Source: Sedimenticola selenatireducens DSM 17993 (lineage in GTDB: Bacteria; Pseudomonadota; Gammaproteobacteria; Chromatiales; Chromatiaceae). From it: a stretch of 64,000 nucleotides of DNA. Made by a program: the position numbers and the translations under genes. Below are positions 1-64,000 of this stretch, in pieces (position 1 is the first letter of the stretch; every line of letters starts with the position of its first letter). The notes beneath the pieces are model-generated. The model had not been told where the DNA came from. It made no database searches and was given only the letters and a program-made list of their open reading frames with translations. The DNA lies in NCBI RefSeq assembly GCF_000428045.1, contig NZ_ATZE01000012.1, positions 1 through 64,000 on the forward strand, read 5' to 3'.

Positions 1-76
1 CTTATGAATCGAGGGTTCGAATCGTGGACTAACCAACTGCCCACGGTTACTGAACTTCTGTTACCGTCCAGAATAA

Positions 77-167
77 TGGCGGAGAGCGAGGGATTCGAAC
101 CCTCGATACGCTATTAACGTATACGCCCTTAGCAGGGGCGCGCCTTCAGCCACTCGGCCAGCTCTCC
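77..167 (-). tRNA. tRNA-Ser(GCU)
   Basis: Read on the minus strand, the sequence begins GGAGAGCTGGCCGAGTGGCT and ends CTCTCCGCCA, so the acceptor stem pairs GGAGAGC with GCTCTCC and the CCA end is encoded. The anticodon loop is CTGCTAA, giving anticodon GCU for AGC/AGU serine codons. A long variable arm (around TATACGTTAATAGCGTA) and a T-arm with GGTTCGAATCC make it a class II serine tRNA of 91 nt. A tRNA-Ser(GCU) next to csrA, lysC and alaS is a common gammaproteobacterial arrangement. The tRNA-Arg that often accompanies it is not visible here. Its 5' flank is duplicated (147-398). Confidence 0.96.
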
Positions 168-398
168 TAAATCAGTTCACACGTTCAATGGTCCTTACGG
201 ACCATCAGGGGCGCGCGTGATTCGGTGCTTCGCACCTCTCCCCTTCGGGGCCGTCCTCCGGACGTTCAGGATCCTGCGGATCCTAGTCAGCCACTCGGCC
301 AGCTCTCCTAAATCAGTTCACACGTTCAATGGTCCTTACGGACCATCAGGGGCGCGCGTGATTCGGTGCTTCGCACCTCACCTCTTCGGGGCCGTCCT
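147..398. repeat. Tandem duplication of 111 bp (period 141 bp) covering the tRNA-Ser 5' end and its leader
   Basis: Positions 147-257 and 288-398 match over 111 bp without gaps; they differ only near the far end (tccccttc against acctcttc). Each copy holds the first 21 nt of tRNA-Ser followed, upstream of the tRNA, by three short hairpins: TGGTCC-TTAC-GGACCA, GGTGC-TTC-GCACC and a C/G stem with a TTC loop. Copy 1 continues into the intact tRNA, whereas copy 2 leaves the tRNA sequence after 21 nt. The string CGCGCCCCTG occurs both inside the tRNA D/anticodon region and in the leader, so short-homology recombination could explain the duplication (inference). Confidence 0.85.
288..308 (-). pseudogene. 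5' fragment of tRNA-Ser (21 nt)
   Basis: This stretch is identical to the first 21 nt of the neighbouring tRNA-Ser(GCU), covering the acceptor 5' strand and most of the D-arm 5' side. It then changes to unrelated sequence, so it cannot fold as a tRNA. It is the remnant carried by the second copy of the 141-bp-period duplication and lies in the presumed transcript leader of the intact tRNA. If transcription starts upstream of ~400 on the minus strand, the precursor would carry both copies. Confidence 0.75.
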
Positions 399-489
399 GC
401 TATACAGAACAAGCCGGGCGTCACCCTGCACCCCAAAAGAGGCGGTATTCTAACCCATTTTTTTTCGTATTGCTTCTATGAATTTCACT

Positions 490-518
490 TAAAAACGGCT
501 TTTGTTTTTGCCGTTTTA
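490..518. terminator. Rho-independent terminator-like hairpin, probably bidirectional
   Basis: An inverted repeat pairs AAAACGGC with GCCGTTTT around a T/A-rich loop. On the minus strand the 3' arm runs into GCCGTTTTTAAG, a usable U-tract. It lies between csrA and tRNA-Ser, so it may end csrA transcription before the tRNA leader. Confidence 0.6.
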
Positions 519-574
519 AGGCCAAATCCGCACCACACGGCGCAGCCATCGCGTCCAACTAAGGGTATGAATAT

Positions 575-597
575 TGCGGGGCCTGAACGGCCCCGCA
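575..597 (-). terminator. GC-rich hairpin just downstream of csrA
   Basis: A perfect 9-bp stem (TGCGGGGCC with GGCCCCGCA) and a 5-nt loop begin 13 nt after the csrA stop. No clear T-run follows on the minus strand, so it may be a weak terminator or an mRNA 3'-end stabiliser working with the hairpin at 490-518. Confidence 0.5.
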
Positions 598-609
598 CAA
601 GCAAACGGT

Positions 610-804
610 TTACTCGTCTACTATATCTTGGTCAGTCTGCTGTTCACGTTTTATGCGCTCGTAAATCTCTTCACGGTGCACGGTTACATCACGTGGGGCA
701 TTGACACCGATACGGACCTGATTACCTTTGACGCCCAGTACCGTTACGGTCACTTCGTCGCCGATCATCAGAGTCTCGCCTACGCGGCGTGTCAAGATCA
801 ACAT
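610..804 (-). CDS. csrA: Carbon storage regulator CsrA
   Basis: A 64-residue post-transcriptional regulator that binds GGA motifs in mRNA leaders and controls carbon flux, motility and biofilm genes. The start [16 protein letters not shown] is the invariant CsrA N-terminus, and the core [20 protein letters not shown] and following HREEIYERI are typical. The reading frame is open further upstream, but the ATG at 804 is preceded by GGGAG at a good distance and gives the normal family length. It follows lysC at ~250 nt on the same strand and precedes two hairpins. The acidic tail (TDQDIVDE) is variable in the family. Confidence 0.96.
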
Positions 805-1053
805 CGTCCAATCTCCCTGTCTAAATTTCCAACTGTGGCGCCTCAAACACAGCCCTTCTGAGGAACTCCATCCTCCGGACAATGAAAGGAAACGCCGCCA
901 ACCAAGCACTTACCCCACAGGAGATGTGGTGAAAGAGCGAAGGGATTCTACCAGCTAACACATTGAGAAAAAAGTGAATTAAAGGTTTAATCGCAATGCA
1001 AAATGGACCTGCGGCACTGGCAGACGGAACTGACTAGTCCGTATAGATAAACT

Positions 1054-2286
1054 CTAGCCTATCTTTGCCGGTTCTGCCGCCAGGTCAAAGGCCTCGTGCA
1101 ACGCACGAACGCCCAGCTCCAGATACTTCTCGTCAACCACTACCGAGATCTTGATTTCGGATGTGGAAATCATGCGGATATTGATTCCCTCTTTCGACAG
1201 CGCGGCAAACATGGAGCTGGCAATACCGGCATGTGAGCGCATGCCCACACCCACCAGGGAAATCTTGACGATAGCGTTGTCGCCAATTACCTCCCGTGCA
1301 CCCAGATCCTTCGCCACATCGTTCAGGATGGACACGGCCTTGTCGTAATCGTTGCGATGCACGGTAAAGGTAAAGTCAGTGGTGCCATCCTGACCGATGT
1401 TCTGGATGATCATGTCCACCTCGATATTGGCATCGGAGATGGGACCCAGTATCCGATAAGCCACACCGGGTTGATCCTGCACACCCAGGATGGTCAGTTT
1501 GGCCTCATCGCGGTTGAACGCGATCCCTGAAATTTTTGCGTTTTCCATACCCTTGTCCTCAAAGGTGATCAAGGTTCCCTCGCCCTCTTCGAAACTCGAT
1601 AGTACGCGCAGGGGTACATTGTATTTACCGGCAAATTCAACCGCCCGGATCTGTAGAACCTTGGATCCGAGGCTGGCCATCTCCAGCATCTCTTCAAACG
1701 AAATCTTGCTCATGCGGCGGGCCTTTGGCTCCACCCGTGGGTCGGTGGTGTAGACACCGTCCACATCGGTGAAGATCTGGCACTCATCGGCCTTCAGGGC
1801 CGCCGCCAGGGCCACTGCCGTGGTGTCAGAGCCGCCGCGTCCCAGTGTGGTGATTGCACCCTGTTCATCAATACCCTGGAACCCGGCCACCACCACCACG
1901 CAACCGGCATCCAGATCGGCCTTGACCTTGATGTCATCGATATCCTGAATACGCGCCTTGCTGTGGGCGCTGTCGGTCAGGATATGCACCTGTCCACCGG
2001 TATAGGATTTTGCAGGACAATCGATCTTGTGCAGGGCCATGGAGAGCAGTGCGATTGTCACCTGCTCGCCGGTCGATACCAGCACATCCATCTCACGCGC
2101 CGAGGGGTGCTCTTCTATCGCCTTGGCCAGCGCGATCAACCGGTTAGTCTCGCCGGACATGGCGGAGACCACCACCACCACCTGATCGCCACGGTTTCTC
2201 GCCGCCGCGACCTTTTCGGCAACAGCCTGTATTCTCTCGATGCTGCCGACCGATGTGCCACCGTATTTCTGTACGATAAGGGCCAT
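1054..2286 (-). CDS. lysC: Aspartate kinase
   Basis: A 410-residue aspartokinase that phosphorylates aspartate in the first step of Lys/Thr/Met synthesis. The N-terminus [19 protein letters not shown] carries the kinase KYGGTS motif, and [19 protein letters not shown] is the conserved substrate/ATP loop. The C-terminal third contains two ACT domains ([15 protein letters not shown] and [13 protein letters not shown]), so feedback control by lysine and/or threonine is expected. The ATG at 2286 fits the family N-terminus; an in-frame start 36 nt upstream would add a non-conserved leader. It lies 119 nt after alaS on the same strand and may be cotranscribed. No lysine riboswitch is apparent in that gap. 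Confidence 0.95.
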
Positions 2287-2405
2287 TGATTCTGCTACTC
2301 GCTTTTCAGTTACATAATTCACCCGGCGAGAAGCCGGGCGTCCGAAGGGCGCTAATTAAACAATAAAAGCAGGGTGGTTTCCACGGTTTCGTAAACAGAT
2401 GCTGC

Positions 2406-5012
2406 TTACTGTCCCAGCGATTCGCGCACCCATCCCTCAACCGAAGCCAGGGCTCCTGGCAGCGCGGCAGGATCGCTGCCGCCGGCCTGCGCCATGTCGG
2501 GCCGGCCACCACCTTTTCCGCCTACCTGTTCGGCAACGAATTTCACAAGATCGCCTGCCTTCAGGGTGGGGATCTGGTCCTTGGTGACACCGGCCACCAG
2601 ACTGACTTTCTCACCGCTGACCGCCGCCAGCAGGATCACGGCACTGCCCAGCTTGTTTTTCAACTGATCCATGGTGTCGCGCAGGGCCTTGGGATCGACC
2701 CCATCCAGCTTGGCTGCAAGCACCTTGACACCGGCCACCTCGACGGCGCTACCGGCCAGATCGCTGCCGGCGGAGCTGGCCAGCTTGCCCTTCAGCTGTT
2801 CCAGCTCTTTTTCCAGGCGCCGACTGCGTTCCACCAGTTGGGTGACCTTTTCCGCCACATCGTCACGACCGGATTTAACCAGATCCGCGATCCGCTGCAG
2901 CCGCGTTTCATCCTCTTCCACACACTGAATAGCGGCCGCGCCGGTTACCGCTTCGATACGCCGCACGCCAGAGGCTATACCGGTTTCCGAGACGATCTTG
3001 AACAAGCCGATATCCCCCACCGCCTTGACGTGGGTGCCGCCACAAAGCTCAGTGGAGAAGTCGCCCATGCGCAACACCCGCACATTGTCGCCGTACTTTT
3101 CGCCGAACAGCGCCATCGCTCCGCTCGCCTTGGCATCTTCCAGGGACATGATGCGGGTCTGCACCACATGGTTCTCCCGGATCTGCTCGTTGACCATGCG
3201 CTCGATCGCCCTGAGTTGGTCACGACTGACCGGCTCGTAGTGGGAGAAGTCGAAACGCAGGCGCTCGGCATTGACCAGCGAACCCTTCTGCTGGACATGA
3301 TCGCCCAACACCCGCTGCAGCGCGGCGTGCATCAGGTGGGTGGCGGAGTGATTGAGTGCGGTGGCGGCACGCTTGTAACCATCCACCCGGGCGACCACCT
3401 CGGCACCGACCTGGATCGAGTCACCCTGGAAGTTTCCGTGGTGAACGAACACATCGCCACCCTGCTTTTGGGTATCGGTAACGATGAACCGGGTGTCACC
3501 ACATACCAGGACGCCCTCATCGCCCACCTGACCGCCGGATTCGGCATAGAACGGCGTGCGGTCCAGCACCACCATCCCCGCCTCGCCGTCGCCCAGGGTA
3601 TCGACGGACTGACCATCCTGGAACAAGGCAATGATGGTCGCCTTGCTTTCCAGTTTCTCGTAGCCGGTAAATTCAGTGGCGCCATCGAGATTGATCTCCA
3701 CCTGCTGGGCACTGCCGAACTGGCTGGCGGCACGCGCCCGCTCCCGCTGCGCTTCCATCGCCTGTTCAAAACCGGGCATATCCAGGGTCAAATCCCGCTC
3801 GCGGGCGATATCCGCGGTCAGATCGGTGGGGAAACCGTAGGTGTCGTAGAGCTTGAACACGGTCTCGCCGGGGATCTGCTTGCCATCCAGCGATTGGATG
3901 GTGTAATCAAGGATTTTCATTCCCTGTTCCAGGGTCTCGGCAAACCGCTCCTCTTCCAGACGCAAGACCCGCGTCACCTGATCGGCCACCTTGGGCAGTT
4001 CGGGATAGGCGTCACCCATCTCCTGACTCAGGGGTGCCACCAGTTTATGGAAGAAGGGATCTTTCTTGCCCAGCATGTAGCCATGACGGATGGCGCGCCG
4101 GATTATCCGGCGCAAAACATAACCACGCCCCTCATTGGAGGGCAGCACGCCATCCACGATCAGGAATGCACAGGAGCGGATGTGGTCAGCGATGACCCGC
4201 AGGGATTTCTCTTCCAGATTTATGCATCCGGTCACCTCTGCGGCAGCCTTGATCAGATGCTGGAACAGATCGATTTCATAGTTACTGTGCACCTGCTGCA
4301 GCACGGCCGCCAGGCGCTCCAGCCCCATGCCGGTATCCACCGACGGACGGGGTAACGGGGTCATCTCACCCGACTGATCCCGGTTGAACTGCATGAACAC
4401 CAGGTTCCAGATCTCGATATAGCGGTCGCCATCCTCTTCCGGCGAACCCGGAGGGCCGCCCCACACGTCGGGACCATGATCGTAGAATATCTCGGAACAG
4501 GGGCCACAGGGCCCCGTATCGCCCATGGACCAGAAGTTGTCCTTGGCGCCGCAACGGGAGAAGCGGGTCGGATCGATCTTCATCTCCTTGAGCCAGATAT
4601 CCTCCGCCTCCTGATCCTCTTCGTACACCGTCACCCAGAGCTTCTCTTCCGGCAGACCCAGCTCCTCGGTCAGGAACTCCCAGGCGTACTTGATCGCCTC
4701 GCACTTGAAATAGTCACCAAAGCTGAAGTTGCCCAGCATCTCAAAAAAGGTGTGGTGACGGGCGGTGTAGCCGACATTTTCCAGATCGTTGTGTTTGCCA
4801 CCGGCGCGCACGCAACGCTGGGAGGTGGTGGCACGCACATAGTCACGCTTTTCCCGCCCCAGAAAGGTGTCCTTGAACTGCACCATACCGGCATTGGTAA
4901 ACAGCAGAGTGGGATCGTCATGGGGCACCAGCGAACTGCTGGGAACCTCGGTATGTCCCTTCTCAATAAAGAAATTCAGAAAGGCGGTGCGTAATTCGGC
5001 GCTGGTCTTCAT
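2406..5012 (-). CDS. alaS: Alanyl-tRNA synthetase
   Basis: An 868-residue class II synthetase that charges tRNA-Ala and edits mischarged Ser/Gly. The N-terminus [30 protein letters not shown], then [17 protein letters not shown], is diagnostic. The editing domain has the zinc-binding [11 protein letters not shown] motif and the later CGGTHV motif. The C-terminus ends in a coiled coil ([16 protein letters not shown]) and a glycine-rich C-Ala domain ([15 protein letters not shown]). Length and domain order are normal. The gene diverges from the FKBP gene at 5234, and lysC and csrA follow it on the same strand. Confidence 0.97.
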
Positions 5013-5233
5013 ACAGGCTAGACTTTGTGATTAAACGAAATGGTGGATATTAGGCAGAACCACTGGAGTTGTCACCTGCAATTCTACGGAAATCGACCGG
5101 GGAGAACAAATAGACCCGGCCCGGCGCCAGCCTGCCTGATGAAGACGGTTCCCGCCGAAAACCGTCCGGCTTGGACATCGGCACAATCCGCCTTAAGATG
5201 TCCGGCCATTTGAGCATACACCGGGGCGACAAG

Positions 5234-5752
5234 ATGCAGATCAACAACGACAAGGTAGTGACCATCGAATACACCATGACCGACCAGCTCGGCAATCTGC
5301 TGGATACCTCGGACAATGGGGATACCGTCTCCTTCATCCAGGGGCGCGGCGCGGTCTTTCCGGCTCTGGAAGCGGCCCTGGAAGGAAAATCGATAGGCGA
5401 ACGCCTGCAGATCACTCTCACCCCGGAACAGGCCTACGGTGCCACCGACGAGCGGCTGATCAAGATAATCCCCCGGGAGCAATTCCGCATGGCGGGTGAA
5501 ATCGCGGTCGGCAGCCGCTTCAAGACCCGCCGCGATGATACCGAGGTGGTAGTCACCGTGGTCAAGGTGGATGAGGAGAGTGTGGTGGTGGATGCCAACC
5601 CGCCGCTGGCCGGTGTCACAATCCAGATGGATGTGGTGATTGTCGAGGTACGCGACGCCATCGAGGAAGAGCTGGCCAGTGGCCAGGTTCAGGATATGGA
5701 CGAGATCTATGCCAAGGAGCAGAAAAAGAGCGTGACGGTGGAGCTCAAGTAG
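5234..5752 (+). CDS. FKBP-type peptidyl-prolyl isomerase, SlyD-like
   Basis: A 172-residue cytoplasmic prolyl isomerase/chaperone. The FKBP core is visible as VVTIEYTMTDQLGNLLD, then GRGAVFPALEAALEGKSIGE and LTPEQAYGATDERL, with an inserted IF (chaperone) region between the FKBP halves as in SlyD/SlpA. The His-rich metal-binding tail of E. coli SlyD is missing; the protein instead ends in a charged tail (EIYAKEQKKSVTVELK). The ATG at 5234 was chosen because the FKBP strand begins there; an upstream in-frame ATG at 5171 adds unrelated residues. Its stop abuts the stop of the convergent U32 gene (5753) with no terminator between them. Confidence 0.85.
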   Translation: MQINNDKVVTIEYTMTDQLGNLLDTSDNGDTVSFIQGRGAVFPALEAALEGKSIGERLQITLTPEQAYGATDERLIKIIPREQFRMAGEIAVGSRFKTRRDDTEVVVTVVKVDEESVVVDANPPLAGVTIQMDVVIVEVRDAIEEELASGQVQDMDEIYAKEQKKSVTVELK

Positions 5753-6799
5753 TCATTTGGGCAAAGCCACACGCAGCCCGGGCTGGCCACACTCCACCTC
5801 CTCCAGCACCTCCGGGTAGTAACACATGTAGCCCGAGTGGCACAGCTCGGGCCGAGCCCGTACATTCGAGGCATAGTCATAAACGGCCTGCGCCGTTGCA
5901 CCGGAAGTCACCCTGTCACGCACCGATCGCACCAGCTGAATACTCTTCAGCTTGCGTTCCAGCGGCGCCTCCCGCCCGGCGATCTTGATCGCCGTCACCC
6001 CATCCCTGGCCAGCCGGGAGATGGCGCAGAGACCACAGGGACCGAAGGTGTAGCCCTGTTCAGAGGTCGAAAAACCGCAACTGAATTTGTACCAGGTCCA
6101 CTCCTTGTAATCGGCCTCGTTCTGCAACAGCGCCTGCTGTATTGCCTTGTCTATACGCTGTCCGTCGGCGCGGTAAAAACTGTACTGATAGGCATCCATG
6201 CAGATCGGACCGCCATACTGTTGCGGCAGGTGGATGGTGTGACAGACCCCCTCCTCGTAAATGCAGCCGTCGTTGAGGATGAACGTCTCGAACTCCATGT
6301 CCGGCAGGGAGGCGGCAACATCCCGGATCTCATCCAGCTTGAGATAGCGTGGAAAGATGACCCGGTCGACCCCCAGCTCGCCGAAAAAGCGGGCCGACTC
6401 ACTGTTGCGGCAGGCGGCGATGGAGCTCAGGTGAATCCGGATACCCAGATCCAGCTCCACCACCGCCATCAGCAGAGCGGGATCGGCCAGGATCAGGGCA
6501 TCCCCCCCCTCGCCGGCAAAGCGTCGCGCCAGCTCGATCAGGCACTGCATCTGCGGCTCGGTGTAGTGCTGGGCGTTCAGGGTCAGCATGGACTGTTTCC
6601 CGGCCGCATGGGCGGTAGCGATGATCCACTGCATCTCGGCATACTCTCTGATGTTGCCGAACAGCCGACGGCTTACCGTGGAGATGCCGAACTGCCGGGT
6701 CCACTCCTGCGGCACCATACCGAAGAACACCTCATCGGCACCCGCCTCCAGAACCGGCTCCAACTCTTCTGCCTTGCTAATCGGCGCAACGATTTTCAT
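5753..6799 (-). CDS. U32-family protein (UbiU-like cysteine pattern), last gene of the qhp operon
   Basis: A 348-residue member of the U32 'peptidase' family, which includes the iron-sulfur hydroxylases UbiU, RlhA and TrhP. The N-terminus (MKIVAPISKAEELEPVLEAG, ADEVFFG) and GGDALILADPALL followed by SSIAACRNSESARFF are the U32 TIM-barrel strands. Cysteines C179, C186, C200 and C241 (x6, x13, x40 spacing) resemble the four UbiU [4Fe-4S] ligands, and C255/C258 are additional. It lacks the QASATN-type motif of true UbiU as remembered, so it is a divergent paralogue. The ATG at 6799 overlaps the upstream gene by 23 nt. Function is inferred: with its partner it may hydroxylate the QhpC tryptophan without O2, or act in ubiquinone synthesis. 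Confidence 0.8.
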   Translation of the reverse strand: MKIVAPISKAEELEPVLEAGADEVFFGMVPQEWTRQFGISTVSRRLFGNIREYAEMQWIIATAHAAGKQSMLTLNAQHYTEPQMQCLIELARRFAGEGGDALILADPALLMAVVELDLGIRIHLSSIAACRNSESARFFGELGVDRVIFPRYLKLDEIRDVAASLPDMEFETFILNDGCIYEEGVCHTIHLPQQYGGPICMDAYQYSFYRADGQRIDKAIQQALLQNEADYKEWTWYKFSCGFSTSEQGYTFGPCGLCAISRLARDGVTAIKIAGREAPLERKLKSIQLVRSVRDRVTSGATAQAVYDYASNVRARPELCHSGYMCYYPEVLEEVECGQPGLRVALPK

Positions 6800-7700
6800 T
6801 CCAGTCTCCCGCCAGTACCAATCGATTGACCCAACCCTGTTGCAGTGCCTCTGCCAACACCCGTTGTTGCTCTTCCCCATGGCGATAGAAGATGGTATTG
6901 CCACGCAGGAAGCTGGGCAGTTCATGGGGACTCTGGCAACCGGTCCGTTGCATGCGGCTGAAATAGACCAGACACTCCTTCTGACAACTGTGTCCAGGCA
7001 TGAACTTTTGCTGCTTGTCCAGCGACAGCGAGCCCGGTTTGCAGATACGCCCCTTGAGGGTGTAGCCATAAGGAAGGTGCACGGAGAGCCGCAAGCCGTT
7101 GGGTTGCAGGTCGGCCGGCTCGGCAAAGGGACGGATATCTGTTTCCGCCGACTCGATTCCGAAGCGCCGCATCAGTTTCGGATAGAGCGACGACTGCATC
7201 CCCGGCGGTATCGCACTGGCCCACTCCGCCGAGGGCAGGCGCGGATCCTTGATCATCTTGCCCATCTGCCGTCCCGCTACCGGACACAGCCGGGGGAATT
7301 GCTCCCTCAGCAGTCGCAACACACCCCAATCGTTGACCACCACCTCGCTCTGTTCAGGCAGCCGCTCCAACAACCGGGGCAACAGGTCGATTCCCCGATC
7401 AGCCAGCATCGGCGTCAACAGGGTGACACCGAGACCCTGCTCGACGCTCCAATCCACTACCCGTTCAAGCTGGGGACGGTGCGGCAACAGACGTTCACAA
7501 AATTCATTACCGAAATGAATCCGGTCAAGCGCACGGTCGGCCAGCTTTTCGGGCAGCACAGTCTCGCGCCAACCCAGAGCCGCCATGCAGTCACGCGCCG
7601 TGAGCGGCATGGAAAGACCGGACAGACGTTCCAGTAGCGCAGCATCACAAAGCGTAAAGGCCAGCTCTGGCTCGGACACAGCGGCATTCACCAACGACAT
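6777..7700 (-). CDS. Divergent U32-family protein (UbiV-like cysteine pattern), partner of the downstream U32 gene
   Basis: A 307-residue protein. The segment around IHFGNEFCER (C68) and the block VVVNDWGVLRLL...LCPVAGRQMGKMIKDPRLP match the layout of UbiV-type U32 proteins, where the first Fe-S cysteine sits in a similar FG-x-x-x-C motif. Three further cysteines, C220 (KGRICKPG), C239 and C243 (HSCQKEC, a C-x3-C pair), complete a UbiV-like set. The N-terminal ~55 residues look unlike UbiV. The start has a strong GAGGAG ribosome site. It lies 80 nt after qhpE and overlaps the next U32 gene, so the two probably form a heterodimer like UbiU/UbiV. Association with QHNDH maturation is inferred from the operon and from the missing qhpG. 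Confidence 0.72.
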   Translation of the reverse strand: MSLVNAAVSEPELAFTLCDAALLERLSGLSMPLTARDCMAALGWRETVLPEKLADRALDRIHFGNEFCERLLPHRPQLERVVDWSVEQGLGVTLLTPMLADRGIDLLPRLLERLPEQSEVVVNDWGVLRLLREQFPRLCPVAGRQMGKMIKDPRLPSAEWASAIPPGMQSSLYPKLMRRFGIESAETDIRPFAEPADLQPNGLRLSVHLPYGYTLKGRICKPGSLSLDKQQKFMPGHSCQKECLVYFSRMQRTGCQSPHELPSFLRGNTIFYRHGEEQQRVLAEALQQGWVNRLVLAGDWNENRCAD

Positions 7701-7780
7701 GTCAATCTCCTCTCACCTTATTCGGTCGACCCGACATACAACCGCTTCGGTCTTGTGATACGAAAAACCCGGACATAGCA

Positions 7781-8455
7781 TCATCCTGTCCGCCGCTCGG
7801 CACCGAAATAGCAGGCATTTTCGCGCAGATAACGTCGGATCGAATCGACATCCGCCGCTCTGCCGGTCGCGAGGTAGGCCGCGATATGCCCGCTCAGATA
7901 GCCGGTACCGATACTGGCCCCGGCGACCCGACTGTCCGAACTGCGGACAAATGCACCGAAGTCGGCGTAGCGCGTCTCCAGACAGGACCACTCGGTCTCC
8001 TTACAGCGTGCGTCACCTGTCATGCGCAGTACACCGGAATAGGCGGCGGGAAACACCGGATCACCGCGCGCCGGGGTGGCGGCACAGAGCGGTATTCCCG
8101 CTGCTGCCGCTGCCGCACAGGCCGCCTGCAAAACCGGCCGGTCAGCCCGCAGGCCGAGACTGAGATTGATCAGATCCACCTGCTGCTCCAGCAACCAATG
8201 GATAGCCGCCGCGACCTGGGATGGTGTGGTGGTAAAGCGCTCGGTAAACACCTGGGCCACCGCCAGTCGGGCGGCCGGGGCTGTCGTGGTGATGGCGCGG
8301 ATTACGGCTGTTCCGTGCTGAACGCAGTCGTACTGCGTCTCACGCTGCACCAGCATTTCGGAATCAACCACGAAGGCCGCGGCACAATCAACAGTCTGCG
8401 CCTGATCACGGCTGAAGCCGCTGTCCACCACACCCACCGTGACCACCCTATTCAT
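7781..8455 (-). CDS. qhpE: Subtilisin-like maturation protease QhpE
   Basis: A 224-residue serine protease of the S8 family. In the QHNDH pathway QhpE removes the ~28-residue leader of the gamma subunit QhpC after QhpD has cross-linked it. Catalytic residues are visible as D11 (VGVVDSG), H47 (CVQHGTAV) and S181 (AGASIGTGYLSGH). INLSLG near residue 96 matches the subtilase core. No signal peptide is present, in keeping with a cytoplasmic role. The ATG at 8455 overlaps the end of qhpF by 8 nt, and the longer frame start (8485) would add a non-subtilase leader. Confidence 0.86.
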   Translation of the reverse strand: MNRVVTVGVVDSGFSRDQAQTVDCAAAFVVDSEMLVQRETQYDCVQHGTAVIRAITTTAPAARLAVAQVFTERFTTTPSQVAAAIHWLLEQQVDLINLSLGLRADRPVLQAACAAAAAAGIPLCAATPARGDPVFPAAYSGVLRMTGDARCKETEWSCLETRYADFGAFVRSSDSRVAGASIGTGYLSGHIAAYLATGRAADVDSIRRYLRENACYFGAERRTG

Positions 8456-10178
8456 AGGCCATCTCCGGCCGGGGCAACACCTCAATCACCCCGTCATCCA
8501 GTTTTAGTACTATCGATGTCGCATCGGACAGCGCGGGACGATGACTAATCAGTATCCGGGTACGATCGGCAAACAGCTCATCCACCGCTGCAATGATCTC
8601 TGTCTCCGTCTCCTGGTCGACGGCTGAGGTTGCCTCATCCAACACCAGTACCAACGGGTCCTGCAACAGGGCGCGGGCGATCGCCACCCGCTGCTTCTGC
8701 CCGCCGGACAGCTGCACGCCCCTTTCACCAACCTGACTGGAGATACCCTCCGGCAGGCGCTCGATCAGCTCTCCCAGCCGGGCACGCATGGCGGCGGCCA
8801 GTATCGCGTTCTCATCCGCCTGCGGCGCTGCGTAACGCAGATTCTCAAACAGACTGCCGCGAAACAGCACAATATCCTGACTCACCACCGCCACCCGTTG
8901 GCGGATCGCTTGCGGATCACAGTCACGCAGATCAACACCATCCAGCAGGATGCGTCCCGACTGCGGATCATAGTGACGCTGCAACAGGTCAATCAGGGTC
9001 GACTTGCCGACGCCGGAACGCCCGGTCAGAAGCACCTTGCTGCCGGCAGGAATAGCGATATTCAACCCCTGCAACACCTGCTGGGTACGCCCGGGATACG
9101 CGAAGGAGACTGCGTCAAACACAATATCCCCGCCTGTTTTCCGCAATGGACACGGTGTATCGGGCGGCGTCACACTTGCCGGGCTGAAACGCAACTCTGC
9201 CACGCGACCCAGGCTCACAGAAACCCGCTGGATCGACACATAAAGTCCCAACAGGCTCTGCACCGGACCAATGGCCATACCCAGATAGGTGGAGAAGGCA
9301 ATCAACGCACCCAGTTGCCAATGCCCGTCAATCACCCAGAACCCGCCGACAACAAAGGCGCCCGCCCGGGACAGGGATGTCAACATACCGGGGACGGCAC
9401 GGGTAAAGAACTCGGTCATCTGCAGCTTGATCAGATCCCCCAGATAGTGGTCGCCAAGTCCGCCCAGGCGCCTGGCCTCACGCGCCTCCTGGCCAACCGA
9501 CTGGATGAACTTCATCGCCGGCAGGGTCTCCACCAGGAAAGAGGAGAGATCGGCCGAGCGCTCCCGCAGGGTCCGGGTTCGCTGCTCCAGCTTACGCCGC
9601 ATCCAGCGCATCCACAGCACTTCGATGGGGATCAACAACGCTACAATCAGCGACAACTGCCAGGAGAGCATCAACATCAACACCACCGCCCCAATCAGGC
9701 CCAGAATGCTGGAGATGGCGGCAAACAGGGAGTCAACGGCAAAGCGCTGGATCTCGGCCACATCCCCGTCCAGACGGGAGAGGATATCTCCGGTCCGGCG
9801 CTCACCGTAAAACGTGGGCGACAGGGTCTGCAGATGCCGGTAGAGATCTTCGCGCAACCGGAACAGGATGCGTCCCGACAGGAGGGTATGCAGATAGCGA
9901 TTCAGGCCCGACAGCGCCATGCCCAGGATCCCGATCAGAATCATCACAAGCGCTACATTGACCAGCAGATCCCGATCACCGGCCAGCAATCCGTCGTCAA
10001 TCAATACCTTGGTCAACCAGGGCTGCAACAGCACCTGAGCAGTGGCCAGCAGTGAAAGCAGCAGCAGCACCAACATGCGATACCGCATGGGCCAGACAAA
10101 GCCGTACACCCAGCCCAAAGCGGCTCGTGCGGCCGCTTGTGTGTTCGGCTCGCTGGAGCGAATCAGCCGATCGAACAT
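8448..10178 (-). CDS. qhpF: ABC exporter QhpF (fused membrane and ATPase domains)
   Basis: A 576-residue half-transporter with an N-terminal six-helix ABC membrane domain (MLVLLLLSLLATAQVLLQ onward) and a C-terminal ATPase. The ATPase carries Walker A GRSGVGKST, signature LSGGQKQRVAIARALL, Walker B LVLVLDEATSA and the H-loop ISHRP. In qhp clusters this protein is thought to move the cross-linked gamma subunit to the periplasm. No peptidase C39 domain is present, which fits a separate protease (QhpE). A hairpin at 10245-10267 separates it from the structural genes, and it overlaps qhpE downstream. Generic lipid-A/drug exporters look similar, so the assignment rests on context. Confidence 0.85.
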   Translation of the reverse strand: MFDRLIRSSEPNTQAAARAALGWVYGFVWPMRYRMLVLLLLSLLATAQVLLQPWLTKVLIDDGLLAGDRDLLVNVALVMILIGILGMALSGLNRYLHTLLSGRILFRLREDLYRHLQTLSPTFYGERRTGDILSRLDGDVAEIQRFAVDSLFAAISSILGLIGAVVLMLMLSWQLSLIVALLIPIEVLWMRWMRRKLEQRTRTLRERSADLSSFLVETLPAMKFIQSVGQEAREARRLGGLGDHYLGDLIKLQMTEFFTRAVPGMLTSLSRAGAFVVGGFWVIDGHWQLGALIAFSTYLGMAIGPVQSLLGLYVSIQRVSVSLGRVAELRFSPASVTPPDTPCPLRKTGGDIVFDAVSFAYPGRTQQVLQGLNIAIPAGSKVLLTGRSGVGKSTLIDLLQRHYDPQSGRILLDGVDLRDCDPQAIRQRVAVVSQDIVLFRGSLFENLRYAAPQADENAILAAAMRARLGELIERLPEGISSQVGERGVQLSGGQKQRVAIARALLQDPLVLVLDEATSAVDQETETEIIAAVDELFADRTRILISHRPALSDATSIVLKLDDGVIEVLPRPEMAYE

Positions 10179-10244
10179 GACCGACCGGAAATCCGCGCTA
10201 GCACATCCCGGTGCTTCGCGCGACGGATCCGCCGCTGGATAAAA

Positions 10245-10267
10245 CAGCCCCCCGCCATGGGGGGCTG
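10245..10267 (-). terminator. Terminator/attenuator hairpin between qhpB and qhpF
   Basis: A perfect 9-bp stem CAGCCCCCC/GGGGGGCTG with loop GCCAT lies 22 nt after the qhpB stop. On the minus strand the 3' arm is followed by TTTTATCC, a short U-tract. It is well placed to reduce read-through from qhpADCB into the export and maturation genes qhpF, qhpE and the U32 pair, giving more structural than assembly protein. Confidence 0.75.
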
Positions 10268-10289
10268 AACTGGCGGGAACATCACTTGG

Positions 10290-11435
10290 CTATTCCTGCA
10301 ATCTCACCAGACGCATATCCGCGGTAGACATATCACCCGGCAGTTGAATGCTGCCAATTTTCTTCAGCGTCTCGGGGTCATGCACCGAGATATCGCTGGA
10401 GGTTCCTCCGACATAGAGAGTGCTGCCATCCGATGTCATGTTGATGGTGTAATAGGTGTGATCCATATCCGTTACGGCCAGGGTTTTCTTCTCCTTGATG
10501 TTGTGCTTGGAGAGCGTATTGAAGGCACCATAGATGATATTGGAATCGTGCGGATCGGATACCCAGCTGAATACAATGAACTGAAAGGGGACCGTCTCCA
10601 TTTGCTCCACCGCACCGGACTTCAGGTCGACCCGGCTCATGCCCCACCACCAGTCCGCAGTCTCAAAGTTCATACTGTCATCCTTAAACTCTGCGGTGAC
10701 ATAGGCCATGATGTATTCACCCACATGCTCACCCTGGGAAGAGACAGCGAAGGCATCCGGCGTAAGCCAGCGCGCACCCCGTTCCCAGTTCTGCAGTTTA
10801 CTGATGACACGCACCGTTCCGGTCCGCGGATCAATCGCCTTGAGATCGGCGCCTCCCAAAACCACCTCACCGTTATCCATGGTGGCAATCTTGGTGATGC
10901 GACGATCTACCGGCCAGCTGCGGCTTTGTTGCACATCAAGCCCCGCCGTCGTATCGAACACGGCAAGCTGCGGTTGCATGACCTCATAACGGTCATCCAG
11001 CTCACGCACCGGATTCTGTACGGTATAGAGCTCCTTGCCATCGGGACTGACGGCCAATGAGAAGAACGTCTTCACAATCACGTCACTACTTGACTGCTTG
11101 GCGGAAAAGACCATCTTGCAGTCGGTAATATCAAAGCCGTATATGTCTTCCCACTTGTTGGACAACACATAGGCGATACGGCCATCCGGCGACATGGCGA
11201 TTGAGCCCGCACCGAAATAGCCGGGGACATCGCAGGAGCGGGTGATGCTGTTGGTTTGGGTGTCGATTACCTGCAGCTGATTCGGCCGGGTCACCGTCAA
11301 CAGATACTCATGGGGCGCCGTGGTGGCGGCCTGTTTCACGTTGCCATGACAACCCGACAGGATTACGCCCACTCCGGCAAGTGCCAGCAATGCCCGTACA
11401 GCTCTTTTTTTGGTTTTCATCAAACTCATCTCCAT
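10290..11435 (-). CDS. qhpB: Quinohemoprotein amine dehydrogenase beta subunit (QhpB)
   Basis: A 381-residue seven-bladed beta-propeller subunit that packs against the gamma subunit and forms the active-site entrance. Repeated blade signatures include SIAMSPDGRIAYVLS, SLAVSPDGKELYTV and INMTSDGSTLYVGG. The N-terminus (MKTKKRAVRALLALAGVGVILSGC) is a secretion signal ending in an LSGC lipobox, so this homologue may be a lipoprotein held at the membrane. Several close starts exist (11438 GTG, 11435, 11429 and 11420 ATG). The ATG at 11435 overlaps the qhpC stop as TGATG and implies translational coupling; 11420 gives the most compact signal peptide. Confidence 0.92.
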   Translation of the reverse strand: MEMSLMKTKKRAVRALLALAGVGVILSGCHGNVKQAATTAPHEYLLTVTRPNQLQVIDTQTNSITRSCDVPGYFGAGSIAMSPDGRIAYVLSNKWEDIYGFDITDCKMVFSAKQSSSDVIVKTFFSLAVSPDGKELYTVQNPVRELDDRYEVMQPQLAVFDTTAGLDVQQSRSWPVDRRITKIATMDNGEVVLGGADLKAIDPRTGTVRVISKLQNWERGARWLTPDAFAVSSQGEHVGEYIMAYVTAEFKDDSMNFETADWWWGMSRVDLKSGAVEQMETVPFQFIVFSWVSDPHDSNIIYGAFNTLSKHNIKEKKTLAVTDMDHTYYTINMTSDGSTLYVGGTSSDISVHDPETLKKIGSIQLPGDMSTADMRLVRLQE

Positions 11436-11758
11436 CACTCATCTTCCGGGAAGATGCCATCCAGCTTACGCCAGTCAACATTTGCCTTATCTATCCCCTT
11501 GGACCAATCCGGATAGGTGCTCATGGTGTCCGGTACCTGGGCAGGCCACCAGCAGGCGTCCGCGCAGCCATACAGATCCGACTCCATTGGCGCGCAGAGT
11601 GAAGCGAGACCGCCGAACGGATCCACTTCCCAGCCCGGATCGGTGGTCGCGGTACAACCGACAACCGTCTGCATGGCCATCACCTCTTCAACTTCTTCCC
11701 GACTGACTGCCTCTTCCACTGTTTTGGCTTTTTTATTTATAGACTTCAGATGTTTCAT
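11435..11758 (-). CDS. qhpC: Quinohemoprotein amine dehydrogenase gamma subunit, CTQ precursor (QhpC)
   Basis: A 107-residue precursor with a ~28-residue leader ([18 protein letters not shown] onward), then the core [15 protein letters not shown]...[20 protein letters not shown]. In mature Pseudomonas putida numbering the residues fall exactly at the known cross-link sites: C7-E16, C27-D33 and C41-D49 thioethers, and C37-W43, which become the cysteine tryptophylquinone. QhpD forms the cross-links, hydroxylation of the Trp completes CTQ, and QhpE removes the leader. AGGAGG precedes the ATG at 11758. A longer frame to 11848 overlaps qhpD and is not conserved. It starts 1 nt from the qhpD stop and its stop overlaps the qhpB start. 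Confidence 0.96.
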
Positions 11759-11759
11759 T

Positions 11760-13193
11760 TCAGAAACTCCTCCTGGGTAATACGTGATTCTCGAAAAAAC
11801 CGGGATTTTCGAGCATGAGCCGTGAATAGACCTGCACACCAAAATCAATCCAGTCTCGCATCAGGTCGCAATAATGGTAGGTCGGTACGGCTGGATCACC
11901 GGTTTTTGCATAACTTTCGTGATAGCAGCCACCGGAACAGAAATTGCGGATGCGACAGGTCTCACACCCTGTGTCAGTGCGATCCAGGCGCTGTTCCACA
12001 AAACTGGCCAGGCGGGGCTTGTCGATACCCGTCCGAACCGTACCAAACTTCGGCAGCGCGGAACCGGTAAAGCGATGACAGAGATTCAGTCCCCCTTCCG
12101 TGTCCACCGCCAGTAGTGCTACGCCCGCCCCACAGGGCAGCTGTTTTTTATTACCTTCATGCAGATCGGTCATCAGTTGGTGCATATTGCCAAAGCCGAG
12201 ACTGCGATTCTCCAGCGCCTGCTCAAGATAGCGCTGCCCGAGGCGCTTCATGCCCTCAAACACCTGCTGCAGCTCATCCGGTCGAAGATTGAATGCCGCA
12301 ATATCACCGGAGGTCACCGGACCAAAACCGACTTCATGGAATCCCAGGTCGTGGTGGAGGTGGTCAAAAATGGCCGCCACATCGATGACTCCGTGAGTAA
12401 GTGTTACCCGGCAGCCGACCGGACGTGACATACCGGCCTCCAACAACATTTTCACCTTTTCACTGACAAGGTCATAAGTGCCATGTCCACCGACCGTCAG
12501 CCGGTTCCGGTCATGCAGGCTGCGCGGTCCATCCATGGAAACCGTGAGTCCGAACCGGTGTTGCTTGAACCAGTCAATCAAATCGGGCGTCAGCAAGGTG
12601 GCATTGGTGGTCAGGGTGAAATCTGGCTTGGCCCCCAGCTCTGCAAAGCGGCTTTCACAATAGGCCACCACCTTGCGGATCAGTGGCATATGGGTCAGTG
12701 GTTCGCCGCCAAAGAAGACGATGTTGTACTTCGCCTGCCTCGGTGACTCCCGCAACAGCATCTCGATCGACTCGAGGGCTGTTTCATAGGACATCTTCTG
12801 CCCATCGGACGGAGTCGCCAGATCCTCCTTGTAACAATAGGTGCAGCTCAGATTACAGCCGGTATTGACATTCAGCACCAGAGTCGTAAGCGGAAAGTTC
12901 TTTACGCTGACCGGCGGCAGATTCAACCTCGCCGCTTTACCGTCATCGCAAAGTATTTCCAAGGACTTCAGGTCGTCAATCGTCTCGCTCAGATCGGCCT
13001 GGTGAAAATGCGTGCTCAGCCGTTGGTCGATCAATTGCCTGCTGACCGTTCCATGCTCATCAAACAGATCCAGCAGGGCACCACTCAACTCGTCGAGTTC
13101 AAACAGGCTGCTGGTTGGTATATGGAACAGCATGTCATGCCGTTCCACCGCCATCCGATGCAGGTTGGGTCTGACCAGTGTCAGGTTATCCAT
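11760..13193 (-). CDS. qhpD: Radical SAM/SPASM peptide cross-linking enzyme QhpD
   Basis: A 477-residue enzyme that installs the Cys-to-Asp/Glu thioether bonds in QhpC. Residues ~1-90 form a peptide-recognition-like domain. The radical SAM cluster motif CNLSCTYC is at C113, C117 and C120, followed by FFGGEPL. The C-terminal SPASM region has [22 protein letters not shown] and [20 protein letters not shown], which ligate auxiliary [4Fe-4S] clusters. The start has GAGGTG upstream. It lies 51 nt after qhpA and touches qhpC. Other SPASM maturases (AnSME) are similar, but position next to qhpC fixes the assignment. Confidence 0.95.
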
Positions 13194-13244
13194 GGTTCAC
13201 CTCGGTGGATTGCATTCGCTTATGTATCGTAAACACAACCCGAC

Positions 13245-14852
13245 CTAAAGCACCGAGGCCCGGACAAAATGCTGCACCGTCACCAGCAGATGGCCTTCGC
13301 CACTCACCTTGTTACCGGCATCATCAACCGTACCAACCACGTTCAGGTTGCCCACGTTATTGGTGGACATCTTGCGTTCCGGATTGGGTCCGGCATCACC
13401 TGGGACAAACACACCGTTTGCATCGATAGCACCAGCATATTTGAGGTCGTTGTCTTCCTTGGCCGTCTCATCAAAAGGTTTCAGAGACCAGGTGGCCGGC
13501 ATATAACCCAGCCGGACATCGTCTTCGGTGCCGGGCTTGCCATCGGCACCGGCAGCATAACCTACCGCCCGATAGGCCGATTTCGCCTTGGCAATCGGCG
13601 TGCCGTTGCCGCCGACTCTGGCAACCGACTCGCCGGGCACAACATCAACCCGCGCCACCTTGTCATACACCGCAAGTGCGGCAGGAGCCTGAGCCTTACC
13701 GACGGCAACGTCACGCAGACCCACCGCGGCGTCCTTTTCCGCCTCCACCAGCAAACGAATACGGTTCGCTCCGGCAGACAGCGTCTTGACTATCCGCAGG
13801 CCTTTGCCCAACGCCGGCGTACCTTTCAGCCCAACACCGACAATAGTGATCTCCTGCCTTGCTCCCTGTCGAATATGCGAGGGCATTACGCCGGTCACCG
13901 CATGGTCCCCTTTGGCCGCCCGCTGCGCCACCATGGCCGCACCCAGTTCATTCGCCTCCGCCATGAACAGACGCCCCTGCATCCGCGTTCCCTGTTCATT
14001 GGCCGCCAGGATCTGGCGCATCTTGATACCATCCAGCGTCAGCGACGCACGCCATTCGTAGCCTGTATAGGTAATCGCCTGCCCACTACCCGTGAGCGGC
14101 GTGCCATCGGCGTACTGCCCGATGACTTGCAGACCATACAAGTCTCCGCCTTTGGCGCGGACCTGCATCAGCGCGTCAAAATCACCCTTTCCGGGTATGT
14201 ATCCGGTGATTGCCCAGTCATGTTCGAAGGTCGGCTTATCCGCCGCCTGCCACGATTTCCAGGCTGCCGATTCAAATGGATAATCCTGTGCCAGCTTCGG
14301 AACGACTTGATTCATGGCAAGATCGAACCAGGGGCGGTCACGCGCCAAAGAATGCAGTTCCAGCGTGGGAATCTGTCCCATGTGGAATTGAACCAGTAGC
14401 GACCACTCCTCTTCGGTACGGCGCTGCAGGCCAAAACGGGCGCCGGAGTGACAGCGGGCGCACATCTCGGCATAGGCGGGATCGTTGTTTTCCAGCAGGT
14501 TGCCGTCACGCTCCAGTCCATAGCGCAGGGCTGTGGTCTCTGATGGCGCCAGCCCTTGGGTATCGGAAAGGAATTTGTGTACCTGTTTTCGTTCATCCGC
14601 CGACATTTTAGCTTCATGAATGCTGACCATTCGCTGTATGGTCATCTGCCACCCTTCGGGGGTTTTGCGCTGTTCACTGATCCTGGAGTAAGGCAGACTC
14701 GGGTTGCCGGTTTCACTATGGCAATCCATGCAGCGCTTCTGGATTATCTGTTCGCCACTCATAGGCTGTGAAGCGGCGTAGAGCACGCTGTTCCCAGCAA
14801 GGGCAAGAAACCCACCGATCAGAAGTGCGCTTTTTTTGCTGATCTGTTTCAA
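13245..14852 (-). CDS. qhpA: Quinohemoprotein amine dehydrogenase alpha subunit, diheme cytochrome c (QhpA)
   Basis: A 535-residue periplasmic subunit that takes electrons from CTQ and passes them to c-type cytochromes or azurin. A Sec signal peptide (KKSALLIGGFLALAGNSVLYAA) is followed by two heme c sites, CMDCH (C41, C44, H45) and CARCH (C131, C134, H135). The remaining ~370 residues are the beta-barrel/Ig-like domains of the family. The best start is TTG at 14852, preceded by AAGGAG at optimal distance; no ATG fits the frame there. It is the first gene of the qhp operon, facing away from the response regulator across a ~400-nt regulatory region. Confidence 0.95.
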   Translation of the reverse strand: MKQISKKSALLIGGFLALAGNSVLYAASQPMSGEQIIQKRCMDCHSETGNPSLPYSRISEQRKTPEGWQMTIQRMVSIHEAKMSADERKQVHKFLSDTQGLAPSETTALRYGLERDGNLLENNDPAYAEMCARCHSGARFGLQRRTEEEWSLLVQFHMGQIPTLELHSLARDRPWFDLAMNQVVPKLAQDYPFESAAWKSWQAADKPTFEHDWAITGYIPGKGDFDALMQVRAKGGDLYGLQVIGQYADGTPLTGSGQAITYTGYEWRASLTLDGIKMRQILAANEQGTRMQGRLFMAEANELGAAMVAQRAAKGDHAVTGVMPSHIRQGARQEITIVGVGLKGTPALGKGLRIVKTLSAGANRIRLLVEAEKDAAVGLRDVAVGKAQAPAALAVYDKVARVDVVPGESVARVGGNGTPIAKAKSAYRAVGYAAGADGKPGTEDDVRLGYMPATWSLKPFDETAKEDNDLKYAGAIDANGVFVPGDAGPNPERKMSTNNVGNLNVVGTVDDAGNKVSGEGHLLVTVQHFVRASVL

Positions 14853-15021
14853 ACCACCACTCCTTCATATTTGATTGTTATAAAATCGCCGCAAGATTGC
14901 CGGCGCAACTATACTTCATCATCCCAAGAGGCGGGAGGACTGACAATTCCCCCGGGGCTATTGCCAGCCTTTGATTGCCAGCCTAAAGTATCTTCCCTGC
15001 GTTAACGAAGTTCTGCCGAAA

Positions 15022-15057
15022 TGTTCTAATTTGTCGCGATGTGTAACGAAATGTAAA
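15022..15057. promoter_or_regulatory. Array of four 10-bp-phased half-sites upstream of qhpA (probable response-regulator operator)
   Basis: TGTTCT (15022), TGTCGC (15032), TGTAAC (15042) and TGTAAA (15052) follow each other at exactly 10-bp spacing. Phased direct half-sites are typical for OmpR/PhoB-family dimers. The array sits 170-205 nt upstream of the qhpA TTG and ~190 nt upstream of the regulator gene, in the 396-nt divergent spacer (14853-15248) that otherwise holds no gene. The last two half-sites, TGTAAC-N4-TGTAAA, recur upstream of the porin at 25645. Binding by the adjacent regulator is inferred. No convincing sigma-70 -35/-10 pair was seen, in line with an activated promoter. Confidence 0.6.
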
Positions 15058-15248
15058 CGAGATCATTTCAATATTTCTGCCCGACATGGATAACCAGTAA
15101 TGACTAATATTCTTCCCTACTTAATAACCTGACAAGTCACGCCCAATGGATGGTATTCCCTACACTTTGTATGAAATACTAGGCGCCGTCATAGCCGCTG
15201 TAACAGCCATGCAGGACCGGCTTCGGCCTCACCGATACAAGGCACGCC

Positions 15249-15974
15249 ATGCAGACTGATCGCAAACAGACCACCATACTGATCGTTGAGGATGACGCCG
15301 CTTCACGCGCGCTGCTGGTCAGTTATTTCTCCAGTGAAGGCTACCATGTACTGGAGACGGAACAGGCCGAAGATTTGGTGCGCCGTGTAAAGGACGAACA
15401 GATCGACCTGGTTTTGCTGGATATCAATCTTCCGGGAAAGGATGGCCTGACCGTTACCCGGGAGCTCCGCGCGGAGTCGAAAGTCGGCATTATACTGGTT
15501 ACCAGCAAAGGCGATGAGATCGACCGGATTGTCGGCCTGGAACTGGGGGCCGATGACTATGTCACCAAACCATTCAATCCCCGGGAACTGTTGGTGCGGG
15601 CCAAAAATCTGCTCTGGCGTGTACATGACAGTCAACAGTTGAAAATGCATCATGCCGATCCCGACGTGCTCCATTTTGAGGGATGGCAACTCGACTGCAG
15701 TAGAAGACTGCTATCGGCGCCGGACAGGACATCGGAACGCTTGCCGGAGGGTGAATTCAAGTTGTTGCAAACGCTGGTTTCCCGGCCCGGGGTCGTCCTC
15801 TCCAGGGACCAGCTACTGGATGCGATCCGTGATCGGGAATGGACACCCAACGACCGCTCTGTTGATGTCTTGATCGGCCGGTTACGGCGCAAACTGAAAG
15901 ACAATCCAGCCAAACCCGCCTTTATCCTCACGGCACATGGCGCGGGTTACGTGTTTGCGGGAAAACCGGACTGA
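15249..15974 (+). CDS. OmpR/PhoB-family response regulator
   Basis: A 241-residue two-component regulator. The receiver domain (residues ~8-125) has the acidic pocket ED at 14-15, phospho-acceptor D58 in VLLDINLPGKDG, the Thr/Ser switch in LVTSKG and the conserved Lys in DDYVTKPF. The C-terminal winged helix carries RDQLLDAI, RSVDVLIGRLRRKL and GAGYVF, the usual OmpR-family DNA-binding signature. The closest flavour is TorR/ArcA-like. It begins 396 nt from the divergent qhpA and is followed after 4 nt by the giant kinase gene, its likely partner. It probably controls qhp and the porin/ALDH genes; qhp clusters elsewhere use an AraC-type regulator (QhpR), so this would be a different control scheme. 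Confidence 0.93.
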   Translation: MQTDRKQTTILIVEDDAASRALLVSYFSSEGYHVLETEQAEDLVRRVKDEQIDLVLLDINLPGKDGLTVTRELRAESKVGIILVTSKGDEIDRIVGLELGADDYVTKPFNPRELLVRAKNLLWRVHDSQQLKMHHADPDVLHFEGWQLDCSRRLLSAPDRTSERLPEGEFKLLQTLVSRPGVVLSRDQLLDAIRDREWTPNDRSVDVLIGRLRRKLKDNPAKPAFILTAHGAGYVFAGKPD

Positions 15975-15978
15975 GCCC

Positions 15979-18900
15979 ATGTTGCGGCTGGGCGGATATC
16001 ATGGCCTGACTCTACTCCATGAAGGGAGCAAATCGGTCATTATCCGTGCCAAACGGGATGCGGATAATCTGCCCGTGATTATCAAACAGGTGAGCCGTAC
16101 CACGCCGATCAATGACAGCATCAGCCGCCTGCGGCACGAGTACTATCTGCTGCGTGATCTGAATATTCCGGGAGTCATTCGGCCGCTCTCCCACCAACAG
16201 AACGAACAGCTACTGTTTACCGTCTTCCACGATCAGGGCGGCGACCGGCTGCGACACTTTATACGTAACGAAACCGGCAACTGGCAGTCACTGCTTCCGT
16301 TGATGCATCAGTTAAGTGAACTGGTTGGCCGGATTCACGAAGCCGGTATCACACATAAGCAGATCACGCCCGACAATATCATTATCAATCACCGCACCAA
16401 GCAGGTGGAGATTATTGATTTTACTCTGGCAACCAAACTCGATAGCGAAGAGGCACAACCAGAGACCACTCAGATCCAGCTCGATGCCCTGCCCTATATG
16501 GCGCCCGAACAATCCGGAAGAATCAACCGGCGTATCGATTTCAGAACCGATTTCTACAGTCTTGGTATCATATTCTACGAACTGCTGGCCGGTCACCCAC
16601 CATTCATCGCGCAGGACAAGCTTGAACTGATTCATAGTCACATAGCCAGGCATCCACCTCCCCTGCATCAGATCAGACACGACATACCCCAAGCCCTTTC
16701 GGCGATCGTACTCAAACTACTGGCCAAGGATGCTGCGCAGCGTTATCAGTCCACCTTTGGCCTGACCGCTGACCTCAGCGAGTGCATGCGGCAACAACAG
16801 GCGACGGGGGGCATCGAACCCTTTGCTATTGCGCACCAGGATCGTCCTGAGCGATTTCTTATCCCGCAGCGTCTTTATGGTCGGGAGCACACCATTGGCA
16901 AACTGTTGGGCTGGTATGAGCAGACAATGCAGGGCAAGCCACAGACGGTATTGATTTCCGGCTACTCGGGTATCGGTAAATCCACCCTGGTGAATGAAAT
17001 ACGCGAACAGGTTATCGAACAGAAGGGCATTTTCATCAGCGGGAAATTTGACCAGTTCCGCCGCAGCCGGCCATACTCGGGAATCATTTTTGCCCTGCAG
17101 TCGCTCATCAAACAACGACTTACAGAGCCGGAACAACAGATCGATCTCTGGCGCTCCCGATTACAGGCTGCTCTGGGCGATAACGCCTTTCTGCTGATTC
17201 GCCTGATTCCAGAGCTGGAACTAATAATCGGCAAAGCTGTTGAAGCCCAGCGGCTCACACCACACCAGGCACAGAACCTGGTATCACGCATGTTTATCCG
17301 TCTGCTGGAGGTCTTCAGTGCCCATGACCGGGCACTGGTACTGTTCCTGGATGATCTCCAGTGGGCCGACATGGCCTCTTTCAATCTGATCAACAGCCTT
17401 ACAAGAAGCAGCACACTCTCCAATCTGATGTTGGTTGCCAGTTTCCGGGAACAGGAGATAGGACCGACACATCCAATCCGCCTGCTGATCGACAACGCAA
17501 AAGGCTGCCTGAACCAGATCAAGCTCGAACCACTCAGCCAGGAGCAAATTTCTCATCTGCTTGCCGACACGCTGCACCGCAAGCCCGATGAGACCCGCTC
17601 ACTCGCCTACCTCTGTCTGCACAAAACCCAGGGTAATCCTTTTTTCCTGAAGCAGTTCCTCGGCTCACTGCATAACCAGAAACTGATCTTTTTCAGACAG
17701 GGAAAATGGCATTGGGATGAACAAGGCATCCAGAGCCAGGAGATGGCTGATGATGTCATTACTCTACTGGTCACCCGTATAGAGAGTCTGCCACAGGACA
17801 CCCAACAGGTTTTAAAACTGGCGGCCTGTATCGGCAACCGATTCAATCTTAAAACCCTCTCCGTTGTCTATGATCATGATTACGAATCAACCACCCAGGC
17901 ACTATGGCCTAGCCTCTCCGATGGCCTGTTGATTCCACTGGATGAGCAGTACCAGATGGCCGAGGCGAATGCCCAGGGGCTGACCTGGTACCGATTTGTT
18001 CATGACAGGGTGCAACAGGCGGCCTACTCATTGGTGTTGCCTGGACAGAGAAAAACCCTGCACCTGCAGATTGGCCAACTATTGAGGCGAAGCACCCCCG
18101 AGAATGAGCTGGATGAGCATATTTTCGAGATCGCCAATCATCTCAATATGGCCAAAGAGATAATATCGCAGCCGGATCAACGCATCCTGCTGGCGGAACT
18201 GAACCTCCGGGCCGGCCTCAAAGCCCGGCAATCGGCTGCCTGTGAGGGTTCGGCTGAATACTTCCAGCATGGCCTGGAACTGTTGCCGGAAGATTGTTGG
18301 TCAAGCCATTACCGGACCAGCCTTGCTATCCATACCGCGGCGGCCGAGAGCGCGTTTGGCCGCTCCGATTTTGTTCGGATGGAAAGCCTGATTGAACAGA
18401 TCCTGTCTCATGCACATACGCTGCAGGATCAACTGAAGATCCATGAATTGAGAATTCAGGCGGAAACCGCCTGTAACCGGTTTGATCAGGCCCTCAAGAT
18501 TGCACTGGAAGTATTGTCCCTGCTCGGCATTCAACTGCCGGAATCACCCGGCAGGCTACGAATTTACCTGACGTTAGCAAAAACACAATGGCAACTCGGG
18601 AAATACTCGGAAACCCAACTTCTCGAAGCACCGGAAATCAGCAACCCCCAAATCAAGGCCGCCCTGCCCATTTTAACCAGCATGTTCGGCATCGTGAAGT
18701 TTTCCAGCTCATCATTACGTCCGCTGGTTATGGCAAAACAGGTTGAGTTGACCTTAAAGCACGGACTGATGCCCTGTGCCGCACAATCATTTGCGGGATA
18801 CGGCGGTATGCTGTGCGGCTATTACGGCGAGATAGATAAAGGTTATGCACTGGGCCAACTGGCGCTGAAACTGGACCAGCAACTTCCTTCCAAGACATCT

Positions 18901-21900
18901 CATCATAAAACGCTGTTCTTACACTACACCTATGTCGCGCACTGGAAACAGCCACTTACCGAAACTCTGGAGCCACTCCTGCAAGGCCATCACCTGGCGC
19001 TGGATTGTGGTGATGTGGAATGGGGTGCGTACGCCCTGGCGACCTACATCCAGTACTATTTCTTCCTTGCCCCCAGACTGGATATCCTGAAACAGACACT
19101 GACCGAGTACCTGCACCAAATCCGGCTGACCAGACAAAAGCAGTCGGAAGAGTACTCGCTCTTCACACTACAGACCATTGATAATCTGCTCGGTAACTGC
19201 AAACCCGCCAGCCGCCTTGAGGGTGAATACTATCGCGAATCGGAGATGCTGCAGCAACATAAGGCCAATAATCACAAGACCGCCATCTGTCTGCATTACT
19301 TCTACAAAGCGATACTGCACTATCTGTTTGCCGAATATACTGAGGCCGCCTCCGTATGCCGCAAAGGTCTGGGGTATCTCAGCAATATCAGCGGCACCTA
19401 CACCGCGCCCTACTTTCTCTATCTCTCTGCACTCACCGAGATTGCCCTGTTGACCGAACAACCGTTGCCCGGCAGATTAACCAGTCGACACAAAATCAGG
19501 GGCATCCTGAAACAGCTTGAACGACTCGCCGGTTTCTCTCCTCAGAACCACAAACATCACGTTCTATTGATCAAGGCGGAACTCTGCCGCATCACCGGGA
19601 AGCGAGCACTGGCAATGGCCTACTATGAAAATGCCATCACCAGCGCCGAAAAAACCGCGTTCATCCTGGACAGGGCCCTCTGTAACGAACTTACCGGTCG
19701 GTTCTATATCGAATGGGGAAAACCGACGTTGGCAACAGCCAACTTGCAAGCAGCCTGGAATATCTACATGGCCTGGGGCGCGGCCAGTAAATGTGACCAG
19801 ATGATCCGGTACTACAACCACAATTTTGCCGAACAGTCAGACCTGATTACGGCAGTCCAGGCGGACTACGCACAGGAGCAACAGACGAGGGAATTCAGCA
19901 ATCAGAATCTGGATATCACCTCGGTGCTGAAAGCCGCCCATACCATAGCGGATGAGATTGTACTTGAGCGTATACTGGATCGGCTGATTACACTGGCCAT
20001 GGAGAGCGCCGGTGCCCAGCGCAGCGTGCTGATGCTTAACCGGGGAGGCGAAATGATCGTTGCCGCCGACACCGATATGGACGGCCAACAAAGGACCAGA
20101 GCCGGCACTCCGGTGTCCGGGGCAGGAACCGATTTACCGCTTGCGCTGGTCCACTATGTCTCACGCACCCAACGCAGTGTAGTGATCGACTCCACTGCCG
20201 AAGACCAACTTTTTCTCCAGGACAACTACCTGAGACACAAACCACCCTGTTCCATACTCTGCCTGCCAATCTTGTACCATGGAGAGCTTACCGCCGTTCT
20301 CTATCTCGAGAACAGCGAAGCCAGGGGCGTATTCACACCAGAGCGCGTTGAGACCCTGAAAGTACTGGCCGCCCAAGCTGCCATCTCCATCGAGACGGCC
20401 AAGCTTTATCGCAGCCTGGAGCAATCCGAGCGGGAATATCGCTCACTGGTTGAAAACGCCATAGAAGGGATCTTCCGAATTTCTCCACGGGGTGAAATCA
20501 TCTCCGTCAATCCGGCACTCATTACACTGTTAGGCTACGACCCCCAGAAGACCTCCATTAATGCCATAAGCGATATCAGCAGCCAATGTTTCTGCGACAG
20601 CGGCCATCTACACAGTATCCTGACCCTACTGGAAACAGAGCCGCGCGTCACAGACTTTGAGACCTTGTGGAGGCAAAAAAATGGCAATCGGATTCATGTC
20701 TCCATTTCCGCCAGAAAGGTAGTGGATGATCAGCACAATCTGATCTATTACGAGGGTACGGTTGCCGATATCAGCGCCCGCAAGGCCCGGGAACAGGCCG
20801 AGCAGGACCGATTCAAGGCAGAAATAGCCAGACAAAAGGCGGAAGCGGAGACAGTGGCAAAATCCCAGTTTCTCGCCACCATGAGTCACGAGATTCGCAC
20901 TCCCATGAATGGCGTACTCGGGATGGCGCAGCTGCTGTTAAGAGGCGAACTGACCGACAGGCAGCGTAGCCAGGTCGAGGCGATCTACCATTCCGGCCAG
21001 TCCCTGCTCGACATCCTCAACAGCGTACTCGATTTCAGTAAGCTGGAGGCGGGAAAAATGGAGTTTTCCAGCACACCGCTTTCACTCAGAAATGCGCTGA
21101 CCGACCTGGCTGGCCTGCTACGTCCACTAGCTGATGAAAAAGGATTAACACTGGAAATTGATCTGGCCAAAGACTTGCCGGAACAGGTCATGGGTGACGC
21201 CCAGGCACTGCACCAGATCCTGCTCAACCTCTGTTCGAATGCGATCAAATTCACTTCACACGGCACTGTAAGAATAGGCGCGAAACCGATTCAGTTCAGC
21301 GGTGACGATCTGTGGGTTCGCTTTGAAGTGGAAGATAGCGGCATCGGCATCCCCCCGCAGGCCAGCGACAGGATATTCCAGCACTTCAGCCAGGCCGACT
21401 CCTCGATCACCCGTCATTATGGCGGTACCGGGCTGGGACTGGCGATCTGCAAAAAACTTGTGGAACAGTTGGGCGGTGAAATCGGTTATACCTCCAATCC
21501 CGGCGAGGGCGCACTGTTCTGGTTTCAGCTGAACTATCCGCTGCAGACAGACCGCACACCACAACCGCTACCTACCGGCACCATAATGCTCTCGGCAAAG
21601 CGCATATTGCTGGTAGAAGATACACCGATCAACCAGGATGTCACCGTCGGCCTGCTGGCGCAGGATCATCACCAGGTTGATGTTGCCGCAGATGGCTATC
21701 GTGCCATCGAACTGCTTTTAGAAAACACCTACGACCTGATCCTGATGGATATCCATCTGCCCAGGATGGACGGCATGCAGACCACCCGGCAAATTCGCCG
21801 TCTGCCTGATCAAACCAAAGCCTCCATTCCGATTATTGCACTGACCGCATCGGTCACCGATGAGGAGGTCGCCCGCTATTACCAGTCAGGCATGAACGAT

Positions 21901-22368
21901 GTCATCGGCAAACCCCTCCTGTATTCCACTCTCAGGGAGACCATGGAGAGGACGCTTGGAGACGGGCATTCGGCATCCGACAAACCGGTAACTCCTGTGC
22001 CATCGGCAAATATCGAGCTGTTGAACCAGACCCTGCTGTCTGAGCACATCAATCATCTGGGACACCACCAGTTCAAACAACTGATGCAAAAATACTATGA
22101 TCAGGCGGACGAACTGCTGATGAAACTGGAGCAAGCGATTGCCGGCTCCAACCGCAACGAGGCCGGCAAACTGGCACACAAGCTGATCGGGGCCAGCGGT
22201 AATTTCGGTCTGACTGGGGTACGCCATGCATTGTCACGCCTGGAGGCCGATATCCACTCAGCACCGCTCAGCGCACTGGTCCTGCATACAGACCAGACTC
22301 GACAGCTCTATTTGCAAAGCCGGGAACTGCTGGAGCAGCAGCTCGCCGCAATGATCATTGAAGCGTGA
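15979..22368 (+). CDS. Giant hybrid sensor: Ser/Thr-kinase-like, AAA, GAF, PAS, HisKA, HATPase, REC and HPt
   Basis: A ~2129-residue cytoplasmic signalling protein. In order: a Ser/Thr kinase-like domain (~1-265), an AAA_16 ATPase (Walker A SGYSGIGKST, Walker B LVLFLDDLQWAD), a long helical TPR-like region (~600-1290), a GAF domain, a PAS domain (REYRSLVENAIEGIFRIS), histidine kinase HisKA (phospho-His in MSHEIRTPMNG), HATPase_c (DSGIGI, GGTGLGLAI), a receiver (LILMDIHLPRMDG) and a C-terminal HPt (KLAHKLIGASGNFGL). The kinase-like domain reads HKQITPDN and DFT where HxD and DFG are expected, so it may be catalytically dead. The ATG 4 nt after the regulator stop is the likely start. The signal sensed is unknown; amines or redox state are possible. 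Confidence 0.92.
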   Translation: MLRLGGYHGLTLLHEGSKSVIIRAKRDADNLPVIIKQVSRTTPINDSISRLRHEYYLLRDLNIPGVIRPLSHQQNEQLLFTVFHDQGGDRLRHFIRNETGNWQSLLPLMHQLSELVGRIHEAGITHKQITPDNIIINHRTKQVEIIDFTLATKLDSEEAQPETTQIQLDALPYMAPEQSGRINRRIDFRTDFYSLGIIFYELLAGHPPFIAQDKLELIHSHIARHPPPLHQIRHDIPQALSAIVLKLLAKDAAQRYQSTFGLTADLSECMRQQQATGGIEPFAIAHQDRPERFLIPQRLYGREHTIGKLLGWYEQTMQGKPQTVLISGYSGIGKSTLVNEIREQVIEQKGIFISGKFDQFRRSRPYSGIIFALQSLIKQRLTEPEQQIDLWRSRLQAALGDNAFLLIRLIPELELIIGKAVEAQRLTPHQAQNLVSRMFIRLLEVFSAHDRALVLFLDDLQWADMASFNLINSLTRSSTLSNLMLVASFREQEIGPTHPIRLLIDNAKGCLNQIKLEPLSQEQISHLLADTLHRKPDETRSLAYLCLHKTQGNPFFLKQFLGSLHNQKLIFFRQGKWHWDEQGIQSQEMADDVITLLVTRIESLPQDTQQVLKLAACIGNRFNLKTLSVVYDHDYESTTQALWPSLSDGLLIPLDEQYQMAEANAQGLTWYRFVHDRVQQAAYSLVLPGQRKTLHLQIGQLLRRSTPENELDEHIFEIANHLNMAKEIISQPDQRILLAELNLRAGLKARQSAACEGSAEYFQHGLELLPEDCWSSHYRTSLAIHTAAAESAFGRSDFVRMESLIEQILSHAHTLQDQLKIHELRIQAETACNRFDQALKIALEVLSLLGIQLPESPGRLRIYLTLAKTQWQLGKYSETQLLEAPEISNPQIKAALPILTSMFGIVKFSSSSLRPLVMAKQVELTLKHGLMPCAAQSFAGYGGMLCGYYGEIDKGYALGQLALKLDQQLPSKTSHHKTLFLHYTYVAHWKQPLTETLEPLLQGHHLALDCGDVEWGAYALATYIQYYFFLAPRLDILKQTLTEYLHQIRLTRQKQSEEYSLFTLQTIDNLLGNCKPASRLEGEYYRESEMLQQHKANNHKTAICLHYFYKAILHYLFAEYTEAASVCRKGLGYLSNISGTYTAPYFLYLSALTEIALLTEQPLPGRLTSRHKIRGILKQLERLAGFSPQNHKHHVLLIKAELCRITGKRALAMAYYENAITSAEKTAFILDRALCNELTGRFYIEWGKPTLATANLQAAWNIYMAWGAASKCDQMIRYYNHNFAEQSDLITAVQADYAQEQQTREFSNQNLDITSVLKAAHTIADEIVLERILDRLITLAMESAGAQRSVLMLNRGGEMIVAADTDMDGQQRTRAGTPVSGAGTDLPLALVHYVSRTQRSVVIDSTAEDQLFLQDNYLRHKPPCSILCLPILYHGELTAVLYLENSEARGVFTPERVETLKVLAAQAAISIETAKLYRSLEQSEREYRSLVENAIEGIFRISPRGEIISVNPALITLLGYDPQKTSINAISDISSQCFCDSGHLHSILTLLETEPRVTDFETLWRQKNGNRIHVSISARKVVDDQHNLIYYEGTVADISARKAREQAEQDRFKAEIARQKAEAETVAKSQFLATMSHEIRTPMNGVLGMAQLLLRGELTDRQRSQVEAIYHSGQSLLDILNSVLDFSKLEAGKMEFSSTPLSLRNALTDLAGLLRPLADEKGLTLEIDLAKDLPEQVMGDAQALHQILLNLCSNAIKFTSHGTVRIGAKPIQFSGDDLWVRFEVEDSGIGIPPQASDRIFQHFSQADSSITRHYGGTGLGLAICKKLVEQLGGEIGYTSNPGEGALFWFQLNYPLQTDRTPQPLPTGTIMLSAKRILLVEDTPINQDVTVGLLAQDHHQVDVAADGYRAIELLLENTYDLILMDIHLPRMDGMQTTRQIRRLPDQTKASIPIIALTASVTDEEVARYYQSGMNDVIGKPLLYSTLRETMERTLGDGHSASDKPVTPVPSANIELLNQTLLSEHINHLGHHQFKQLMQKYYDQADELLMKLEQAIAGSNRNEAGKLAHKLIGASGNFGLTGVRHALSRLEADIHSAPLSALVLHTDQTRQLYLQSRELLEQQLAAMIIEA

Positions 22369-22421
22369 AAAATGGCTACATCCTGGTTACCTGCTGCATA
22401 CGATGTGCTGTTTTTGCAGAA

Positions 22422-22544
22422 GCGGATTTATCCGCAAAATTCGCGACTGAAGCCACTCCTACCGCTACGCTTGACCACCGGAGATGGATTTGACCTGTAG
22501 GAGGTCCGCCCCGGGCCGAATTCGCGGCGAGGCGCCGCTCCTAC
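22422..22544. repeat. REP-like palindrome cluster (GTAGGAG...CGCGAA type) with a small hairpin
   Basis: The 334-nt gap between the convergent kinase and aldehyde dehydrogenase genes contains no gene. It has a perfect hairpin GCGGAT-TT-ATCCGC (22422-22435) that may end kinase transcription. Two REP-like units follow: 22441-22462, which reads GTAGGAGTGGCTTCAGTCGC on the minus strand, and 22518-22544, reading GTAGGAGCGGCGCCTCGCCG. Such palindromes are dispersed, nonautonomous repeats of gammaproteobacteria, normally found between convergent genes. Confidence 0.7.
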
Positions 22545-22702
22545 CAGGCAAATCCGCTCACGCACATCCTCTGCTTCGCGGTATAACCCCTTCCCCGGGC
22601 AAATCGTCAAGCTAAAACAACATCGACACATAATTGAGCCAGTAAAAAAGGGCAGTGAGAAATCACTGCCCTACAAGCGCTTAAACGGGATAAACGCGGA
22701 GA

Positions 22703-24115
22703 CTACTTATTGATGTTCAGCAACTGGGGCGAGGTGTATTCCAGTAGTCCCTCGACGCCGAACTCAACCCCGAAACCGGACATTTTGCAACCGCCAAACG
22801 GCGCATGCGGCAATACCTCGGCATGCCCGTTGATCCAGGCTGTACCGCACTCCAGGCGAGTCGCCACCTGTGTGGCAGACTCGACATCAGCCCCCCACAC
22901 CGAACCGCCCAGGCCAGCGTCACAGTCATTGGCGCGGCGCACCGCGTCATCGACATCGCTATAACGAATCACCGGCAGGACTGGACCAAACTGCTCCTCG
23001 TCGACAATCCGCATGCCGTCGCTCGCCTCGGCAACAATGGTGGGGGGATAGAAATAACCGCTGCCGGCCAGGCGCTCGCCACCACACAGAATACGCGCAC
23101 CGTTGTTTCTCGCATCCTCAACCAGGTCAGACACAATCTGCAATTGCTTTTTGTTCTGCACCGGACCAAAGGTGACACCCTCATCCATACCACTGCCCAA
23201 CTGCTGCTGCTGGGCAATCTCGGTCAGCTTGCCGCACATCGCCTCATAGATGGAATCATGCACATAGAGCCGTTTCAGTGCGGCACAGGTCTGCCCCATA
23301 TTGAGGAACGCCCCCTGAAAAATCGGCATGGCCACAGCGTCCACATCGGTTCCCGGCAGCACGATACCGGCATCGTTTCCACCCAGCTCCAGGGTCAACC
23401 GCTTCAGATTGTTGGCGGCATGGAACATGATATCCTTCCCGGTCGCCGTAGAACCGGTAAAGACGATTTTATTGATCCGGGTATGGACACTCATGGCCCG
23501 CCCGATGTCACTCATACCGGTCACCACATTGACCACCCCTTTGGGCGCCACTTCATTAATCAGCTCTACCAGACGCAGGGTATTCAGAGGGGTAAATTCC
23601 GAGGGCTTGATCACCACGGTATTGCCCGTTCTGAGCGCCGGCATGATGTGCCATACAGCAATCATCAACGGCCAGTTCCAGGGGGTAATGGAACCGACGA
23701 CACCAAGTGGTTTGCGGTGCATTTCAATTCGCTTTCCCGGCGAGTCCTCAATCACCTCCACCGGAATATCCAACTCTGCGGTTGCCCGGGTCCAGGCGAC
23801 CGCACCACCCACTTCCGCCTGCGCCAGAAACATCGGCTTACCCTGTTCAGCCACCACGATTTCGGCCAACTCCGCCGCATGGGCTTCAATCTTGTCAGCT
23901 ATGTCATGCAGTAACTGCTTGCGTGTGTCATTACTGCTGAACTGCCATTGCCTGAATGCCTCGCCCGCCGCGGCAACGGCCGCATCCAACTGACCCACCG
24001 AAGCAGTGGGACATGCCGCCACCACCGCTTCAGTGGCCGGATTCAGCACATCAAAGCTGCCGTTGTCCCCGGCAACCCACGCACCGCCTATAAGCAGCTT
24101 GTACTCTCTATTCAT
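22703..24115 (-). CDS. NAD(P)-dependent aldehyde dehydrogenase
   Basis: A 470-residue ALDH that oxidises an aldehyde to its acid. Visible motifs are SITPWNWPLMIAVW (cofactor/Asn site), FTGSTATGKDI, the catalytic glutamate in LTLELGGNDAGIV, the catalytic cysteine in NMGQTCAALKRLYV, and EQFGPVLPVI. The length is typical of this superfamily. It lies 63 nt downstream of the porin on the same strand and probably shares its promoter. Since QHNDH converts primary amines to aldehydes, this enzyme is the natural next step, although substrate specificity cannot be read from the sequence. Confidence 0.93.
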   Translation of the reverse strand: MNREYKLLIGGAWVAGDNGSFDVLNPATEAVVAACPTASVGQLDAAVAAAGEAFRQWQFSSNDTRKQLLHDIADKIEAHAAELAEIVVAEQGKPMFLAQAEVGGAVAWTRATAELDIPVEVIEDSPGKRIEMHRKPLGVVGSITPWNWPLMIAVWHIMPALRTGNTVVIKPSEFTPLNTLRLVELINEVAPKGVVNVVTGMSDIGRAMSVHTRINKIVFTGSTATGKDIMFHAANNLKRLTLELGGNDAGIVLPGTDVDAVAMPIFQGAFLNMGQTCAALKRLYVHDSIYEAMCGKLTEIAQQQQLGSGMDEGVTFGPVQNKKQLQIVSDLVEDARNNGARILCGGERLAGSGYFYPPTIVAEASDGMRIVDEEQFGPVLPVIRYSDVDDAVRRANDCDAGLGGSVWGADVESATQVATRLECGTAWINGHAEVLPHAPFGGCKMSGFGVEFGVEGLLEYTSPQLLNINK

Positions 24116-24178
24116 AACCGTTATCCATTGATTGTCGTTACCCCTGCGAAAGATCCGCGACCGCCCGGAGATACCCGG

Positions 24179-25495
24179 TCAGAACGGCACGATGGTCAGG
24201 AGCTGGAAATAGGTACTGGTGCCGGAACTGCCCAGCTGGGTACCCCCTTGGGCGGCACTATTTTTCGGATTATAGAAACCGATAAGCGGACTGAGAATCA
24301 GGTGATCGTTCACCACCCATTCGGCAAACAGGTCGAGCTCGGTGGCATCCAGATTGCTGTTTGAATCACCGTTGAAATCAAAGAACAGCGCACCCACCGT
24401 CAGCGTCTCCATAGGGGTTGCCTTCAGGGCGATATGATGGACGCCGGTGTCGCTATTGAATGGCCCCGCATAGTTGGCGGCCACCTCGCCCTGGAACCAG
24501 GTGCCATAGCCGCGGTTAAAGCCAAAGAACAGCGGGTCAAAACCCGTATCAAACTGGCTGTAGCGATAGTTCAGGCTGGGTGACCAGGCAATATTGGAGA
24601 AGGTCCACCCGGCCTCCATATACCAGGCATCCGCATCCAGGCGTGTGTTGTCACCCTGATCCTGGTTGGCGTATTCGGCGGACAGAAACAGATTTTCGAT
24701 ACCCATACTGCCCTGAAAGCGGACACCGGCAGTGCGCTGGCCGTCACGATGGGTGAGGCCCATAAATGCCGCCTCGGTGGCATCCACATCCAGGCCCTTG
24801 AGAAAATAGGCCCCGACGGTTCCGTGGTCCGATACATGCTCCACATTGAGGCCGGCCAACTCCATGCTGGCCTGGGCGGGATTGTCCGACTCCAGCCAGA
24901 ACAGATCGCCCCTGAAGCCACTATCACCTCCAAGCTTCAGCATAAGGCTCTTCTTGAACGCCTTGCGCGCCGCCAACCAATAAGCCCCTCCCCGATCCAT
25001 ATCGGGCGCACCGGGAATCGCCTCAAAGCCTTTTCCAAAGTTGAGCGCATCACCGTTGATCAGAAAGCCATCGCCTATGGTGATATTCTGGCTGCCTGCC
25101 GAGACTTCGAACATCTCGTTGCGCCAACCGACATAGAGATCCTCAAAATCGGTCTCTGTTTCATCACCGGTAGTAAATCCGGCCGCATCCCCATCACCAA
25201 AGGTTCCTGAGGTCAGCAGATTGATGGCACCAAACAACGACCCGGAACCAGCTTTGGTCGATCCGCTGAAGCCATACTTGACATAACCTTCCTGCCAACT
25301 GACGCTGCCAGGCGTACCCAGCAGTTGTGCATAGCTTTCGTCGCTATGAAATACGCCGAATATCGCTTCAATATCCAGATTGATTTCCGACGTGTCATTC
25401 TTCATCAGATTCAATGCCGATGCCGATCCCCAGGTTGCACTCAACGCAGCGGCAACGACTCCCCTGATTATGCAGCGCCGTTTATTTATCCTCAT
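24179..25495 (-). CDS. Outer-membrane porin (alginate-export/OprD-like barrel)
   Basis: A 438-residue outer-membrane protein. The N-terminal signal (RRCIIRGVVAAALSATWGSASA) is followed by alternating amphipathic strands and ends in the aromatic C-terminal signature QLLTIVPF, recognised by the Bam machinery. Strand patterns such as VKYGFSGSTKAGSGSLFGAINL, IEDL-type turns and FQGEVAANYAGPF suggest a ~16-18-strand substrate-selective porin. It sits upstream of the ALDH gene, and its promoter region shares the phased half-site array seen before qhpA. This suggests uptake of amines or related compounds (inference). Confidence 0.82.
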   Translation of the reverse strand: MRINKRRCIIRGVVAAALSATWGSASALNLMKNDTSEINLDIEAIFGVFHSDESYAQLLGTPGSVSWQEGYVKYGFSGSTKAGSGSLFGAINLLTSGTFGDGDAAGFTTGDETETDFEDLYVGWRNEMFEVSAGSQNITIGDGFLINGDALNFGKGFEAIPGAPDMDRGGAYWLAARKAFKKSLMLKLGGDSGFRGDLFWLESDNPAQASMELAGLNVEHVSDHGTVGAYFLKGLDVDATEAAFMGLTHRDGQRTAGVRFQGSMGIENLFLSAEYANQDQGDNTRLDADAWYMEAGWTFSNIAWSPSLNYRYSQFDTGFDPLFFGFNRGYGTWFQGEVAANYAGPFNSDTGVHHIALKATPMETLTVGALFFDFNGDSNSNLDATELDLFAEWVVNDHLILSPLIGFYNPKNSAAQGGTQLGSSGTSTYFQLLTIVPF

Positions 25496-25602
25496 AACAG
25501 TAGCCTCGATTGCAGATTATTCTTGGTCACACAAAAACGCGGGATTGTTACCCGGCCAGTGGTTTACGCGGTCGAACAATTGGATGCAGGCTAGCTTTTT
25601 CC

Positions 25603-25660
25603 TGTAAACCGGATTTGTTCAAGTTGTAGTGATTTGTTCCGGGTTGTAACAAGATGTAAA
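25603..25660. promoter_or_regulatory. Phased half-site array upstream of the porin, matching the qhpA array
   Basis: TGTAGT (25625), TGTTCC (25635), TGTAAC (25645) and TGTAAA (25655) are spaced exactly 10 bp apart, as at 15022-15057 and in the same orientation relative to the downstream gene. Extra copies TGTAAA (25603) and TGTTCA (25616) lie nearby but out of phase. The array is 130-165 nt upstream of the porin ATG. The rest of the 307-nt spacer (25496-25802) holds no convincing gene; a 71-codon frame there has no recognisable features. Coregulation with qhp by the response regulator is inferred. Confidence 0.6.
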
Positions 25661-25802
25661 TGCGCGGCGTGTGGGCGACCTGCGACAGCGATGCTGAAAG
25701 GAGTTCAGCCAATGATGTCCGCATCTTTAGCACCGGTAATTTGTCTACCGGCACATGAACCATTGCTGAAGGGGAGAAAAGGAATATTGAGGGATTAAGG
25801 GA

Positions 25803-26291
25803 TCAGAGCTCCCCGGCGGGATCACTCCAGAGGAAACTGCGAATCAGCTCGCAGGGAAAACCACGGTATTCAAGGAACCGGGCACGCTTGTCGCGCTCCC
25901 GGAAATCCGCTGGCAGGGAGTCACCGAACTTGCGTCGACAACACTGACTTATCAGGGTCAGCCACTCGCTGTCTCCGGGGTCTGTCGAGGGATCGGCGAG
26001 GGTGGATGCCACCCCTCGCTCCAGCAGCTCCTGTCTGATCCTGACCGGTCCAAAACCCTTGAGTTTGCGACTGCTGACATACTGTTCGACAAAACGGGCG
26101 TCACTCAGATAGTCCTGCTGTTCCAGCCCATCCAGCACCTGTTCCAGCAACGCCGGCTCTTCGCAACGGGACTGCAGCTTGCGGCGCAATTCCGCCCGGC
26201 TGTGCTCTCTGATCGCGAGCAGGCGGATCGCCGCCTGCTCAAGTTCCGCTCGTTCCGACAATTCAGACCTCGACACCGACCTCCGCCTCAT
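25803..26291 (-). CDS. recX: Regulatory protein RecX
   Basis: A ~162-residue modulator that binds RecA filaments and limits their activity. The RecX pattern is seen in [59 protein letters not shown], and a C-terminal helix repeat ([20 protein letters not shown]). It overlaps the end of recA by ~29 nt with the first ATG; a downstream non-ATG start would reduce the overlap, so the exact start is uncertain. The recA-recX pair is cotranscribed in most proteobacteria. Confidence 0.88.
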
Positions 26292-27297
26292 CCGATTTAA
26301 CCTCGGGCTTGGGGAAGGCCTGCTGACGAATCTGATCTTCCAGGTGCTGGGCGATGTCTGCGTTCTCTTTCAGGAAATTGCGCACATTATCCTTGCCCTG
26401 GCCGATGCGGTCGCCGTTGTAGCTGTACCAGGCGCCGGACTTCTCCACCAGACCGTATTGCACACCCAGATCGATCAGCTCACCCTCGCGCGAAATACCC
26501 TCGCCATAAAGAATTTCGAAGTTGACCTGCTTGAAGGGCGGCGCCACCTTGTTCTTCACCACCTTGACCTTGGTCTCGTTACCGATCACCTCATCGCCCT
26601 TCTTGATGGCACCGGTACGGCGGATATCGAGCCGAACGGAAGAGTAGAACTTGAGGGCGTTGCCGCCGGTGGTGGTCTCCGGATTGCCGAACATCACGCC
26701 GATCTTCATGCGGATCTGGTTGATGAAGATGACCACGCAGTTGGAACGCTTGATATTGGCCGTGAGTTTACGCAGCGCCTGGGACATCAAACGCGCCTGC
26801 AGACCGACGTGGGTATCACCCATGTCGCCGTCGATCTCCGCCTTGGGTGTCAGCGCCGCCACCGAGTCGACCACCACCACATCCACTGCACCGGAGCGTA
26901 CCAGCATATCGGTAATCTCCAGCGCCTGCTCGCCCGTGTCGGGCTGGGAGACCAGCAACTCGTCCACATTCACGCCCAACTTCTCGGCATACTGGGGGTC
27001 CAGGGCATGCTCGGCATCGACAAAGGCGGCCGTGCCACCCTGCTTCTGGGACTCGGCCACGATATGCAGGGTAAGCGTGGTCTTGCCCGAGGACTCAGGA
27101 CCATAGATCTCGATCACGCGTCCCTTGGGCACACCGCCAATACCGAGTGCGATATCCAGATTGATCGAGCCGGTTGAGATCGCTTCGATATTCCTGATGG
27201 CCGTGCCGTCACCCATGCGCATCACCGCACCCTTACCGAACTGTTTTTCGATCTGACTCAGTGCGGCACCCAAAGCCTTCTTGCGATTTTCGTCCAT
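26263..27297 (-). CDS. recA: Recombinase RecA
   Basis: A 344-residue DNA strand-exchange ATPase and LexA coprotease. The start [30 protein letters not shown] is characteristic; a longer frame reaches 27342 but lacks conservation, and GGGGGAA precedes the ATG at 27297. Walker A is [12 protein letters not shown], loop L1/L2 segments include [22 protein letters not shown] and [26 protein letters not shown], and the acidic C-terminus ([13 protein letters not shown]) is normal. No perfect LexA box was found upstream. recX follows. Confidence 0.98.
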
Positions 27298-27375
27298 TGT
27301 TTCCCCCGGTTTGACTAAAGGTGACATCCCGCCACCCGACAAGTTCTATTGATGTTCTCTATTATTGCACAGCCA

Positions 27376-27396
27376 CAGGCTCAAGTCATGAGCCTG
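27376..27396. promoter_or_regulatory. Perfect 8-bp palindrome in the recA/DUF3422 divergent spacer
   Basis: CAGGCTCA, 5 nt, then TGAGCCTG lies ~80 nt upstream of recA and ~60 nt upstream of the DUF3422 frame. It does not match the gammaproteobacterial LexA box. It could be another repressor site or a transcript hairpin; it is recorded because it is symmetrical and central between two divergent promoters. Confidence 0.4.
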
Positions 27397-27458
27397 TTCA
27401 ACTTTATTTAATTCAACATAAAGCAAATGGGAATCCATCGCCGACAGGGCAATATCAA

Positions 27459-28859
27459 ATGGAAATTCAATCCGATCACCGGCCCCTGGAGCACAATTCC
27501 GGGTACAATCAGCACGGTGTACCTTTTAATCCCTATCTACTGAACAGGGCAGACAGCATGTTACCAGGAGAGACCGTCGGCATCGTCAATTATCCTTTAC
27601 GCAGCCAGCTGGCCAGCGAGGTTCACGCCCGCCCCTACGAACAGCTGACCGCACCGGTGCAGGCGAGCCATCTGGCGATCCTCTCGGACGAGTCCCTGCT
27701 GGGAAAAGAGCGGGAGATGATCGGCGAGCTGTGCGAACGCTTTCGCGTGGCCCCGCCCTCCGCGTCGGCCCGCCACCACAGCGCCGACATGGGGATGTTC
27801 CGTCTGAAGTGGGAGCGTCACAGTGAATTCTCCAGCTACACCTTCTTTCACCATGCCCCCTTTGAGCAGCCGTTCCAGGAGACCGCCATCAGCCGGGTAC
27901 CGGCAGACTGGCTGGAACAGCTGCCTGGACAACTGTTGACGGCAGTCCATCTGGCACTGGCTCCCCGGGATTACCCGAAACAGGAGATCGAGGAGCTGGC
28001 CACGCTGTTCGCCAGCAACACGGTGACCGGCTCGGTGGTAACTGGGGGCGCGGCCCGGGTCTGGACCGATTTTCATATCCACGCCGATGGTTTCAGTCGT
28101 TTCCTGATCCAGGACGACCATCTGCGCAGCCGCCAGGCCGGACGCCTGATGCAACGTCTCTATGAGCTGGAGCAGTACCGCCTGCTGGCCCTGCTCGCCT
28201 TCCCTCTGGCCCAGCAGTACGGCCAGCAGCTCAACCGGCTGGACCAGGCGCTGAACAGCCTGATCGGGGAGATTGTGGACATCGACAACCTGGAGGATGA
28301 GCGTCATGCGCTGGAACAACTGACCGGCCTGGCCGCCCAGGTGGAGCAGGTCGCCTCCACCACCAGCTACCGGTTCAGTGCCGCTACCGCCTATTACGAC
28401 ATAATCCGGCAACGCCTGGCGGAGTTGCGGGAAGAGCGCATTCAGGGGGTGCAGATGCTGCATGAGTTCATGCAACGTCGCCTGGCGCCCGCCATGCACA
28501 CCTGCCAGTCAGTGGATCAGCGTATCCAGGGTCTGGCCACCCGCATAGCCCGCGCCTCCAATCTGCTACGCACCCGGGTGGACGTGAGCATGGAGGGACA
28601 GACCAAGGATCTATTGCGCTCCATGGATCGCCGTGCCCGTTTGCAACTGCGGATGCAGGAGACCGTGGAGGGGCTCTCGGTAGTAGTGCTCAGCTATTAT
28701 CTGCTGGGCCTGGTGGGATATGGCCTGAAGGGGCTAAAGTCGGCCGGTATCGGCATCAATGTAGAACTGGGCATCGGCATCGCCATCCCGGTGGTGCTGG
28801 TTGCCGTGTTTTTCGGCGTCCGGCGATTGAAGCGACTGGCGGGACACGCGGGCGACTGA
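27459..28859 (+). CDS. DUF3422 family membrane-anchored protein
   Basis: A 466-residue protein of uncharacterised family DUF3422. The N-terminal signature LRSQLASEVHARPYEQLTAP and the central segment GFSRFLIQDDHLRSRQAGRLMQRLYELEQYR are typical. The second half is helical with coiled-coil tendency (MEGQTKDLLRSMDRRARLQLRMQETVEGLS). It ends in two predicted membrane helices (VVVLSYYLLGLVGYG and ELGIGIAIPVVLVAVFFGV), so it is probably an inner-membrane protein with a large cytoplasmic domain. Two starts are plausible: ATG 27459 and ATG 27558; the second lies immediately before the conserved region. Function is unknown. Confidence 0.85.
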   Translation: MEIQSDHRPLEHNSGYNQHGVPFNPYLLNRADSMLPGETVGIVNYPLRSQLASEVHARPYEQLTAPVQASHLAILSDESLLGKEREMIGELCERFRVAPPSASARHHSADMGMFRLKWERHSEFSSYTFFHHAPFEQPFQETAISRVPADWLEQLPGQLLTAVHLALAPRDYPKQEIEELATLFASNTVTGSVVTGGAARVWTDFHIHADGFSRFLIQDDHLRSRQAGRLMQRLYELEQYRLLALLAFPLAQQYGQQLNRLDQALNSLIGEIVDIDNLEDERHALEQLTGLAAQVEQVASTTSYRFSAATAYYDIIRQRLAELREERIQGVQMLHEFMQRRLAPAMHTCQSVDQRIQGLATRIARASNLLRTRVDVSMEGQTKDLLRSMDRRARLQLRMQETVEGLSVVVLSYYLLGLVGYGLKGLKSAGIGINVELGIGIAIPVVLVAVFFGVRRLKRLAGHAGD

Positions 28860-28921
28860 GCCGGCGGCCTGTTGAACCGTTCACCCTGAGGCGGGCCTCC
28901 TGCATGGACAGGAGTCAACCA

Positions 28922-29404
28922 TTACAGCAAGGCCAGGACACCCTGTAGCGCCACTGCCACGGCCTGCCGGCGCACCGCCTCCCGATCACCGGCAAACCGG
29001 TGGCAGGCGGCGACCACATCGCCCTCCCGGCGTTGCCAGGCAAACCAGACGGTGCCCACCGGCTTCTCCGGGGTACCGCCCCCGGGACCGGCAACACCGC
29101 TGACTGAAAGCGCCAGATCGGCGCGACTGTTCACCAGGGCACCGGTCACCATCTCCCGCACCACCGCTTCACTGACTGCGCCGTGGGCCGCCAGTGTCTC
29201 CGGCTGCACCCCCAGCATCTCCTGCTTGGCCTGGTTGCTGTAGGTAACGAATCCCCGATCGAACCACTCGCTGCTGCCGGCGATATCGGTCAGTACCTTG
29301 GCGATCCAGCCGCCGGTACAGGATTCCGCAGCGGCCAGCTTCAGTCGGTGCTTCAGTAATTGTATCGCCAGCTCATGCGCCTGTTGTGCCAGTTCATTAC
29401 TCAT
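28922..29404 (-). CDS. pncC: Nicotinamide-nucleotide amidase (CinA C-terminal domain family)
   Basis: A 160-residue enzyme that deamidates NMN to NaMN in pyridine nucleotide recycling. The motif AAAESCTGGWIAKVLTDIAGSS and the later SVSGVAGPGGGTPEKPVGTVWFA are diagnostic of CinA/PncC. It consists only of the C-terminal amidase domain, as in E. coli YgaD/PncC, without the N-terminal MoCF-like domain. ATG 29404 was chosen over the upstream ATG at 29431 because the conserved helix starts there. recA-cinA neighbourhoods are common; here the DUF3422 gene lies between them. Confidence 0.92.
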   Translation of the reverse strand: MSNELAQQAHELAIQLLKHRLKLAAAESCTGGWIAKVLTDIAGSSEWFDRGFVTYSNQAKQEMLGVQPETLAAHGAVSEAVVREMVTGALVNSRADLALSVSGVAGPGGGTPEKPVGTVWFAWQRREGDVVAACHRFAGDREAVRRQAVAVALQGVLALL

Positions 29405-29542
29405 GTGGACAGTATCTGAGTTCACCCCCATAGACGCAAGCCGTGCGGTTTTGTCATAACCTATCGCGACAGATCGGGCCTGACCATCCGCACGATTTGG
29501 GCTACACTGTGCGGCCCTGAATCAGCAACTCAGAAGGTCCCT

Positions 29543-29815
29543 ATGCAAATCCTCTGTGAACACAAGGCCTCGCCGGCCAAACTGGAAATCCTGGGTGTAT
29601 TTGAATGGCCTATCTGGGAAAAAGAGGTCTCCGAGTTCCCCTGGCAGTACGACCGCACAGAGGTCTGCTACTTCCTGCGTGGCCAGGTGGAGATCACACC
29701 GGATGGCGGCGAACCCCAGACCTTCGGACGCGGCGACCTGGTTACCCTCCCGGCCGGTCTCTCCTGCACCTGGAAAATTCTCAAGCGGGTAGAGAAACAC
29801 TACAGCTTCGAATAA
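29543..29815 (+). CDS. Small cupin-domain protein
   Basis: A 90-residue single-domain cupin (cupin_3/DUF861-like). The barrel strands are visible in KLEILGVFEWPIWEKEVSEFPWQYDRTEVCYFLRGQVEITPDGG and FGRGDLVTLPAGLSCTWKIL. The usual cupin motif 1 His-His pair is replaced (DRTEVCYFL), so only part of a metal site remains; such proteins are often EutQ-like or of unknown function. It stands alone between pncC (divergent) and the toxin-antitoxin region. Confidence 0.8.
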   Translation: MQILCEHKASPAKLEILGVFEWPIWEKEVSEFPWQYDRTEVCYFLRGQVEITPDGGEPQTFGRGDLVTLPAGLSCTWKILKRVEKHYSFE

Positions 29816-29905
29816 CCCCACAGCCGATCAACCGAGCCGCCGCACAGCCCCATGAGCAACACCGTCAGCCCATCCCACACACCCATGATGCACAGGTGTT
29901 TTACC

Positions 29906-30122
29906 ATTGTTTAACAAGGATATTTTTTAGATCAACAGCATAAAAGCTACACTACAGGTTACAGTTTTTCAGCCCCTTGCTTCATAGTGTGTGTTCCTGT
30001 TGTAACCAATTGTTTTATTTAACTTAATTCTTAGCACCCATTGCCCATTACCTCTATCGAATAGGTATTAAGCTATTGTTTATCAGAGATTTTTTAAATA
30101 ATACAGCATAAAAGCTACACTA
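29906..30122. repeat. Imperfect ~49-bp direct repeat, AT-rich (two copies)
   Basis: Copies at 29906-29954 and 30075-30122 begin with ATTGTTTA and share an identical final 20 bp starting ACAGCATAAAAG. They are ~168 bp apart and occupy a 434-nt spacer (29816-30249) that has no gene before the antitoxin. They lie near the point where chromosomal housekeeping genes give way to accessory genes. They could be an insertion scar, regulatory iterons or an attachment-site duplication; none can be proved from one window. Confidence 0.6.
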
Positions 30123-30192
30123 AACGGCCAGTGACTTGCTCCCACCAGTTCCGGTCGGCGCCTCTTTCAAACCATAATTCGCTTTGCATTGG

Positions 30193-30217
30193 TACCAAAT
30201 ACGGACTATATTTGGTA
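30193..30217. promoter_or_regulatory. Palindromic operator of the toxin-antitoxin operon
   Basis: A perfect inverted repeat TACCAAATA - 7 nt - TATTTGGTA lies 33 nt upstream of the antitoxin ATG. Phd/YefM-family antitoxins autorepress through such palindromes over the promoter. The assignment is by position and symmetry. Confidence 0.65.
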
Positions 30218-30249
30218 CGTTCTGGAATCAGAGATACGGTGGACACATC

Positions 30250-30531
30250 ATGAAACTCAGCGAATCGGTCAAACCCATCAGCTACCTCAAAAGTCATACG
30301 GCCGAGGCCTTACGAGATGTCAACGAGAGCCAGCGGACCCTAGTGATAACCCAGCACGGTGAAGCCAAGGCGGTTCTCCAGGACATCGCCAGTTACGAAC
30401 AAACCCAGGAATCGCTGGCGCTGCTCAAGATGCTGGCCCAGAGCTCCAAATGCATTCGAGAGGGGCGTAGCAAGCCCGTCAAAACGGCCTTCTCGGATAT
30501 CCGCAAACGCATCAAGGAAAGCACCGGGTGA
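30250..30531 (+). CDS. Type II antitoxin, Phd/YefM family
   Basis: A 93-residue antitoxin. The N-terminal DNA-binding fold shows KLSESVKPISYLKSHTAEALRDVNESQRTLVITQHGEAKAVLQDIASYEQ, the classic Phd/YefM pattern, and the C-terminal part that wraps the toxin is charged and flexible (REGRSKPVKTAFSDIRKRIKESTG). ATG 30250 was chosen over 30184 because the earlier frame overlaps the operator and adds unrelated residues. Its stop overlaps the toxin start by 4 nt, indicating translational coupling. Confidence 0.92.
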   Translation: MKLSESVKPISYLKSHTAEALRDVNESQRTLVITQHGEAKAVLQDIASYEQTQESLALLKMLAQSSKCIREGRSKPVKTAFSDIRKRIKESTG

Positions 30532-30854
30532 CACGCTATCGCGTCCGGGTTTCAGAAGAAGCGGAACAGGACCTGATCGACATCTACCGTTACGTTGCAA
30601 TCCATGACTCGGTGGAGAAGGCGGCGCACGTTTTGGAGCAACTGGAACCGCTCTGTTCGAGCCTTGCCGAACTGCCCATGCGAGGCCATATCCCGCCCGA
30701 ACTGGATCGGATCGGCGTGACGAATTACCGGGAGGTTCACTTCAAGCCGTATCGTGTCATCTACGAGGTCATTGGGCAGGACGTCTTTGTTCATTGCGTC
30801 CTGGATGGGCGACGAGACATGCAGTCGTTACTTGAGCGGCGCCTGGTTCGGTAG
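30528..30854 (+). CDS. Type II toxin, ParE/RelE superfamily
   Basis: A 108-residue toxin starting at GTG inside the antitoxin stop. The signature YRVRVSEEAEQDLIDIYRYVA at the N-terminus, then YREVHFKPYRVIYEVIGQDVFVHCVLDGRRDMQSLLERRL, is a ParE-type fold ending in the usual RRD-x-x-x-L-x-x-R-L helix. ParE members poison gyrase and RelE members cut mRNA; the sequence favours ParE but this is not decisive. Together with the antitoxin it probably stabilises the adjacent island. Confidence 0.9.
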   Translation: MTRYRVRVSEEAEQDLIDIYRYVAIHDSVEKAAHVLEQLEPLCSSLAELPMRGHIPPELDRIGVTNYREVHFKPYRVIYEVIGQDVFVHCVLDGRRDMQSLLERRLVR

Positions 30855-31201
30855 GAGCTACCCACACTTCCGCGTTCGCGCAGTAGGTTTGCCGGTCTCA
30901 TATTACTGTTGCCTCCCCTGCTGTTGAGCATGCCGAGCAGAGGGTATCGATAAATCCCACTAGATTGAAAACAAGCCATTTTTTATATTTAATATCAATG
31001 GCTTAATAGATAATCTATGTAGTAATACCATGCTCAGAAATAGTTGTGCTGGTAGTGCTTATAATAACGGCTAGTTCGCTGTTGCTGAAAAAGTAAATCT
31101 GTCCCGTTTTCCTCTCACCTTCCTTGTTAAGGCCGGACTCAGGAGCGAGACCCCGCCCTGCCGCAGGTAGCGGCGAATATCGTAGAGGCAGGAGACGCCG
31201 A
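30855..31201. other. Intergenic spacer before the antiviral island
   Basis: No supported gene is seen in these 347 nt. The central ~120 nt are AT-rich, and the final part contains AGGAGA, the ribosome site for the OLD-family nuclease gene. This is the first sequence clearly inside the accessory region, but no tRNA, integrase or terminal repeat marks a boundary. Confidence 0.5.
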
Positions 31202-33118
31202 ATGAAACTTCACTGTATACGCTTATCAAACTTCCAGTGCTTCGGCTCCGAGCCTACGGAACTCAGCCTCGAAGCCCTGACTTTTTTTATCGGCCCAAAT
31301 GGGTCCGGCAAGACTGCCGCGATGCAAGCGCTTTGCCGCTTGTTCGCTTTCGACCCGGCCTTACGGCGCATCAAAAAATCGGACTTCCACGTTCCCCATG
31401 ATGAGGGAGAAACACCGGACGAACGGACCCTTTGGATTGAAGCTGATCTCCTCTTCCCGGAGCTGAAGGATGATGAGGGAGAACATCCAACAATCCCCCC
31501 TCACTTTGGACACATGCGCCTGGACGAACCAGCAGGTATACCGCGTGTTCGCTTTCGTCTCGACGCGAGTATGGGTGTGGATGGCGATATCGATGACACG
31601 TTTCGATATGTGCTGGACCTTAACGCGGATGGTTCGCCCCTGAATACAGCCGCAGTGTCTCGGCCCGAGCGCAATAACATTCAGCTCCACTACCTGCCTG
31701 CAAGACGCGATCCAGCGGAGCACATCTCGTTTGGAACAAATGCTCTGCTCGGCCGGTTACTGAGAGCAGTGAACTGGGATACCGAGCGCTCAACAATCAA
31801 GGCGCTGACCGAACAGATAAGCGACAGCCTGGCAACCAACGAGTCAGTCGCCTCGCTAAGCAAAAAATTAAGTGGCGCATGGAAAGGCCTTCATAAAGGG
31901 AGCTACTTTGCTGACCCTTCGATTACCTTTGTTGCGAGTGAAATCGAAGCGCTGCTCAGGCACCTGTCCGTATCGTTTGCTCCGGGCCACGACGAGCAGT
32001 TGGTGGATTTCTCGCGACTGAGCGATGGGCAGAAATCCATGCTTTACCTCTCGCTGGTTCTTTCTTCGCAAGCTATAGGGCGTGCGGTACTCAGTGGAGA
32101 AGACAGCACCTTTGATCCAGACAATCTCAAACCCGCTATATTCACGATTGTCGCTGTTGAGGAGCCCGAGAACAGCCTCTCTCCCCATTACCTGGGCCGT
32201 ATTGTCTCGGCGTTGACCACGCTGGTACAAAACGAAGATGCCCAGGCTGTAATTGCCACCCACGCTCCTTCCATGCTGCGTCGAGTAGAGCCCGAAAAGA
32301 TCCGCTACCTGCGTCTAAGCGAAGCACGACGAACAAGCGTGACCGGCATTCAAATGCCAGCTGTTGCCGACGAAGCCCACAAATTTGTGCGCGAAGCCGT
32401 CCAGGCCTTCCCGGAACTGTATTTCTCTCGATTGGTTGTTCTTGGTGAAGGTGACAGCGAAGAAATCGTACTACCCCGCATATTGAAAGCAAAAGGGGCT
32501 CCTATCGATGAGTCTGCGATATCTGTTGTGCCGCTCGGTGGCAGACACGTAAATCACTTCTGGCGCTTGCTAACAGCTCTGGATATCCCCTTTATTACTC
32601 TTCTGGACTTGGATTTGGCACGCCACCAAGGTGGATGGGGACGTGTAAAGTATGTAAATGATCAATTGGGCCAATACATGCCAGTCCAACAGCTTCCTTC
32701 TGATTGGGGTATACCCGCATGGAACGACGATACCAACAAGCTGCTTGACTACCAAAACTACATCAACACACTCGAAGAGCGCGGAATTTTCTTCTCCTCG
32801 CCGATGGATCTGGATTTTGCGATGCTCAAGAGCTACCCAGATGCTTACGAACTCGATGGCGCGGACGAGGTTCTCCCAGACGACAACAAGACCAAAGCGG
32901 TCCTTGGCGACAGTTACCACGATGCTAATCAATACACCGAGGACGAGCAAAAGCTTTTCATCACATATCACAAGCGTTTCAAGCTTGGCAGCAAACCCGC
33001 CGCTCATATCAACGCCCTTTCCAGGCTCACTGATGGTGAGCTTCTAGCCAAGATGCCACTTTCATTAGGTCGACTGGCTGATGCAGTGATCGCCAGACTC
33101 GCGGAATTACCTGAGTGA
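31202..33118 (+). CDS. OLD-family ATPase/TOPRIM nuclease (GajA-like)
   Basis: A 638-residue class 2 OLD-type nuclease. The N-terminal ABC-type ATPase has Walker A GPNGSGKT (31-38), a signature-like segment LSDGQKSMLYLSLVL and Walker B VAVEEPENSLSP, then ATHAPSMLRR. The C-terminal TOPRIM domain shows VVLGEGDSEEIVLPRIL (~412-428) and the DxD motif LLDLDLAR (~466), the metal-binding residues of the nuclease. The start at 31202 has AGGAGA upstream; the earlier in-frame ATG at 31124 adds a non-conserved arginine-rich leader. It overlaps the next gene, a UvrD-like helicase, by 4 nt. That pairing is the Gabija defence architecture, in which GajA nicks or cuts DNA when nucleotides are depleted. Confidence 0.83.
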   Translation: MKLHCIRLSNFQCFGSEPTELSLEALTFFIGPNGSGKTAAMQALCRLFAFDPALRRIKKSDFHVPHDEGETPDERTLWIEADLLFPELKDDEGEHPTIPPHFGHMRLDEPAGIPRVRFRLDASMGVDGDIDDTFRYVLDLNADGSPLNTAAVSRPERNNIQLHYLPARRDPAEHISFGTNALLGRLLRAVNWDTERSTIKALTEQISDSLATNESVASLSKKLSGAWKGLHKGSYFADPSITFVASEIEALLRHLSVSFAPGHDEQLVDFSRLSDGQKSMLYLSLVLSSQAIGRAVLSGEDSTFDPDNLKPAIFTIVAVEEPENSLSPHYLGRIVSALTTLVQNEDAQAVIATHAPSMLRRVEPEKIRYLRLSEARRTSVTGIQMPAVADEAHKFVREAVQAFPELYFSRLVVLGEGDSEEIVLPRILKAKGAPIDESAISVVPLGGRHVNHFWRLLTALDIPFITLLDLDLARHQGGWGRVKYVNDQLGQYMPVQQLPSDWGIPAWNDDTNKLLDYQNYINTLEERGIFFSSPMDLDFAMLKSYPDAYELDGADEVLPDDNKTKAVLGDSYHDANQYTEDEQKLFITYHKRFKLGSKPAAHINALSRLTDGELLAKMPLSLGRLADAVIARLAELPE

Positions 33119-34785
33119 TTGACCCCGCAGACTGGAAACCGGCTGATGGCCTTATATTAGAGCCCAATGCGTTAAACGCCGCGACCGAGCGCGAACGCTG
33201 CCTGGCACTGACCGCCGGTCCTGGTGCTGGAAAGACCGAAATGCTCGCACAGAGAGCGGACTTTCTTTTACGCACAGGAACATGCCGTTATCCGTACCGC
33301 ATCCTTGCGATCTCATTCAAGGTCGATGCAAGCCGGAACCTGAAGGATCGTGTGCGCCGACGCTGCGGCCCAGAGCTTGCCGCCAGATTTGACAGTTATA
33401 CCTTCCACGCTTTTGCAAAGCGCATCATCGACCGCTTTCGTCCGGTACTGACTGGGCTCGACGCGCTTGATCCGGACTACACAATCGGTACTCACAAAGT
33501 CACACGCCGACAAATTGAATTCGGCGACCTCATCCCCCTGGCAATAGATATTCTCAATACATCCCGGGTCGCCAGAAACGCAGTCCGCAAAAGCTATACC
33601 GATGTTTTTCTTGATGAGTTTCAGGACTGTACCGACCGGCAGTATGAACTGGTCCGACTGGCATTTCAGGGCACTTCAGTTCGCTTGACTGCCGTGGGCG
33701 ATACCAAACAACGGATCATGGCTTGGGCTGGAGCCCTAGAGGGAGTCTTCTTAACTTTCGCCGCTGACTTTAATGCGGTGCCGTTGAATTTGTACCTCAA
33801 TTTCCGCTCACAGCCACAGCTTCTTCGCATGCAAAACGCGATCATCCGCGTCATGGACCCCACGTCCGTCATGCCCGACGAGAACATTGTCGGTGATGAC
33901 GGTGAAATCTATGCCTGGAGATTTAACACCAGCCAGGACGAAGCCGTATATCTGGCGGATCAGATAGTCCGCTGGATTCGGGATGAAGGCGTGCCTCATT
34001 CAGAAATTGCTATTCTGGTTTCCAAACAGCTCGATCTTTATGCTGATTTGTTGATGAAAGAACTGGATCAGCGCGGCATTCCTTACCGCAATGAGCAACA
34101 GCTTCAGGACATTTCCGTAGAGCCCGTAGCACGGTTAATAGCGGATTACTTGTTGTGCCTTTATGGCACACGAGAGCCGGGGGCCTGGTTACGGTTGATG
34201 GATCAACTTATCCCCTTCGAAGATGAGTACTATCAGGGCGACCTGCGACATGACTGGCAACGATTTATAAAAGCACAACGTAAAGAGGCTGAAATTCTCG
34301 ACTTGATTGTCGATAGATGGCCAGGAGCATGGACATTTGTCGAGAAATTCCTTGAAAAGGTTGGAACGAGCGATTTGACTGCCCTGCACCCAGATTATGA
34401 GTCTGCCAGCCGACTTGAAGAGGTGATACACAACACAAGATCGCGGATAGACGAATTGCTCATGATAGACCCTGATTTGCTTCACGCTTTAGCTCGATTT
34501 TCCGAGGACCATGCGGTACGCATCCTAACCATCCATAAGAGCAAAGGCCTGGAGTTCGATACGGTGGTGATTGTAGGTGTAGAGAAAGAAGCGTTCTGGG
34601 GTAATGAGGCAGAAGAACGGTGCGCATTCTTCGTTGGGGTGTCACGCGCAAAGCGCCGCCTACTACTGACACATGCGGATCAGCGGGCAAGGCCACCCGA
34701 TTGGACTAAACGTTGGGATACCGTGCGCCACCCCCAAACCGAATACTTTGGGTATGCCACACCGTTCTTGAGTGGCGGCACCTAA
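33115..34785 (+). CDS. UvrD/Rep-type helicase (GajB-like)
   Basis: A 556-residue superfamily 1 helicase starting at GTG within the stop of the OLD-family gene (GTGA overlap). Visible motifs: I LTAGPGAGKTEMLA, II VFLDEFQDCT, III AVGDTKQRIMAWAGA, IV LNFRSQPQLLRM, V ILTIHKSKGLEFDTVVI, and VI FVGVSRAKRRLLLTHAD. In Gabija, GajB associates with GajA as its partner component. The protein is slightly longer than the usual ~500 residues. The low-grade alternative is an OLD/UvrD repair pair, but in this neighbourhood defence is favoured. Confidence 0.82.
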   Translation: MIDPADWKPADGLILEPNALNAATERERCLALTAGPGAGKTEMLAQRADFLLRTGTCRYPYRILAISFKVDASRNLKDRVRRRCGPELAARFDSYTFHAFAKRIIDRFRPVLTGLDALDPDYTIGTHKVTRRQIEFGDLIPLAIDILNTSRVARNAVRKSYTDVFLDEFQDCTDRQYELVRLAFQGTSVRLTAVGDTKQRIMAWAGALEGVFLTFAADFNAVPLNLYLNFRSQPQLLRMQNAIIRVMDPTSVMPDENIVGDDGEIYAWRFNTSQDEAVYLADQIVRWIRDEGVPHSEIAILVSKQLDLYADLLMKELDQRGIPYRNEQQLQDISVEPVARLIADYLLCLYGTREPGAWLRLMDQLIPFEDEYYQGDLRHDWQRFIKAQRKEAEILDLIVDRWPGAWTFVEKFLEKVGTSDLTALHPDYESASRLEEVIHNTRSRIDELLMIDPDLLHALARFSEDHAVRILTIHKSKGLEFDTVVIVGVEKEAFWGNEAEERCAFFVGVSRAKRRLLLTHADQRARPPDWTKRWDTVRHPQTEYFGYATPFLSGGT

Positions 34786-34884
34786 GCAAGTGGAATCGAT
34801 CCGTCCAGGTTTATATGGCCCGGAGTTGTTAGGTTCTTTGAGATCAGAAATACAAACTTCTCTATCCAGTTGCTCATTAAACAC

Positions 34885-35144
34885 TCAACTAAATGGCTCT
34901 TCTTTTTCCCGCTGGGATTCAAACCCTGCTATATACTTCTTAAGTAAATCACTTTTACTCCCGAAATATCTTTCCAAGAATTCCTCCGCCGTCAACGGAA
35001 TATATTCGACATTTTCTGCGCTCAAACTGAGGTAGTTGAACACTGATACACAGCACCTTAGGCAACCTTCCGGGCTTTGACTTCCAGGTAAATTCCTTCC
35101 TGCTCCTGCAAGTAATAGATCAAAAGATAATCGCCATGTCCCAT
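34885..35144 (-). pseudogene. Two short minus-strand coding remnants
   Basis: The 368-nt spacer between the helicase gene and the giant STAND gene holds two coding-like frames. The frame 35058-35144 encodes 28 residues starting MGHGDYLLIYYLQEQEG, with a RelE/ParE-like GDYLLIY strand. The frame 34885-35043 encodes ~52 residues including LTAEEFLERYFGSKSDLLKKY. They are in different frames and may be fragments of one or two decayed genes. No intact gene is claimed. Confidence 0.3.
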
Positions 35145-35153
35145 TTAGTTACC

Positions 35154-38100
35154 TTAGCTCCATGGACCTACGCCAGCAAGAATCTTTCGACCAACATAGT
35201 TCTCGTCTAGCTTTCCAACTCGCTTCTCCATGGCTCGCTTGCGAGCTGAACGATTCAGCCGAGCATGACTCAGCTTAAGCTGCATAAATGAACTGCTTTC
35301 GTTTTCGGCTTGCCAATCCTGGTTGATCCATATCCAGGCCCGCTGATCAGCTGATCGGAGGAAGAGTACCCAAGCAGCATAAGCCTCTGCTAGGTCTTGA
35401 GCCTTTAGGTAAACACACCACCAGTGGTGAGCGCAGGCTTCGGCCCATCGAAAACGCGCTGACTTGCATTCGAGTGCAGCATAACCGGTTCGAATCTCAC
35501 CCTCTGGCCAGGCATCAGCGACAGGCAGTGTATTATTCGTAGTAAAACCTGCGAAAACTACACCGCGTTTCCGTTTCCAGGCGAGAGGCGATGCCCGATC
35601 CGTCTCGATAATTCTGGTGAGCCAATCTACCTTACCATTATAGGACGCGGCAGTCGCAAGGTTGAACAAATCTCTATCAGTATTGCTATATACCCACGTG
35701 GTCAGCTCATTTCGCAGTTCATTTCCCTCAGGCGAATCCGGAACACGAAAAACCATGTGTAATAACTCTTCGACACCTGCTACACCCATATATCGGGTCA
35801 CCACCGAAGCACGAACGGCACGCCAGAACTGCGTGCCACGTACAGGGTCATATGCCAGGAGAGCCTCGCAGAGTGTCAGGAAAGCCCCTTCTGCCAAACG
35901 AACACGGTGTCGAAAATTCGTTGAAATCTCTTGATACCCCTCAATCCATAAATCGACCATATCTGGTGCATGTTTCAGAACATGTTCATAATCTGCCGTG
36001 TCAATATTTGCAAGATAGAGGCTAGCACCGGAAGCATGTAATTCTCGTATACGTGAAATCGCGGTCTCGGCGGCACGCCGGTACGCCTTTTCCTGCGCTT
36101 TGGCATCCATAGCTTTACTCAGAGCCTCCATGGGATTATTGGCATCATCCTCGCTAGTACGTGGTGAAACTGAAAATGAAAATGGCGGGGACTCGACATC
36201 AGCTCGGTCAACCGACAAATTGGATCCGGGATCAGGTTCCTCGACTTTCTCAATCATAAGAACGTGACTGAAGATTTCAGCTGCAAGCCGCACCTCCATT
36301 CGGTCGGATCCGCGCTGGCGAGCCGCTTCCAATATCCGCCATGGCGCCAATCGCTGGATAATCTGTTCGAAGGGCAAGGCCCGTGTAGCCTCGATATAGG
36401 CGCCTGTTCCATAGTGGTTTACCCAAACATCTGCTTCCGGTCTCCAGGACCAGCCATCGGCCACAAGCCGTCGGCCGAAGCGTTCCGCGTCAGCTCGGGT
36501 CAACATTTGGAATACGAGCCCACGATGATCATAGTCTGTCTGTTTTGCAAAACCTTCTAGCCATGACCAGGCACTATCGCTGAACTCAACCCGGTGGATA
36601 GATAACAAGGTGATTAAATCGTCTTGTTCTTTCGTCGAACTGGGTGCATAACGCGAAATCAGTGCATCAACGTCATGCGATGTAGGAACACGCAATACTT
36701 CGGCAAGGTCTGTCAGGATGGATTTGAGGTTTGCCTGAATTAACCGATCAATTTGTGCCTGTGCATCCAGATTCTGGAGTTCCAGTATCAGGAGCTGGCT
36801 GGCGGCATAGAACTCCCGCCCCTCATCTTCGTCAGTATTGCTCATGCGCAAGGTTTTCGCTGCCACAGCCTCAGATTCGCCAGCCAGCAGGAAATGGTCA
36901 GTCACACTAACCGCATTCCAGTACCGGGACTCGGGTGGGCAAGTCGCCATATTTTGCATCTTGTTATGTATTAAATCAGCGAGCTGCTGAGGCGCGCAAC
37001 GAGCGAAAACGGGTTCAAGTTCTTCGAAATTATGATCCTCGATCGTATGGCTCATGTGTCGATTCAGTTTCTCGACATCAAGATGCGGAATTGCAGCACG
37101 AACCTCCTCAACGAATGTGTCTGGTGGCTCGAAATTCGGGTCCAACCATAGCTCTTTAGTACGCTGTATACGTGTCAGTAACGGTAGCTCTGTATCATGC
37201 AGCACGATTTCAGCATGTCGACGTTCTAACGGGAAAAAACTACGGCCAGGTTGCGGCAGGTAATCTTTCTCATAGGTCCACCAGCGATCGATACCGGGAT
37301 CAATTGACACTGCAGTATCTTCATCTATCTCCTGACCACTCAACCAAAGCAAGATCGCAGCGGTCCGCGCGGGAAGATCCGCATGTACACCCGGCTCTGG
37401 TGTTCTGAAACGAACGTCCTTTGATAATGCGCGTAGAACTTCCGCCGTGTCATCAGGATCGACTTCGTTAAGAAAACAGAGCCACTTCAATCCATCCCAG
37501 CCCTCCTCACTGCCCTTGATTGCCAATGAAATGGCTGCCACTTCCATAATTGGCACAACCTGAGCAAGCGGGAAGCCCTCGATAATCGACGGCGCAACAG
37601 ATCGCAGCGAAATATCAAACTGGTCCACGAGTTCAAGATCAACGCCAATGACTGTAACTGGACCTGAAGTATCAATGCCAATACGCTGTATGAACCGATC
37701 AGACAAGCTTTTCTTAGAATCCGGGTGCGAATCAATTTCTCGTGAGATGATGCTGAACCACTTACGTATCCGTTCGACAATCGTTGTCAGTGCCGCATCA
37801 CCCTTTCGCGGGATGGCACGCAACGCATTGACTGCCCAAAGACGAGCCGAGGCATGTGTATAATTATCAGAATGTTCGACTGCGTCGAGTAATGCACCTG
37901 TTAAATACAAGGCAAGATTGGCAAGCTCTCGCCGATGATTGTCGCCCACATTTTGGCTTTGCAACCACGCTGTGACGAGCACCCCAGTAATAGGAGATTT
38001 TCCTGAGTCACCCCGTTCCACCATGATCGAGACCGCGGCACGCAGGATCTCTGCACGTTGATCAAACCCTGCAATTGGATCAAGCCACAGTGTGAGTTCA

Positions 38101-39800
38101 GCATCGAGTGACTCGAAAGTCGGTGTAACTACCGCATCAAGCTGGGCAAGCACTGCAACACCGAGGGCATGCGCGATAACGGCGGGAGCGAGTTGCAGGC
38201 ATCCTGATGGTTCAGGTTTTGCGAACCGACCGTCAATGATGTCACTGAGCCGCGAATAAACCTCTGTCTCCGAGAGATCGGGACGATTCACCGTCTCTCC
38301 AAGCGACTTGACTGAGAATGCCTCGACACCATCGCGATACTTCTGAGCAATCTCTTTCAACCAAGCCTTCCACTCAGATTCGCTAAACGACTTTCCGGCA
38401 CGCACTCCGAAGCTGTCACGTCCATACTCCCAGAGCAATCTGTGTAATGTGATCTGACCCGCCTTGACTAGATTCTCACGAAATCGTACTACGAGCTTAA
38501 AGAGACGGGGTGTGCGAGCCAGCTCGATAAGATCAGGATGCAGGTCAACCTGAGTAAGACTCTCGAACGCCAGCATTTGGTCGAGTTCACCTCCCGGCGC
38601 CGTATCGTAGAGATCCACGGTAATCGGCACTGCTGCTACGACGAGGCCACGAAGCCTGGACAACTTATTGTCAAAGTAATGATTACGGCTACTGATGACT
38701 ACCCGTACCCGTCCTGCAAATGACTCACCCTGCAAAACCTTCAGCAGCGATAGCCAAGGTACAGAAGACTCCTGATTCAACCCATCAAAGAAGAGTGTCA
38801 GAACTGGCCCTTCATCCGATGGCCGCTTGAGCAGGTAATCGAGTCGACGAAGCCAGTGTTGCGAATCTCGTACACCACTCACTTCATAGAGACGATCCGC
38901 CAGAAACTGTTTAACATTGGTTTCTGAGACCGTCGAGAGATTAGTCGCTGCTGATGATGGGATTATCAGTATAACTGGCTGCTCACCCTTGGTTTCGACC
39001 AACCAATCGAGCACCGCCCAGGTCTTGCCTACGCCATCCCACCCGATAACCGCCGCAGGAGAATCCGATCTTGCCGGTCCATGCCACCAAGTACTGAGTG
39101 CCTGATGTACCGCACTGCGTTTAATTCTCTTATCCTGAGCTGCGCCCGCCACGTCTTGACCAAGTGCAGCGTTCGAGGCCCGTGGTGAGCTCCATATACT
39201 GTCGAGTTTCTTATGCGATCTGTCTCGAAGTGACTCAAATCCGAGGCACCATGATTGCAGATTTCGCCGCAGCATCTCGACTGCATCGGTTGAGGTAGAT
39301 TGAAGCGCACGAGCAAAGGTCGCAGCTTCTCCCGAAAACTCTGCTTCTACCAGATCGGGGTCGAGAGAGCACAATGCTGCAAGTGAAGTGATCTCGTGTT
39401 TCTTCCATTCGATAATTAGGACGGGGACGCCAAGTTTCTCGCCTTTCTGGACCAAGTCCTGCGCAAGCTGCTCAGGCACGCTTCGAGTTGCAACGAGAAA
39501 CCAGCCCTCTAGTGCCTCATCCCGTGCCAGCGCATGATCTATTTCACCAAGCAGCTCCCGATCCTTCAGCGACGTGGTACTGCTATACTTCTTGCACTCT
39601 AATCGGAACCGTCGCCCTTGCTGACCAGCCGGGCCTGCATCTCCACCATGTTGAAAACCCGACTTGGCAACCGAAACATGGACATTGAGAAGTCGACCGA
39701 GTAAAGCCGCCGCGAGATTTTCGAACTTTTTCGCATCACCTTTTTGCAGTTCGCGTATAAGCCTTTCCTGATTTGTCAGAGCGCTAGATTTCTGCATCAT
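35154..39800 (-). CDS. Giant nuclease-NTPase protein (PD-(D/E)XK + STAND-like P-loop + long C-terminal region)
   Basis: A ~1548-residue protein, last gene of the eight-gene island operon. Residues ~20-130 form a restriction-endonuclease fold with HGGDAG (D54) and FRLECKKY (E68, K70), an Mrr-like PD-(D/E)XK site. Near residue 250 is Walker A GWDGVGKT and near 335 a Walker B-like strand LTLFFDGLNQ, followed by a long helix-rich C-terminal region without a clear known motif. Nuclease + STAND-type NTPase + repeat sensor is the plan of Avs-like antiviral proteins, but no specific Avs family is recognised. The ATG at 39800 (or 39797) overlaps the RelE-UvrD gene by 14-17 nt, so the two are coupled. 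Confidence 0.75.
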   Translation of the reverse strand: MMQKSSALTNQERLIRELQKGDAKKFENLAAALLGRLLNVHVSVAKSGFQHGGDAGPAGQQGRRFRLECKKYSSTTSLKDRELLGEIDHALARDEALEGWFLVATRSVPEQLAQDLVQKGEKLGVPVLIIEWKKHEITSLAALCSLDPDLVEAEFSGEAATFARALQSTSTDAVEMLRRNLQSWCLGFESLRDRSHKKLDSIWSSPRASNAALGQDVAGAAQDKRIKRSAVHQALSTWWHGPARSDSPAAVIGWDGVGKTWAVLDWLVETKGEQPVILIIPSSAATNLSTVSETNVKQFLADRLYEVSGVRDSQHWLRRLDYLLKRPSDEGPVLTLFFDGLNQESSVPWLSLLKVLQGESFAGRVRVVISSRNHYFDNKLSRLRGLVVAAVPITVDLYDTAPGGELDQMLAFESLTQVDLHPDLIELARTPRLFKLVVRFRENLVKAGQITLHRLLWEYGRDSFGVRAGKSFSESEWKAWLKEIAQKYRDGVEAFSVKSLGETVNRPDLSETEVYSRLSDIIDGRFAKPEPSGCLQLAPAVIAHALGVAVLAQLDAVVTPTFESLDAELTLWLDPIAGFDQRAEILRAAVSIMVERGDSGKSPITGVLVTAWLQSQNVGDNHRRELANLALYLTGALLDAVEHSDNYTHASARLWAVNALRAIPRKGDAALTTIVERIRKWFSIISREIDSHPDSKKSLSDRFIQRIGIDTSGPVTVIGVDLELVDQFDISLRSVAPSIIEGFPLAQVVPIMEVAAISLAIKGSEEGWDGLKWLCFLNEVDPDDTAEVLRALSKDVRFRTPEPGVHADLPARTAAILLWLSGQEIDEDTAVSIDPGIDRWWTYEKDYLPQPGRSFFPLERRHAEIVLHDTELPLLTRIQRTKELWLDPNFEPPDTFVEEVRAAIPHLDVEKLNRHMSHTIEDHNFEELEPVFARCAPQQLADLIHNKMQNMATCPPESRYWNAVSVTDHFLLAGESEAVAAKTLRMSNTDEDEGREFYAASQLLILELQNLDAQAQIDRLIQANLKSILTDLAEVLRVPTSHDVDALISRYAPSSTKEQDDLITLLSIHRVEFSDSAWSWLEGFAKQTDYDHRGLVFQMLTRADAERFGRRLVADGWSWRPEADVWVNHYGTGAYIEATRALPFEQIIQRLAPWRILEAARQRGSDRMEVRLAAEIFSHVLMIEKVEEPDPGSNLSVDRADVESPPFSFSVSPRTSEDDANNPMEALSKAMDAKAQEKAYRRAAETAISRIRELHASGASLYLANIDTADYEHVLKHAPDMVDLWIEGYQEISTNFRHRVRLAEGAFLTLCEALLAYDPVRGTQFWRAVRASVVTRYMGVAGVEELLHMVFRVPDSPEGNELRNELTTWVYSNTDRDLFNLATAASYNGKVDWLTRIIETDRASPLAWKRKRGVVFAGFTTNNTLPVADAWPEGEIRTGYAALECKSARFRWAEACAHHWWCVYLKAQDLAEAYAAWVLFLRSADQRAWIWINQDWQAENESSSFMQLKLSHARLNRSARKRAMEKRVGKLDENYVGRKILAGVGPWS

Positions 39801-41880
39801 TGAGATCGTCAAGAAACTCTGAAGCCGGATCAACGCTCGTCACCAGAAGATGATCCCGTGCACGGGTACAAGCAACGTACAATAGATGGCGTTCTGTATT
39901 GTAGACCTCCTCCAAATCCGAGTCATCGACTACTGTCTCAATCCGCTGCTGCAGGGGAAGAACTTCATCATCACAAGCCATGACTACAACTGCGCGAAAC
40001 TCCAGCCCCTTCGCAAGATGCATGGTACTGATCGACAGGTAACCGCTCGTTGTCTCTAGCTTCTCGTCAAGCACCTTAAATGGTAGCGCTGCGTCCTCGA
40101 CTGCACTCAGGGAACGACCAAGTTCCTTGTCAGAACGGACAAATACTCCCATCTCGTGAGGCAGTACCCCTTCGCTGTTCCGCTCAGTCAACCATTGACT
40201 AACCGTGTTGCGTTCATCCTCAATAGTATCCAGTATCTGGATACCGGGAGTTGGTCCGTTGAATACGGATACGGTGCCACGACGCTCTTCGGTATTACCA
40301 TCCACATCTGAAACCTCTGGACCCAGCAACCTATCGGCCTGCATCCTGATCTGGTGTGATGTTCTGTAATTTATATGGAGGGTGCGAGAACGACCGCGAA
40401 TATCGACACCAAGTGCTTTCCAAGAAAACGGGGGCTGGAATATGCGCTGACCAAGATCGCCGGCAAAAAATAGGCTGTTTAGGCGTTTGCCACCAAGTGC
40501 TGCAAGAAATCGCAACTGAGAAACACTGATATCCTGCGCCTCATCAACGACGGCAAAGTCGAAAGGCGGGTGTTTTCGCTCAGCAAGTTTTTTGGATAGT
40601 TGACTAAACAGGCCGGGATAAGTTATCAGGCAGCGCTCTGCCAACTGTGAGCGGACACGATCAAATATCGACCAGAGCACCTGACGCTGCTGCTCTGGCA
40701 GGCGCGTTTTTCGTCCCAACCGCCTGACGTCCCTATATGCCTCCCAGGTATCTAACTGCCACGCATCTACTACCTCTTCCCATTCAGTCAATAGAAATTG
40801 CGGACTAAATTTGTGCCCTCCTACTTCTACTGCCACCTCCGTTATGATTTGCTGTAATTCTTCATGGGATACAATGTTTAGAGCGCCAAAGTGCAATTCA
40901 TAGAGCCGGCGACCAATTGCATTAATGGCATGGACTTCCAATCGCTCACCAATATGCGGTTCATTGCTGATCAATCGCCTTAGCTTGGTTCTCAGCGAGT
41001 TAGCCAGGGTGTCGGAAAACGTGGTAAGCAAGACTCGCGCATCGGGGTGACTACGGGCGAGAAAGACGGCCCGATGTAAAGCAACGATTGTCTTGCCCGT
41101 ACCCGCCGAACCCGAAACCCTTGCTGGTCCGTTATAGTCTTTTTCCACCCACTGGCGTTGGGCCGGATGTAGGAAGATAGTCCATTTCTCCCATGGGTAA
41201 TCCAGCGCGCGCTCAAGTTCTTCGACATTTTTCATCACCCGGAAACGGCGCTGCGCATCGGGATGTTCAAACGGATCAGCGCTCACAGATACTGGCTGCG
41301 CAATATGTGGGATACCGCCAGTTGCCAATTCCAGGAGCGCTTCTGCCGCTTCGCCAGGCAGGTGATCTGCCAACTCAAGCACGCTGTCTTCATCAGCACT
41401 GCGCACATCATCCAGCCACTCGGCTGGCACCCCATAACTCAACAAATTGTCATCAGAGATGTCCGCAAACAACAGCGGCTTTAATGGTGTTGGTTCATCA
41501 ACGGGAACATCAATCTGGGCAACGTATTTCGGGACGGTAATTTCCCTGACCATCTCCCGAACTTCTACTATCTGTGCCGCACCGGTCTTTGGATGGGTTT
41601 CCAGCTTGCGACGTTCCGCCCATTGATAGGCTTTATCGTGATGGTTCACGTAACAAAGTAATAAACTCTTTTCCGTCTTATGGACGATCAATCGAATATC
41701 TCTGCTGACCCGGACTGACCAGAAATTCGGATCCTTGGCTCTATCGAGCTTATGAAATTGCATTCCAGGGTTTGCTGGATTCAATTGCAGATCGAATGCT
41801 GTTGTCTTGACATTTTTTTGTTCCTCACCAGTGAGTTTAGCGAGACTGTCTGTGAAGGTATCGGCGATACGGAAATTCAT
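39784..41880 (-). CDS. RelE-like domain fused to a UvrD-type helicase
   Basis: A 698-residue protein. The first ~105 residues resemble a RelE/ParE toxin (FRIADTFTDSLAKLTGEEQKN, then FWSVRVSRDIRLIVHK and LLLCYVNHHDKAY). A linker of ~130 residues follows, then an SF1 helicase: motif I VSGSAGTGKTIVALHRA (~256), II FAVVDEAQDIS (~445), III FAGDLGQRIFQ, IV INYRTSHQIR, V STMHLAKGLEFRAVVVMA and VI RHLLYVACTRARDHLLV. Start ATG 41880 was preferred to GTG 41883. It starts 56 nt after the ABC ATPase gene and overlaps the giant nuclease gene. It may unwind or survey foreign DNA for its partner; the RelE part could bind ribosomes or RNA (inference). Confidence 0.82.
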   Translation of the reverse strand: MNFRIADTFTDSLAKLTGEEQKNVKTTAFDLQLNPANPGMQFHKLDRAKDPNFWSVRVSRDIRLIVHKTEKSLLLCYVNHHDKAYQWAERRKLETHPKTGAAQIVEVREMVREITVPKYVAQIDVPVDEPTPLKPLLFADISDDNLLSYGVPAEWLDDVRSADEDSVLELADHLPGEAAEALLELATGGIPHIAQPVSVSADPFEHPDAQRRFRVMKNVEELERALDYPWEKWTIFLHPAQRQWVEKDYNGPARVSGSAGTGKTIVALHRAVFLARSHPDARVLLTTFSDTLANSLRTKLRRLISNEPHIGERLEVHAINAIGRRLYELHFGALNIVSHEELQQIITEVAVEVGGHKFSPQFLLTEWEEVVDAWQLDTWEAYRDVRRLGRKTRLPEQQRQVLWSIFDRVRSQLAERCLITYPGLFSQLSKKLAERKHPPFDFAVVDEAQDISVSQLRFLAALGGKRLNSLFFAGDLGQRIFQPPFSWKALGVDIRGRSRTLHINYRTSHQIRMQADRLLGPEVSDVDGNTEERRGTVSVFNGPTPGIQILDTIEDERNTVSQWLTERNSEGVLPHEMGVFVRSDKELGRSLSAVEDAALPFKVLDEKLETTSGYLSISTMHLAKGLEFRAVVVMACDDEVLPLQQRIETVVDDSDLEEVYNTERHLLYVACTRARDHLLVTSVDPASEFLDDLNDAEI

Positions 41881-41936
41881 CACAACATCCTTTACTGAGT
41901 ATCTCTTCTCGAATGAAGTAACATTCGCGTTCTCGA

Positions 41937-43994
41937 TCAGACCGCTTGAATCCCTGACCGGGACCTCAGCACCCCGACAGGCATAGGAGGAACTTCGACA
42001 TCCGACACAATGGTCGTGGCGCCGTCCAACCCAATATCGATGTCGTACCGCCTACCTAAGGCGTCCGAGGTACTTAGCAGGCGCCTGCACAAAAGATCCG
42101 CAAGAGCGGGATCCTCGACCGCGCAGACTATTTGCCTGCCATCAAGGCGCAATGCTGCAAGTACTTCAATTAAGTGGAGTGCTCGAAAATCATCAATATG
42201 CTGAATAGGATCATCCAAGAGCAATGTGTGCCAAGGCGTCCACGCGCGTGCCAAATGTACTGATAACAGAAACGCTAAGCCAGCTGCGCGCCGCTGCCCG
42301 CTACTAAAAACGAACTGAGGATTAAGTCCGTCCCCTACTTTCAGACTAAGAAACCGTCGAACGTCGCCGCGAATACTATATTCGATGGAGCGCCAGTCAT
42401 GATGAGGGCGCAAACGCTGGTAGAGCTCATTCAGGAGAGGGCTGATTTGAGCCAGCCGCTCGTCGATGATCTCACCTGAAATGCTGCGCACTCCACGCTC
42501 CATGGCCTTCGCGCTTGCCAAGGCTCGTTCGGAGTTCTCCACTTGCGCCGCTGCACCATCTGCTTCCTTGCGGAATGTCGCGATACGATCTTCGAGCGAC
42601 GAGATTTTCGAAACAGACTGTGACGCCTCAAGTGTATGCAACGCCCTCTCAAGATTGATGAGTCGATCCCGTTCAGCCGTGAGTTGCTGTTCAAGACCGT
42701 CGGGATCCTGGACAAAACGAAGGTCAAGCCCGTGGCGTTCAAAGGTTTCGACATGAGCCTGTTCCCGAGCGGCAAGGCGCGATTGCTCAGTTTCAATCCC
42801 GGACCATTCCGCCTGCGCCTGATCCAGCTCGGCGGCAGCCTGCTTAGCCGATTCGCGCGCGTCTGCCGCTTGCTGCCGAGCCTCTGCAATCCCGGTGGCG
42901 AGAGTGGCCATTCGCTCTCGCGCGAGCGCAAGCCCAGCGGCGAACTCTTCATTAGTCCTTGAGGCCGCACATAGCGGACAGTGTTCGTCGTGCAATCCCA
43001 ACTTTTCGCCATGTTCGATAATCGCGGCAAGTGAAGCGGCAAGGGCGTTAGCTCCCTGCTCAACTTCGAGAGCGCGCTCCATATCCGTAACAATGCGGTC
43101 TGCTTCAGCCTTCGATTTGTTGGCCACATCGAATCGCGCTCGTGCGGCTTCCCGCTTCTGGGCTGCCTCCGGGGCATCGAAGGCACGTCGAAGCGCCAGA
43201 ACCTCATGCCCCTGAGAGATGGCTTCGCCCATCCCTCCAAGGCGCGTACGGCCTGCCGCCAGTGTCGAACGCCCGGCAACAAGGCGAGCTGCAATGTCCT
43301 CTGGACCATTGGGTGTTGCGGCAACCAAGACTTCCATCGCGGCAGCAACGTCGCCTGCACGACCGATTGCCTCCTTCGCTTCAGACAACTGCGTCAAGGC
43401 ATTTGTAAGCTGGGTACGTGCATTGGTATACGTGTTCTGTCTCGCGTCGTGGGCCGTCTCTATGCTCTTGAGTACAGACTTGGCTTTGGCGCCAAAATCG
43501 ACTCCTTGGACAGGGCCAAGTGCAGACCGCACCAGTTCGAAGCGCTCGGTTTCGCTCAGATCGAGGCTGAGTGCCGCAATCCATTCGTCGCGGATGATAG
43601 AGGTTCTGCAAAGTTGGCGAATCGCGTCATCTGGTCTGACAGCGTGGCAGAGAGCATCTTCGATCTCTTTTGGTGATTTGTCGGCGCCCGATTTCCTTGT
43701 TCTTGTGATGAGGAAAGTCTCGCCGTTGTCCTCCTTGAGCGACGCGGTTACGTAGTGGTTGCTCGGAGAGCCCTCGCCGCGCCACCACAGGTAGTCGTCG
43801 AGACTTTCTTGTGCTGCTTTTTCGACAGCATACTTGTCAATCGACCCAGTCAAGGCAAATTCCACAGCGTCGCAGAGCGTGCTCTTCCCCACGCCATTGC
43901 GCCCAGTGATGACGGTGAACCCTGAACCGAAAGTGACGCGGACCTTCTCGCGAAATCCGCGAAAACCACAGACCTCTATAAAATCCAGTCTCAT
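41937..43994 (-). CDS. Rad50/SMC-like ABC ATPase with zinc hook
   Basis: A 685-residue ATPase. Walker A GRNGVGKST is at 31-39. A long coiled coil is broken by a zinc-hook CPLC at 339-342, and the second ATPase half has the Q/signature segment FVFSSGQRRAAGLAFLL and Walker B TLLLDDPIQHIDD. The size is much smaller than true Rad50, like the ATPases of ABC-three-component and related conflict systems. It overlaps the upstream 176-residue gene by 4 nt, and that gene overlaps the SIR2 gene, so the three form one translation unit. Likely role: DNA- or nucleic-acid-sensing module controlling the SIR2 effector. Confidence 0.85.
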   Translation of the reverse strand: MRLDFIEVCGFRGFREKVRVTFGSGFTVITGRNGVGKSTLCDAVEFALTGSIDKYAVEKAAQESLDDYLWWRGEGSPSNHYVTASLKEDNGETFLITRTRKSGADKSPKEIEDALCHAVRPDDAIRQLCRTSIIRDEWIAALSLDLSETERFELVRSALGPVQGVDFGAKAKSVLKSIETAHDARQNTYTNARTQLTNALTQLSEAKEAIGRAGDVAAAMEVLVAATPNGPEDIAARLVAGRSTLAAGRTRLGGMGEAISQGHEVLALRRAFDAPEAAQKREAARARFDVANKSKAEADRIVTDMERALEVEQGANALAASLAAIIEHGEKLGLHDEHCPLCAASRTNEEFAAGLALARERMATLATGIAEARQQAADARESAKQAAAELDQAQAEWSGIETEQSRLAAREQAHVETFERHGLDLRFVQDPDGLEQQLTAERDRLINLERALHTLEASQSVSKISSLEDRIATFRKEADGAAAQVENSERALASAKAMERGVRSISGEIIDERLAQISPLLNELYQRLRPHHDWRSIEYSIRGDVRRFLSLKVGDGLNPQFVFSSGQRRAAGLAFLLSVHLARAWTPWHTLLLDDPIQHIDDFRALHLIEVLAALRLDGRQIVCAVEDPALADLLCRRLLSTSDALGRRYDIDIGLDGATTIVSDVEVPPMPVGVLRSRSGIQAV

Positions 43995-44521
43995 GTCTTC
44001 TCCACAAGCATTCTCGCGACCTCCTCAGCGTCGCCACCACCAAGAAACGCCGCCAACACGTCCGCGGAAACGTCCTTCAATCTGGAGCGAAGTCTGTCCT
44101 CAAAATCCGTATCCGAGAGTATCGGCTGAGCCTTCACGGCGGTGAGGGGTAGCAAGGCGCGTTCAACATCGTCTTGCGTGCGCACGCCGACGCGAGCGAT
44201 CTTTCGGGTTAGTGTAAAGTTCTCCTCGATTCGCTCTACTTCACGCTGCTCGGATTGAGCCCCTTCCTCTGCGAGAAACACCGAATAGACATTCCACGCC
44301 TTGGCCCCCGCTGCGCGCAGCGCGGCACTATGCCGAGAAAGTACGGTGCGTTGCGCAGACTCCCAGCTTGCAAGAAGATCCTCCGCCGATGAGAAGACGT
44401 GAACGAAACCGATGATAGCAGCGTTCTCGAAGCATGTTACTGCGGGTGGCTCACCGGTCCATGGCCACGTTTCGTACCCAGATTCTCTGAGGAGGATTTC
44501 GGTTTGTGTCGCGATATCCAT
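43991..44521 (-). CDS. Small middle component of a SIR2/ABC ATPase trio
   Basis: A 176-residue cytoplasmic protein beginning MDIATQTEILLRESGYETWPW, followed by an alpha/beta core (AAIIGFVHVFSSAEDLLASWES) and a helical segment VERIEENFTLTRKIARVGVRTQDDVERALLPL. No enzymatic motif is visible. ATG 44521 overlaps the last base of the SIR2 stop; a longer frame to 44563 would overlap SIR2 by 43 nt. Position between an effector gene and a Rad50-like ATPase fits the 'middle component' of ABC-three-component systems; family membership is inferred from context. Confidence 0.6.
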   Translation of the reverse strand: MDIATQTEILLRESGYETWPWTGEPPAVTCFENAAIIGFVHVFSSAEDLLASWESAQRTVLSRHSAALRAAGAKAWNVYSVFLAEEGAQSEQREVERIEENFTLTRKIARVGVRTQDDVERALLPLTAVKAQPILSDTDFEDRLRSRLKDVSADVLAAFLGGGDAEEVARMLVEKT

Positions 44522-45840
44522 TAAACGCCTAACTCCGCTTGGGCCTGTTCGAAGGTCAGCCACTGCCCCCCAGCGGCCGGCCGCATGATGCTCCCCACAG
44601 TGCCCGGCCGAACCACATGCCCAGGCAGGCCAAGATCGGTCGCACCCACTGCAACGAAGACGTCGGCCGACGATGCGGCAGGCGCTTCAATGAAGCGTTC
44701 AGCAAGGCTGTTCAAGACGCACCCCGCACCGTTGATGACCCGGATGGAAAGCCCATGCAACGTGTAACCCTGTGGACGCTGTACTGCGCCAGCTCGCCGA
44801 AGGAGGAGGTGGAAGCATCCAAGCACATCGCCGTCTCCGGGGCGCTTGGTTGTTGCAGGACGACCATTGGGCACGCCCTCGGCGTCCCTGCGCCAGTCGT
44901 ACAGAGATTCGCTGTCCAACGCGGCAACGTTCAGCCACGCCGGATCGCAAGCTATACCAGCCACAGCCTCAAACGCAGCACGACCCGCAGCTAGCACCTG
45001 CCGTAAGTAATTCTCAGAAAATGCTCTTCGCAACTCGTCAAGCGCGTCGGCTCCTGACTCTTGAACGTGCGAGAAAGTGACTTGCGGCTGATGCGCGAGC
45101 GCCCAAAGATCCGGCGCTTTCTGTTCGAGATCGGCACCCTCGGAGAGATCGATCACGGTAATCGATAGCGGGGCAATTCCTTGAATAGCACCGCCAACTA
45201 TCTGGTTAAGGTAATTCCAATCGGACCAGAAACCCACCACTAGTAGATCTTTCTGGCGCAGATTGGCTTCCATCCAGACTCTACTGCTTGCGATACGGTC
45301 AGAAATGATTGGATCGTTGAGCTGCGACGGCGCCCACACGGTGGAACGGCGGTCACGATGCGAGCAGCCGTGGAACTTCAGGAACGGGGACTGAGCATGA
45401 GAACATGCCGTCGCTTCGTCCCCATTCAACGAACCGCAAAAATCAGCGCCGTAGTCCCATGCGCGCCGCTCAATCAACTTGTCGTAGTTGCTGGAAAGAC
45501 CGGCGACGACGGCCTTTGTGATCAGGAAGTCTGCGATTGCGGCGTGACCGGGATTGGGGGGACGTTCGAACTCAATCCACGGAACGAGATTCTCAATGAA
45601 CTGAGCCTCGAGGGTATTGAGATCGGCAAAGTGTTCTGCCAGTCCCTCAAGATCCTGGCGAAGCGCGGGATCGATGTGCGGGTCCACTCTAACTTGGTAG
45701 GCATCAAAGCACATCTCGGCAACTCGACGCGCAGAGGGGAGATTGCTTGGTGGAGCCATTGACAGACCGGCGCCGCATAGCACTACGAGACGACCAGCGT
45801 CCATGGACGCCAACAACCGCGTTCTCACTTCCGGTGTCAA
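44521..45840 (-). CDS. SIR2-domain protein, probable NAD-depleting effector
   Basis: A 439-residue protein. The N-terminal SIR2 fold has GAGLS at 23-27 (NAD-binding GAGxS), NYD at 118-120 (usually TTNYD, here SSNYD) and the catalytic His in FLKFHG (H157), then LLVVGFWSDWN. The residual ~200 residues are of unknown fold and may contact the middle component. Antiviral SIR2 domains hydrolyse NAD+ to stop phage replication. The zinc-binding cysteines of deacetylase sirtuins are absent, which favours the NADase type. It follows mod by 10 nt and precedes the middle component with overlapping stop/start. Confidence 0.82.
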   Translation of the reverse strand: MTPEVRTRLLASMDAGRLVVLCGAGLSMAPPSNLPSARRVAEMCFDAYQVRVDPHIDPALRQDLEGLAEHFADLNTLEAQFIENLVPWIEFERPPNPGHAAIADFLITKAVVAGLSSNYDKLIERRAWDYGADFCGSLNGDEATACSHAQSPFLKFHGCSHRDRRSTVWAPSQLNDPIISDRIASSRVWMEANLRQKDLLVVGFWSDWNYLNQIVGGAIQGIAPLSITVIDLSEGADLEQKAPDLWALAHQPQVTFSHVQESGADALDELRRAFSENYLRQVLAAGRAAFEAVAGIACDPAWLNVAALDSESLYDWRRDAEGVPNGRPATTKRPGDGDVLGCFHLLLRRAGAVQRPQGYTLHGLSIRVINGAGCVLNSLAERFIEAPAASSADVFVAVGATDLGLPGHVVRPGTVGSIMRPAAGGQWLTFEQAQAELGV

Positions 45841-45850
45841 AGTGGTTCCC

Positions 45851-48619
45851 TCATACGCGGAACACCTTCATTACTTCATCGCCAAGGTGGTTGATGACCT
45901 TAACCGCTATACGACCCGATGTCGGCTTGTTGAAAGGGCGTGAGGTATCGCTGTTGAGTGTGGCCCAGGCATCCTCATTGATCTCCGCCTTGAGCGTGGT
46001 CTTGAGTGCCTTGTAGGGGTCATTCGCACCTAGGAAGTAAGCATGGCGGACAAAGAAGCTCTCTTCGTTGTAATCGGTGTCGATGAACCAGCAGGCGATG
46101 CCCTCCGCCCCGTCACTGCGGACTTCGCCGGTGTTGGGATGAAAGACATCCACACCATTAACCTTGACCTGAATCTTTCCATCTTTGGCATCGATGATGT
46201 CGATATCTGGCTCACCAAAGATGACGAATAGGTTGCCCTTTCCGGTGTTCTTCAGATCCTCGGCCATGTGCAGGTCAGCATTCATTCTTGCCTTGAGGAC
46301 TGGGATACGGCCGAGCTTGTCGAACTCTGAAGAATGAGCGTCGTAGTTGAAGGCGCAAGAAATCAGTACATCGAAGTCGGCGTCGCCTGCTTCACGGGCG
46401 GCGAACACCAGATCAGGGCGGGACACTGTACCAAACTCCGGTCCGATAAAGATGCCGGCACGTTTCTCTGAACCAGACTCTTCATAATGTCCCTCGGCAC
46501 AGATCAGGTCACCCGGCCATGGTGTCAAAGATATGAAATCGATCTTGTCTTCCTTGTGAGCCTGCTGCACTCCGGCAGTTTTTAGGTTTTCCATAATCAT
46601 CCGGACGAAATCCCGCTCCTCACCGTAGCCGTCCTGTGGTTCCGAAACGCCGTCAATTAGCTCGTCATTTTCATCGACGCCAAGGACGCGGTGTGGTGAG
46701 AGACTTTCCACGGTAAAGGGTCCGGCCACCCGTACCTTCTTCTTATCCTCATAGGGTTTGTCGTAGAGGTATTCAAAGTCCGCTTTGGCGGCGATAGAGG
46801 CATCGATCTCTTTTTGCCGTACAATACGTTGTTCCCACCACTCAGCATGTAACTTCTTGGCGGCATCATCCCAATCGTCATTGGCATCTCTGGGGATTTC
46901 CCATTCTTCCCATGTCTCTCCCAATTCCTGATTAAGTTGATTACGCAGTGGCTCTAGTTTTTCTTGGTACTGCTCCCAGATAATGTCAATTTCGGAGTTG
47001 TTGGCGATGGATTTGAGCGTGACACGTGGTGCACGTTCGTAAACAAATCCCTGTCGTATGCTCTCGTGTGTCGGTGATTCACTGGGTGTTGAGTGCGTAA
47101 CGTTTGCTTCCTTTAGCTGTCCTTCGTGACTATCAGTAAGAAGATAATAAGGATAGCGAGCCCCCATAATACGGGCTCGGGCCAAAGCCAAGGCGACACG
47201 GGAAGTATCCATCGTAATCCATCGGCGACCCCACTGCTCAGCGACGTAAGCGGTAGTTCCAGAACCACAGGTCGGATCTATGACCAGATCACCTGGATCA
47301 GTGGTCATTAATATACAACGCTGCACTATTTCTGTATTTGTCTGAACAACATAGACGGGTGATGATTGACCAAGAAACCCGTCCCAAAGATTCCCGATCG
47401 CGGTAAGACTGCTCTCATCTAGATATCGCAAATGCCGCAGGGACTTGCCAATTACAATAATGCGGTCAGTTTTGAGTGCTCGTTCTAGCTGTTCTTTTGT
47501 GGTTCCCCACCACCGCTTTCCTGAATCAAAATTACGACCAACATACTCAACTTCGTATTTGGCTCCAGGACCAGGCTTCGTAAGTGATACATCTTGACCA
47601 AACTTCGCATCCGCTGGAATCTCTACTCCCAATTTTTCAAGTTTTGAGCGTCTTATTCTCTCACCATTGGGGAGAATCACCCATGGGAAGTTTTTATCTT
47701 CCTCTGCGTCCTTTATCTTATAAAGTTGACGATATTTTACCTGTGTAGCGGATGCACGGCTGTACCACAGCAAGTAATCCAAGCGTGCAGGCATTCTTCC
47801 AGATGCAGATAAACCCGTAGCACCTTTAGTAAATGCGATCATCGCCACTTGGCAATCTTCTCCAAATACTTCATCTAGTAACGCCCGCACACGATGAACA
47901 TTCTCATCACCTATCTGGACAAATATCGAGCCACTATCGTGCAACAAATCCCGCGCGACGGTCAGTCGATCTCGAAGGTAAGTAAGGTATGAATGAATTC
48001 CATTCCGCCACGTGTCGCGAAACGCTTTTACTTGTTCTGGCTCACGTGTAATCTGCTCAATATTCCCATCCTTCACATCACGGCTTGTTGTTGACCACTG
48101 GAAGTTGGAATTAAACTTGATGCCGTAGGGTGGATCGATGTAGATACACTGCACCTTGCCACGCAGACCTTCGCGCTCGGCCAACGACGCCATCACCTGC
48201 AAACCATCACCCAGGATCATGCGATTAGTCCAGTTAGCATCGTGCTGGTAGAACTCTGTTTTAGCGCCTTCGTCTGGTACGCCATTAAAATCAGCAAAGA
48301 GGTCTACTTGGGAGTCTGCCGCCGCTTCATCGGTTTCAGTGCGAAGAAGCAAGTCATCAATCAGCACCTTAGGGTGGAGCTTCTCCTGGATGTATAGCGG
48401 TGGGGTATGAACCACCAAGTCTGACCAGTCCTGCTCATCCTTGCCACGCCAGACCAGTTGGGGGTCCAGATCGCGGTTTCTGCGCTCGTAGGCGACTCGG
48501 ATCGGGTCTTGATCGTCCTTCTGCATTACCGAGTGGTATTCGGCCGTCGGGATATTCTTGCGCGACGCCTCCTCGTGGGTAAGGGTCTCGACTGTTTTCT
48601 TGGTTTGTTTCTTTGCCAT
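45851..48619 (-). CDS. mod: Type III restriction-modification methyltransferase (Mod), enlarged
   Basis: A 922-residue beta-class N6-adenine methyltransferase. The catalytic motif IV IDPPYGIKFN is at ~161-170 and the SAM-binding motif I DPTCGSGTTAYVAEQWGRRW follows much later, the order typical of type III Mod. It is ~250 residues longer than EcoP1I/EcoP15I-type Mod; the extra C-terminal part (from ~600) includes SLSPHRVLGVDE and a domain with DIIDAKDGKIQVKVNGVDVF. The C-terminal part may recognise DNA or contact Res. It lies 10 nt downstream of res and 10 nt upstream of the SIR2 gene, within one transcript. Confidence 0.92.
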   Translation of the reverse strand: MAKKQTKKTVETLTHEEASRKNIPTAEYHSVMQKDDQDPIRVAYERRNRDLDPQLVWRGKDEQDWSDLVVHTPPLYIQEKLHPKVLIDDLLLRTETDEAAADSQVDLFADFNGVPDEGAKTEFYQHDANWTNRMILGDGLQVMASLAEREGLRGKVQCIYIDPPYGIKFNSNFQWSTTSRDVKDGNIEQITREPEQVKAFRDTWRNGIHSYLTYLRDRLTVARDLLHDSGSIFVQIGDENVHRVRALLDEVFGEDCQVAMIAFTKGATGLSASGRMPARLDYLLWYSRASATQVKYRQLYKIKDAEEDKNFPWVILPNGERIRRSKLEKLGVEIPADAKFGQDVSLTKPGPGAKYEVEYVGRNFDSGKRWWGTTKEQLERALKTDRIIVIGKSLRHLRYLDESSLTAIGNLWDGFLGQSSPVYVVQTNTEIVQRCILMTTDPGDLVIDPTCGSGTTAYVAEQWGRRWITMDTSRVALALARARIMGARYPYYLLTDSHEGQLKEANVTHSTPSESPTHESIRQGFVYERAPRVTLKSIANNSEIDIIWEQYQEKLEPLRNQLNQELGETWEEWEIPRDANDDWDDAAKKLHAEWWEQRIVRQKEIDASIAAKADFEYLYDKPYEDKKKVRVAGPFTVESLSPHRVLGVDENDELIDGVSEPQDGYGEERDFVRMIMENLKTAGVQQAHKEDKIDFISLTPWPGDLICAEGHYEESGSEKRAGIFIGPEFGTVSRPDLVFAAREAGDADFDVLISCAFNYDAHSSEFDKLGRIPVLKARMNADLHMAEDLKNTGKGNLFVIFGEPDIDIIDAKDGKIQVKVNGVDVFHPNTGEVRSDGAEGIACWFIDTDYNEESFFVRHAYFLGANDPYKALKTTLKAEINEDAWATLNSDTSRPFNKPTSGRIAVKVINHLGDEVMKVFRV

Positions 48620-48629
48620 ACGGATATCC

Positions 48630-51600
48630 TTACGCCGCCAGCTGTGCAGTGACGGATTCGATCATCTTGTTGAATTCGGCTTCAATCTTGTCGGCGAAGT
48701 CAATTTGCATCTCGTAAACATCTGTGAATTCGGCGAAGGCCCAGCGGCCGTATTGACTGAGATTGTTCACACCGGGGACCCAGTAGGTCTCCATCGTGGA
48801 CTTCTTCTCTTTCGCATCCTCTCGCCGGTAGCCCTTAATTTCCACAATCAGATGCAGCAGGTCGTCATCACCGTGACCATCATTGATCATGACGATGAAG
48901 TCTGGGATATATTTACGTGTCTCGGAACCGTAGCGGTATGGCACTTCAAGCCCCAGATTATGGTTCTTTACGTAGGCTTTTACTTTCGGGTGCGACTCGA
49001 CCACACGGCAGAACTCCCCTTCCCAGTCGCTATCGAGAATCGCCCAGTTGATATGGCAAAGTTTGGAGTCCGTCTCCCAACGGTCGGTCTTGGAGGTATT
49101 GAAGTTGACATGGGCGGTGGAACCGACAGGATTGTAGGGATCGAGCACAGCCCTGATGGGGCGCTCACCAACCAGCGACCGCGTAATGCCAGCGGTGATG
49201 CGTTCACACGCCATATCAGCCAGTTCCTGGTACATGAGCTGCGCGGGGTAGGTGCCGCCTTTGCAGACCAGACAGTTATCGAGCCACTGTTTGGTAATGC
49301 GTTTCAATTGACCGAAAAGGTGTAATTTGGGTTCTTCGCCTGGGTCGCGCCATTTTGTGTAGAGCAGTCGCTGGGTAATATGGAACAGCAGTGTGGAACG
49401 GCGCATGTCCTCCAGGTGTTCCAGACTCAGATCCACGTCCTCACCGATAATTCCGGCATTCTTAGTGATCGACGGGCCGACCAAGTCTGGTGTCAGTTCC
49501 AGAACGGAGTCGTCATTGAACTCGGCAGTCAGCCGTTCCTCTGGCAGCTCTACACGATAGCCTGCGACACGCGGGAAACGGATTTCCAGGGCATCGCGCT
49601 CAGGGCGAATGGCCTTGACCTGGATGGTCTCGCGAGGTGGCTGCGGTGGTGCGACCACGGGCTTGGCCGTGAAATCGAAGGGAATGCCCAGGACGTCAGC
49701 ATATTCGACGTTAAACAGTCCTTCTTCATTCAGATCGTAAGACTGGCGCCGCAATGCACGACCTATTACCTGCTCGCACAGGAGCTGAGTACCAAAGGCT
49801 CGAACTCCCAATACGTGAGTGACGTTGTTGGCATCCCAGCCTTCGGTGAGCATCGAGACAGAGACCACGCAGCGAACCGATTCGCCTAGCTGACCTGCCT
49901 TTCCTACCGTGTTCATAACCTCGCGCAGCAGGTCTTGCTCAGTGATGTTCTCGGCCTGGCGGCGGTCTCCGGTTCGTTCGATTATCTCGCGGCGAAAACG
50001 TTCGATCTCATCAGCGGCCATTTTGTGAAAATTCTTGTCCAGCGCCTCACCCGATTCAAGCTGTTCGCTATCGATCAATAATGTGCGAGGCCGTGCAATC
50101 GGGTTGCCGTGTTCATCAAAGTTTCGGAATAACGGTAAACGCCCATTTTCAAGTGTTGAGGAACCGTCATCATTTTCCCGTTGAAAGCCAGAGATATAGT
50201 CATACACCAGCTTGGAGGTAGAGGTGTTGTTACAGACCACGATGAAGCAGGGAGGCACATGAACCCCAGCATCCTTCCATAGCTCATAGGTCTTCTCATA
50301 GTGGCCGTAAAGCGCCTCGAGGGCGGTCTGTAGTCTCACAGGCAGACTGAGCGGGTCGAGTATTTTTGACTTGCCCCGGCCTTTTTTTGGCATGTCCTTT
50401 CGAATGTGTTCCCACAGTTTGCGGAACATTGGCATTTCGTCACCGGGAAGATTTTGCGCTACGGGCACTCGAGGTAGTTTGACGATTCCGCACTCTATGG
50501 CATCCATGAGCGAGAAATCACTCATTGTCCAGGGAAACAGGGTGCCCTCCGCGTAACCGGAACCGCTCAGGAAGAAGGGAGTCGCCGACAGATCAACAAC
50601 ACGAGTCACTCCGAGTTTTCGGTTGACTGCTTCGATACCAGATATCCAAAGCCGGGCAGCTTCACTATTTTTTTCGGCCTCTTTCCGATCATCTCCCTTG
50701 AGATCACCTTCGGCATCATGGTCGGGTTTTTCACGATAGCAGTGGTGAGCCTCATCGTTAATCACCATGATGTTCTTCATACCCATCAGGTCAGGCATTA
50801 CCCTTTGAAGCATCTGGCCCTCTGTTTCCAGGGTGTTCAGTGCCTCCCCTCGTCCCTGAAGTAGTGAGCGGCCACCTTTAGAAAGATCTTGGCGCTCACG
50901 CTGCTTGAAGGCATGGTAGTTAGTGATAACGATCTTAGCCCGTTCGAGCTCACCCATCATATCGCCAGGTATTAGCTCTCGGCTGAGGTAATAGCTATCG
51001 GGATCGTTGGGTTGCAGAACACGCAGACGATCTCGAATGGTCAAGCCTGGGGCTACAATAAGGAATCCGCGAGTAAACCGCTTGCTCTGAGGTTTGCGTA
51101 CCGAGTTGATGGTCTGCCAGGCAATCAACATGGCCATGACTGTGGTTTTTCCGGCTCCGGTGGCCAGCTTCAAGGCAAGACGCATGATCTCCGGATTAGC
51201 ATCATTGTTAGCATTCGCCAGATGTTCCAGAAAGCCTTTGCCAAGCTTTCCGGTGTTGGGAGCGACTTCGGTCAGCCAGACCGCCGTTTCAACGGCTTCG
51301 ACCTGACAGAAAAAGGGACGGATACTACTGAAGTTGTGATGTCGCCAGTGTTGGAGCAGGCGGGCGGTTTCTGGTGTTACTTTCCAGTCGTTAGAGTTCG
51401 GCAGTGCTCGCCATTTATCAACCTGATGACGAATACCATTGATGATTGCCGTATGGTCGTATTGCTGTTCATCTGTGGACAGGCCCTTGCCTTCATCGAA
51501 GAGCAGTTGTGATTGTTCTGCCGTCCCTTTGCGTTTTCTGGGCTTGGGGATGGGTGTAATGAATTCCGCGCGGCGACGGCTTTCGATGATCTGCTGTGTG

Positions 51601-51689
51601 GGTTGACCGCTGTCGTCCAGTTCCCAGTGCCGATTAGGGTAGTCATAGGGAGAATTGAGAACGGGGCGTTCAAAGAATTGGTTATCCAT
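48630..51689 (-). CDS. res: Type III restriction endonuclease (Res)
   Basis: A 1019-residue restriction subunit. The SF2 helicase core shows KLATGAGKTTVMAMLIAW (motif I), VINDEAHHCY (II), LSATPFFLSG (III) and MLTEGWDANNVTHVLGVRAF...CEQVIGRALRR (V/VI). The C-terminal endonuclease is PDFIVMINDGHGDDDLLHLIVEIKGYR, a PD-x(n)-ExK site. With Mod it cuts unmodified DNA after ATP-driven communication between sites. It overlaps the small HTH gene by 8 nt and precedes mod by 10 nt. This order (HTH, res, mod) differs from mod-res of EcoP1I. Confidence 0.93.
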   Translation of the reverse strand: MDNQFFERPVLNSPYDYPNRHWELDDSGQPTQQIIESRRRAEFITPIPKPRKRKGTAEQSQLLFDEGKGLSTDEQQYDHTAIINGIRHQVDKWRALPNSNDWKVTPETARLLQHWRHHNFSSIRPFFCQVEAVETAVWLTEVAPNTGKLGKGFLEHLANANNDANPEIMRLALKLATGAGKTTVMAMLIAWQTINSVRKPQSKRFTRGFLIVAPGLTIRDRLRVLQPNDPDSYYLSRELIPGDMMGELERAKIVITNYHAFKQRERQDLSKGGRSLLQGRGEALNTLETEGQMLQRVMPDLMGMKNIMVINDEAHHCYREKPDHDAEGDLKGDDRKEAEKNSEAARLWISGIEAVNRKLGVTRVVDLSATPFFLSGSGYAEGTLFPWTMSDFSLMDAIECGIVKLPRVPVAQNLPGDEMPMFRKLWEHIRKDMPKKGRGKSKILDPLSLPVRLQTALEALYGHYEKTYELWKDAGVHVPPCFIVVCNNTSTSKLVYDYISGFQRENDDGSSTLENGRLPLFRNFDEHGNPIARPRTLLIDSEQLESGEALDKNFHKMAADEIERFRREIIERTGDRRQAENITEQDLLREVMNTVGKAGQLGESVRCVVSVSMLTEGWDANNVTHVLGVRAFGTQLLCEQVIGRALRRQSYDLNEEGLFNVEYADVLGIPFDFTAKPVVAPPQPPRETIQVKAIRPERDALEIRFPRVAGYRVELPEERLTAEFNDDSVLELTPDLVGPSITKNAGIIGEDVDLSLEHLEDMRRSTLLFHITQRLLYTKWRDPGEEPKLHLFGQLKRITKQWLDNCLVCKGGTYPAQLMYQELADMACERITAGITRSLVGERPIRAVLDPYNPVGSTAHVNFNTSKTDRWETDSKLCHINWAILDSDWEGEFCRVVESHPKVKAYVKNHNLGLEVPYRYGSETRKYIPDFIVMINDGHGDDDLLHLIVEIKGYRREDAKEKKSTMETYWVPGVNNLSQYGRWAFAEFTDVYEMQIDFADKIEAEFNKMIESVTAQLAA

Positions 51690-51864
51690 TTTCCTTATAT
51701 TCCCCTCTTACCCACAGATCTACTTCATTTTTTCTGAATTTCCAGAGACGGCCTACTTTATGGGCAGGCATTTTCTTGCGATCGATCCATTTGTATATAG
51801 TGTCCCGCTTGACCCCGAGATGAGCCGCAATCTCATCCACCGAAAACCAACGATCATCAGTCAT
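51682..51864 (-). CDS. Excisionase/AlpA-like helix-turn-helix protein
   Basis: A 60-residue DNA-binding protein. WFSVDEIAAHLGVKRDTIYKWIDRKKMPAHKVGRLWKFRKNEVDLWV is the MerR-like HTH_17 fold of excisionases and AlpA-type regulators. It is the first gene of the island operon and overlaps res by 8 nt. It may regulate the operon or act as a recombination directionality factor; no partner integrase is nearby, so regulation is favoured. Confidence 0.85.
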   Translation of the reverse strand: MTDDRWFSVDEIAAHLGVKRDTIYKWIDRKKMPAHKVGRLWKFRKNEVDLWVRGEYKENG

Positions 51865-52099
51865 TGCTTAACACCCCAGTACGGATTCCACCCGATAAAG
51901 AACCATACACTGACTCAAATCACGCTCGCTGAACCAGTCACACCAGTTGTCCAATAAAAACGGGAATAATCGGTCATATAGTATTAGAATAGCCACATAA
52001 AAGATAGAATTTTATGCCAATCCGAGTTCTGATATCCAAGTAGAAGGCACTGCGAATCAATATGTTACACAAGCCACCCCCGACAGTGACCGGAAGGAG
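51865..52099. promoter_or_regulatory. Divergent promoter region between the RM-SIR2 operon and the TIR gene
   Basis: This 235-nt AT-rich spacer must hold promoters for both the eight-gene minus-strand operon and the plus-strand TIR gene. GGAAGGAG at 52092-52099 is the TIR ribosome site. TATAGT-like elements are present around 51977 but a correctly spaced -35 was not established. No additional gene is seen. Confidence 0.5.
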
Positions 52100-53062
52100 A
52101 TGATGGTGGAGGTTTTCTTTTCCTACTCACACCAGGACGAAGGATTGCGCAATGAGTTGGAAAAACACCTGTCGCTCCTTCGACGGCAAGGAGTGATTGA
52201 TATTTGGAGTGATCATCGCATCAGTCCAGGCGAGGAGCTTGGCGGTGAAATCGACCAGCACCTTGAATCGGCTGACATCATTCTCCTATTGGTGAGTCCC
52301 GACTTCCTGAATTCGGACTATTGCTATGACATCGAAATGAAACGAGCGATGGAGCGCCACGAACACGGAGAAACACGTGTGATACCGGTCATCCTGCGAC
52401 CTTGTGATTGGCAGAGCGCACCTTTCGGAAAGCTTAAGGCTATTCCGAACGATGGAAAGCCAGTTACAAAACACCAGACACTCGACGATGCATTCCTTGA
52501 TATCACACGTGCCATCCGGAGTGTCGCCCAACAACTGAAACCAGCCTCGACAGGCACAGTACACGCTGAATCCACACCTATTGAAAGCACCTCGGTGCCG
52601 TCGCCCGGCCAAAAGGTTCGATCCAGCAATCTGAGGATTCATCAGGAGTTCACCGACCGACAGCGGCACAAATTCCTCGATGATGCGTTTGAGTACATTG
52701 CCCAGTACTTCGAGGGTTCACTCGCGGAATTGGAATCACGGAACCCGGATGTGGAGACCAGTTTCAAACGGATCGATACGACTCGTTTTGAGGCGACAGC
52801 CTACATGAACGGGCAGGAACGCAGCCGGTGTGGAATCTGGCTGGGCGATAGTGCTTCTATACTTAAGGGCATCCTGTTTTCCCACAGTGGATTGGGGAAC
52901 GGGAACAGTTACAATGAATCATTGTCTGTGGAAGATGATGGCTTCTCACTTTTTCTGAAACCGATGGGCATGGCTCGTATGGGACAGCATATCGATGAGC
53001 GGCTCACACATGAAGGGGCAGCAGAATACTACTGGAATATTTTTATTGAGCGGCTTCGATAG
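52100..53062 (+). CDS. TIR-domain protein, probable antiviral effector
   Basis: A ~320-residue protein with an N-terminal TIR domain (residues ~3-135): EVFFSYSHQDEGLRNELEKHL (box 1), IDIWSDHRISPGEELGGEI (box 2-like BB loop) and SPDFLNSDYCYDIEM, where E79 is the expected catalytic glutamate of NAD-consuming TIRs. A Ser/Thr/Pro-rich linker (~145-175) leads to a C-terminal domain of unknown fold. ATG 52100, ATG 52103 or GTG 52106 could be the start; the Shine-Dalgarno favours the later two. It diverges from the restriction/SIR2 operon. Confidence 0.85.
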   Translation: MMVEVFFSYSHQDEGLRNELEKHLSLLRRQGVIDIWSDHRISPGEELGGEIDQHLESADIILLLVSPDFLNSDYCYDIEMKRAMERHEHGETRVIPVILRPCDWQSAPFGKLKAIPNDGKPVTKHQTLDDAFLDITRAIRSVAQQLKPASTGTVHAESTPIESTSVPSPGQKVRSSNLRIHQEFTDRQRHKFLDDAFEYIAQYFEGSLAELESRNPDVETSFKRIDTTRFEATAYMNGQERSRCGIWLGDSASILKGILFSHSGLGNGNSYNESLSVEDDGFSLFLKPMGMARMGQHIDERLTHEGAAEYYWNIFIERLR

Positions 53063-53086
53063 TGCGGTATTGTGATCAGGCAGTCT

Positions 53087-53320
53087 ATGCAGGAAAACAA
53101 AGTGAACAACTTTTTCAAACATCTGGTTAAGGCCCTACTCGCAGCCATTCGATTCGTGATGGTATTTTTTTCAGAAGCAGTAAGGCTTCTCGCCAGCAGC
53201 GCTCGAACATCACCAGCAGACGACGAGATCAATAACTCGTTTCGTGGTGGCGTTATGAATCACCGTACCGGAAAGTTTGACGACGGAAGCGATCCCGCAG
53301 GTTGGTACGAACGCGATTAG
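53087..53320 (+). CDS. Small hypothetical membrane protein
   Basis: A 77-residue protein with one probable membrane segment (LLAAIRFVMVFFSEAVRLLAS) and a conserved-looking polar tail including NHRTGKFDDGSDPAGWYE. It begins 24 nt after the TIR gene on the same strand; a GTG 15 nt further upstream is an alternative start. Its end overlaps the convergent traG end by 4 nt. It may be the last tra-region gene or a partner of the TIR protein; function is unknown. Confidence 0.5.
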   Translation: MQENKVNNFFKHLVKALLAAIRFVMVFFSEAVRLLASSARTSPADDEINNSFRGGVMNHRTGKFDDGSDPAGWYERD

Positions 53321-54882
53321 CGACGAGTTCCTTTCGATAGCAGTGTTTTGCCGATTGATCCCCCTTGGCGACCTGCATCCTGGGCAGGACTCCGAAGTGG
53401 GCTGGTAGCTGCCTCAATCGATCGTCCCACATGTACGCCTACCCACGCCATCATCCCGCTCCAGAGCAAAGGCAAACCCAGATAGAGGCTTGTCGTGATC
53501 ATGTTGAGCAGCATGCGTTTGATGTCGTGCTCGCCGGGGTTTGCGAACATCTGCAGGAAGACATTCACATCCGGGTACATGGACAGGATGAGGTTCTGAT
53601 CCACCCACAGCGCCAGGTACCAGAGCACGCTCCAGAACTTGACGGTGAAGATTGCCATGGCGCCGATGACCATCATGGAGATGGAATAACGCGACAGCAC
53701 CACGATCATGGGCAGCAAGGCATAGATGCCGAGCAGGAGCACGGCCTGCACCATCGGAAGGGCCTGCAGGACCGCGGTCATGGTGACCGAGAACAGCGCC
53801 GATGCAGCCACAACGCCGCCCGATGCCAGGCCGCCTTTGGCGACATTCTCTACCGTGCTGAGTAACCCGGTACTGCCGGAATTGTGGGCGACGAGGTCGT
53901 TGTTCGACCACGATGGTGGAGCATTCGCCAGAACAGTCTTGGCCACTGCATCATTTTGCTGTTCGCTGGCCAGGGCCGGTGCGATGGCAACCACCAGTCC
54001 TGAAAAGCCAGCCGATGTGGCATCGGCCTCGGTGATCAACTTTTCACGCAGGCCAGCCGAGGCGTCCTCCCACCACTGCTTGCAGTAAGGCCTGCCCCAG
54101 GTGGGTGGAGCCGCAGGATCGTATTCGGTATCACGGGCAGCATTGTAGGCCCAGCCGCTGACCTGCGTGGTGGCGCGCAGGGTGTCATAGTAGCCCGGCG
54201 TATTACGATAGACTTGCGATCCCATCCAGTCCGGATCATCAGGGCCATAGGTTGTCAGCAGGGCATTGACCGCGGCGGTGGCAGGTCGTTCTGACTGGTA
54301 CATCGACCGGGCCGGGATGTAGCACTGACTGAAAAAATCGCTGACTTCCTGGCGCAGGCGTGGGTCGGCAATAGTCGCCAGCCGCGCCTGTTGCTCATAG
54401 GTACGCATGTCCGCAGCGCTTGGGAGGCCTTCGACCACCGCATGGTTGAATCCGGAGGTCATCGAGAGCACCGCATACCACCACACCGGGACGTTCACCG
54501 TCGCCAGCGAACCGGTGAAGCCGGTTGAACCGTAGGTGCTCTGGGGTGCGGCCACAGTCGCCGTGGAGGGTGTCGGGTCGATTAGTGTCGGGGGCGGCGT
54601 GTAGTTGAGTGAAGCCGCATTCAGTGGCGTCAACGCGGCCGGTTGGCCGGCCAGCACCACCACCAGTAGCGCGATAAAGAGTTCCAGCTCCATGCGCCGC
54701 AACGACAATCCGGTGACAGTACCGAACTCACCACCTTGCGCCGGTTCCCGCCAGTTGTCGATCAGGATGCCAAGGAACGGCAGGAACACGATACCGGTGC
54801 CCACCAGCACATCCCACAAAATGCCATAGAAGGTCCAGCCGAACAGTGTCGTAAAGAGTTCGAGATAGCTGTCGACGGTCAT
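53317..54882 (-). CDS. traG: Conjugal transfer protein TraG (ICE MPF-G type)
   Basis: A 521-residue inner-membrane protein for mating-pair stabilisation. The N-terminus (YLELFTTLFGWTFYGILWDVLVGTGIVFLPFLGILIDNWREP) and several C-terminal helices (VLLLGIYALLPMIVVLSRYSISMMVIG, LYLGLPLLWSGMMAWVGVHVG) match TraG-N proteins of SPI-7/PFGI-1/ICEclc-like elements. It overlaps the preceding small membrane gene by 4 nt. In related ICEs a relaxase gene and the element end often follow; here the antiviral island follows instead. Confidence 0.87.
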   Translation of the reverse strand: MTVDSYLELFTTLFGWTFYGILWDVLVGTGIVFLPFLGILIDNWREPAQGGEFGTVTGLSLRRMELELFIALLVVVLAGQPAALTPLNAASLNYTPPPTLIDPTPSTATVAAPQSTYGSTGFTGSLATVNVPVWWYAVLSMTSGFNHAVVEGLPSAADMRTYEQQARLATIADPRLRQEVSDFFSQCYIPARSMYQSERPATAAVNALLTTYGPDDPDWMGSQVYRNTPGYYDTLRATTQVSGWAYNAARDTEYDPAAPPTWGRPYCKQWWEDASAGLREKLITEADATSAGFSGLVVAIAPALASEQQNDAVAKTVLANAPPSWSNNDLVAHNSGSTGLLSTVENVAKGGLASGGVVAASALFSVTMTAVLQALPMVQAVLLLGIYALLPMIVVLSRYSISMMVIGAMAIFTVKFWSVLWYLALWVDQNLILSMYPDVNVFLQMFANPGEHDIKRMLLNMITTSLYLGLPLLWSGMMAWVGVHVGRSIEAATSPLRSPAQDAGRQGGSIGKTLLSKGTRR

Positions 54883-55262
54883 GCCCCGCTCCCCTGCAGT
54901 GCGGCCAGCACCTGACCAAGCAGGTTCTGCCCCAACACCAGTTCAATCACGACGAGCCAGGTCACGATACGCCAGCGTACAGCGAGCAAGTTCGTGGCCT
55001 GTGTCTCATCCAGACGTTCCCAATGTTCAAGGGTGTTCACGATCCATGGCCAGCCCATCGCCAACAGGGCAATCAGCGAGACACGGATGCCAGTCAGGAG
55101 CGGTTTCAAGGCATCGATCCTTGTCTGCACAGCGACTACAGAGGATGTCTCGACTGAATGCCAGAGAATGCCACCCGCTCCCAGTGCCAGACCAAATGCC
55201 AGCAGGGTCAGCAAAAAGAACCAGCGCCGGCGCAAGGCAAATCCGTTATTGGACACGGCCAT
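54879..55262 (-). CDS. Small ICE membrane protein
   Basis: A 127-residue protein with three likely membrane helices (WFFLLTLLAFGLALGAGGIL, VSLIALLAMGWPWIV, WLVVIELVLGQNLLGQVL). It overlaps both neighbours (17 nt and 4 nt), as does the small gene lying between the PFL_4711 family and TraG in related elements. No catalytic motif is visible; it is probably part of the transfer channel. Confidence 0.75.
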   Translation of the reverse strand: MAVSNNGFALRRRWFFLLTLLAFGLALGAGGILWHSVETSSVVAVQTRIDALKPLLTGIRVSLIALLAMGWPWIVNTLEHWERLDETQATNLLAVRWRIVTWLVVIELVLGQNLLGQVLAALQGSGA

Positions 55263-56607
55263 TGCTCAGCGGACGTGGATCGATGGTCGGTACTTCTGGC
55301 GTTTTCAGGGATGACTGCCGACGGGCCGCGGCGCGTTGCAGCAAGGTCGCAATCGTGTCGGAAACCACCTCCTTGCGTACCCGAGTCTCGAACAACAGGT
55401 TCTCGATCTCCTTATCCAGCTCGGTGATGGATTTGTCCGCGTGCTCGCGGGCCACCTCGGTAGCATAGACCTCGGGCACCTGGCGGCCGGAAAGCAGCAA
55501 ACGGCGAGCGTACAGCGCCTTCTCCACCGTGCGGGCCGTGCTGATCTCTGACACCAGACGGCCCATGATGAGGCTCTGCTCGGAGGCCGGCATTTCCCGA
55601 ATCGCCTCGATGACCTGGCGGGTAATGGCCACGCCGGGGGCAGTAATATTGTCCAGGTTGGCCAGTGTCGGGGGCGTTGCGCCGGAGACCAGGTTCTGGA
55701 TTTCCGTCGTTACGGTAGTTGCCTCCTGATTGAGCTTTGGCAGTAGCCCGGTACCGGGAATACTGTCCTTGCGGCAGGTATCACAGGTCGTGACGATGTT
55801 TTCGCCGACCACATCGACGACCCAGTTACGCGCCTCGGTAGGCGTTGTCCAGATCTCAGTCAGGCGGGTGGCCGATGCGGGAGGCACCGGGCCTGCCGTT
55901 GTGATCGGGCGATTCATATTGATGTTGTACCCTGCCTTGACGATGTCGCCGGTAAATTCCAGCACCGGCTGTCCGGAGCCTCCGGCCTGCCCACCGATCC
56001 AGGGCACGCCATTGTCCCCGTTAGAGGTCTCGACGGCATCCTTGGCGGTTACTGCATCATTGCCACCTACGCCCATCTGGAGTTTCCAGTCATTGCCTTT
56101 GGACAGCGTGATGAGATCGGCATAGGGATTTTTGCCCTGGGCGATCTCGGCCTCCATCTGCTCACAGGACTTGGTCGCCAGCTGCATGGTCTCCTCGGCC
56201 TGCAGCAAAGCATTCTGGAACATGTCGTAGAGGCCAGGATTGGCGCGCTGCAGGATCAGCGCCGGGAGTGCGGCAATCGCGGCACTGGCCGCGGCCGTCA
56301 TCGCGTTCATCATGTTGTCGATACCGGCACCGATATCGTTCAGCGTATTGGTCACGGCCGCCACGGGGTCGAATTTGCCGCAGCTATAACCCAGCCCCAA
56401 TTGCGCCGAGCCGCCCAGGGTAACGGATACCACAGAAGGATTGGCAGGCGCCGATACCGGCTCTGCCCCACCGATTTCGTAATACCAGAAACTGTCTTCC
56501 GTCGGCCCCTTGGTGATGGCATGCGCATTATTCACACTGAGGAGTCCAATCAGTAGCCAGCTGACAGCTCGTCGATAACGGAATGTATGTAAAGAGTTCG
56601 TTTTCAT
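55246..56607 (-). CDS. ICE protein, PFL_4711 family (TraH-like)
   Basis: A 453-residue secreted or membrane-associated protein of the conjugation apparatus. It has a Sec signal (RRAVSWLLIGLLSVNNAHA), then a glycine/alanine-rich middle (LGLGYSCGKFDPVAAVTNTLNDIGAGIDN) and a C-terminal helical region with CDTCRKDSIPGTG. Its length and position after the TraU-like gene fit TIGR03755-type proteins. It overlaps the upstream stop by 1 nt and the downstream gene by 17 nt. Confidence 0.83.
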   Translation of the reverse strand: MKTNSLHTFRYRRAVSWLLIGLLSVNNAHAITKGPTEDSFWYYEIGGAEPVSAPANPSVVSVTLGGSAQLGLGYSCGKFDPVAAVTNTLNDIGAGIDNMMNAMTAAASAAIAALPALILQRANPGLYDMFQNALLQAEETMQLATKSCEQMEAEIAQGKNPYADLITLSKGNDWKLQMGVGGNDAVTAKDAVETSNGDNGVPWIGGQAGGSGQPVLEFTGDIVKAGYNINMNRPITTAGPVPPASATRLTEIWTTPTEARNWVVDVVGENIVTTCDTCRKDSIPGTGLLPKLNQEATTVTTEIQNLVSGATPPTLANLDNITAPGVAITRQVIEAIREMPASEQSLIMGRLVSEISTARTVEKALYARRLLLSGRQVPEVYATEVAREHADKSITELDKEIENLLFETRVRKEVVSDTIATLLQRAAARRQSSLKTPEVPTIDPRPLSNGRVQ

Positions 56608-57626
56608 CAGGGATAGGCAATCCAGTCAATATCAAACAGAAACCATTGGCCGCGGCGCTCACAGCACTTGTAGGGCCGCCATAGATTCCAGACATAATCG
56701 CCTTCGCTATCGACGCGCCCGCCACCCCAGCCGGTCAGGCTGGCCAGATCATTGGTGCCAAAGACGTTGCAGCTCGATTCAGATAGCGGCAATAACATCT
56801 GCCAGGTACCGGTGCTGCGATCCTTCTCCATCAAAGGCCCCGGTGACCAAACCTTCATGGAACCCGATGAGCCGGTAACCGGCACATAGACGTGCGGTTG
56901 TCCCGTACGCGTGACGATGTCACCAGCTCGCTGGGCATTGAGGGCCGCCGCCTTGGGCTCTTCCGACTGGGTTGTCCAGCCAGTGCGCGGATAGACACCA
57001 CCCCAGGTCTGCAATGGCCAGGTGCCCAGTTCACGCAGACCGGGAATCAGGCTGGCGGGATAAAAGATCTCCGGGATCTCCTGCCGCCACGACAGGGCAT
57101 CGAGGCCGGACTGGAAATAGGGAAAGAATGAAGTGGTCTCTGACGGACACAACAAACCGGTACCAGCAACGATACCTGTCAGCGAGCTCAGCGGGTGGCC
57201 AATGGCGTCAGTTTCCCGGTAGACCAGATTCTTGTGGTCACGCTCCGAGGTTCCTTCTGTTCGGTTGCCAGCGCTTTCAATCGGCACCGGCAGCAAGGCA
57301 CCCAACAGACCCGTAGCCGCCGTCTTTTGCGCCAAACCGAGAGTCGCGCGGATCTCGGTCCACGGATTCCCGCCCAGCTCGTTGTAGGTACTGACCACCA
57401 GATCCGGGTTGTAATGCCCCACCTTGATCGAGGTGCGTACACTGCAACCGGTCCAGGAACAGCGCAACCAGAAACAGGTGCCAATTGGCATCCAGCGCAT
57501 GCAGGAGAAAGCCGCCGTTGTCGTCTGGGCAACGATCTGTGGTGTGGTCGTTGTACCGGAGAATCCGGTGACCGGCACCCATAACGCAATCGCTAGGCAA
57601 AACGATAGAAAGCTCTGGCGGATCAT
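56607..57626 (-). CDS. ICE protein, PFL_4710 family (TraU-like)
   Basis: A 339-residue exported protein with a signal peptide (FLSFCLAIALWVPVTGFS) and many cysteines (FSCMRWMPIGTCFWLRCSWTGCSV) as in TraU-family mating-pair proteins. ATG 57626 overlaps the stop of the upstream gene as TGATG; the upstream in-frame start at 57647 is less likely. It fits TIGR03756-type proteins and forms a block with the PFL_4709 and PFL_4711 genes. Confidence 0.84.
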   Translation of the reverse strand: MIRQSFLSFCLAIALWVPVTGFSGTTTTPQIVAQTTTAAFSCMRWMPIGTCFWLRCSWTGCSVRTSIKVGHYNPDLVVSTYNELGGNPWTEIRATLGLAQKTAATGLLGALLPVPIESAGNRTEGTSERDHKNLVYRETDAIGHPLSSLTGIVAGTGLLCPSETTSFFPYFQSGLDALSWRQEIPEIFYPASLIPGLRELGTWPLQTWGGVYPRTGWTTQSEEPKAAALNAQRAGDIVTRTGQPHVYVPVTGSSGSMKVWSPGPLMEKDRSTGTWQMLLPLSESSCNVFGTNDLASLTGWGGGRVDSEGDYVWNLWRPYKCCERRGQWFLFDIDWIAYP

Positions 57627-58108
57627 CACTTGCCTTCCTGCCGCCATGCCCGGTAATGCGCAATTGCGATCTGCACATCGGTTACGCCGTATACGACTGC
57701 CTCGCCATCGAAGACAATGGCTGGATAGCGATCCACGCCATACTGCATCGCCTTCGCCAAACCCATCGCGGCGCGTTGCATTCGCGCACGATCTTCCTCA
57801 CTTAGTTGCTGGAATCGGTGCAGAACGACTCGTTTGGATTGCTCGGGATCGGCCGGAAGGCCCTGTGACAGATTCGCTTCACTACGCCAGATGCCATCCA
57901 GTTCAAAGACATGGAATTCTGCTTGCTCATGAAGCGCCTGACTATTGATACCCACGTCACCGGATATGGGCCGTTCAGTCGTGGTAAATACCTCCACGAG
58001 GTGCGGATACACCTCTACCGGTCGACCCGCTTGTGCAACACCAGCGAATAGGACCAATACAATCCGTACCGGCACGACAAAGCTTTTTGAGCGTGAATTC
58101 CTGATCAT
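57626..58108 (-). CDS. ICE protein, PFL_4709 family (TrbC-like)
   Basis: A 160-residue exported protein. The signal peptide (VRIVLVLFAGVAQAG) is followed by VEVFTTTERPI and a C-terminal thioredoxin-like stretch RYPAIVFDGEAVVYGVTDVQIAIAHY, characteristic of TIGR03757/TrbC-like proteins of MPF-G elements. ATG 58108 was chosen; GTG 58114 is possible. In related ICEs a VirB4-like gene lies shortly upstream, but here a ~1260-residue gene separates them. Confidence 0.82.
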   Translation of the reverse strand: MIRNSRSKSFVVPVRIVLVLFAGVAQAGRPVEVYPHLVEVFTTTERPISGDVGINSQALHEQAEFHVFELDGIWRSEANLSQGLPADPEQSKRVVLHRFQQLSEEDRARMQRAAMGLAKAMQYGVDRYPAIVFDGEAVVYGVTDVQIAIAHYRAWRQEGK

Positions 58109-58496
58109 GTACACAAATGGCCCACTGACAGAGTGATGGGGTATCGTGTATTACGATGAGGTCTTAGTGAACGGAAAACTCGATCAAGATATGGCGTGGT
58201 TAATACCCGGTATTCACCACAGAATGATCATGCTGGATTTTCAATAAGTGTGACGATGATAAATCCGGCCATTGGCTCCACCTGATCGCTCTAAAACGGG
58301 CGTGATGATCAATGCTCGAGTAGACTGAATATATGTCTCAAAAGCACAATAGCTATGGATCAATCGATTGACTGATTTTGTCGGCTAACGGCAGGATAGC
58401 TGGCATTCAGGGTTTCGCGGAATAACGGTTAGTGAATGCTTTCAAAGGCGCCAGGAACGGTCATTGTGATTGCACTTCTCTTAATATTGAACGGAG

Positions 58497-58574
58497 CCGG
58501 AATGGAACGTAGTGAAATCCGGGTTTTTACTCGCGTTTCTCATTCCCCGGATTACGCTGTCACTTCATCCGGGC
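58497..58574. repeat. Two REP-like palindromic units in the tra-operon spacer
   Basis: The 472-nt spacer 58109-58580 holds no supported gene. Near its right end lie two palindromic units of the CCGGAT...CCGGG class, 58497-58523 and 58545-58574. Such REP elements often sit at operon ends. They lie directly at the 3' end of the large PD-(D/E)XK gene and so mark one edge of the probable cargo insertion. Confidence 0.6.
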
Positions 58575-58580
58575 CTCTTA

Positions 58581-61500
58581 CTACAAGACATTAGATCTAA
58601 GCCAAGCGTCAAGAGTGTCGATCTGCACAAAATGTGTGGGCACTTCATAAGGTGGAAACCTCAACCAAAAGTGCATGTCTTTGGACACGTAAAGTTCAGA
58701 CAGCGATAATGGTTTGTCCTCTGGAGTCGGCCAACCCAACAAGGACCGCAAAATGTCCGTGTTTTGGATGAAAAAGTCGCGCCTTTGCTCGATCTTTTGT
58801 AGCTGCCCTTTCTTTCTGCCGCCACCAAAAATTGTATCCCGTAACCGACGCGTATCTTTGAGACAAAAGGCTGGTTGATTGTATTTGCACTCAACCGTCA
58901 GCCACAAGTTTTCCTCTGGTCTGTATGCCAATACGTCAAAATCTCCAACCTCTGGAAAATTTTGATCCGGAAAACGACTTTTGAAATCAATACCCCTGAT
59001 AGCATAAGGCATGGCACGGGCGCAGATTTCGTGCGCTCGAACCTCTAGATCGTCTTCCAGTTCCTTTTTAAGTTGCCTGACAGCTTTCTTTATATTCGGC
59101 CAAGGGTAATCAGCCGGTAGGTAACCATCTGTAATTACCCCCCTCCAAATGCGGCTCGATCTTTCCACCACAGCCGCTCCCCATAATACTCGGCCGTCGG
59201 CTAGCTCAAATAGGGGACGAATGGTGTTACGACTGCCTCGTTTAAAATGCTCCCAGACAGGAACATCGTCCGGAACATCATCCTTGCCAAACAGATGCCA
59301 GGCTTGGCCAGGTTTAAGAATGAGGAATTCGATCACCGCTAGAGCAGAATCTAAAGGAAGATCTGGGTAAGTCGTTACTGCACGCTCTGCTATACGTTGT
59401 TTTTCACTGGCATATCCGCATGCCAATTCTTGAGCGCCACCAACCGATACCCAAAGCATAAGTGTGGAAAAAACTTGCAGCATGTGAGTATAGGTAAATT
59501 GGAGATCTGTATCGAATGCCTCGTCCAGCATGGTAAAGTATGCCTCCGTCGACATAGCCGTGGAAACCTTGTCCTTTTCAACGACGTTAACGCCCAACCG
59601 CAGAGCAGCCATCTCTCGTCCAAACACGTCTTCCTCATGCTTTCGCTTTTCCGAGAAGAAAACCTCCGGAACATACTGGTCATCGATCCGTAGACCTCCT
59701 ACATCTATGTCGTTATGGAGGACATCGCTAGCGCTATACAAAACCAACAGCCAGTCGATCATTGCTAGGATTGATAGCACCTCCTCCGCACGCGCAGGAG
59801 ATGTCTGTGCGGAACTTAGAACTACCGAACATTCCAGTAGGTATCGATAGTTTTTGCTTTCACGAATAAATTTTTCATGAGCCTCTGACATGGCATGTTC
59901 CCGATCATAATCAACCTCGTGCCGAAGGCTTTGTTTGAACCGAATTTCATCCCGGTTATAGGAAGCAGTCAACGAGTCGTATTGGCTAGTGCAATACCAC
60001 AGTAGACTCTCGCGATCCATCTCGCCAATGCGCTTGTGCACCTCGTCCCGATAAGCTTCACGCGCACGGTTAATGAGTGCTTTTGCAACCTCTAATTCGT
60101 ATGTCCCCGGTTCTATATCTTGTCCTCTCAGAAGTATTGCGAGATCACGTCGCGCAACTTTGTAATCTTCAGAAGTAGGTACTTGCGGTAGGGTAAAGTC
60201 TGGCACATCCACTTTTCGTTGCAGGTGGCTTACCGTAAAACGAGGTGAGCGGTCAGCAGTGTTTAGCAACGCTTCGCGTAGCTCAGAAGGCATTGGGCAA
60301 TCAAGAATTCTGAACAAATGCTCAACAACCACCACAGCACAGGCTGCCTCGAAAGTTGCATCTTCAGCAACTTCCAATTCTTGAGCCAATTTCGCCAAAT
60401 TGACAATGATCCGGGCTTGGTAGCTTTGCGGATCCATAGATGCCATTTCCTTCCAGTCAGTAATGAGAGGCATTACTAATGCTTGCTGTATCTGTTCATC
60501 CTCACCTGATGCCAGTAGATGTTTCTCACTGAAACAATGCAAATTGATACGACGCATGGGCAGCTGAAGGAATGGCTCGATAATCGAAGCACGCTCGGCG
60601 ATGCTATCAGCGGCACAATGGAGAAAAAGCTCAAGCAACGAGCCATCCTGCGACTCTAACCCAACATCTTCGGCATCGAGAATAAAATAAAGTGTCGTAG
60701 CCCCAATGACAGACGACCACGCGATTTTTGGTGTGTTTTTAGCAATAACGGAAGACAGCGAACTAGCACTCTTCGTCTCATTTATTTCCCAAGCATTGTC
60801 GTCGTCTGGAAAAATGAGTGGGGCTTGGCTCCATAGTTTCTTGAGCTGTTGGTACCTCCAGGATGCACCCCAGTGGGGGTCCAAAGCCAAGAAGTTTGGC
60901 ATCAACGCCCCTTCAATGATTTGGGCATGGGTATCACGGAAAGAGCCAAACAGGTCTCCCAAATCACTAAACGGACTACCTCCATACTGACCAAGGCCAT
61001 CAACATAGTCCCAGAATCGCGTAAATTCATCCACCGATTCAATAGAGTCAAAAATTGTGCATGCATCGACTAAGCTCATTAGTTGTGCTTTGGTGTTAGT
61101 CTTCCTTACCTTCAAATGTCCCGTGGATACTGTCGTGATAACCAGGATGACCTTTACTGAGATGGGTTGGGGTGTAGATGCTTGCGGATCGCGAAACTGA
61201 AAACCATCGCTAGTTCCGATGACCTGGAGTCCCCAGTCTGGGTCACGCATAACACGATGCATTGCGATCACAGCTTTTTCAGCTATTTCCAGTTGATCGA
61301 TCGCCACCGGCACTACCAGAAAGAAATGTGGGGCACTGATAAGAGCAGCTGCGATGGGCAGCGGGACTCGCTCACGGCGCGACCGCATCACTAATGGACC
61401 AGTCAGGCATGATCCAGTCTTGACTCGTTTAGCCACATATTTCCCTAACTGTGTAGCAGCCCATGGCGAGACGGTATAGGTTTCCGCTGCCCAGGCATCA

Positions 61501-62366
61501 ATCACAACCGTCGTTACGTTGCGAAGACAGATGGCGTAAGTCTTTCCATCAATTCGGACCGCCTGCCAAGGCAACACTGCACCAGTCATCACTGCTTCAC
61601 CGAAGCTGTTAGCATCTGACCAGGTGGCTGGTTTTCCAAATTGTGTAATGTATTGATCGTGAAGCTGGTTAACTGACGATAGGTTACTCAAGGCGGGTAA
61701 GATGACTTCCCAAAATTTTGCAGGTGGAATCTCGATATACCCAGGACTCAACTCGTCCGGTTGATCATTGCCATTTACCGGTACCTGTTCCAGGAGTTGG
61801 CTCTGCAATCGTATCGAAATTTCCAAATCGGCTACGGCTTGCGAACCATTTTCATGGGAGATACGGAATGCTTCTATGTAGTCAGAGATGCGTTGCACAG
61901 GGCCGCCGTGCAGAATAGCAACTGGCTCCTGCCCTATTAATATTTTCACCGCTCCCCAATCCGCCTCTGGCACGTAGTCCTCGAGCATAGGAAAGTCAGG
62001 CAAGGACTCGATAAGTGCCCTACAGAACTCAGCGAATCCCTCGTAGGTCGTTATTCGGGTCGGTGAAAATCTGTCGAACGGCATAGAGACCAAAAGGCTG
62101 AATGCTAAAAGGTGCTTTACTTGGCTAGCGCGATTGGGCTGCCATAAATCTAAGATGTTTAGCGCGCAGATCGCATCTACTGGATGAACACGTGACAGGA
62201 CCTCGGTAACTCGTTCGCAGGAAGCCTGGAAGGATTGTTCGAACCTCTTTTGCTGCTCTTCCATATTCTGCTGCATCGCGATCAGGAAGTCCGGCTTCGT
62301 GATTGGCGCTTTAAACTTCTTCTTGCCCTTTTTCCTATTTCTATTTTTACGCTTTTTTCTATTCAT
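58581..62366 (-). CDS. Large protein with C-terminal PD-(D/E)XK nuclease, ICE cargo
   Basis: A ~1261-residue protein of unknown family. A very basic N-terminus (MNRKKRKNRNRKKGKKKFKAP) precedes ~1100 mostly helical residues without a clear known motif or P-loop. Near residue 1142 is GDFDVLAYRPEENLWLTVECKYN, a D-x(n)-ExK nuclease site of restriction-endonuclease type. An earlier in-frame start (62426) is possible, but the Met at 62366 leads straight into the basic region. It is inserted between the VirB4-like and PFL_4709 genes, on their strand, so it is probably a defence or counter-defence gene carried by the ICE. Lower apparent GC than the tra genes is an impression, not computed. Confidence 0.65.
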   Translation of the reverse strand: MNRKKRKNRNRKKGKKKFKAPITKPDFLIAMQQNMEEQQKRFEQSFQASCERVTEVLSRVHPVDAICALNILDLWQPNRASQVKHLLAFSLLVSMPFDRFSPTRITTYEGFAEFCRALIESLPDFPMLEDYVPEADWGAVKILIGQEPVAILHGGPVQRISDYIEAFRISHENGSQAVADLEISIRLQSQLLEQVPVNGNDQPDELSPGYIEIPPAKFWEVILPALSNLSSVNQLHDQYITQFGKPATWSDANSFGEAVMTGAVLPWQAVRIDGKTYAICLRNVTTVVIDAWAAETYTVSPWAATQLGKYVAKRVKTGSCLTGPLVMRSRRERVPLPIAAALISAPHFFLVVPVAIDQLEIAEKAVIAMHRVMRDPDWGLQVIGTSDGFQFRDPQASTPQPISVKVILVITTVSTGHLKVRKTNTKAQLMSLVDACTIFDSIESVDEFTRFWDYVDGLGQYGGSPFSDLGDLFGSFRDTHAQIIEGALMPNFLALDPHWGASWRYQQLKKLWSQAPLIFPDDDNAWEINETKSASSLSSVIAKNTPKIAWSSVIGATTLYFILDAEDVGLESQDGSLLELFLHCAADSIAERASIIEPFLQLPMRRINLHCFSEKHLLASGEDEQIQQALVMPLITDWKEMASMDPQSYQARIIVNLAKLAQELEVAEDATFEAACAVVVVEHLFRILDCPMPSELREALLNTADRSPRFTVSHLQRKVDVPDFTLPQVPTSEDYKVARRDLAILLRGQDIEPGTYELEVAKALINRAREAYRDEVHKRIGEMDRESLLWYCTSQYDSLTASYNRDEIRFKQSLRHEVDYDREHAMSEAHEKFIRESKNYRYLLECSVVLSSAQTSPARAEEVLSILAMIDWLLVLYSASDVLHNDIDVGGLRIDDQYVPEVFFSEKRKHEEDVFGREMAALRLGVNVVEKDKVSTAMSTEAYFTMLDEAFDTDLQFTYTHMLQVFSTLMLWVSVGGAQELACGYASEKQRIAERAVTTYPDLPLDSALAVIEFLILKPGQAWHLFGKDDVPDDVPVWEHFKRGSRNTIRPLFELADGRVLWGAAVVERSSRIWRGVITDGYLPADYPWPNIKKAVRQLKKELEDDLEVRAHEICARAMPYAIRGIDFKSRFPDQNFPEVGDFDVLAYRPEENLWLTVECKYNQPAFCLKDTRRLRDTIFGGGRKKGQLQKIEQRRDFFIQNTDILRSLLGWPTPEDKPLSLSELYVSKDMHFWLRFPPYEVPTHFVQIDTLDAWLRSNVL

Positions 62367-62728
62367 TAGGCTTCTCAATGAATTTTGACCTTCCTTTTCG
62401 AGATAAGTCAAAGAGTTAATCTGCACGTATCATACACATGTACCAGTTTCTCGTGCTTCAGCGGGCATCTTTTAGACCAGATCATCGGTGCGCCTTTTAT
62501 TTCCTCTTTGGTTTTTCAAGTATAACGTTTTTGAGACTTGTGCCGAATGACAGCTTCGGGTCGAAACCTGAGAAAATCGCTCTCCAAAATTCTGAATTTT
62601 CAAATGTCGCCTTTTCGCTAATTGCTGCCGGTAAAAACCTCAGCGTTGAACATCAACTCAGGGTTGAGAGCAGCCCCAATCTTTATTGATGTTTTGTTCT
62701 GAAAGTCACTTTTGAAGGGATAGAATCC
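62367..62728. other. Intergenic spacer between the VirB4-like gene and the cargo gene
   Basis: No supported gene in ~360 nt. A plus-strand frame of 83 codons (62438-62689) has no recognisable features and is not called. A short hairpin GGGAT-AGA-ATCCC lies at about 62717-62729, at the VirB4-like stop, and could reduce read-through. The cargo gene presumably has its own promoter here. Confidence 0.45.
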
Positions 62729-64000
62729 CTACGCATTTCGATTTGCTGCAATCCGTTCCGCGATGACATGCACCGCCTCGAGTTCGCTGCAGTTGCGCTC
62801 CCGCATAATCGCGCCACGCTCTGCCTTTTCGTGTTTCTCGGTCATGGCAAGCGCAAGTGATAGCGGCGGCGGGACATTGCGAAATAGCGCTTCCATATTG
62901 TCTGAGAGCACGACACCTTCGACATACTTGCCCGGCTCCTTGCGAGCCGACAGCAACAGACTGCGCTGTACGTCAGTCAAATCCTTGAAGCGGGCGATTT
63001 GTTCCACCTCCTCCTTAGGCATCACCATGCACAGCCACCACTCCATCATGTTGAGCATCTTGCGACTGGCATCCGGGAAGTCTTCCAGATTCTGGGTAGC
63101 AATCCAGAACCAGGCGCCGAGCTTGCGCCACATCTTGGTGATCTTGACTACGTAACGCGCCAGCAACGGATTGGTGGTAATGATGTGCCCTTCATCAGTC
63201 ACCACCAATGTCGGCCTTGCATCGTGCTGGTGGCGCTCTACCAGATCGTTGATATGGCTCATCATGGAGATGTAGGCGACGGTGAGCTGATCTTCGTAGC
63301 CTTCCCGGGCCAGTAGCCCCATCTCCAGAATCGTGATGTCCGCCTCGGGCCAGGGGGTGCCCGGCCGGTTAAAAAAGTGTCCGGCAAGACCTGAACAGAA
63401 CAGCGCCATGCCGTCCCCCATCTCGATGGCACGGTTGCGCCGGTGATCCGGCAGGCTTTCATCGTGACCGATACTCTGGAGTGCGGCGACGACATCCTGG
63501 GTGAGCACCTGATCGCGACCAGCCTCCTTGACGGTTTTGGCCGCTAGGAAAATCGCATTACGGATCAGCAGACGGTCAGCCCGGGTCATGCGCGCATCCT
63601 CGCGTTCATCACCCCCGGTGATCATGATGCGGGCCGCAATCTCCATTTCGCCGAGTACATCACGGCCGGTGCCCTCCTCATCCAGCTCGTCGTCTTCTTC
63701 CAGTGCATCCGGATCATCGCGCAATTGCTGCTGACGTTCCTTCTGCAACACACGCAAGGCGTCGGCAAACGGCGGCAAACTAACATCGGTATTCGGGTTC
63801 AGGGTAACCTGGTTGACAGCCAGGCCATGAGCCTGAAACTGCTGACCCAGCAGAGAGAAGGAACCGCCGGCCTCGATGATGAAAATGCGCGGGCGGTACA
63901 TGGCGGCCATCTGCTGCAGCAGATAGACCAGCATTGCCGACTTGCCGGCGCCGGTGGGACCGAGGATCAGCATGTGAGCGTTCTTCTTCCGATCAGCCCG
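62729..64000 (-). CDS. Conjugative transfer ATPase, VirB4/TraC-like (PFL_4706 family), partial
   Basis: The C-terminal ~420 residues of a VirB4-type ATPase, cut by the window edge. Just inside is Walker A ILGPTGAGKSAMLVYLL; later come Walker B LVVTDEGHIITTNP and the motif WFWIATQNLEDFP. It powers type IV secretion during conjugation. The Asp/Glu-rich insertion (DALEEDDELDEEGTG) and the ending NCSELEAVHVIAERIAANRNA fit the PFL_4706 family (TIGR03744) of SPI-7/PFGI-1-like ICEs. It is on the same strand as the downstream tra genes, interrupted by the cargo gene. Confidence 0.9.
   Translation of the reverse strand, partial: RADRKKNAHMLILGPTGAGKSAMLVYLLQQMAAMYRPRIFIIEAGGSFSLLGQQFQAHGLAVNQVTLNPNTDVSLPPFADALRVLQKERQQQLRDDPDALEEDDELDEEGTGRDVLGEMEIAARIMITGGDEREDARMTRADRLLIRNAIFLAAKTVKEAGRDQVLTQDVVAALQSIGHDESLPDHRRNRAIEMGDGMALFCSGLAGHFFNRPGTPWPEADITILEMGLLAREGYEDQLTVAYISMMSHINDLVERHQHDARPTLVVTDEGHIITTNPLLARYVVKITKMWRKLGAWFWIATQNLEDFPDASRKMLNMMEWWLCMVMPKEEVEQIARFKDLTDVQRSLLLSARKEPGKYVEGVVLSDNMEALFRNVPPPLSLALAMTEKHEKAERGAIMRERNCSELEAVHVIAERIAANRNA

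Follow-up and report, generated by a model that had tools for sequence, protein, structure and literature searches.

To our knowledge, every described route to a tryptophylquinone cofactor uses O2. For the quinohemoprotein amine dehydrogenase, the parts of the report drawn on here describe QhpG as an FAD- and O2-dependent monooxygenase that alone performs both hydroxylations where studied; a Paracoccus qhpG mutant yields quinone-less QhpC, and a labelled-water experiment with Paracoccus QhpG indicated that both oxygen atoms derive from O2 (PMC7876137). In ubiquinone synthesis, UbiU and UbiV associate as a heterodimer, each binding a 4Fe-4S cluster, and serve in hydroxylation that needs no O2, as described in the part of the source used here (PMC6747719). 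The sections consulted of a review characterize U32 enzymes as O2-independent hydroxylases, with prephenate as the oxygen source in ubiquinone synthesis, and state that direct evidence for U32 chemistry is lacking (PMC11574389).

The DNA analysed here, hereafter designated the window, is a stretch of 64,000 nucleotides from Sedimenticola selenatireducens DSM 17993, in which a qhp operon is followed by genes for two U32-type proteins, hereafter designated V and U. The open-access literature yielded no report linking U32 proteins to QhpG, quinohemoprotein amine dehydrogenase or CTQ, most subscription journals lying outside this coverage.

Results

Organization of the qhp operon

Eight genes lie on the minus strand of the window in the order qhpA-D-C-B-F-E, then V and U, as listed below.

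13248-14852, minus strand: qhpA, quinohemoprotein amine dehydrogenase alpha subunit (TIGR03908, 622 bits, cut-off 274; PF09098, PF14930, PF09099 and PF09100)
11763-13193, minus strand: qhpD, radical SAM thioether cross-linking maturase (TIGR03906, 705 bits, cut-off 453)
11438-11758, minus strand: qhpC, gamma subunit precursor with an intact CTQ motif region (NF037958, 169 bits, cut-off 50)
10293-11438, minus strand: qhpB, beta subunit (TIGR03907, 329 bits, cut-off 223)
8451-10178, minus strand: qhpF, ABC transporter (PF00664 and PF00005)
7784-8455, minus strand: qhpE, subtilisin-like protease (NF049966, 288 bits, cut-off 165)
7701-7780, minus strand: gap of 80 bases between qhpE and V, the site of qhpG in Sedimenticola hydrogenitrophicus
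6780-7700, minus strand: V, UbiV-like U32 protein of 307 aa with C68, C220, C239 and C243
5756-6799, minus strand: U, UbiU-like U32 protein of 348 aa with C179, C186, C200 and C241 (PF01136)

The qhpA, B, C, D and E genes form one operon and all score above the curated NCBIfam cut-offs, and homologues of qhpF precede qhpE at many of the loci compared. The coding regions of V and U overlap by 20 bases, or by 23 when the stop codon of V is counted. Gene calls and family models agree with an earlier note on this DNA, which had read six qhp genes followed by two overlapping U32-like genes on the same strand, and the cysteine positions it gave for V and U were correct when the residues were checked.

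Comparison of the window with S. hydrogenitrophicus gave dN/dS values of 0.13 for qhpA, 0.09 for qhpD, 0.06 for qhpC, 0.10 for qhpB, 0.15 for qhpF and 0.17 for qhpE, together with 0.13 for V and 0.11 for U. All eight genes, V and U included, are thus under purifying selection between the two Sedimenticola species.

Divergently upstream of qhpA (15249-22365, plus strand) are encoded a response regulator and a 2143-aa multidomain protein with Ser/Thr kinase, AAA, GAF, PAS, histidine kinase, receiver and Hpt domains. Homologues of the two occur in 40 and 45, respectively, of the 79 loci examined, and they likely regulate this type of qhp operon. The window also contains a Gabija defence pair, GajA-GajB (31124-34782, plus strand; PADLOC, 1083 and 887 bits), and, on the minus strand (35157-51689), a type III methyltransferase (1399 bits) with a ResIII-type protein, beside which lie a UvrD-type helicase, an SMC/LmuB-like ATPase and a 1559-aa protein matching neither Pfam nor PADLOC; the latter region is possibly an unnamed defence module.

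Assignment of V and U to the U32 family

U matched the Pfam U32 model (PF01136) with 121.7 bits (cut-off 22.4), and no Pfam or NCBIfam model was matched by V at 0.001. A phmmer search of PDB sequences gave nothing at 0.1 for either protein, and neither matched any of the flavoprotein families in Pfam and NCBIfam, the match taken here as the mark of an FAD monooxygenase. Single-chain models were of moderate quality (pLDDT 77.6 for V and 72.4 for U), their cysteine-bearing stretches being poorly predicted. With the V model, a moderate one giving a moderate match, the first-ranked Foldseek hit in PDB was the U32 structure 5d88 (E 3.6e-5, TM 0.44/0.53), and the top fold match of U was likewise 5d88. 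Alignment by hhalign showed clear kinship of U with UbiU (E 1.6e-25) and a weak match of V to UbiV (P 0.0013, probability 18.5%), in which the four cysteines of V fall on C39, C180, C193 and C197 of UbiV, as numbered in the part of the source used (PMC6747719). The placement of V in the U32 family therefore follows from the fold match to 5d88, the weak UbiV profile match with four aligned cysteines, and the tree described below.

The four cluster-type cysteines are invariant in all 16 aligned V sequences, an alignment that leaves out the V of locus L192 with its ambiguous reading frame, and in all 17 aligned U sequences. Five more cysteines of U (130, 255, 258, 320 and 326) are invariant in the same 17 sequences and missing from the six UbiU compared. 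Two nearly invariant motifs of U, of the GPCGLC type at residues 253-258 and CxxGxMCYYP at residues 320-329, are also absent from these six UbiU; as sequence motifs they suggest a further metal site, and a second cluster bound by the extra cysteines would be a guess.

A plasmid search with V returned a single match, a Roseburia record (L206:7449-10134), in which a distant V-like protein adjoins a U32 protein beside heavy-metal transport genes, with no annotated qhp gene in the 16.7 kb read. It is a further U32 system of two genes, here from an anaerobe. In a tree of 53 U32 proteins, which has long branches and unsure exact joins, V stands beside UbiV (99/94), with the 16 V sequences together (94/83) and the Roseburia V outside those; U forms a long branch of its own (100/100), the Roseburia U included, on the side of UbiU, TrhP and RlhA. 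Neither U nor V falls within the separate groups made up by the six UbiU (96/95) and the six UbiV (99/97). Moreover, U scored 83.1 bits with the UbiU equivalog NF047963, below the cut-off of 440, and the S. selenatireducens genome also carries canonical UbiU/UbiV and TrhP. That the pair is simply an ordinary UbiU/UbiV is excluded by the tree, the model score and the canonical proteins elsewhere in the same genome. The difference from ordinary UbiU/UbiV claimed in the earlier note is thus borne out by a tree that puts V and U outside both canonical groups.

QhpG in the genome and in the nearest relative

S. hydrogenitrophicus (locus L005), the nearest relative, with a QhpD 89% identical to that of the window, has the same gene order plus qhpG (L005:15374-16735) between qhpE and V, that is, E-G-V-U; hence, either qhpG was lost from the window species or this species never acquired it. 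The 80-base gap was searched for a remnant of qhpG, and none was detected: local alignments to the ends of the S. hydrogenitrophicus qhpG scored at most slightly better than shuffled sequences (shuffles scoring as high, 1474 of 2000 for the 3' end and 125 of 2000 for the 5' end).

The earlier note saw no flavin monooxygenase gene in the window, and no QhpG was found in searches of the whole genome. With the QhpG of the relative as the query, the best match (E 0.0035) covered residues 5-49 only, all 12 candidates being scored, and a 17-sequence QhpG profile found nothing at 1e-5 among the 32 of 38 candidates scored. The same profile detects the solved QhpG structure 7ctq, a peptidyl tryptophan dihydroxylase, at 1e-170, and a remote QhpG of the same phylum but another class at 2.5e-79. 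The genome is scored as 100% complete with 2.5% contamination. Of the findings that the earlier note named as refuting its idea, two were looked for, a qhpG elsewhere in the genome and a place of the pair inside canonical UbiU/UbiV, and neither was seen.

QhpC was found at 26 of the 28 loci given, and all 26 sequences keep the four cysteines and the CWWPAQVPD motif, those of clusters with V and without QhpG included. Because the CTQ motif of QhpC is intact and the Paracoccus qhpG mutant is quinone-less, genomes lacking QhpG need another hydroxylase, and the V-U pair is proposed for this role as the only qhp-linked candidate seen.

Distribution of V and QhpG

Genomes were drawn evenly from the class (369) and the phylum (398), the two draws partly overlapping. 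V and QhpC were found in the same two genomes of the class draw, S. selenatireducens and G332; in the phylum draw, QhpC was found in seven genomes and V in one, again S. selenatireducens. V was found in none of the genomes lacking QhpC (0/367 and 0/391), absences being uncertain in large genomes, as the V searches scored at most six candidates per genome and the QhpG profile up to 32. Among the eight QhpC genomes of both draws, the two without QhpG have V, and the searches gave no V for the six that have QhpG (Fisher P 0.036), one of the former two being the genome in which the pattern was first noticed. In five of the six QhpG-containing genomes, the 34 to 60 kb around the qhp genes held qhpA-F and qhpG, and no V or U in tblastn searches with 33 V and U sequences; the sixth, G795, matches G480 in place and size and was taken as G480, for which all 16 candidates were scored and V was not found. 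A family-wide QhpD survey added no close comparison, S. selenatireducens alone of 96 genomes lying above the cut-off.

A larger set consisted of the 75 loci, out of 505 QhpD-like stretches, whose QhpD is most like that of the window, a selection biased by this likeness. The genomes of 50 of these loci were tested together with G000 and G332 (52 genomes in all); the 25 loci left out comprise 11 further qhp clusters of the listed genomes and 14 from other genomes, all with qhpG in the locus. V was found in 14 of the 52 genomes and QhpG in 43, giving 6 with V only, 8 with both, 3 with neither and 35 with QhpG only. QhpG was thus not found in 6/14 genomes with V, compared with 3/38 without V (Fisher P 0.008). 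When the QhpC genomes of the phylum draw were added (G795 as G480), the counts became 6, 8, 3 and 40 of 57 genomes (P 0.004, or 0.012 without S. selenatireducens); all these tests count genomes as independent, and the genomes are related.

The six genomes with V and without QhpG are S. selenatireducens, G332, Motiliproteus sp. SC1-56, a gammaproteobacterial MAG (L044) and two Thauera MAGs (L053 and L059); on the QhpD tree they require at least 5 label changes, that is, they occupy about five places. Neither V nor QhpG was found in G486, G496 and G501 (a Neptuniibacter MAG, a Marinobacterium MAG and a Thauera phenylacetica draft), which are drafts or MAGs whose absences may reflect missing sequence, as may those in the MAGs L044, L053 and L059. 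The qhp contig of the Thauera phenylacetica draft ends in qhpA, and V is present in the relatives closest to it by QhpD.

Strict mutual exclusion of QhpG and the pair, as the earlier note had expected, is contradicted by the 8 of 14 V-containing genomes that have both, S. hydrogenitrophicus among them, and only a statistical tendency is left. The idea in that note that the U32 pair replaces QhpG agrees with the six genomes that have V and lack QhpG and fails for the eight that keep it. For the latter, action alongside QhpG, as that of UbiU/UbiV beside the O2-dependent ubiquinone hydroxylases, would fit by analogy. Replacement of QhpG in some genomes and coexistence with it in others is our leading hypothesis.

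Arrangement of the pair in other genomes

V and U are adjacent and in the order V-U at every place read. They directly follow qhpE in the window, in Motiliproteus sp. SC1-56 and in Motiliproteus MSK22-1, the last having one qhp cluster ending E-V-U and another with qhpG. In Thauera of the L191-L194 kind, the pair lies beside qhpF-qhpE or upstream of qhpA, and in Thauera sp. 28 and Sel9 it lies downstream of a qhpG-containing cluster, a second pair being present beside a second cluster in Sel9. In G503, a piece of qhpF is about 1.4 kb from one pair and the other pair is at a contig end; in G506, the pair is on a 7.2 kb contig without a qhp gene. The pair of G332 is outside the operon, about 31 kb from qhpC; a NarK-type transporter gene is 0.7 kb away from it, and narG, H, J and I are at distances of 8-15 kb, narG, H and I scoring above the model cut-offs and narJ, like the two transporters, below. 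In some Thauera (L055:17301-20060 and L196:1973-4192), a cytochrome c assembly domain (PF01578) is encoded in the frame that overlaps U or comes after it, and in Thauera L191 (L191:10593-12011) an aldehyde dehydrogenase adjoins V.

Discussion

Taken together, V and U are, fairly probably, an O2-independent hydroxylase pair for the QhpC tryptophan, an alternative to QhpG in some genomes and the sole route in others. In favour of this proposal are the place of the pair in the operon, the confinement of V to QhpC genomes in the draws, the commoner absence of QhpG in genomes with V, the scatter of such QhpG-less genomes over the QhpD tree, the CTQ motif kept by QhpC, the purifying selection on V and U, the NarK/nar link in G332 and the known chemistry of UbiU-UbiV. 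Against it are the presence of QhpG in 8 of 14 V-containing genomes, the three qhp genomes with neither, the weak sequence kinship of V with UbiV, the position of the G332 pair outside the operon, and the Roseburia pair of V- and U-like proteins, which joins the V and U branches and has no annotated qhp gene in the stretch read. We also count against it that CTQ requires two hydroxylations of one indole and that we know of no U32 enzyme acting on a protein.

Alternatively, the pair may serve some other O2-independent hydroxylation or oxidation during anaerobic growth on amines, for example of degradation products or on the haem/cytochrome side, with another enzyme hydroxylating the QhpC tryptophan in genomes lacking QhpG. 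The eight genomes with both QhpG and V accord with such a role, as do the Thauera pairs whose neighbour is an aldehyde dehydrogenase or a protein for cytochrome c assembly and the distant Roseburia plasmid pair that is not next to qhp genes. We regard it as unlikely, however, because V was not found in the QhpC-less genomes of the draws and the commoner absence of QhpG with V is left unexplained. Less likely still is that the pair acts on QhpC in a partial or different maturation step, for instance by adding the first hydroxyl group, by feeding electrons to QhpD or by withdrawing electrons to give the quinone, and that QhpG or autocatalysis completes the process; this would account for the coexistence with QhpG in 8 of 14 genomes, but not readily for the six genomes that have V without QhpG, and QhpG alone carries out both hydroxylations where studied, according to the part of the report cited (PMC7876137). 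It is highly improbable that the window operon is decaying after the loss of qhpG, with no CTQ made and V and U incidental, since all eight genes are open with dN/dS values of 0.06-0.17 and genomes with V but no QhpG turn up in about five parts of the QhpD tree, although the qhpG at the same place in S. hydrogenitrophicus makes a recent loss possible and a very recent one would leave little time for decay.

Returning to the proposed hydroxylation of QhpC, we envisage V-U as a dedicated U32 pair. The two proteins would probably form a heterodimer, each with an iron-sulfur cluster, and would hydroxylate the tryptophan of QhpC that becomes part of CTQ, using no O2 and acting either during or after the thioether cross-linking by QhpD. 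It would thereby do the job done elsewhere by the O2-dependent flavoprotein QhpG. In S. selenatireducens, whose genome apparently lacks QhpG, V-U would be the sole route, and where QhpG is present as well, V-U would take over when oxygen is lacking. Prephenate may be the donor of the oxygen atom, by analogy with UbiU/UbiV, TrhP and RlhA. A fuller version, to which we give an even chance, holds that V-U is the first U32 hydroxylase acting on a protein, performing both hydroxylations of the QhpC tryptophan without O2 and binding a further cluster through cysteines of U, which would allow CTQ enzymes to be assembled under denitrifying conditions; it is less probable because it needs more steps than the best explanation.

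Thauera and Sedimenticola are denitrifiers. An O2-free route, if true, would explain how a CTQ amine dehydrogenase can serve denitrifiers in anoxia and would add proteins to the lipids and RNA on which U32 hydroxylases act. It would also make the U32 chemistry, so far poorly understood, accessible through a substrate that is soluble and amenable to genetics. The proposal makes a precise prediction that mass spectrometry can test.

Comparison with known systems

V-U resembles UbiU-UbiV in consisting of two adjacent U32-type genes, in having four conserved cysteines per protein at matching places (for U, by order and spacing), and in the presence of an O2-dependent flavoprotein counterpart for the same kind of step, UbiI/H/F there and QhpG here. 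The spacing is CX6CX13CX40C in U and CX6CX16CX38C in UbiU, and CXnCX18CX3C in V and CXnCX12CX3C in UbiV, the patterns of UbiU and UbiV being those in the part of the source used (PMC6747719). The gene order differs, however, being V-U here and U-V for UbiU/UbiV, and U has five extra invariant cysteines. With QhpG, the V-U pair shares the linkage to qhp genes and, as proposed, the step and substrate; QhpG is an FAD/O2 monooxygenase in the portion of the report cited (PMC7876137), whereas V and U match no flavoprotein family. TrhP and RlhA, likewise of the U32 family and O2-independent hydroxylases, differ in acting on RNA, as stated in the sections of the review consulted (PMC11574389), and branch apart from V and U in the tree.
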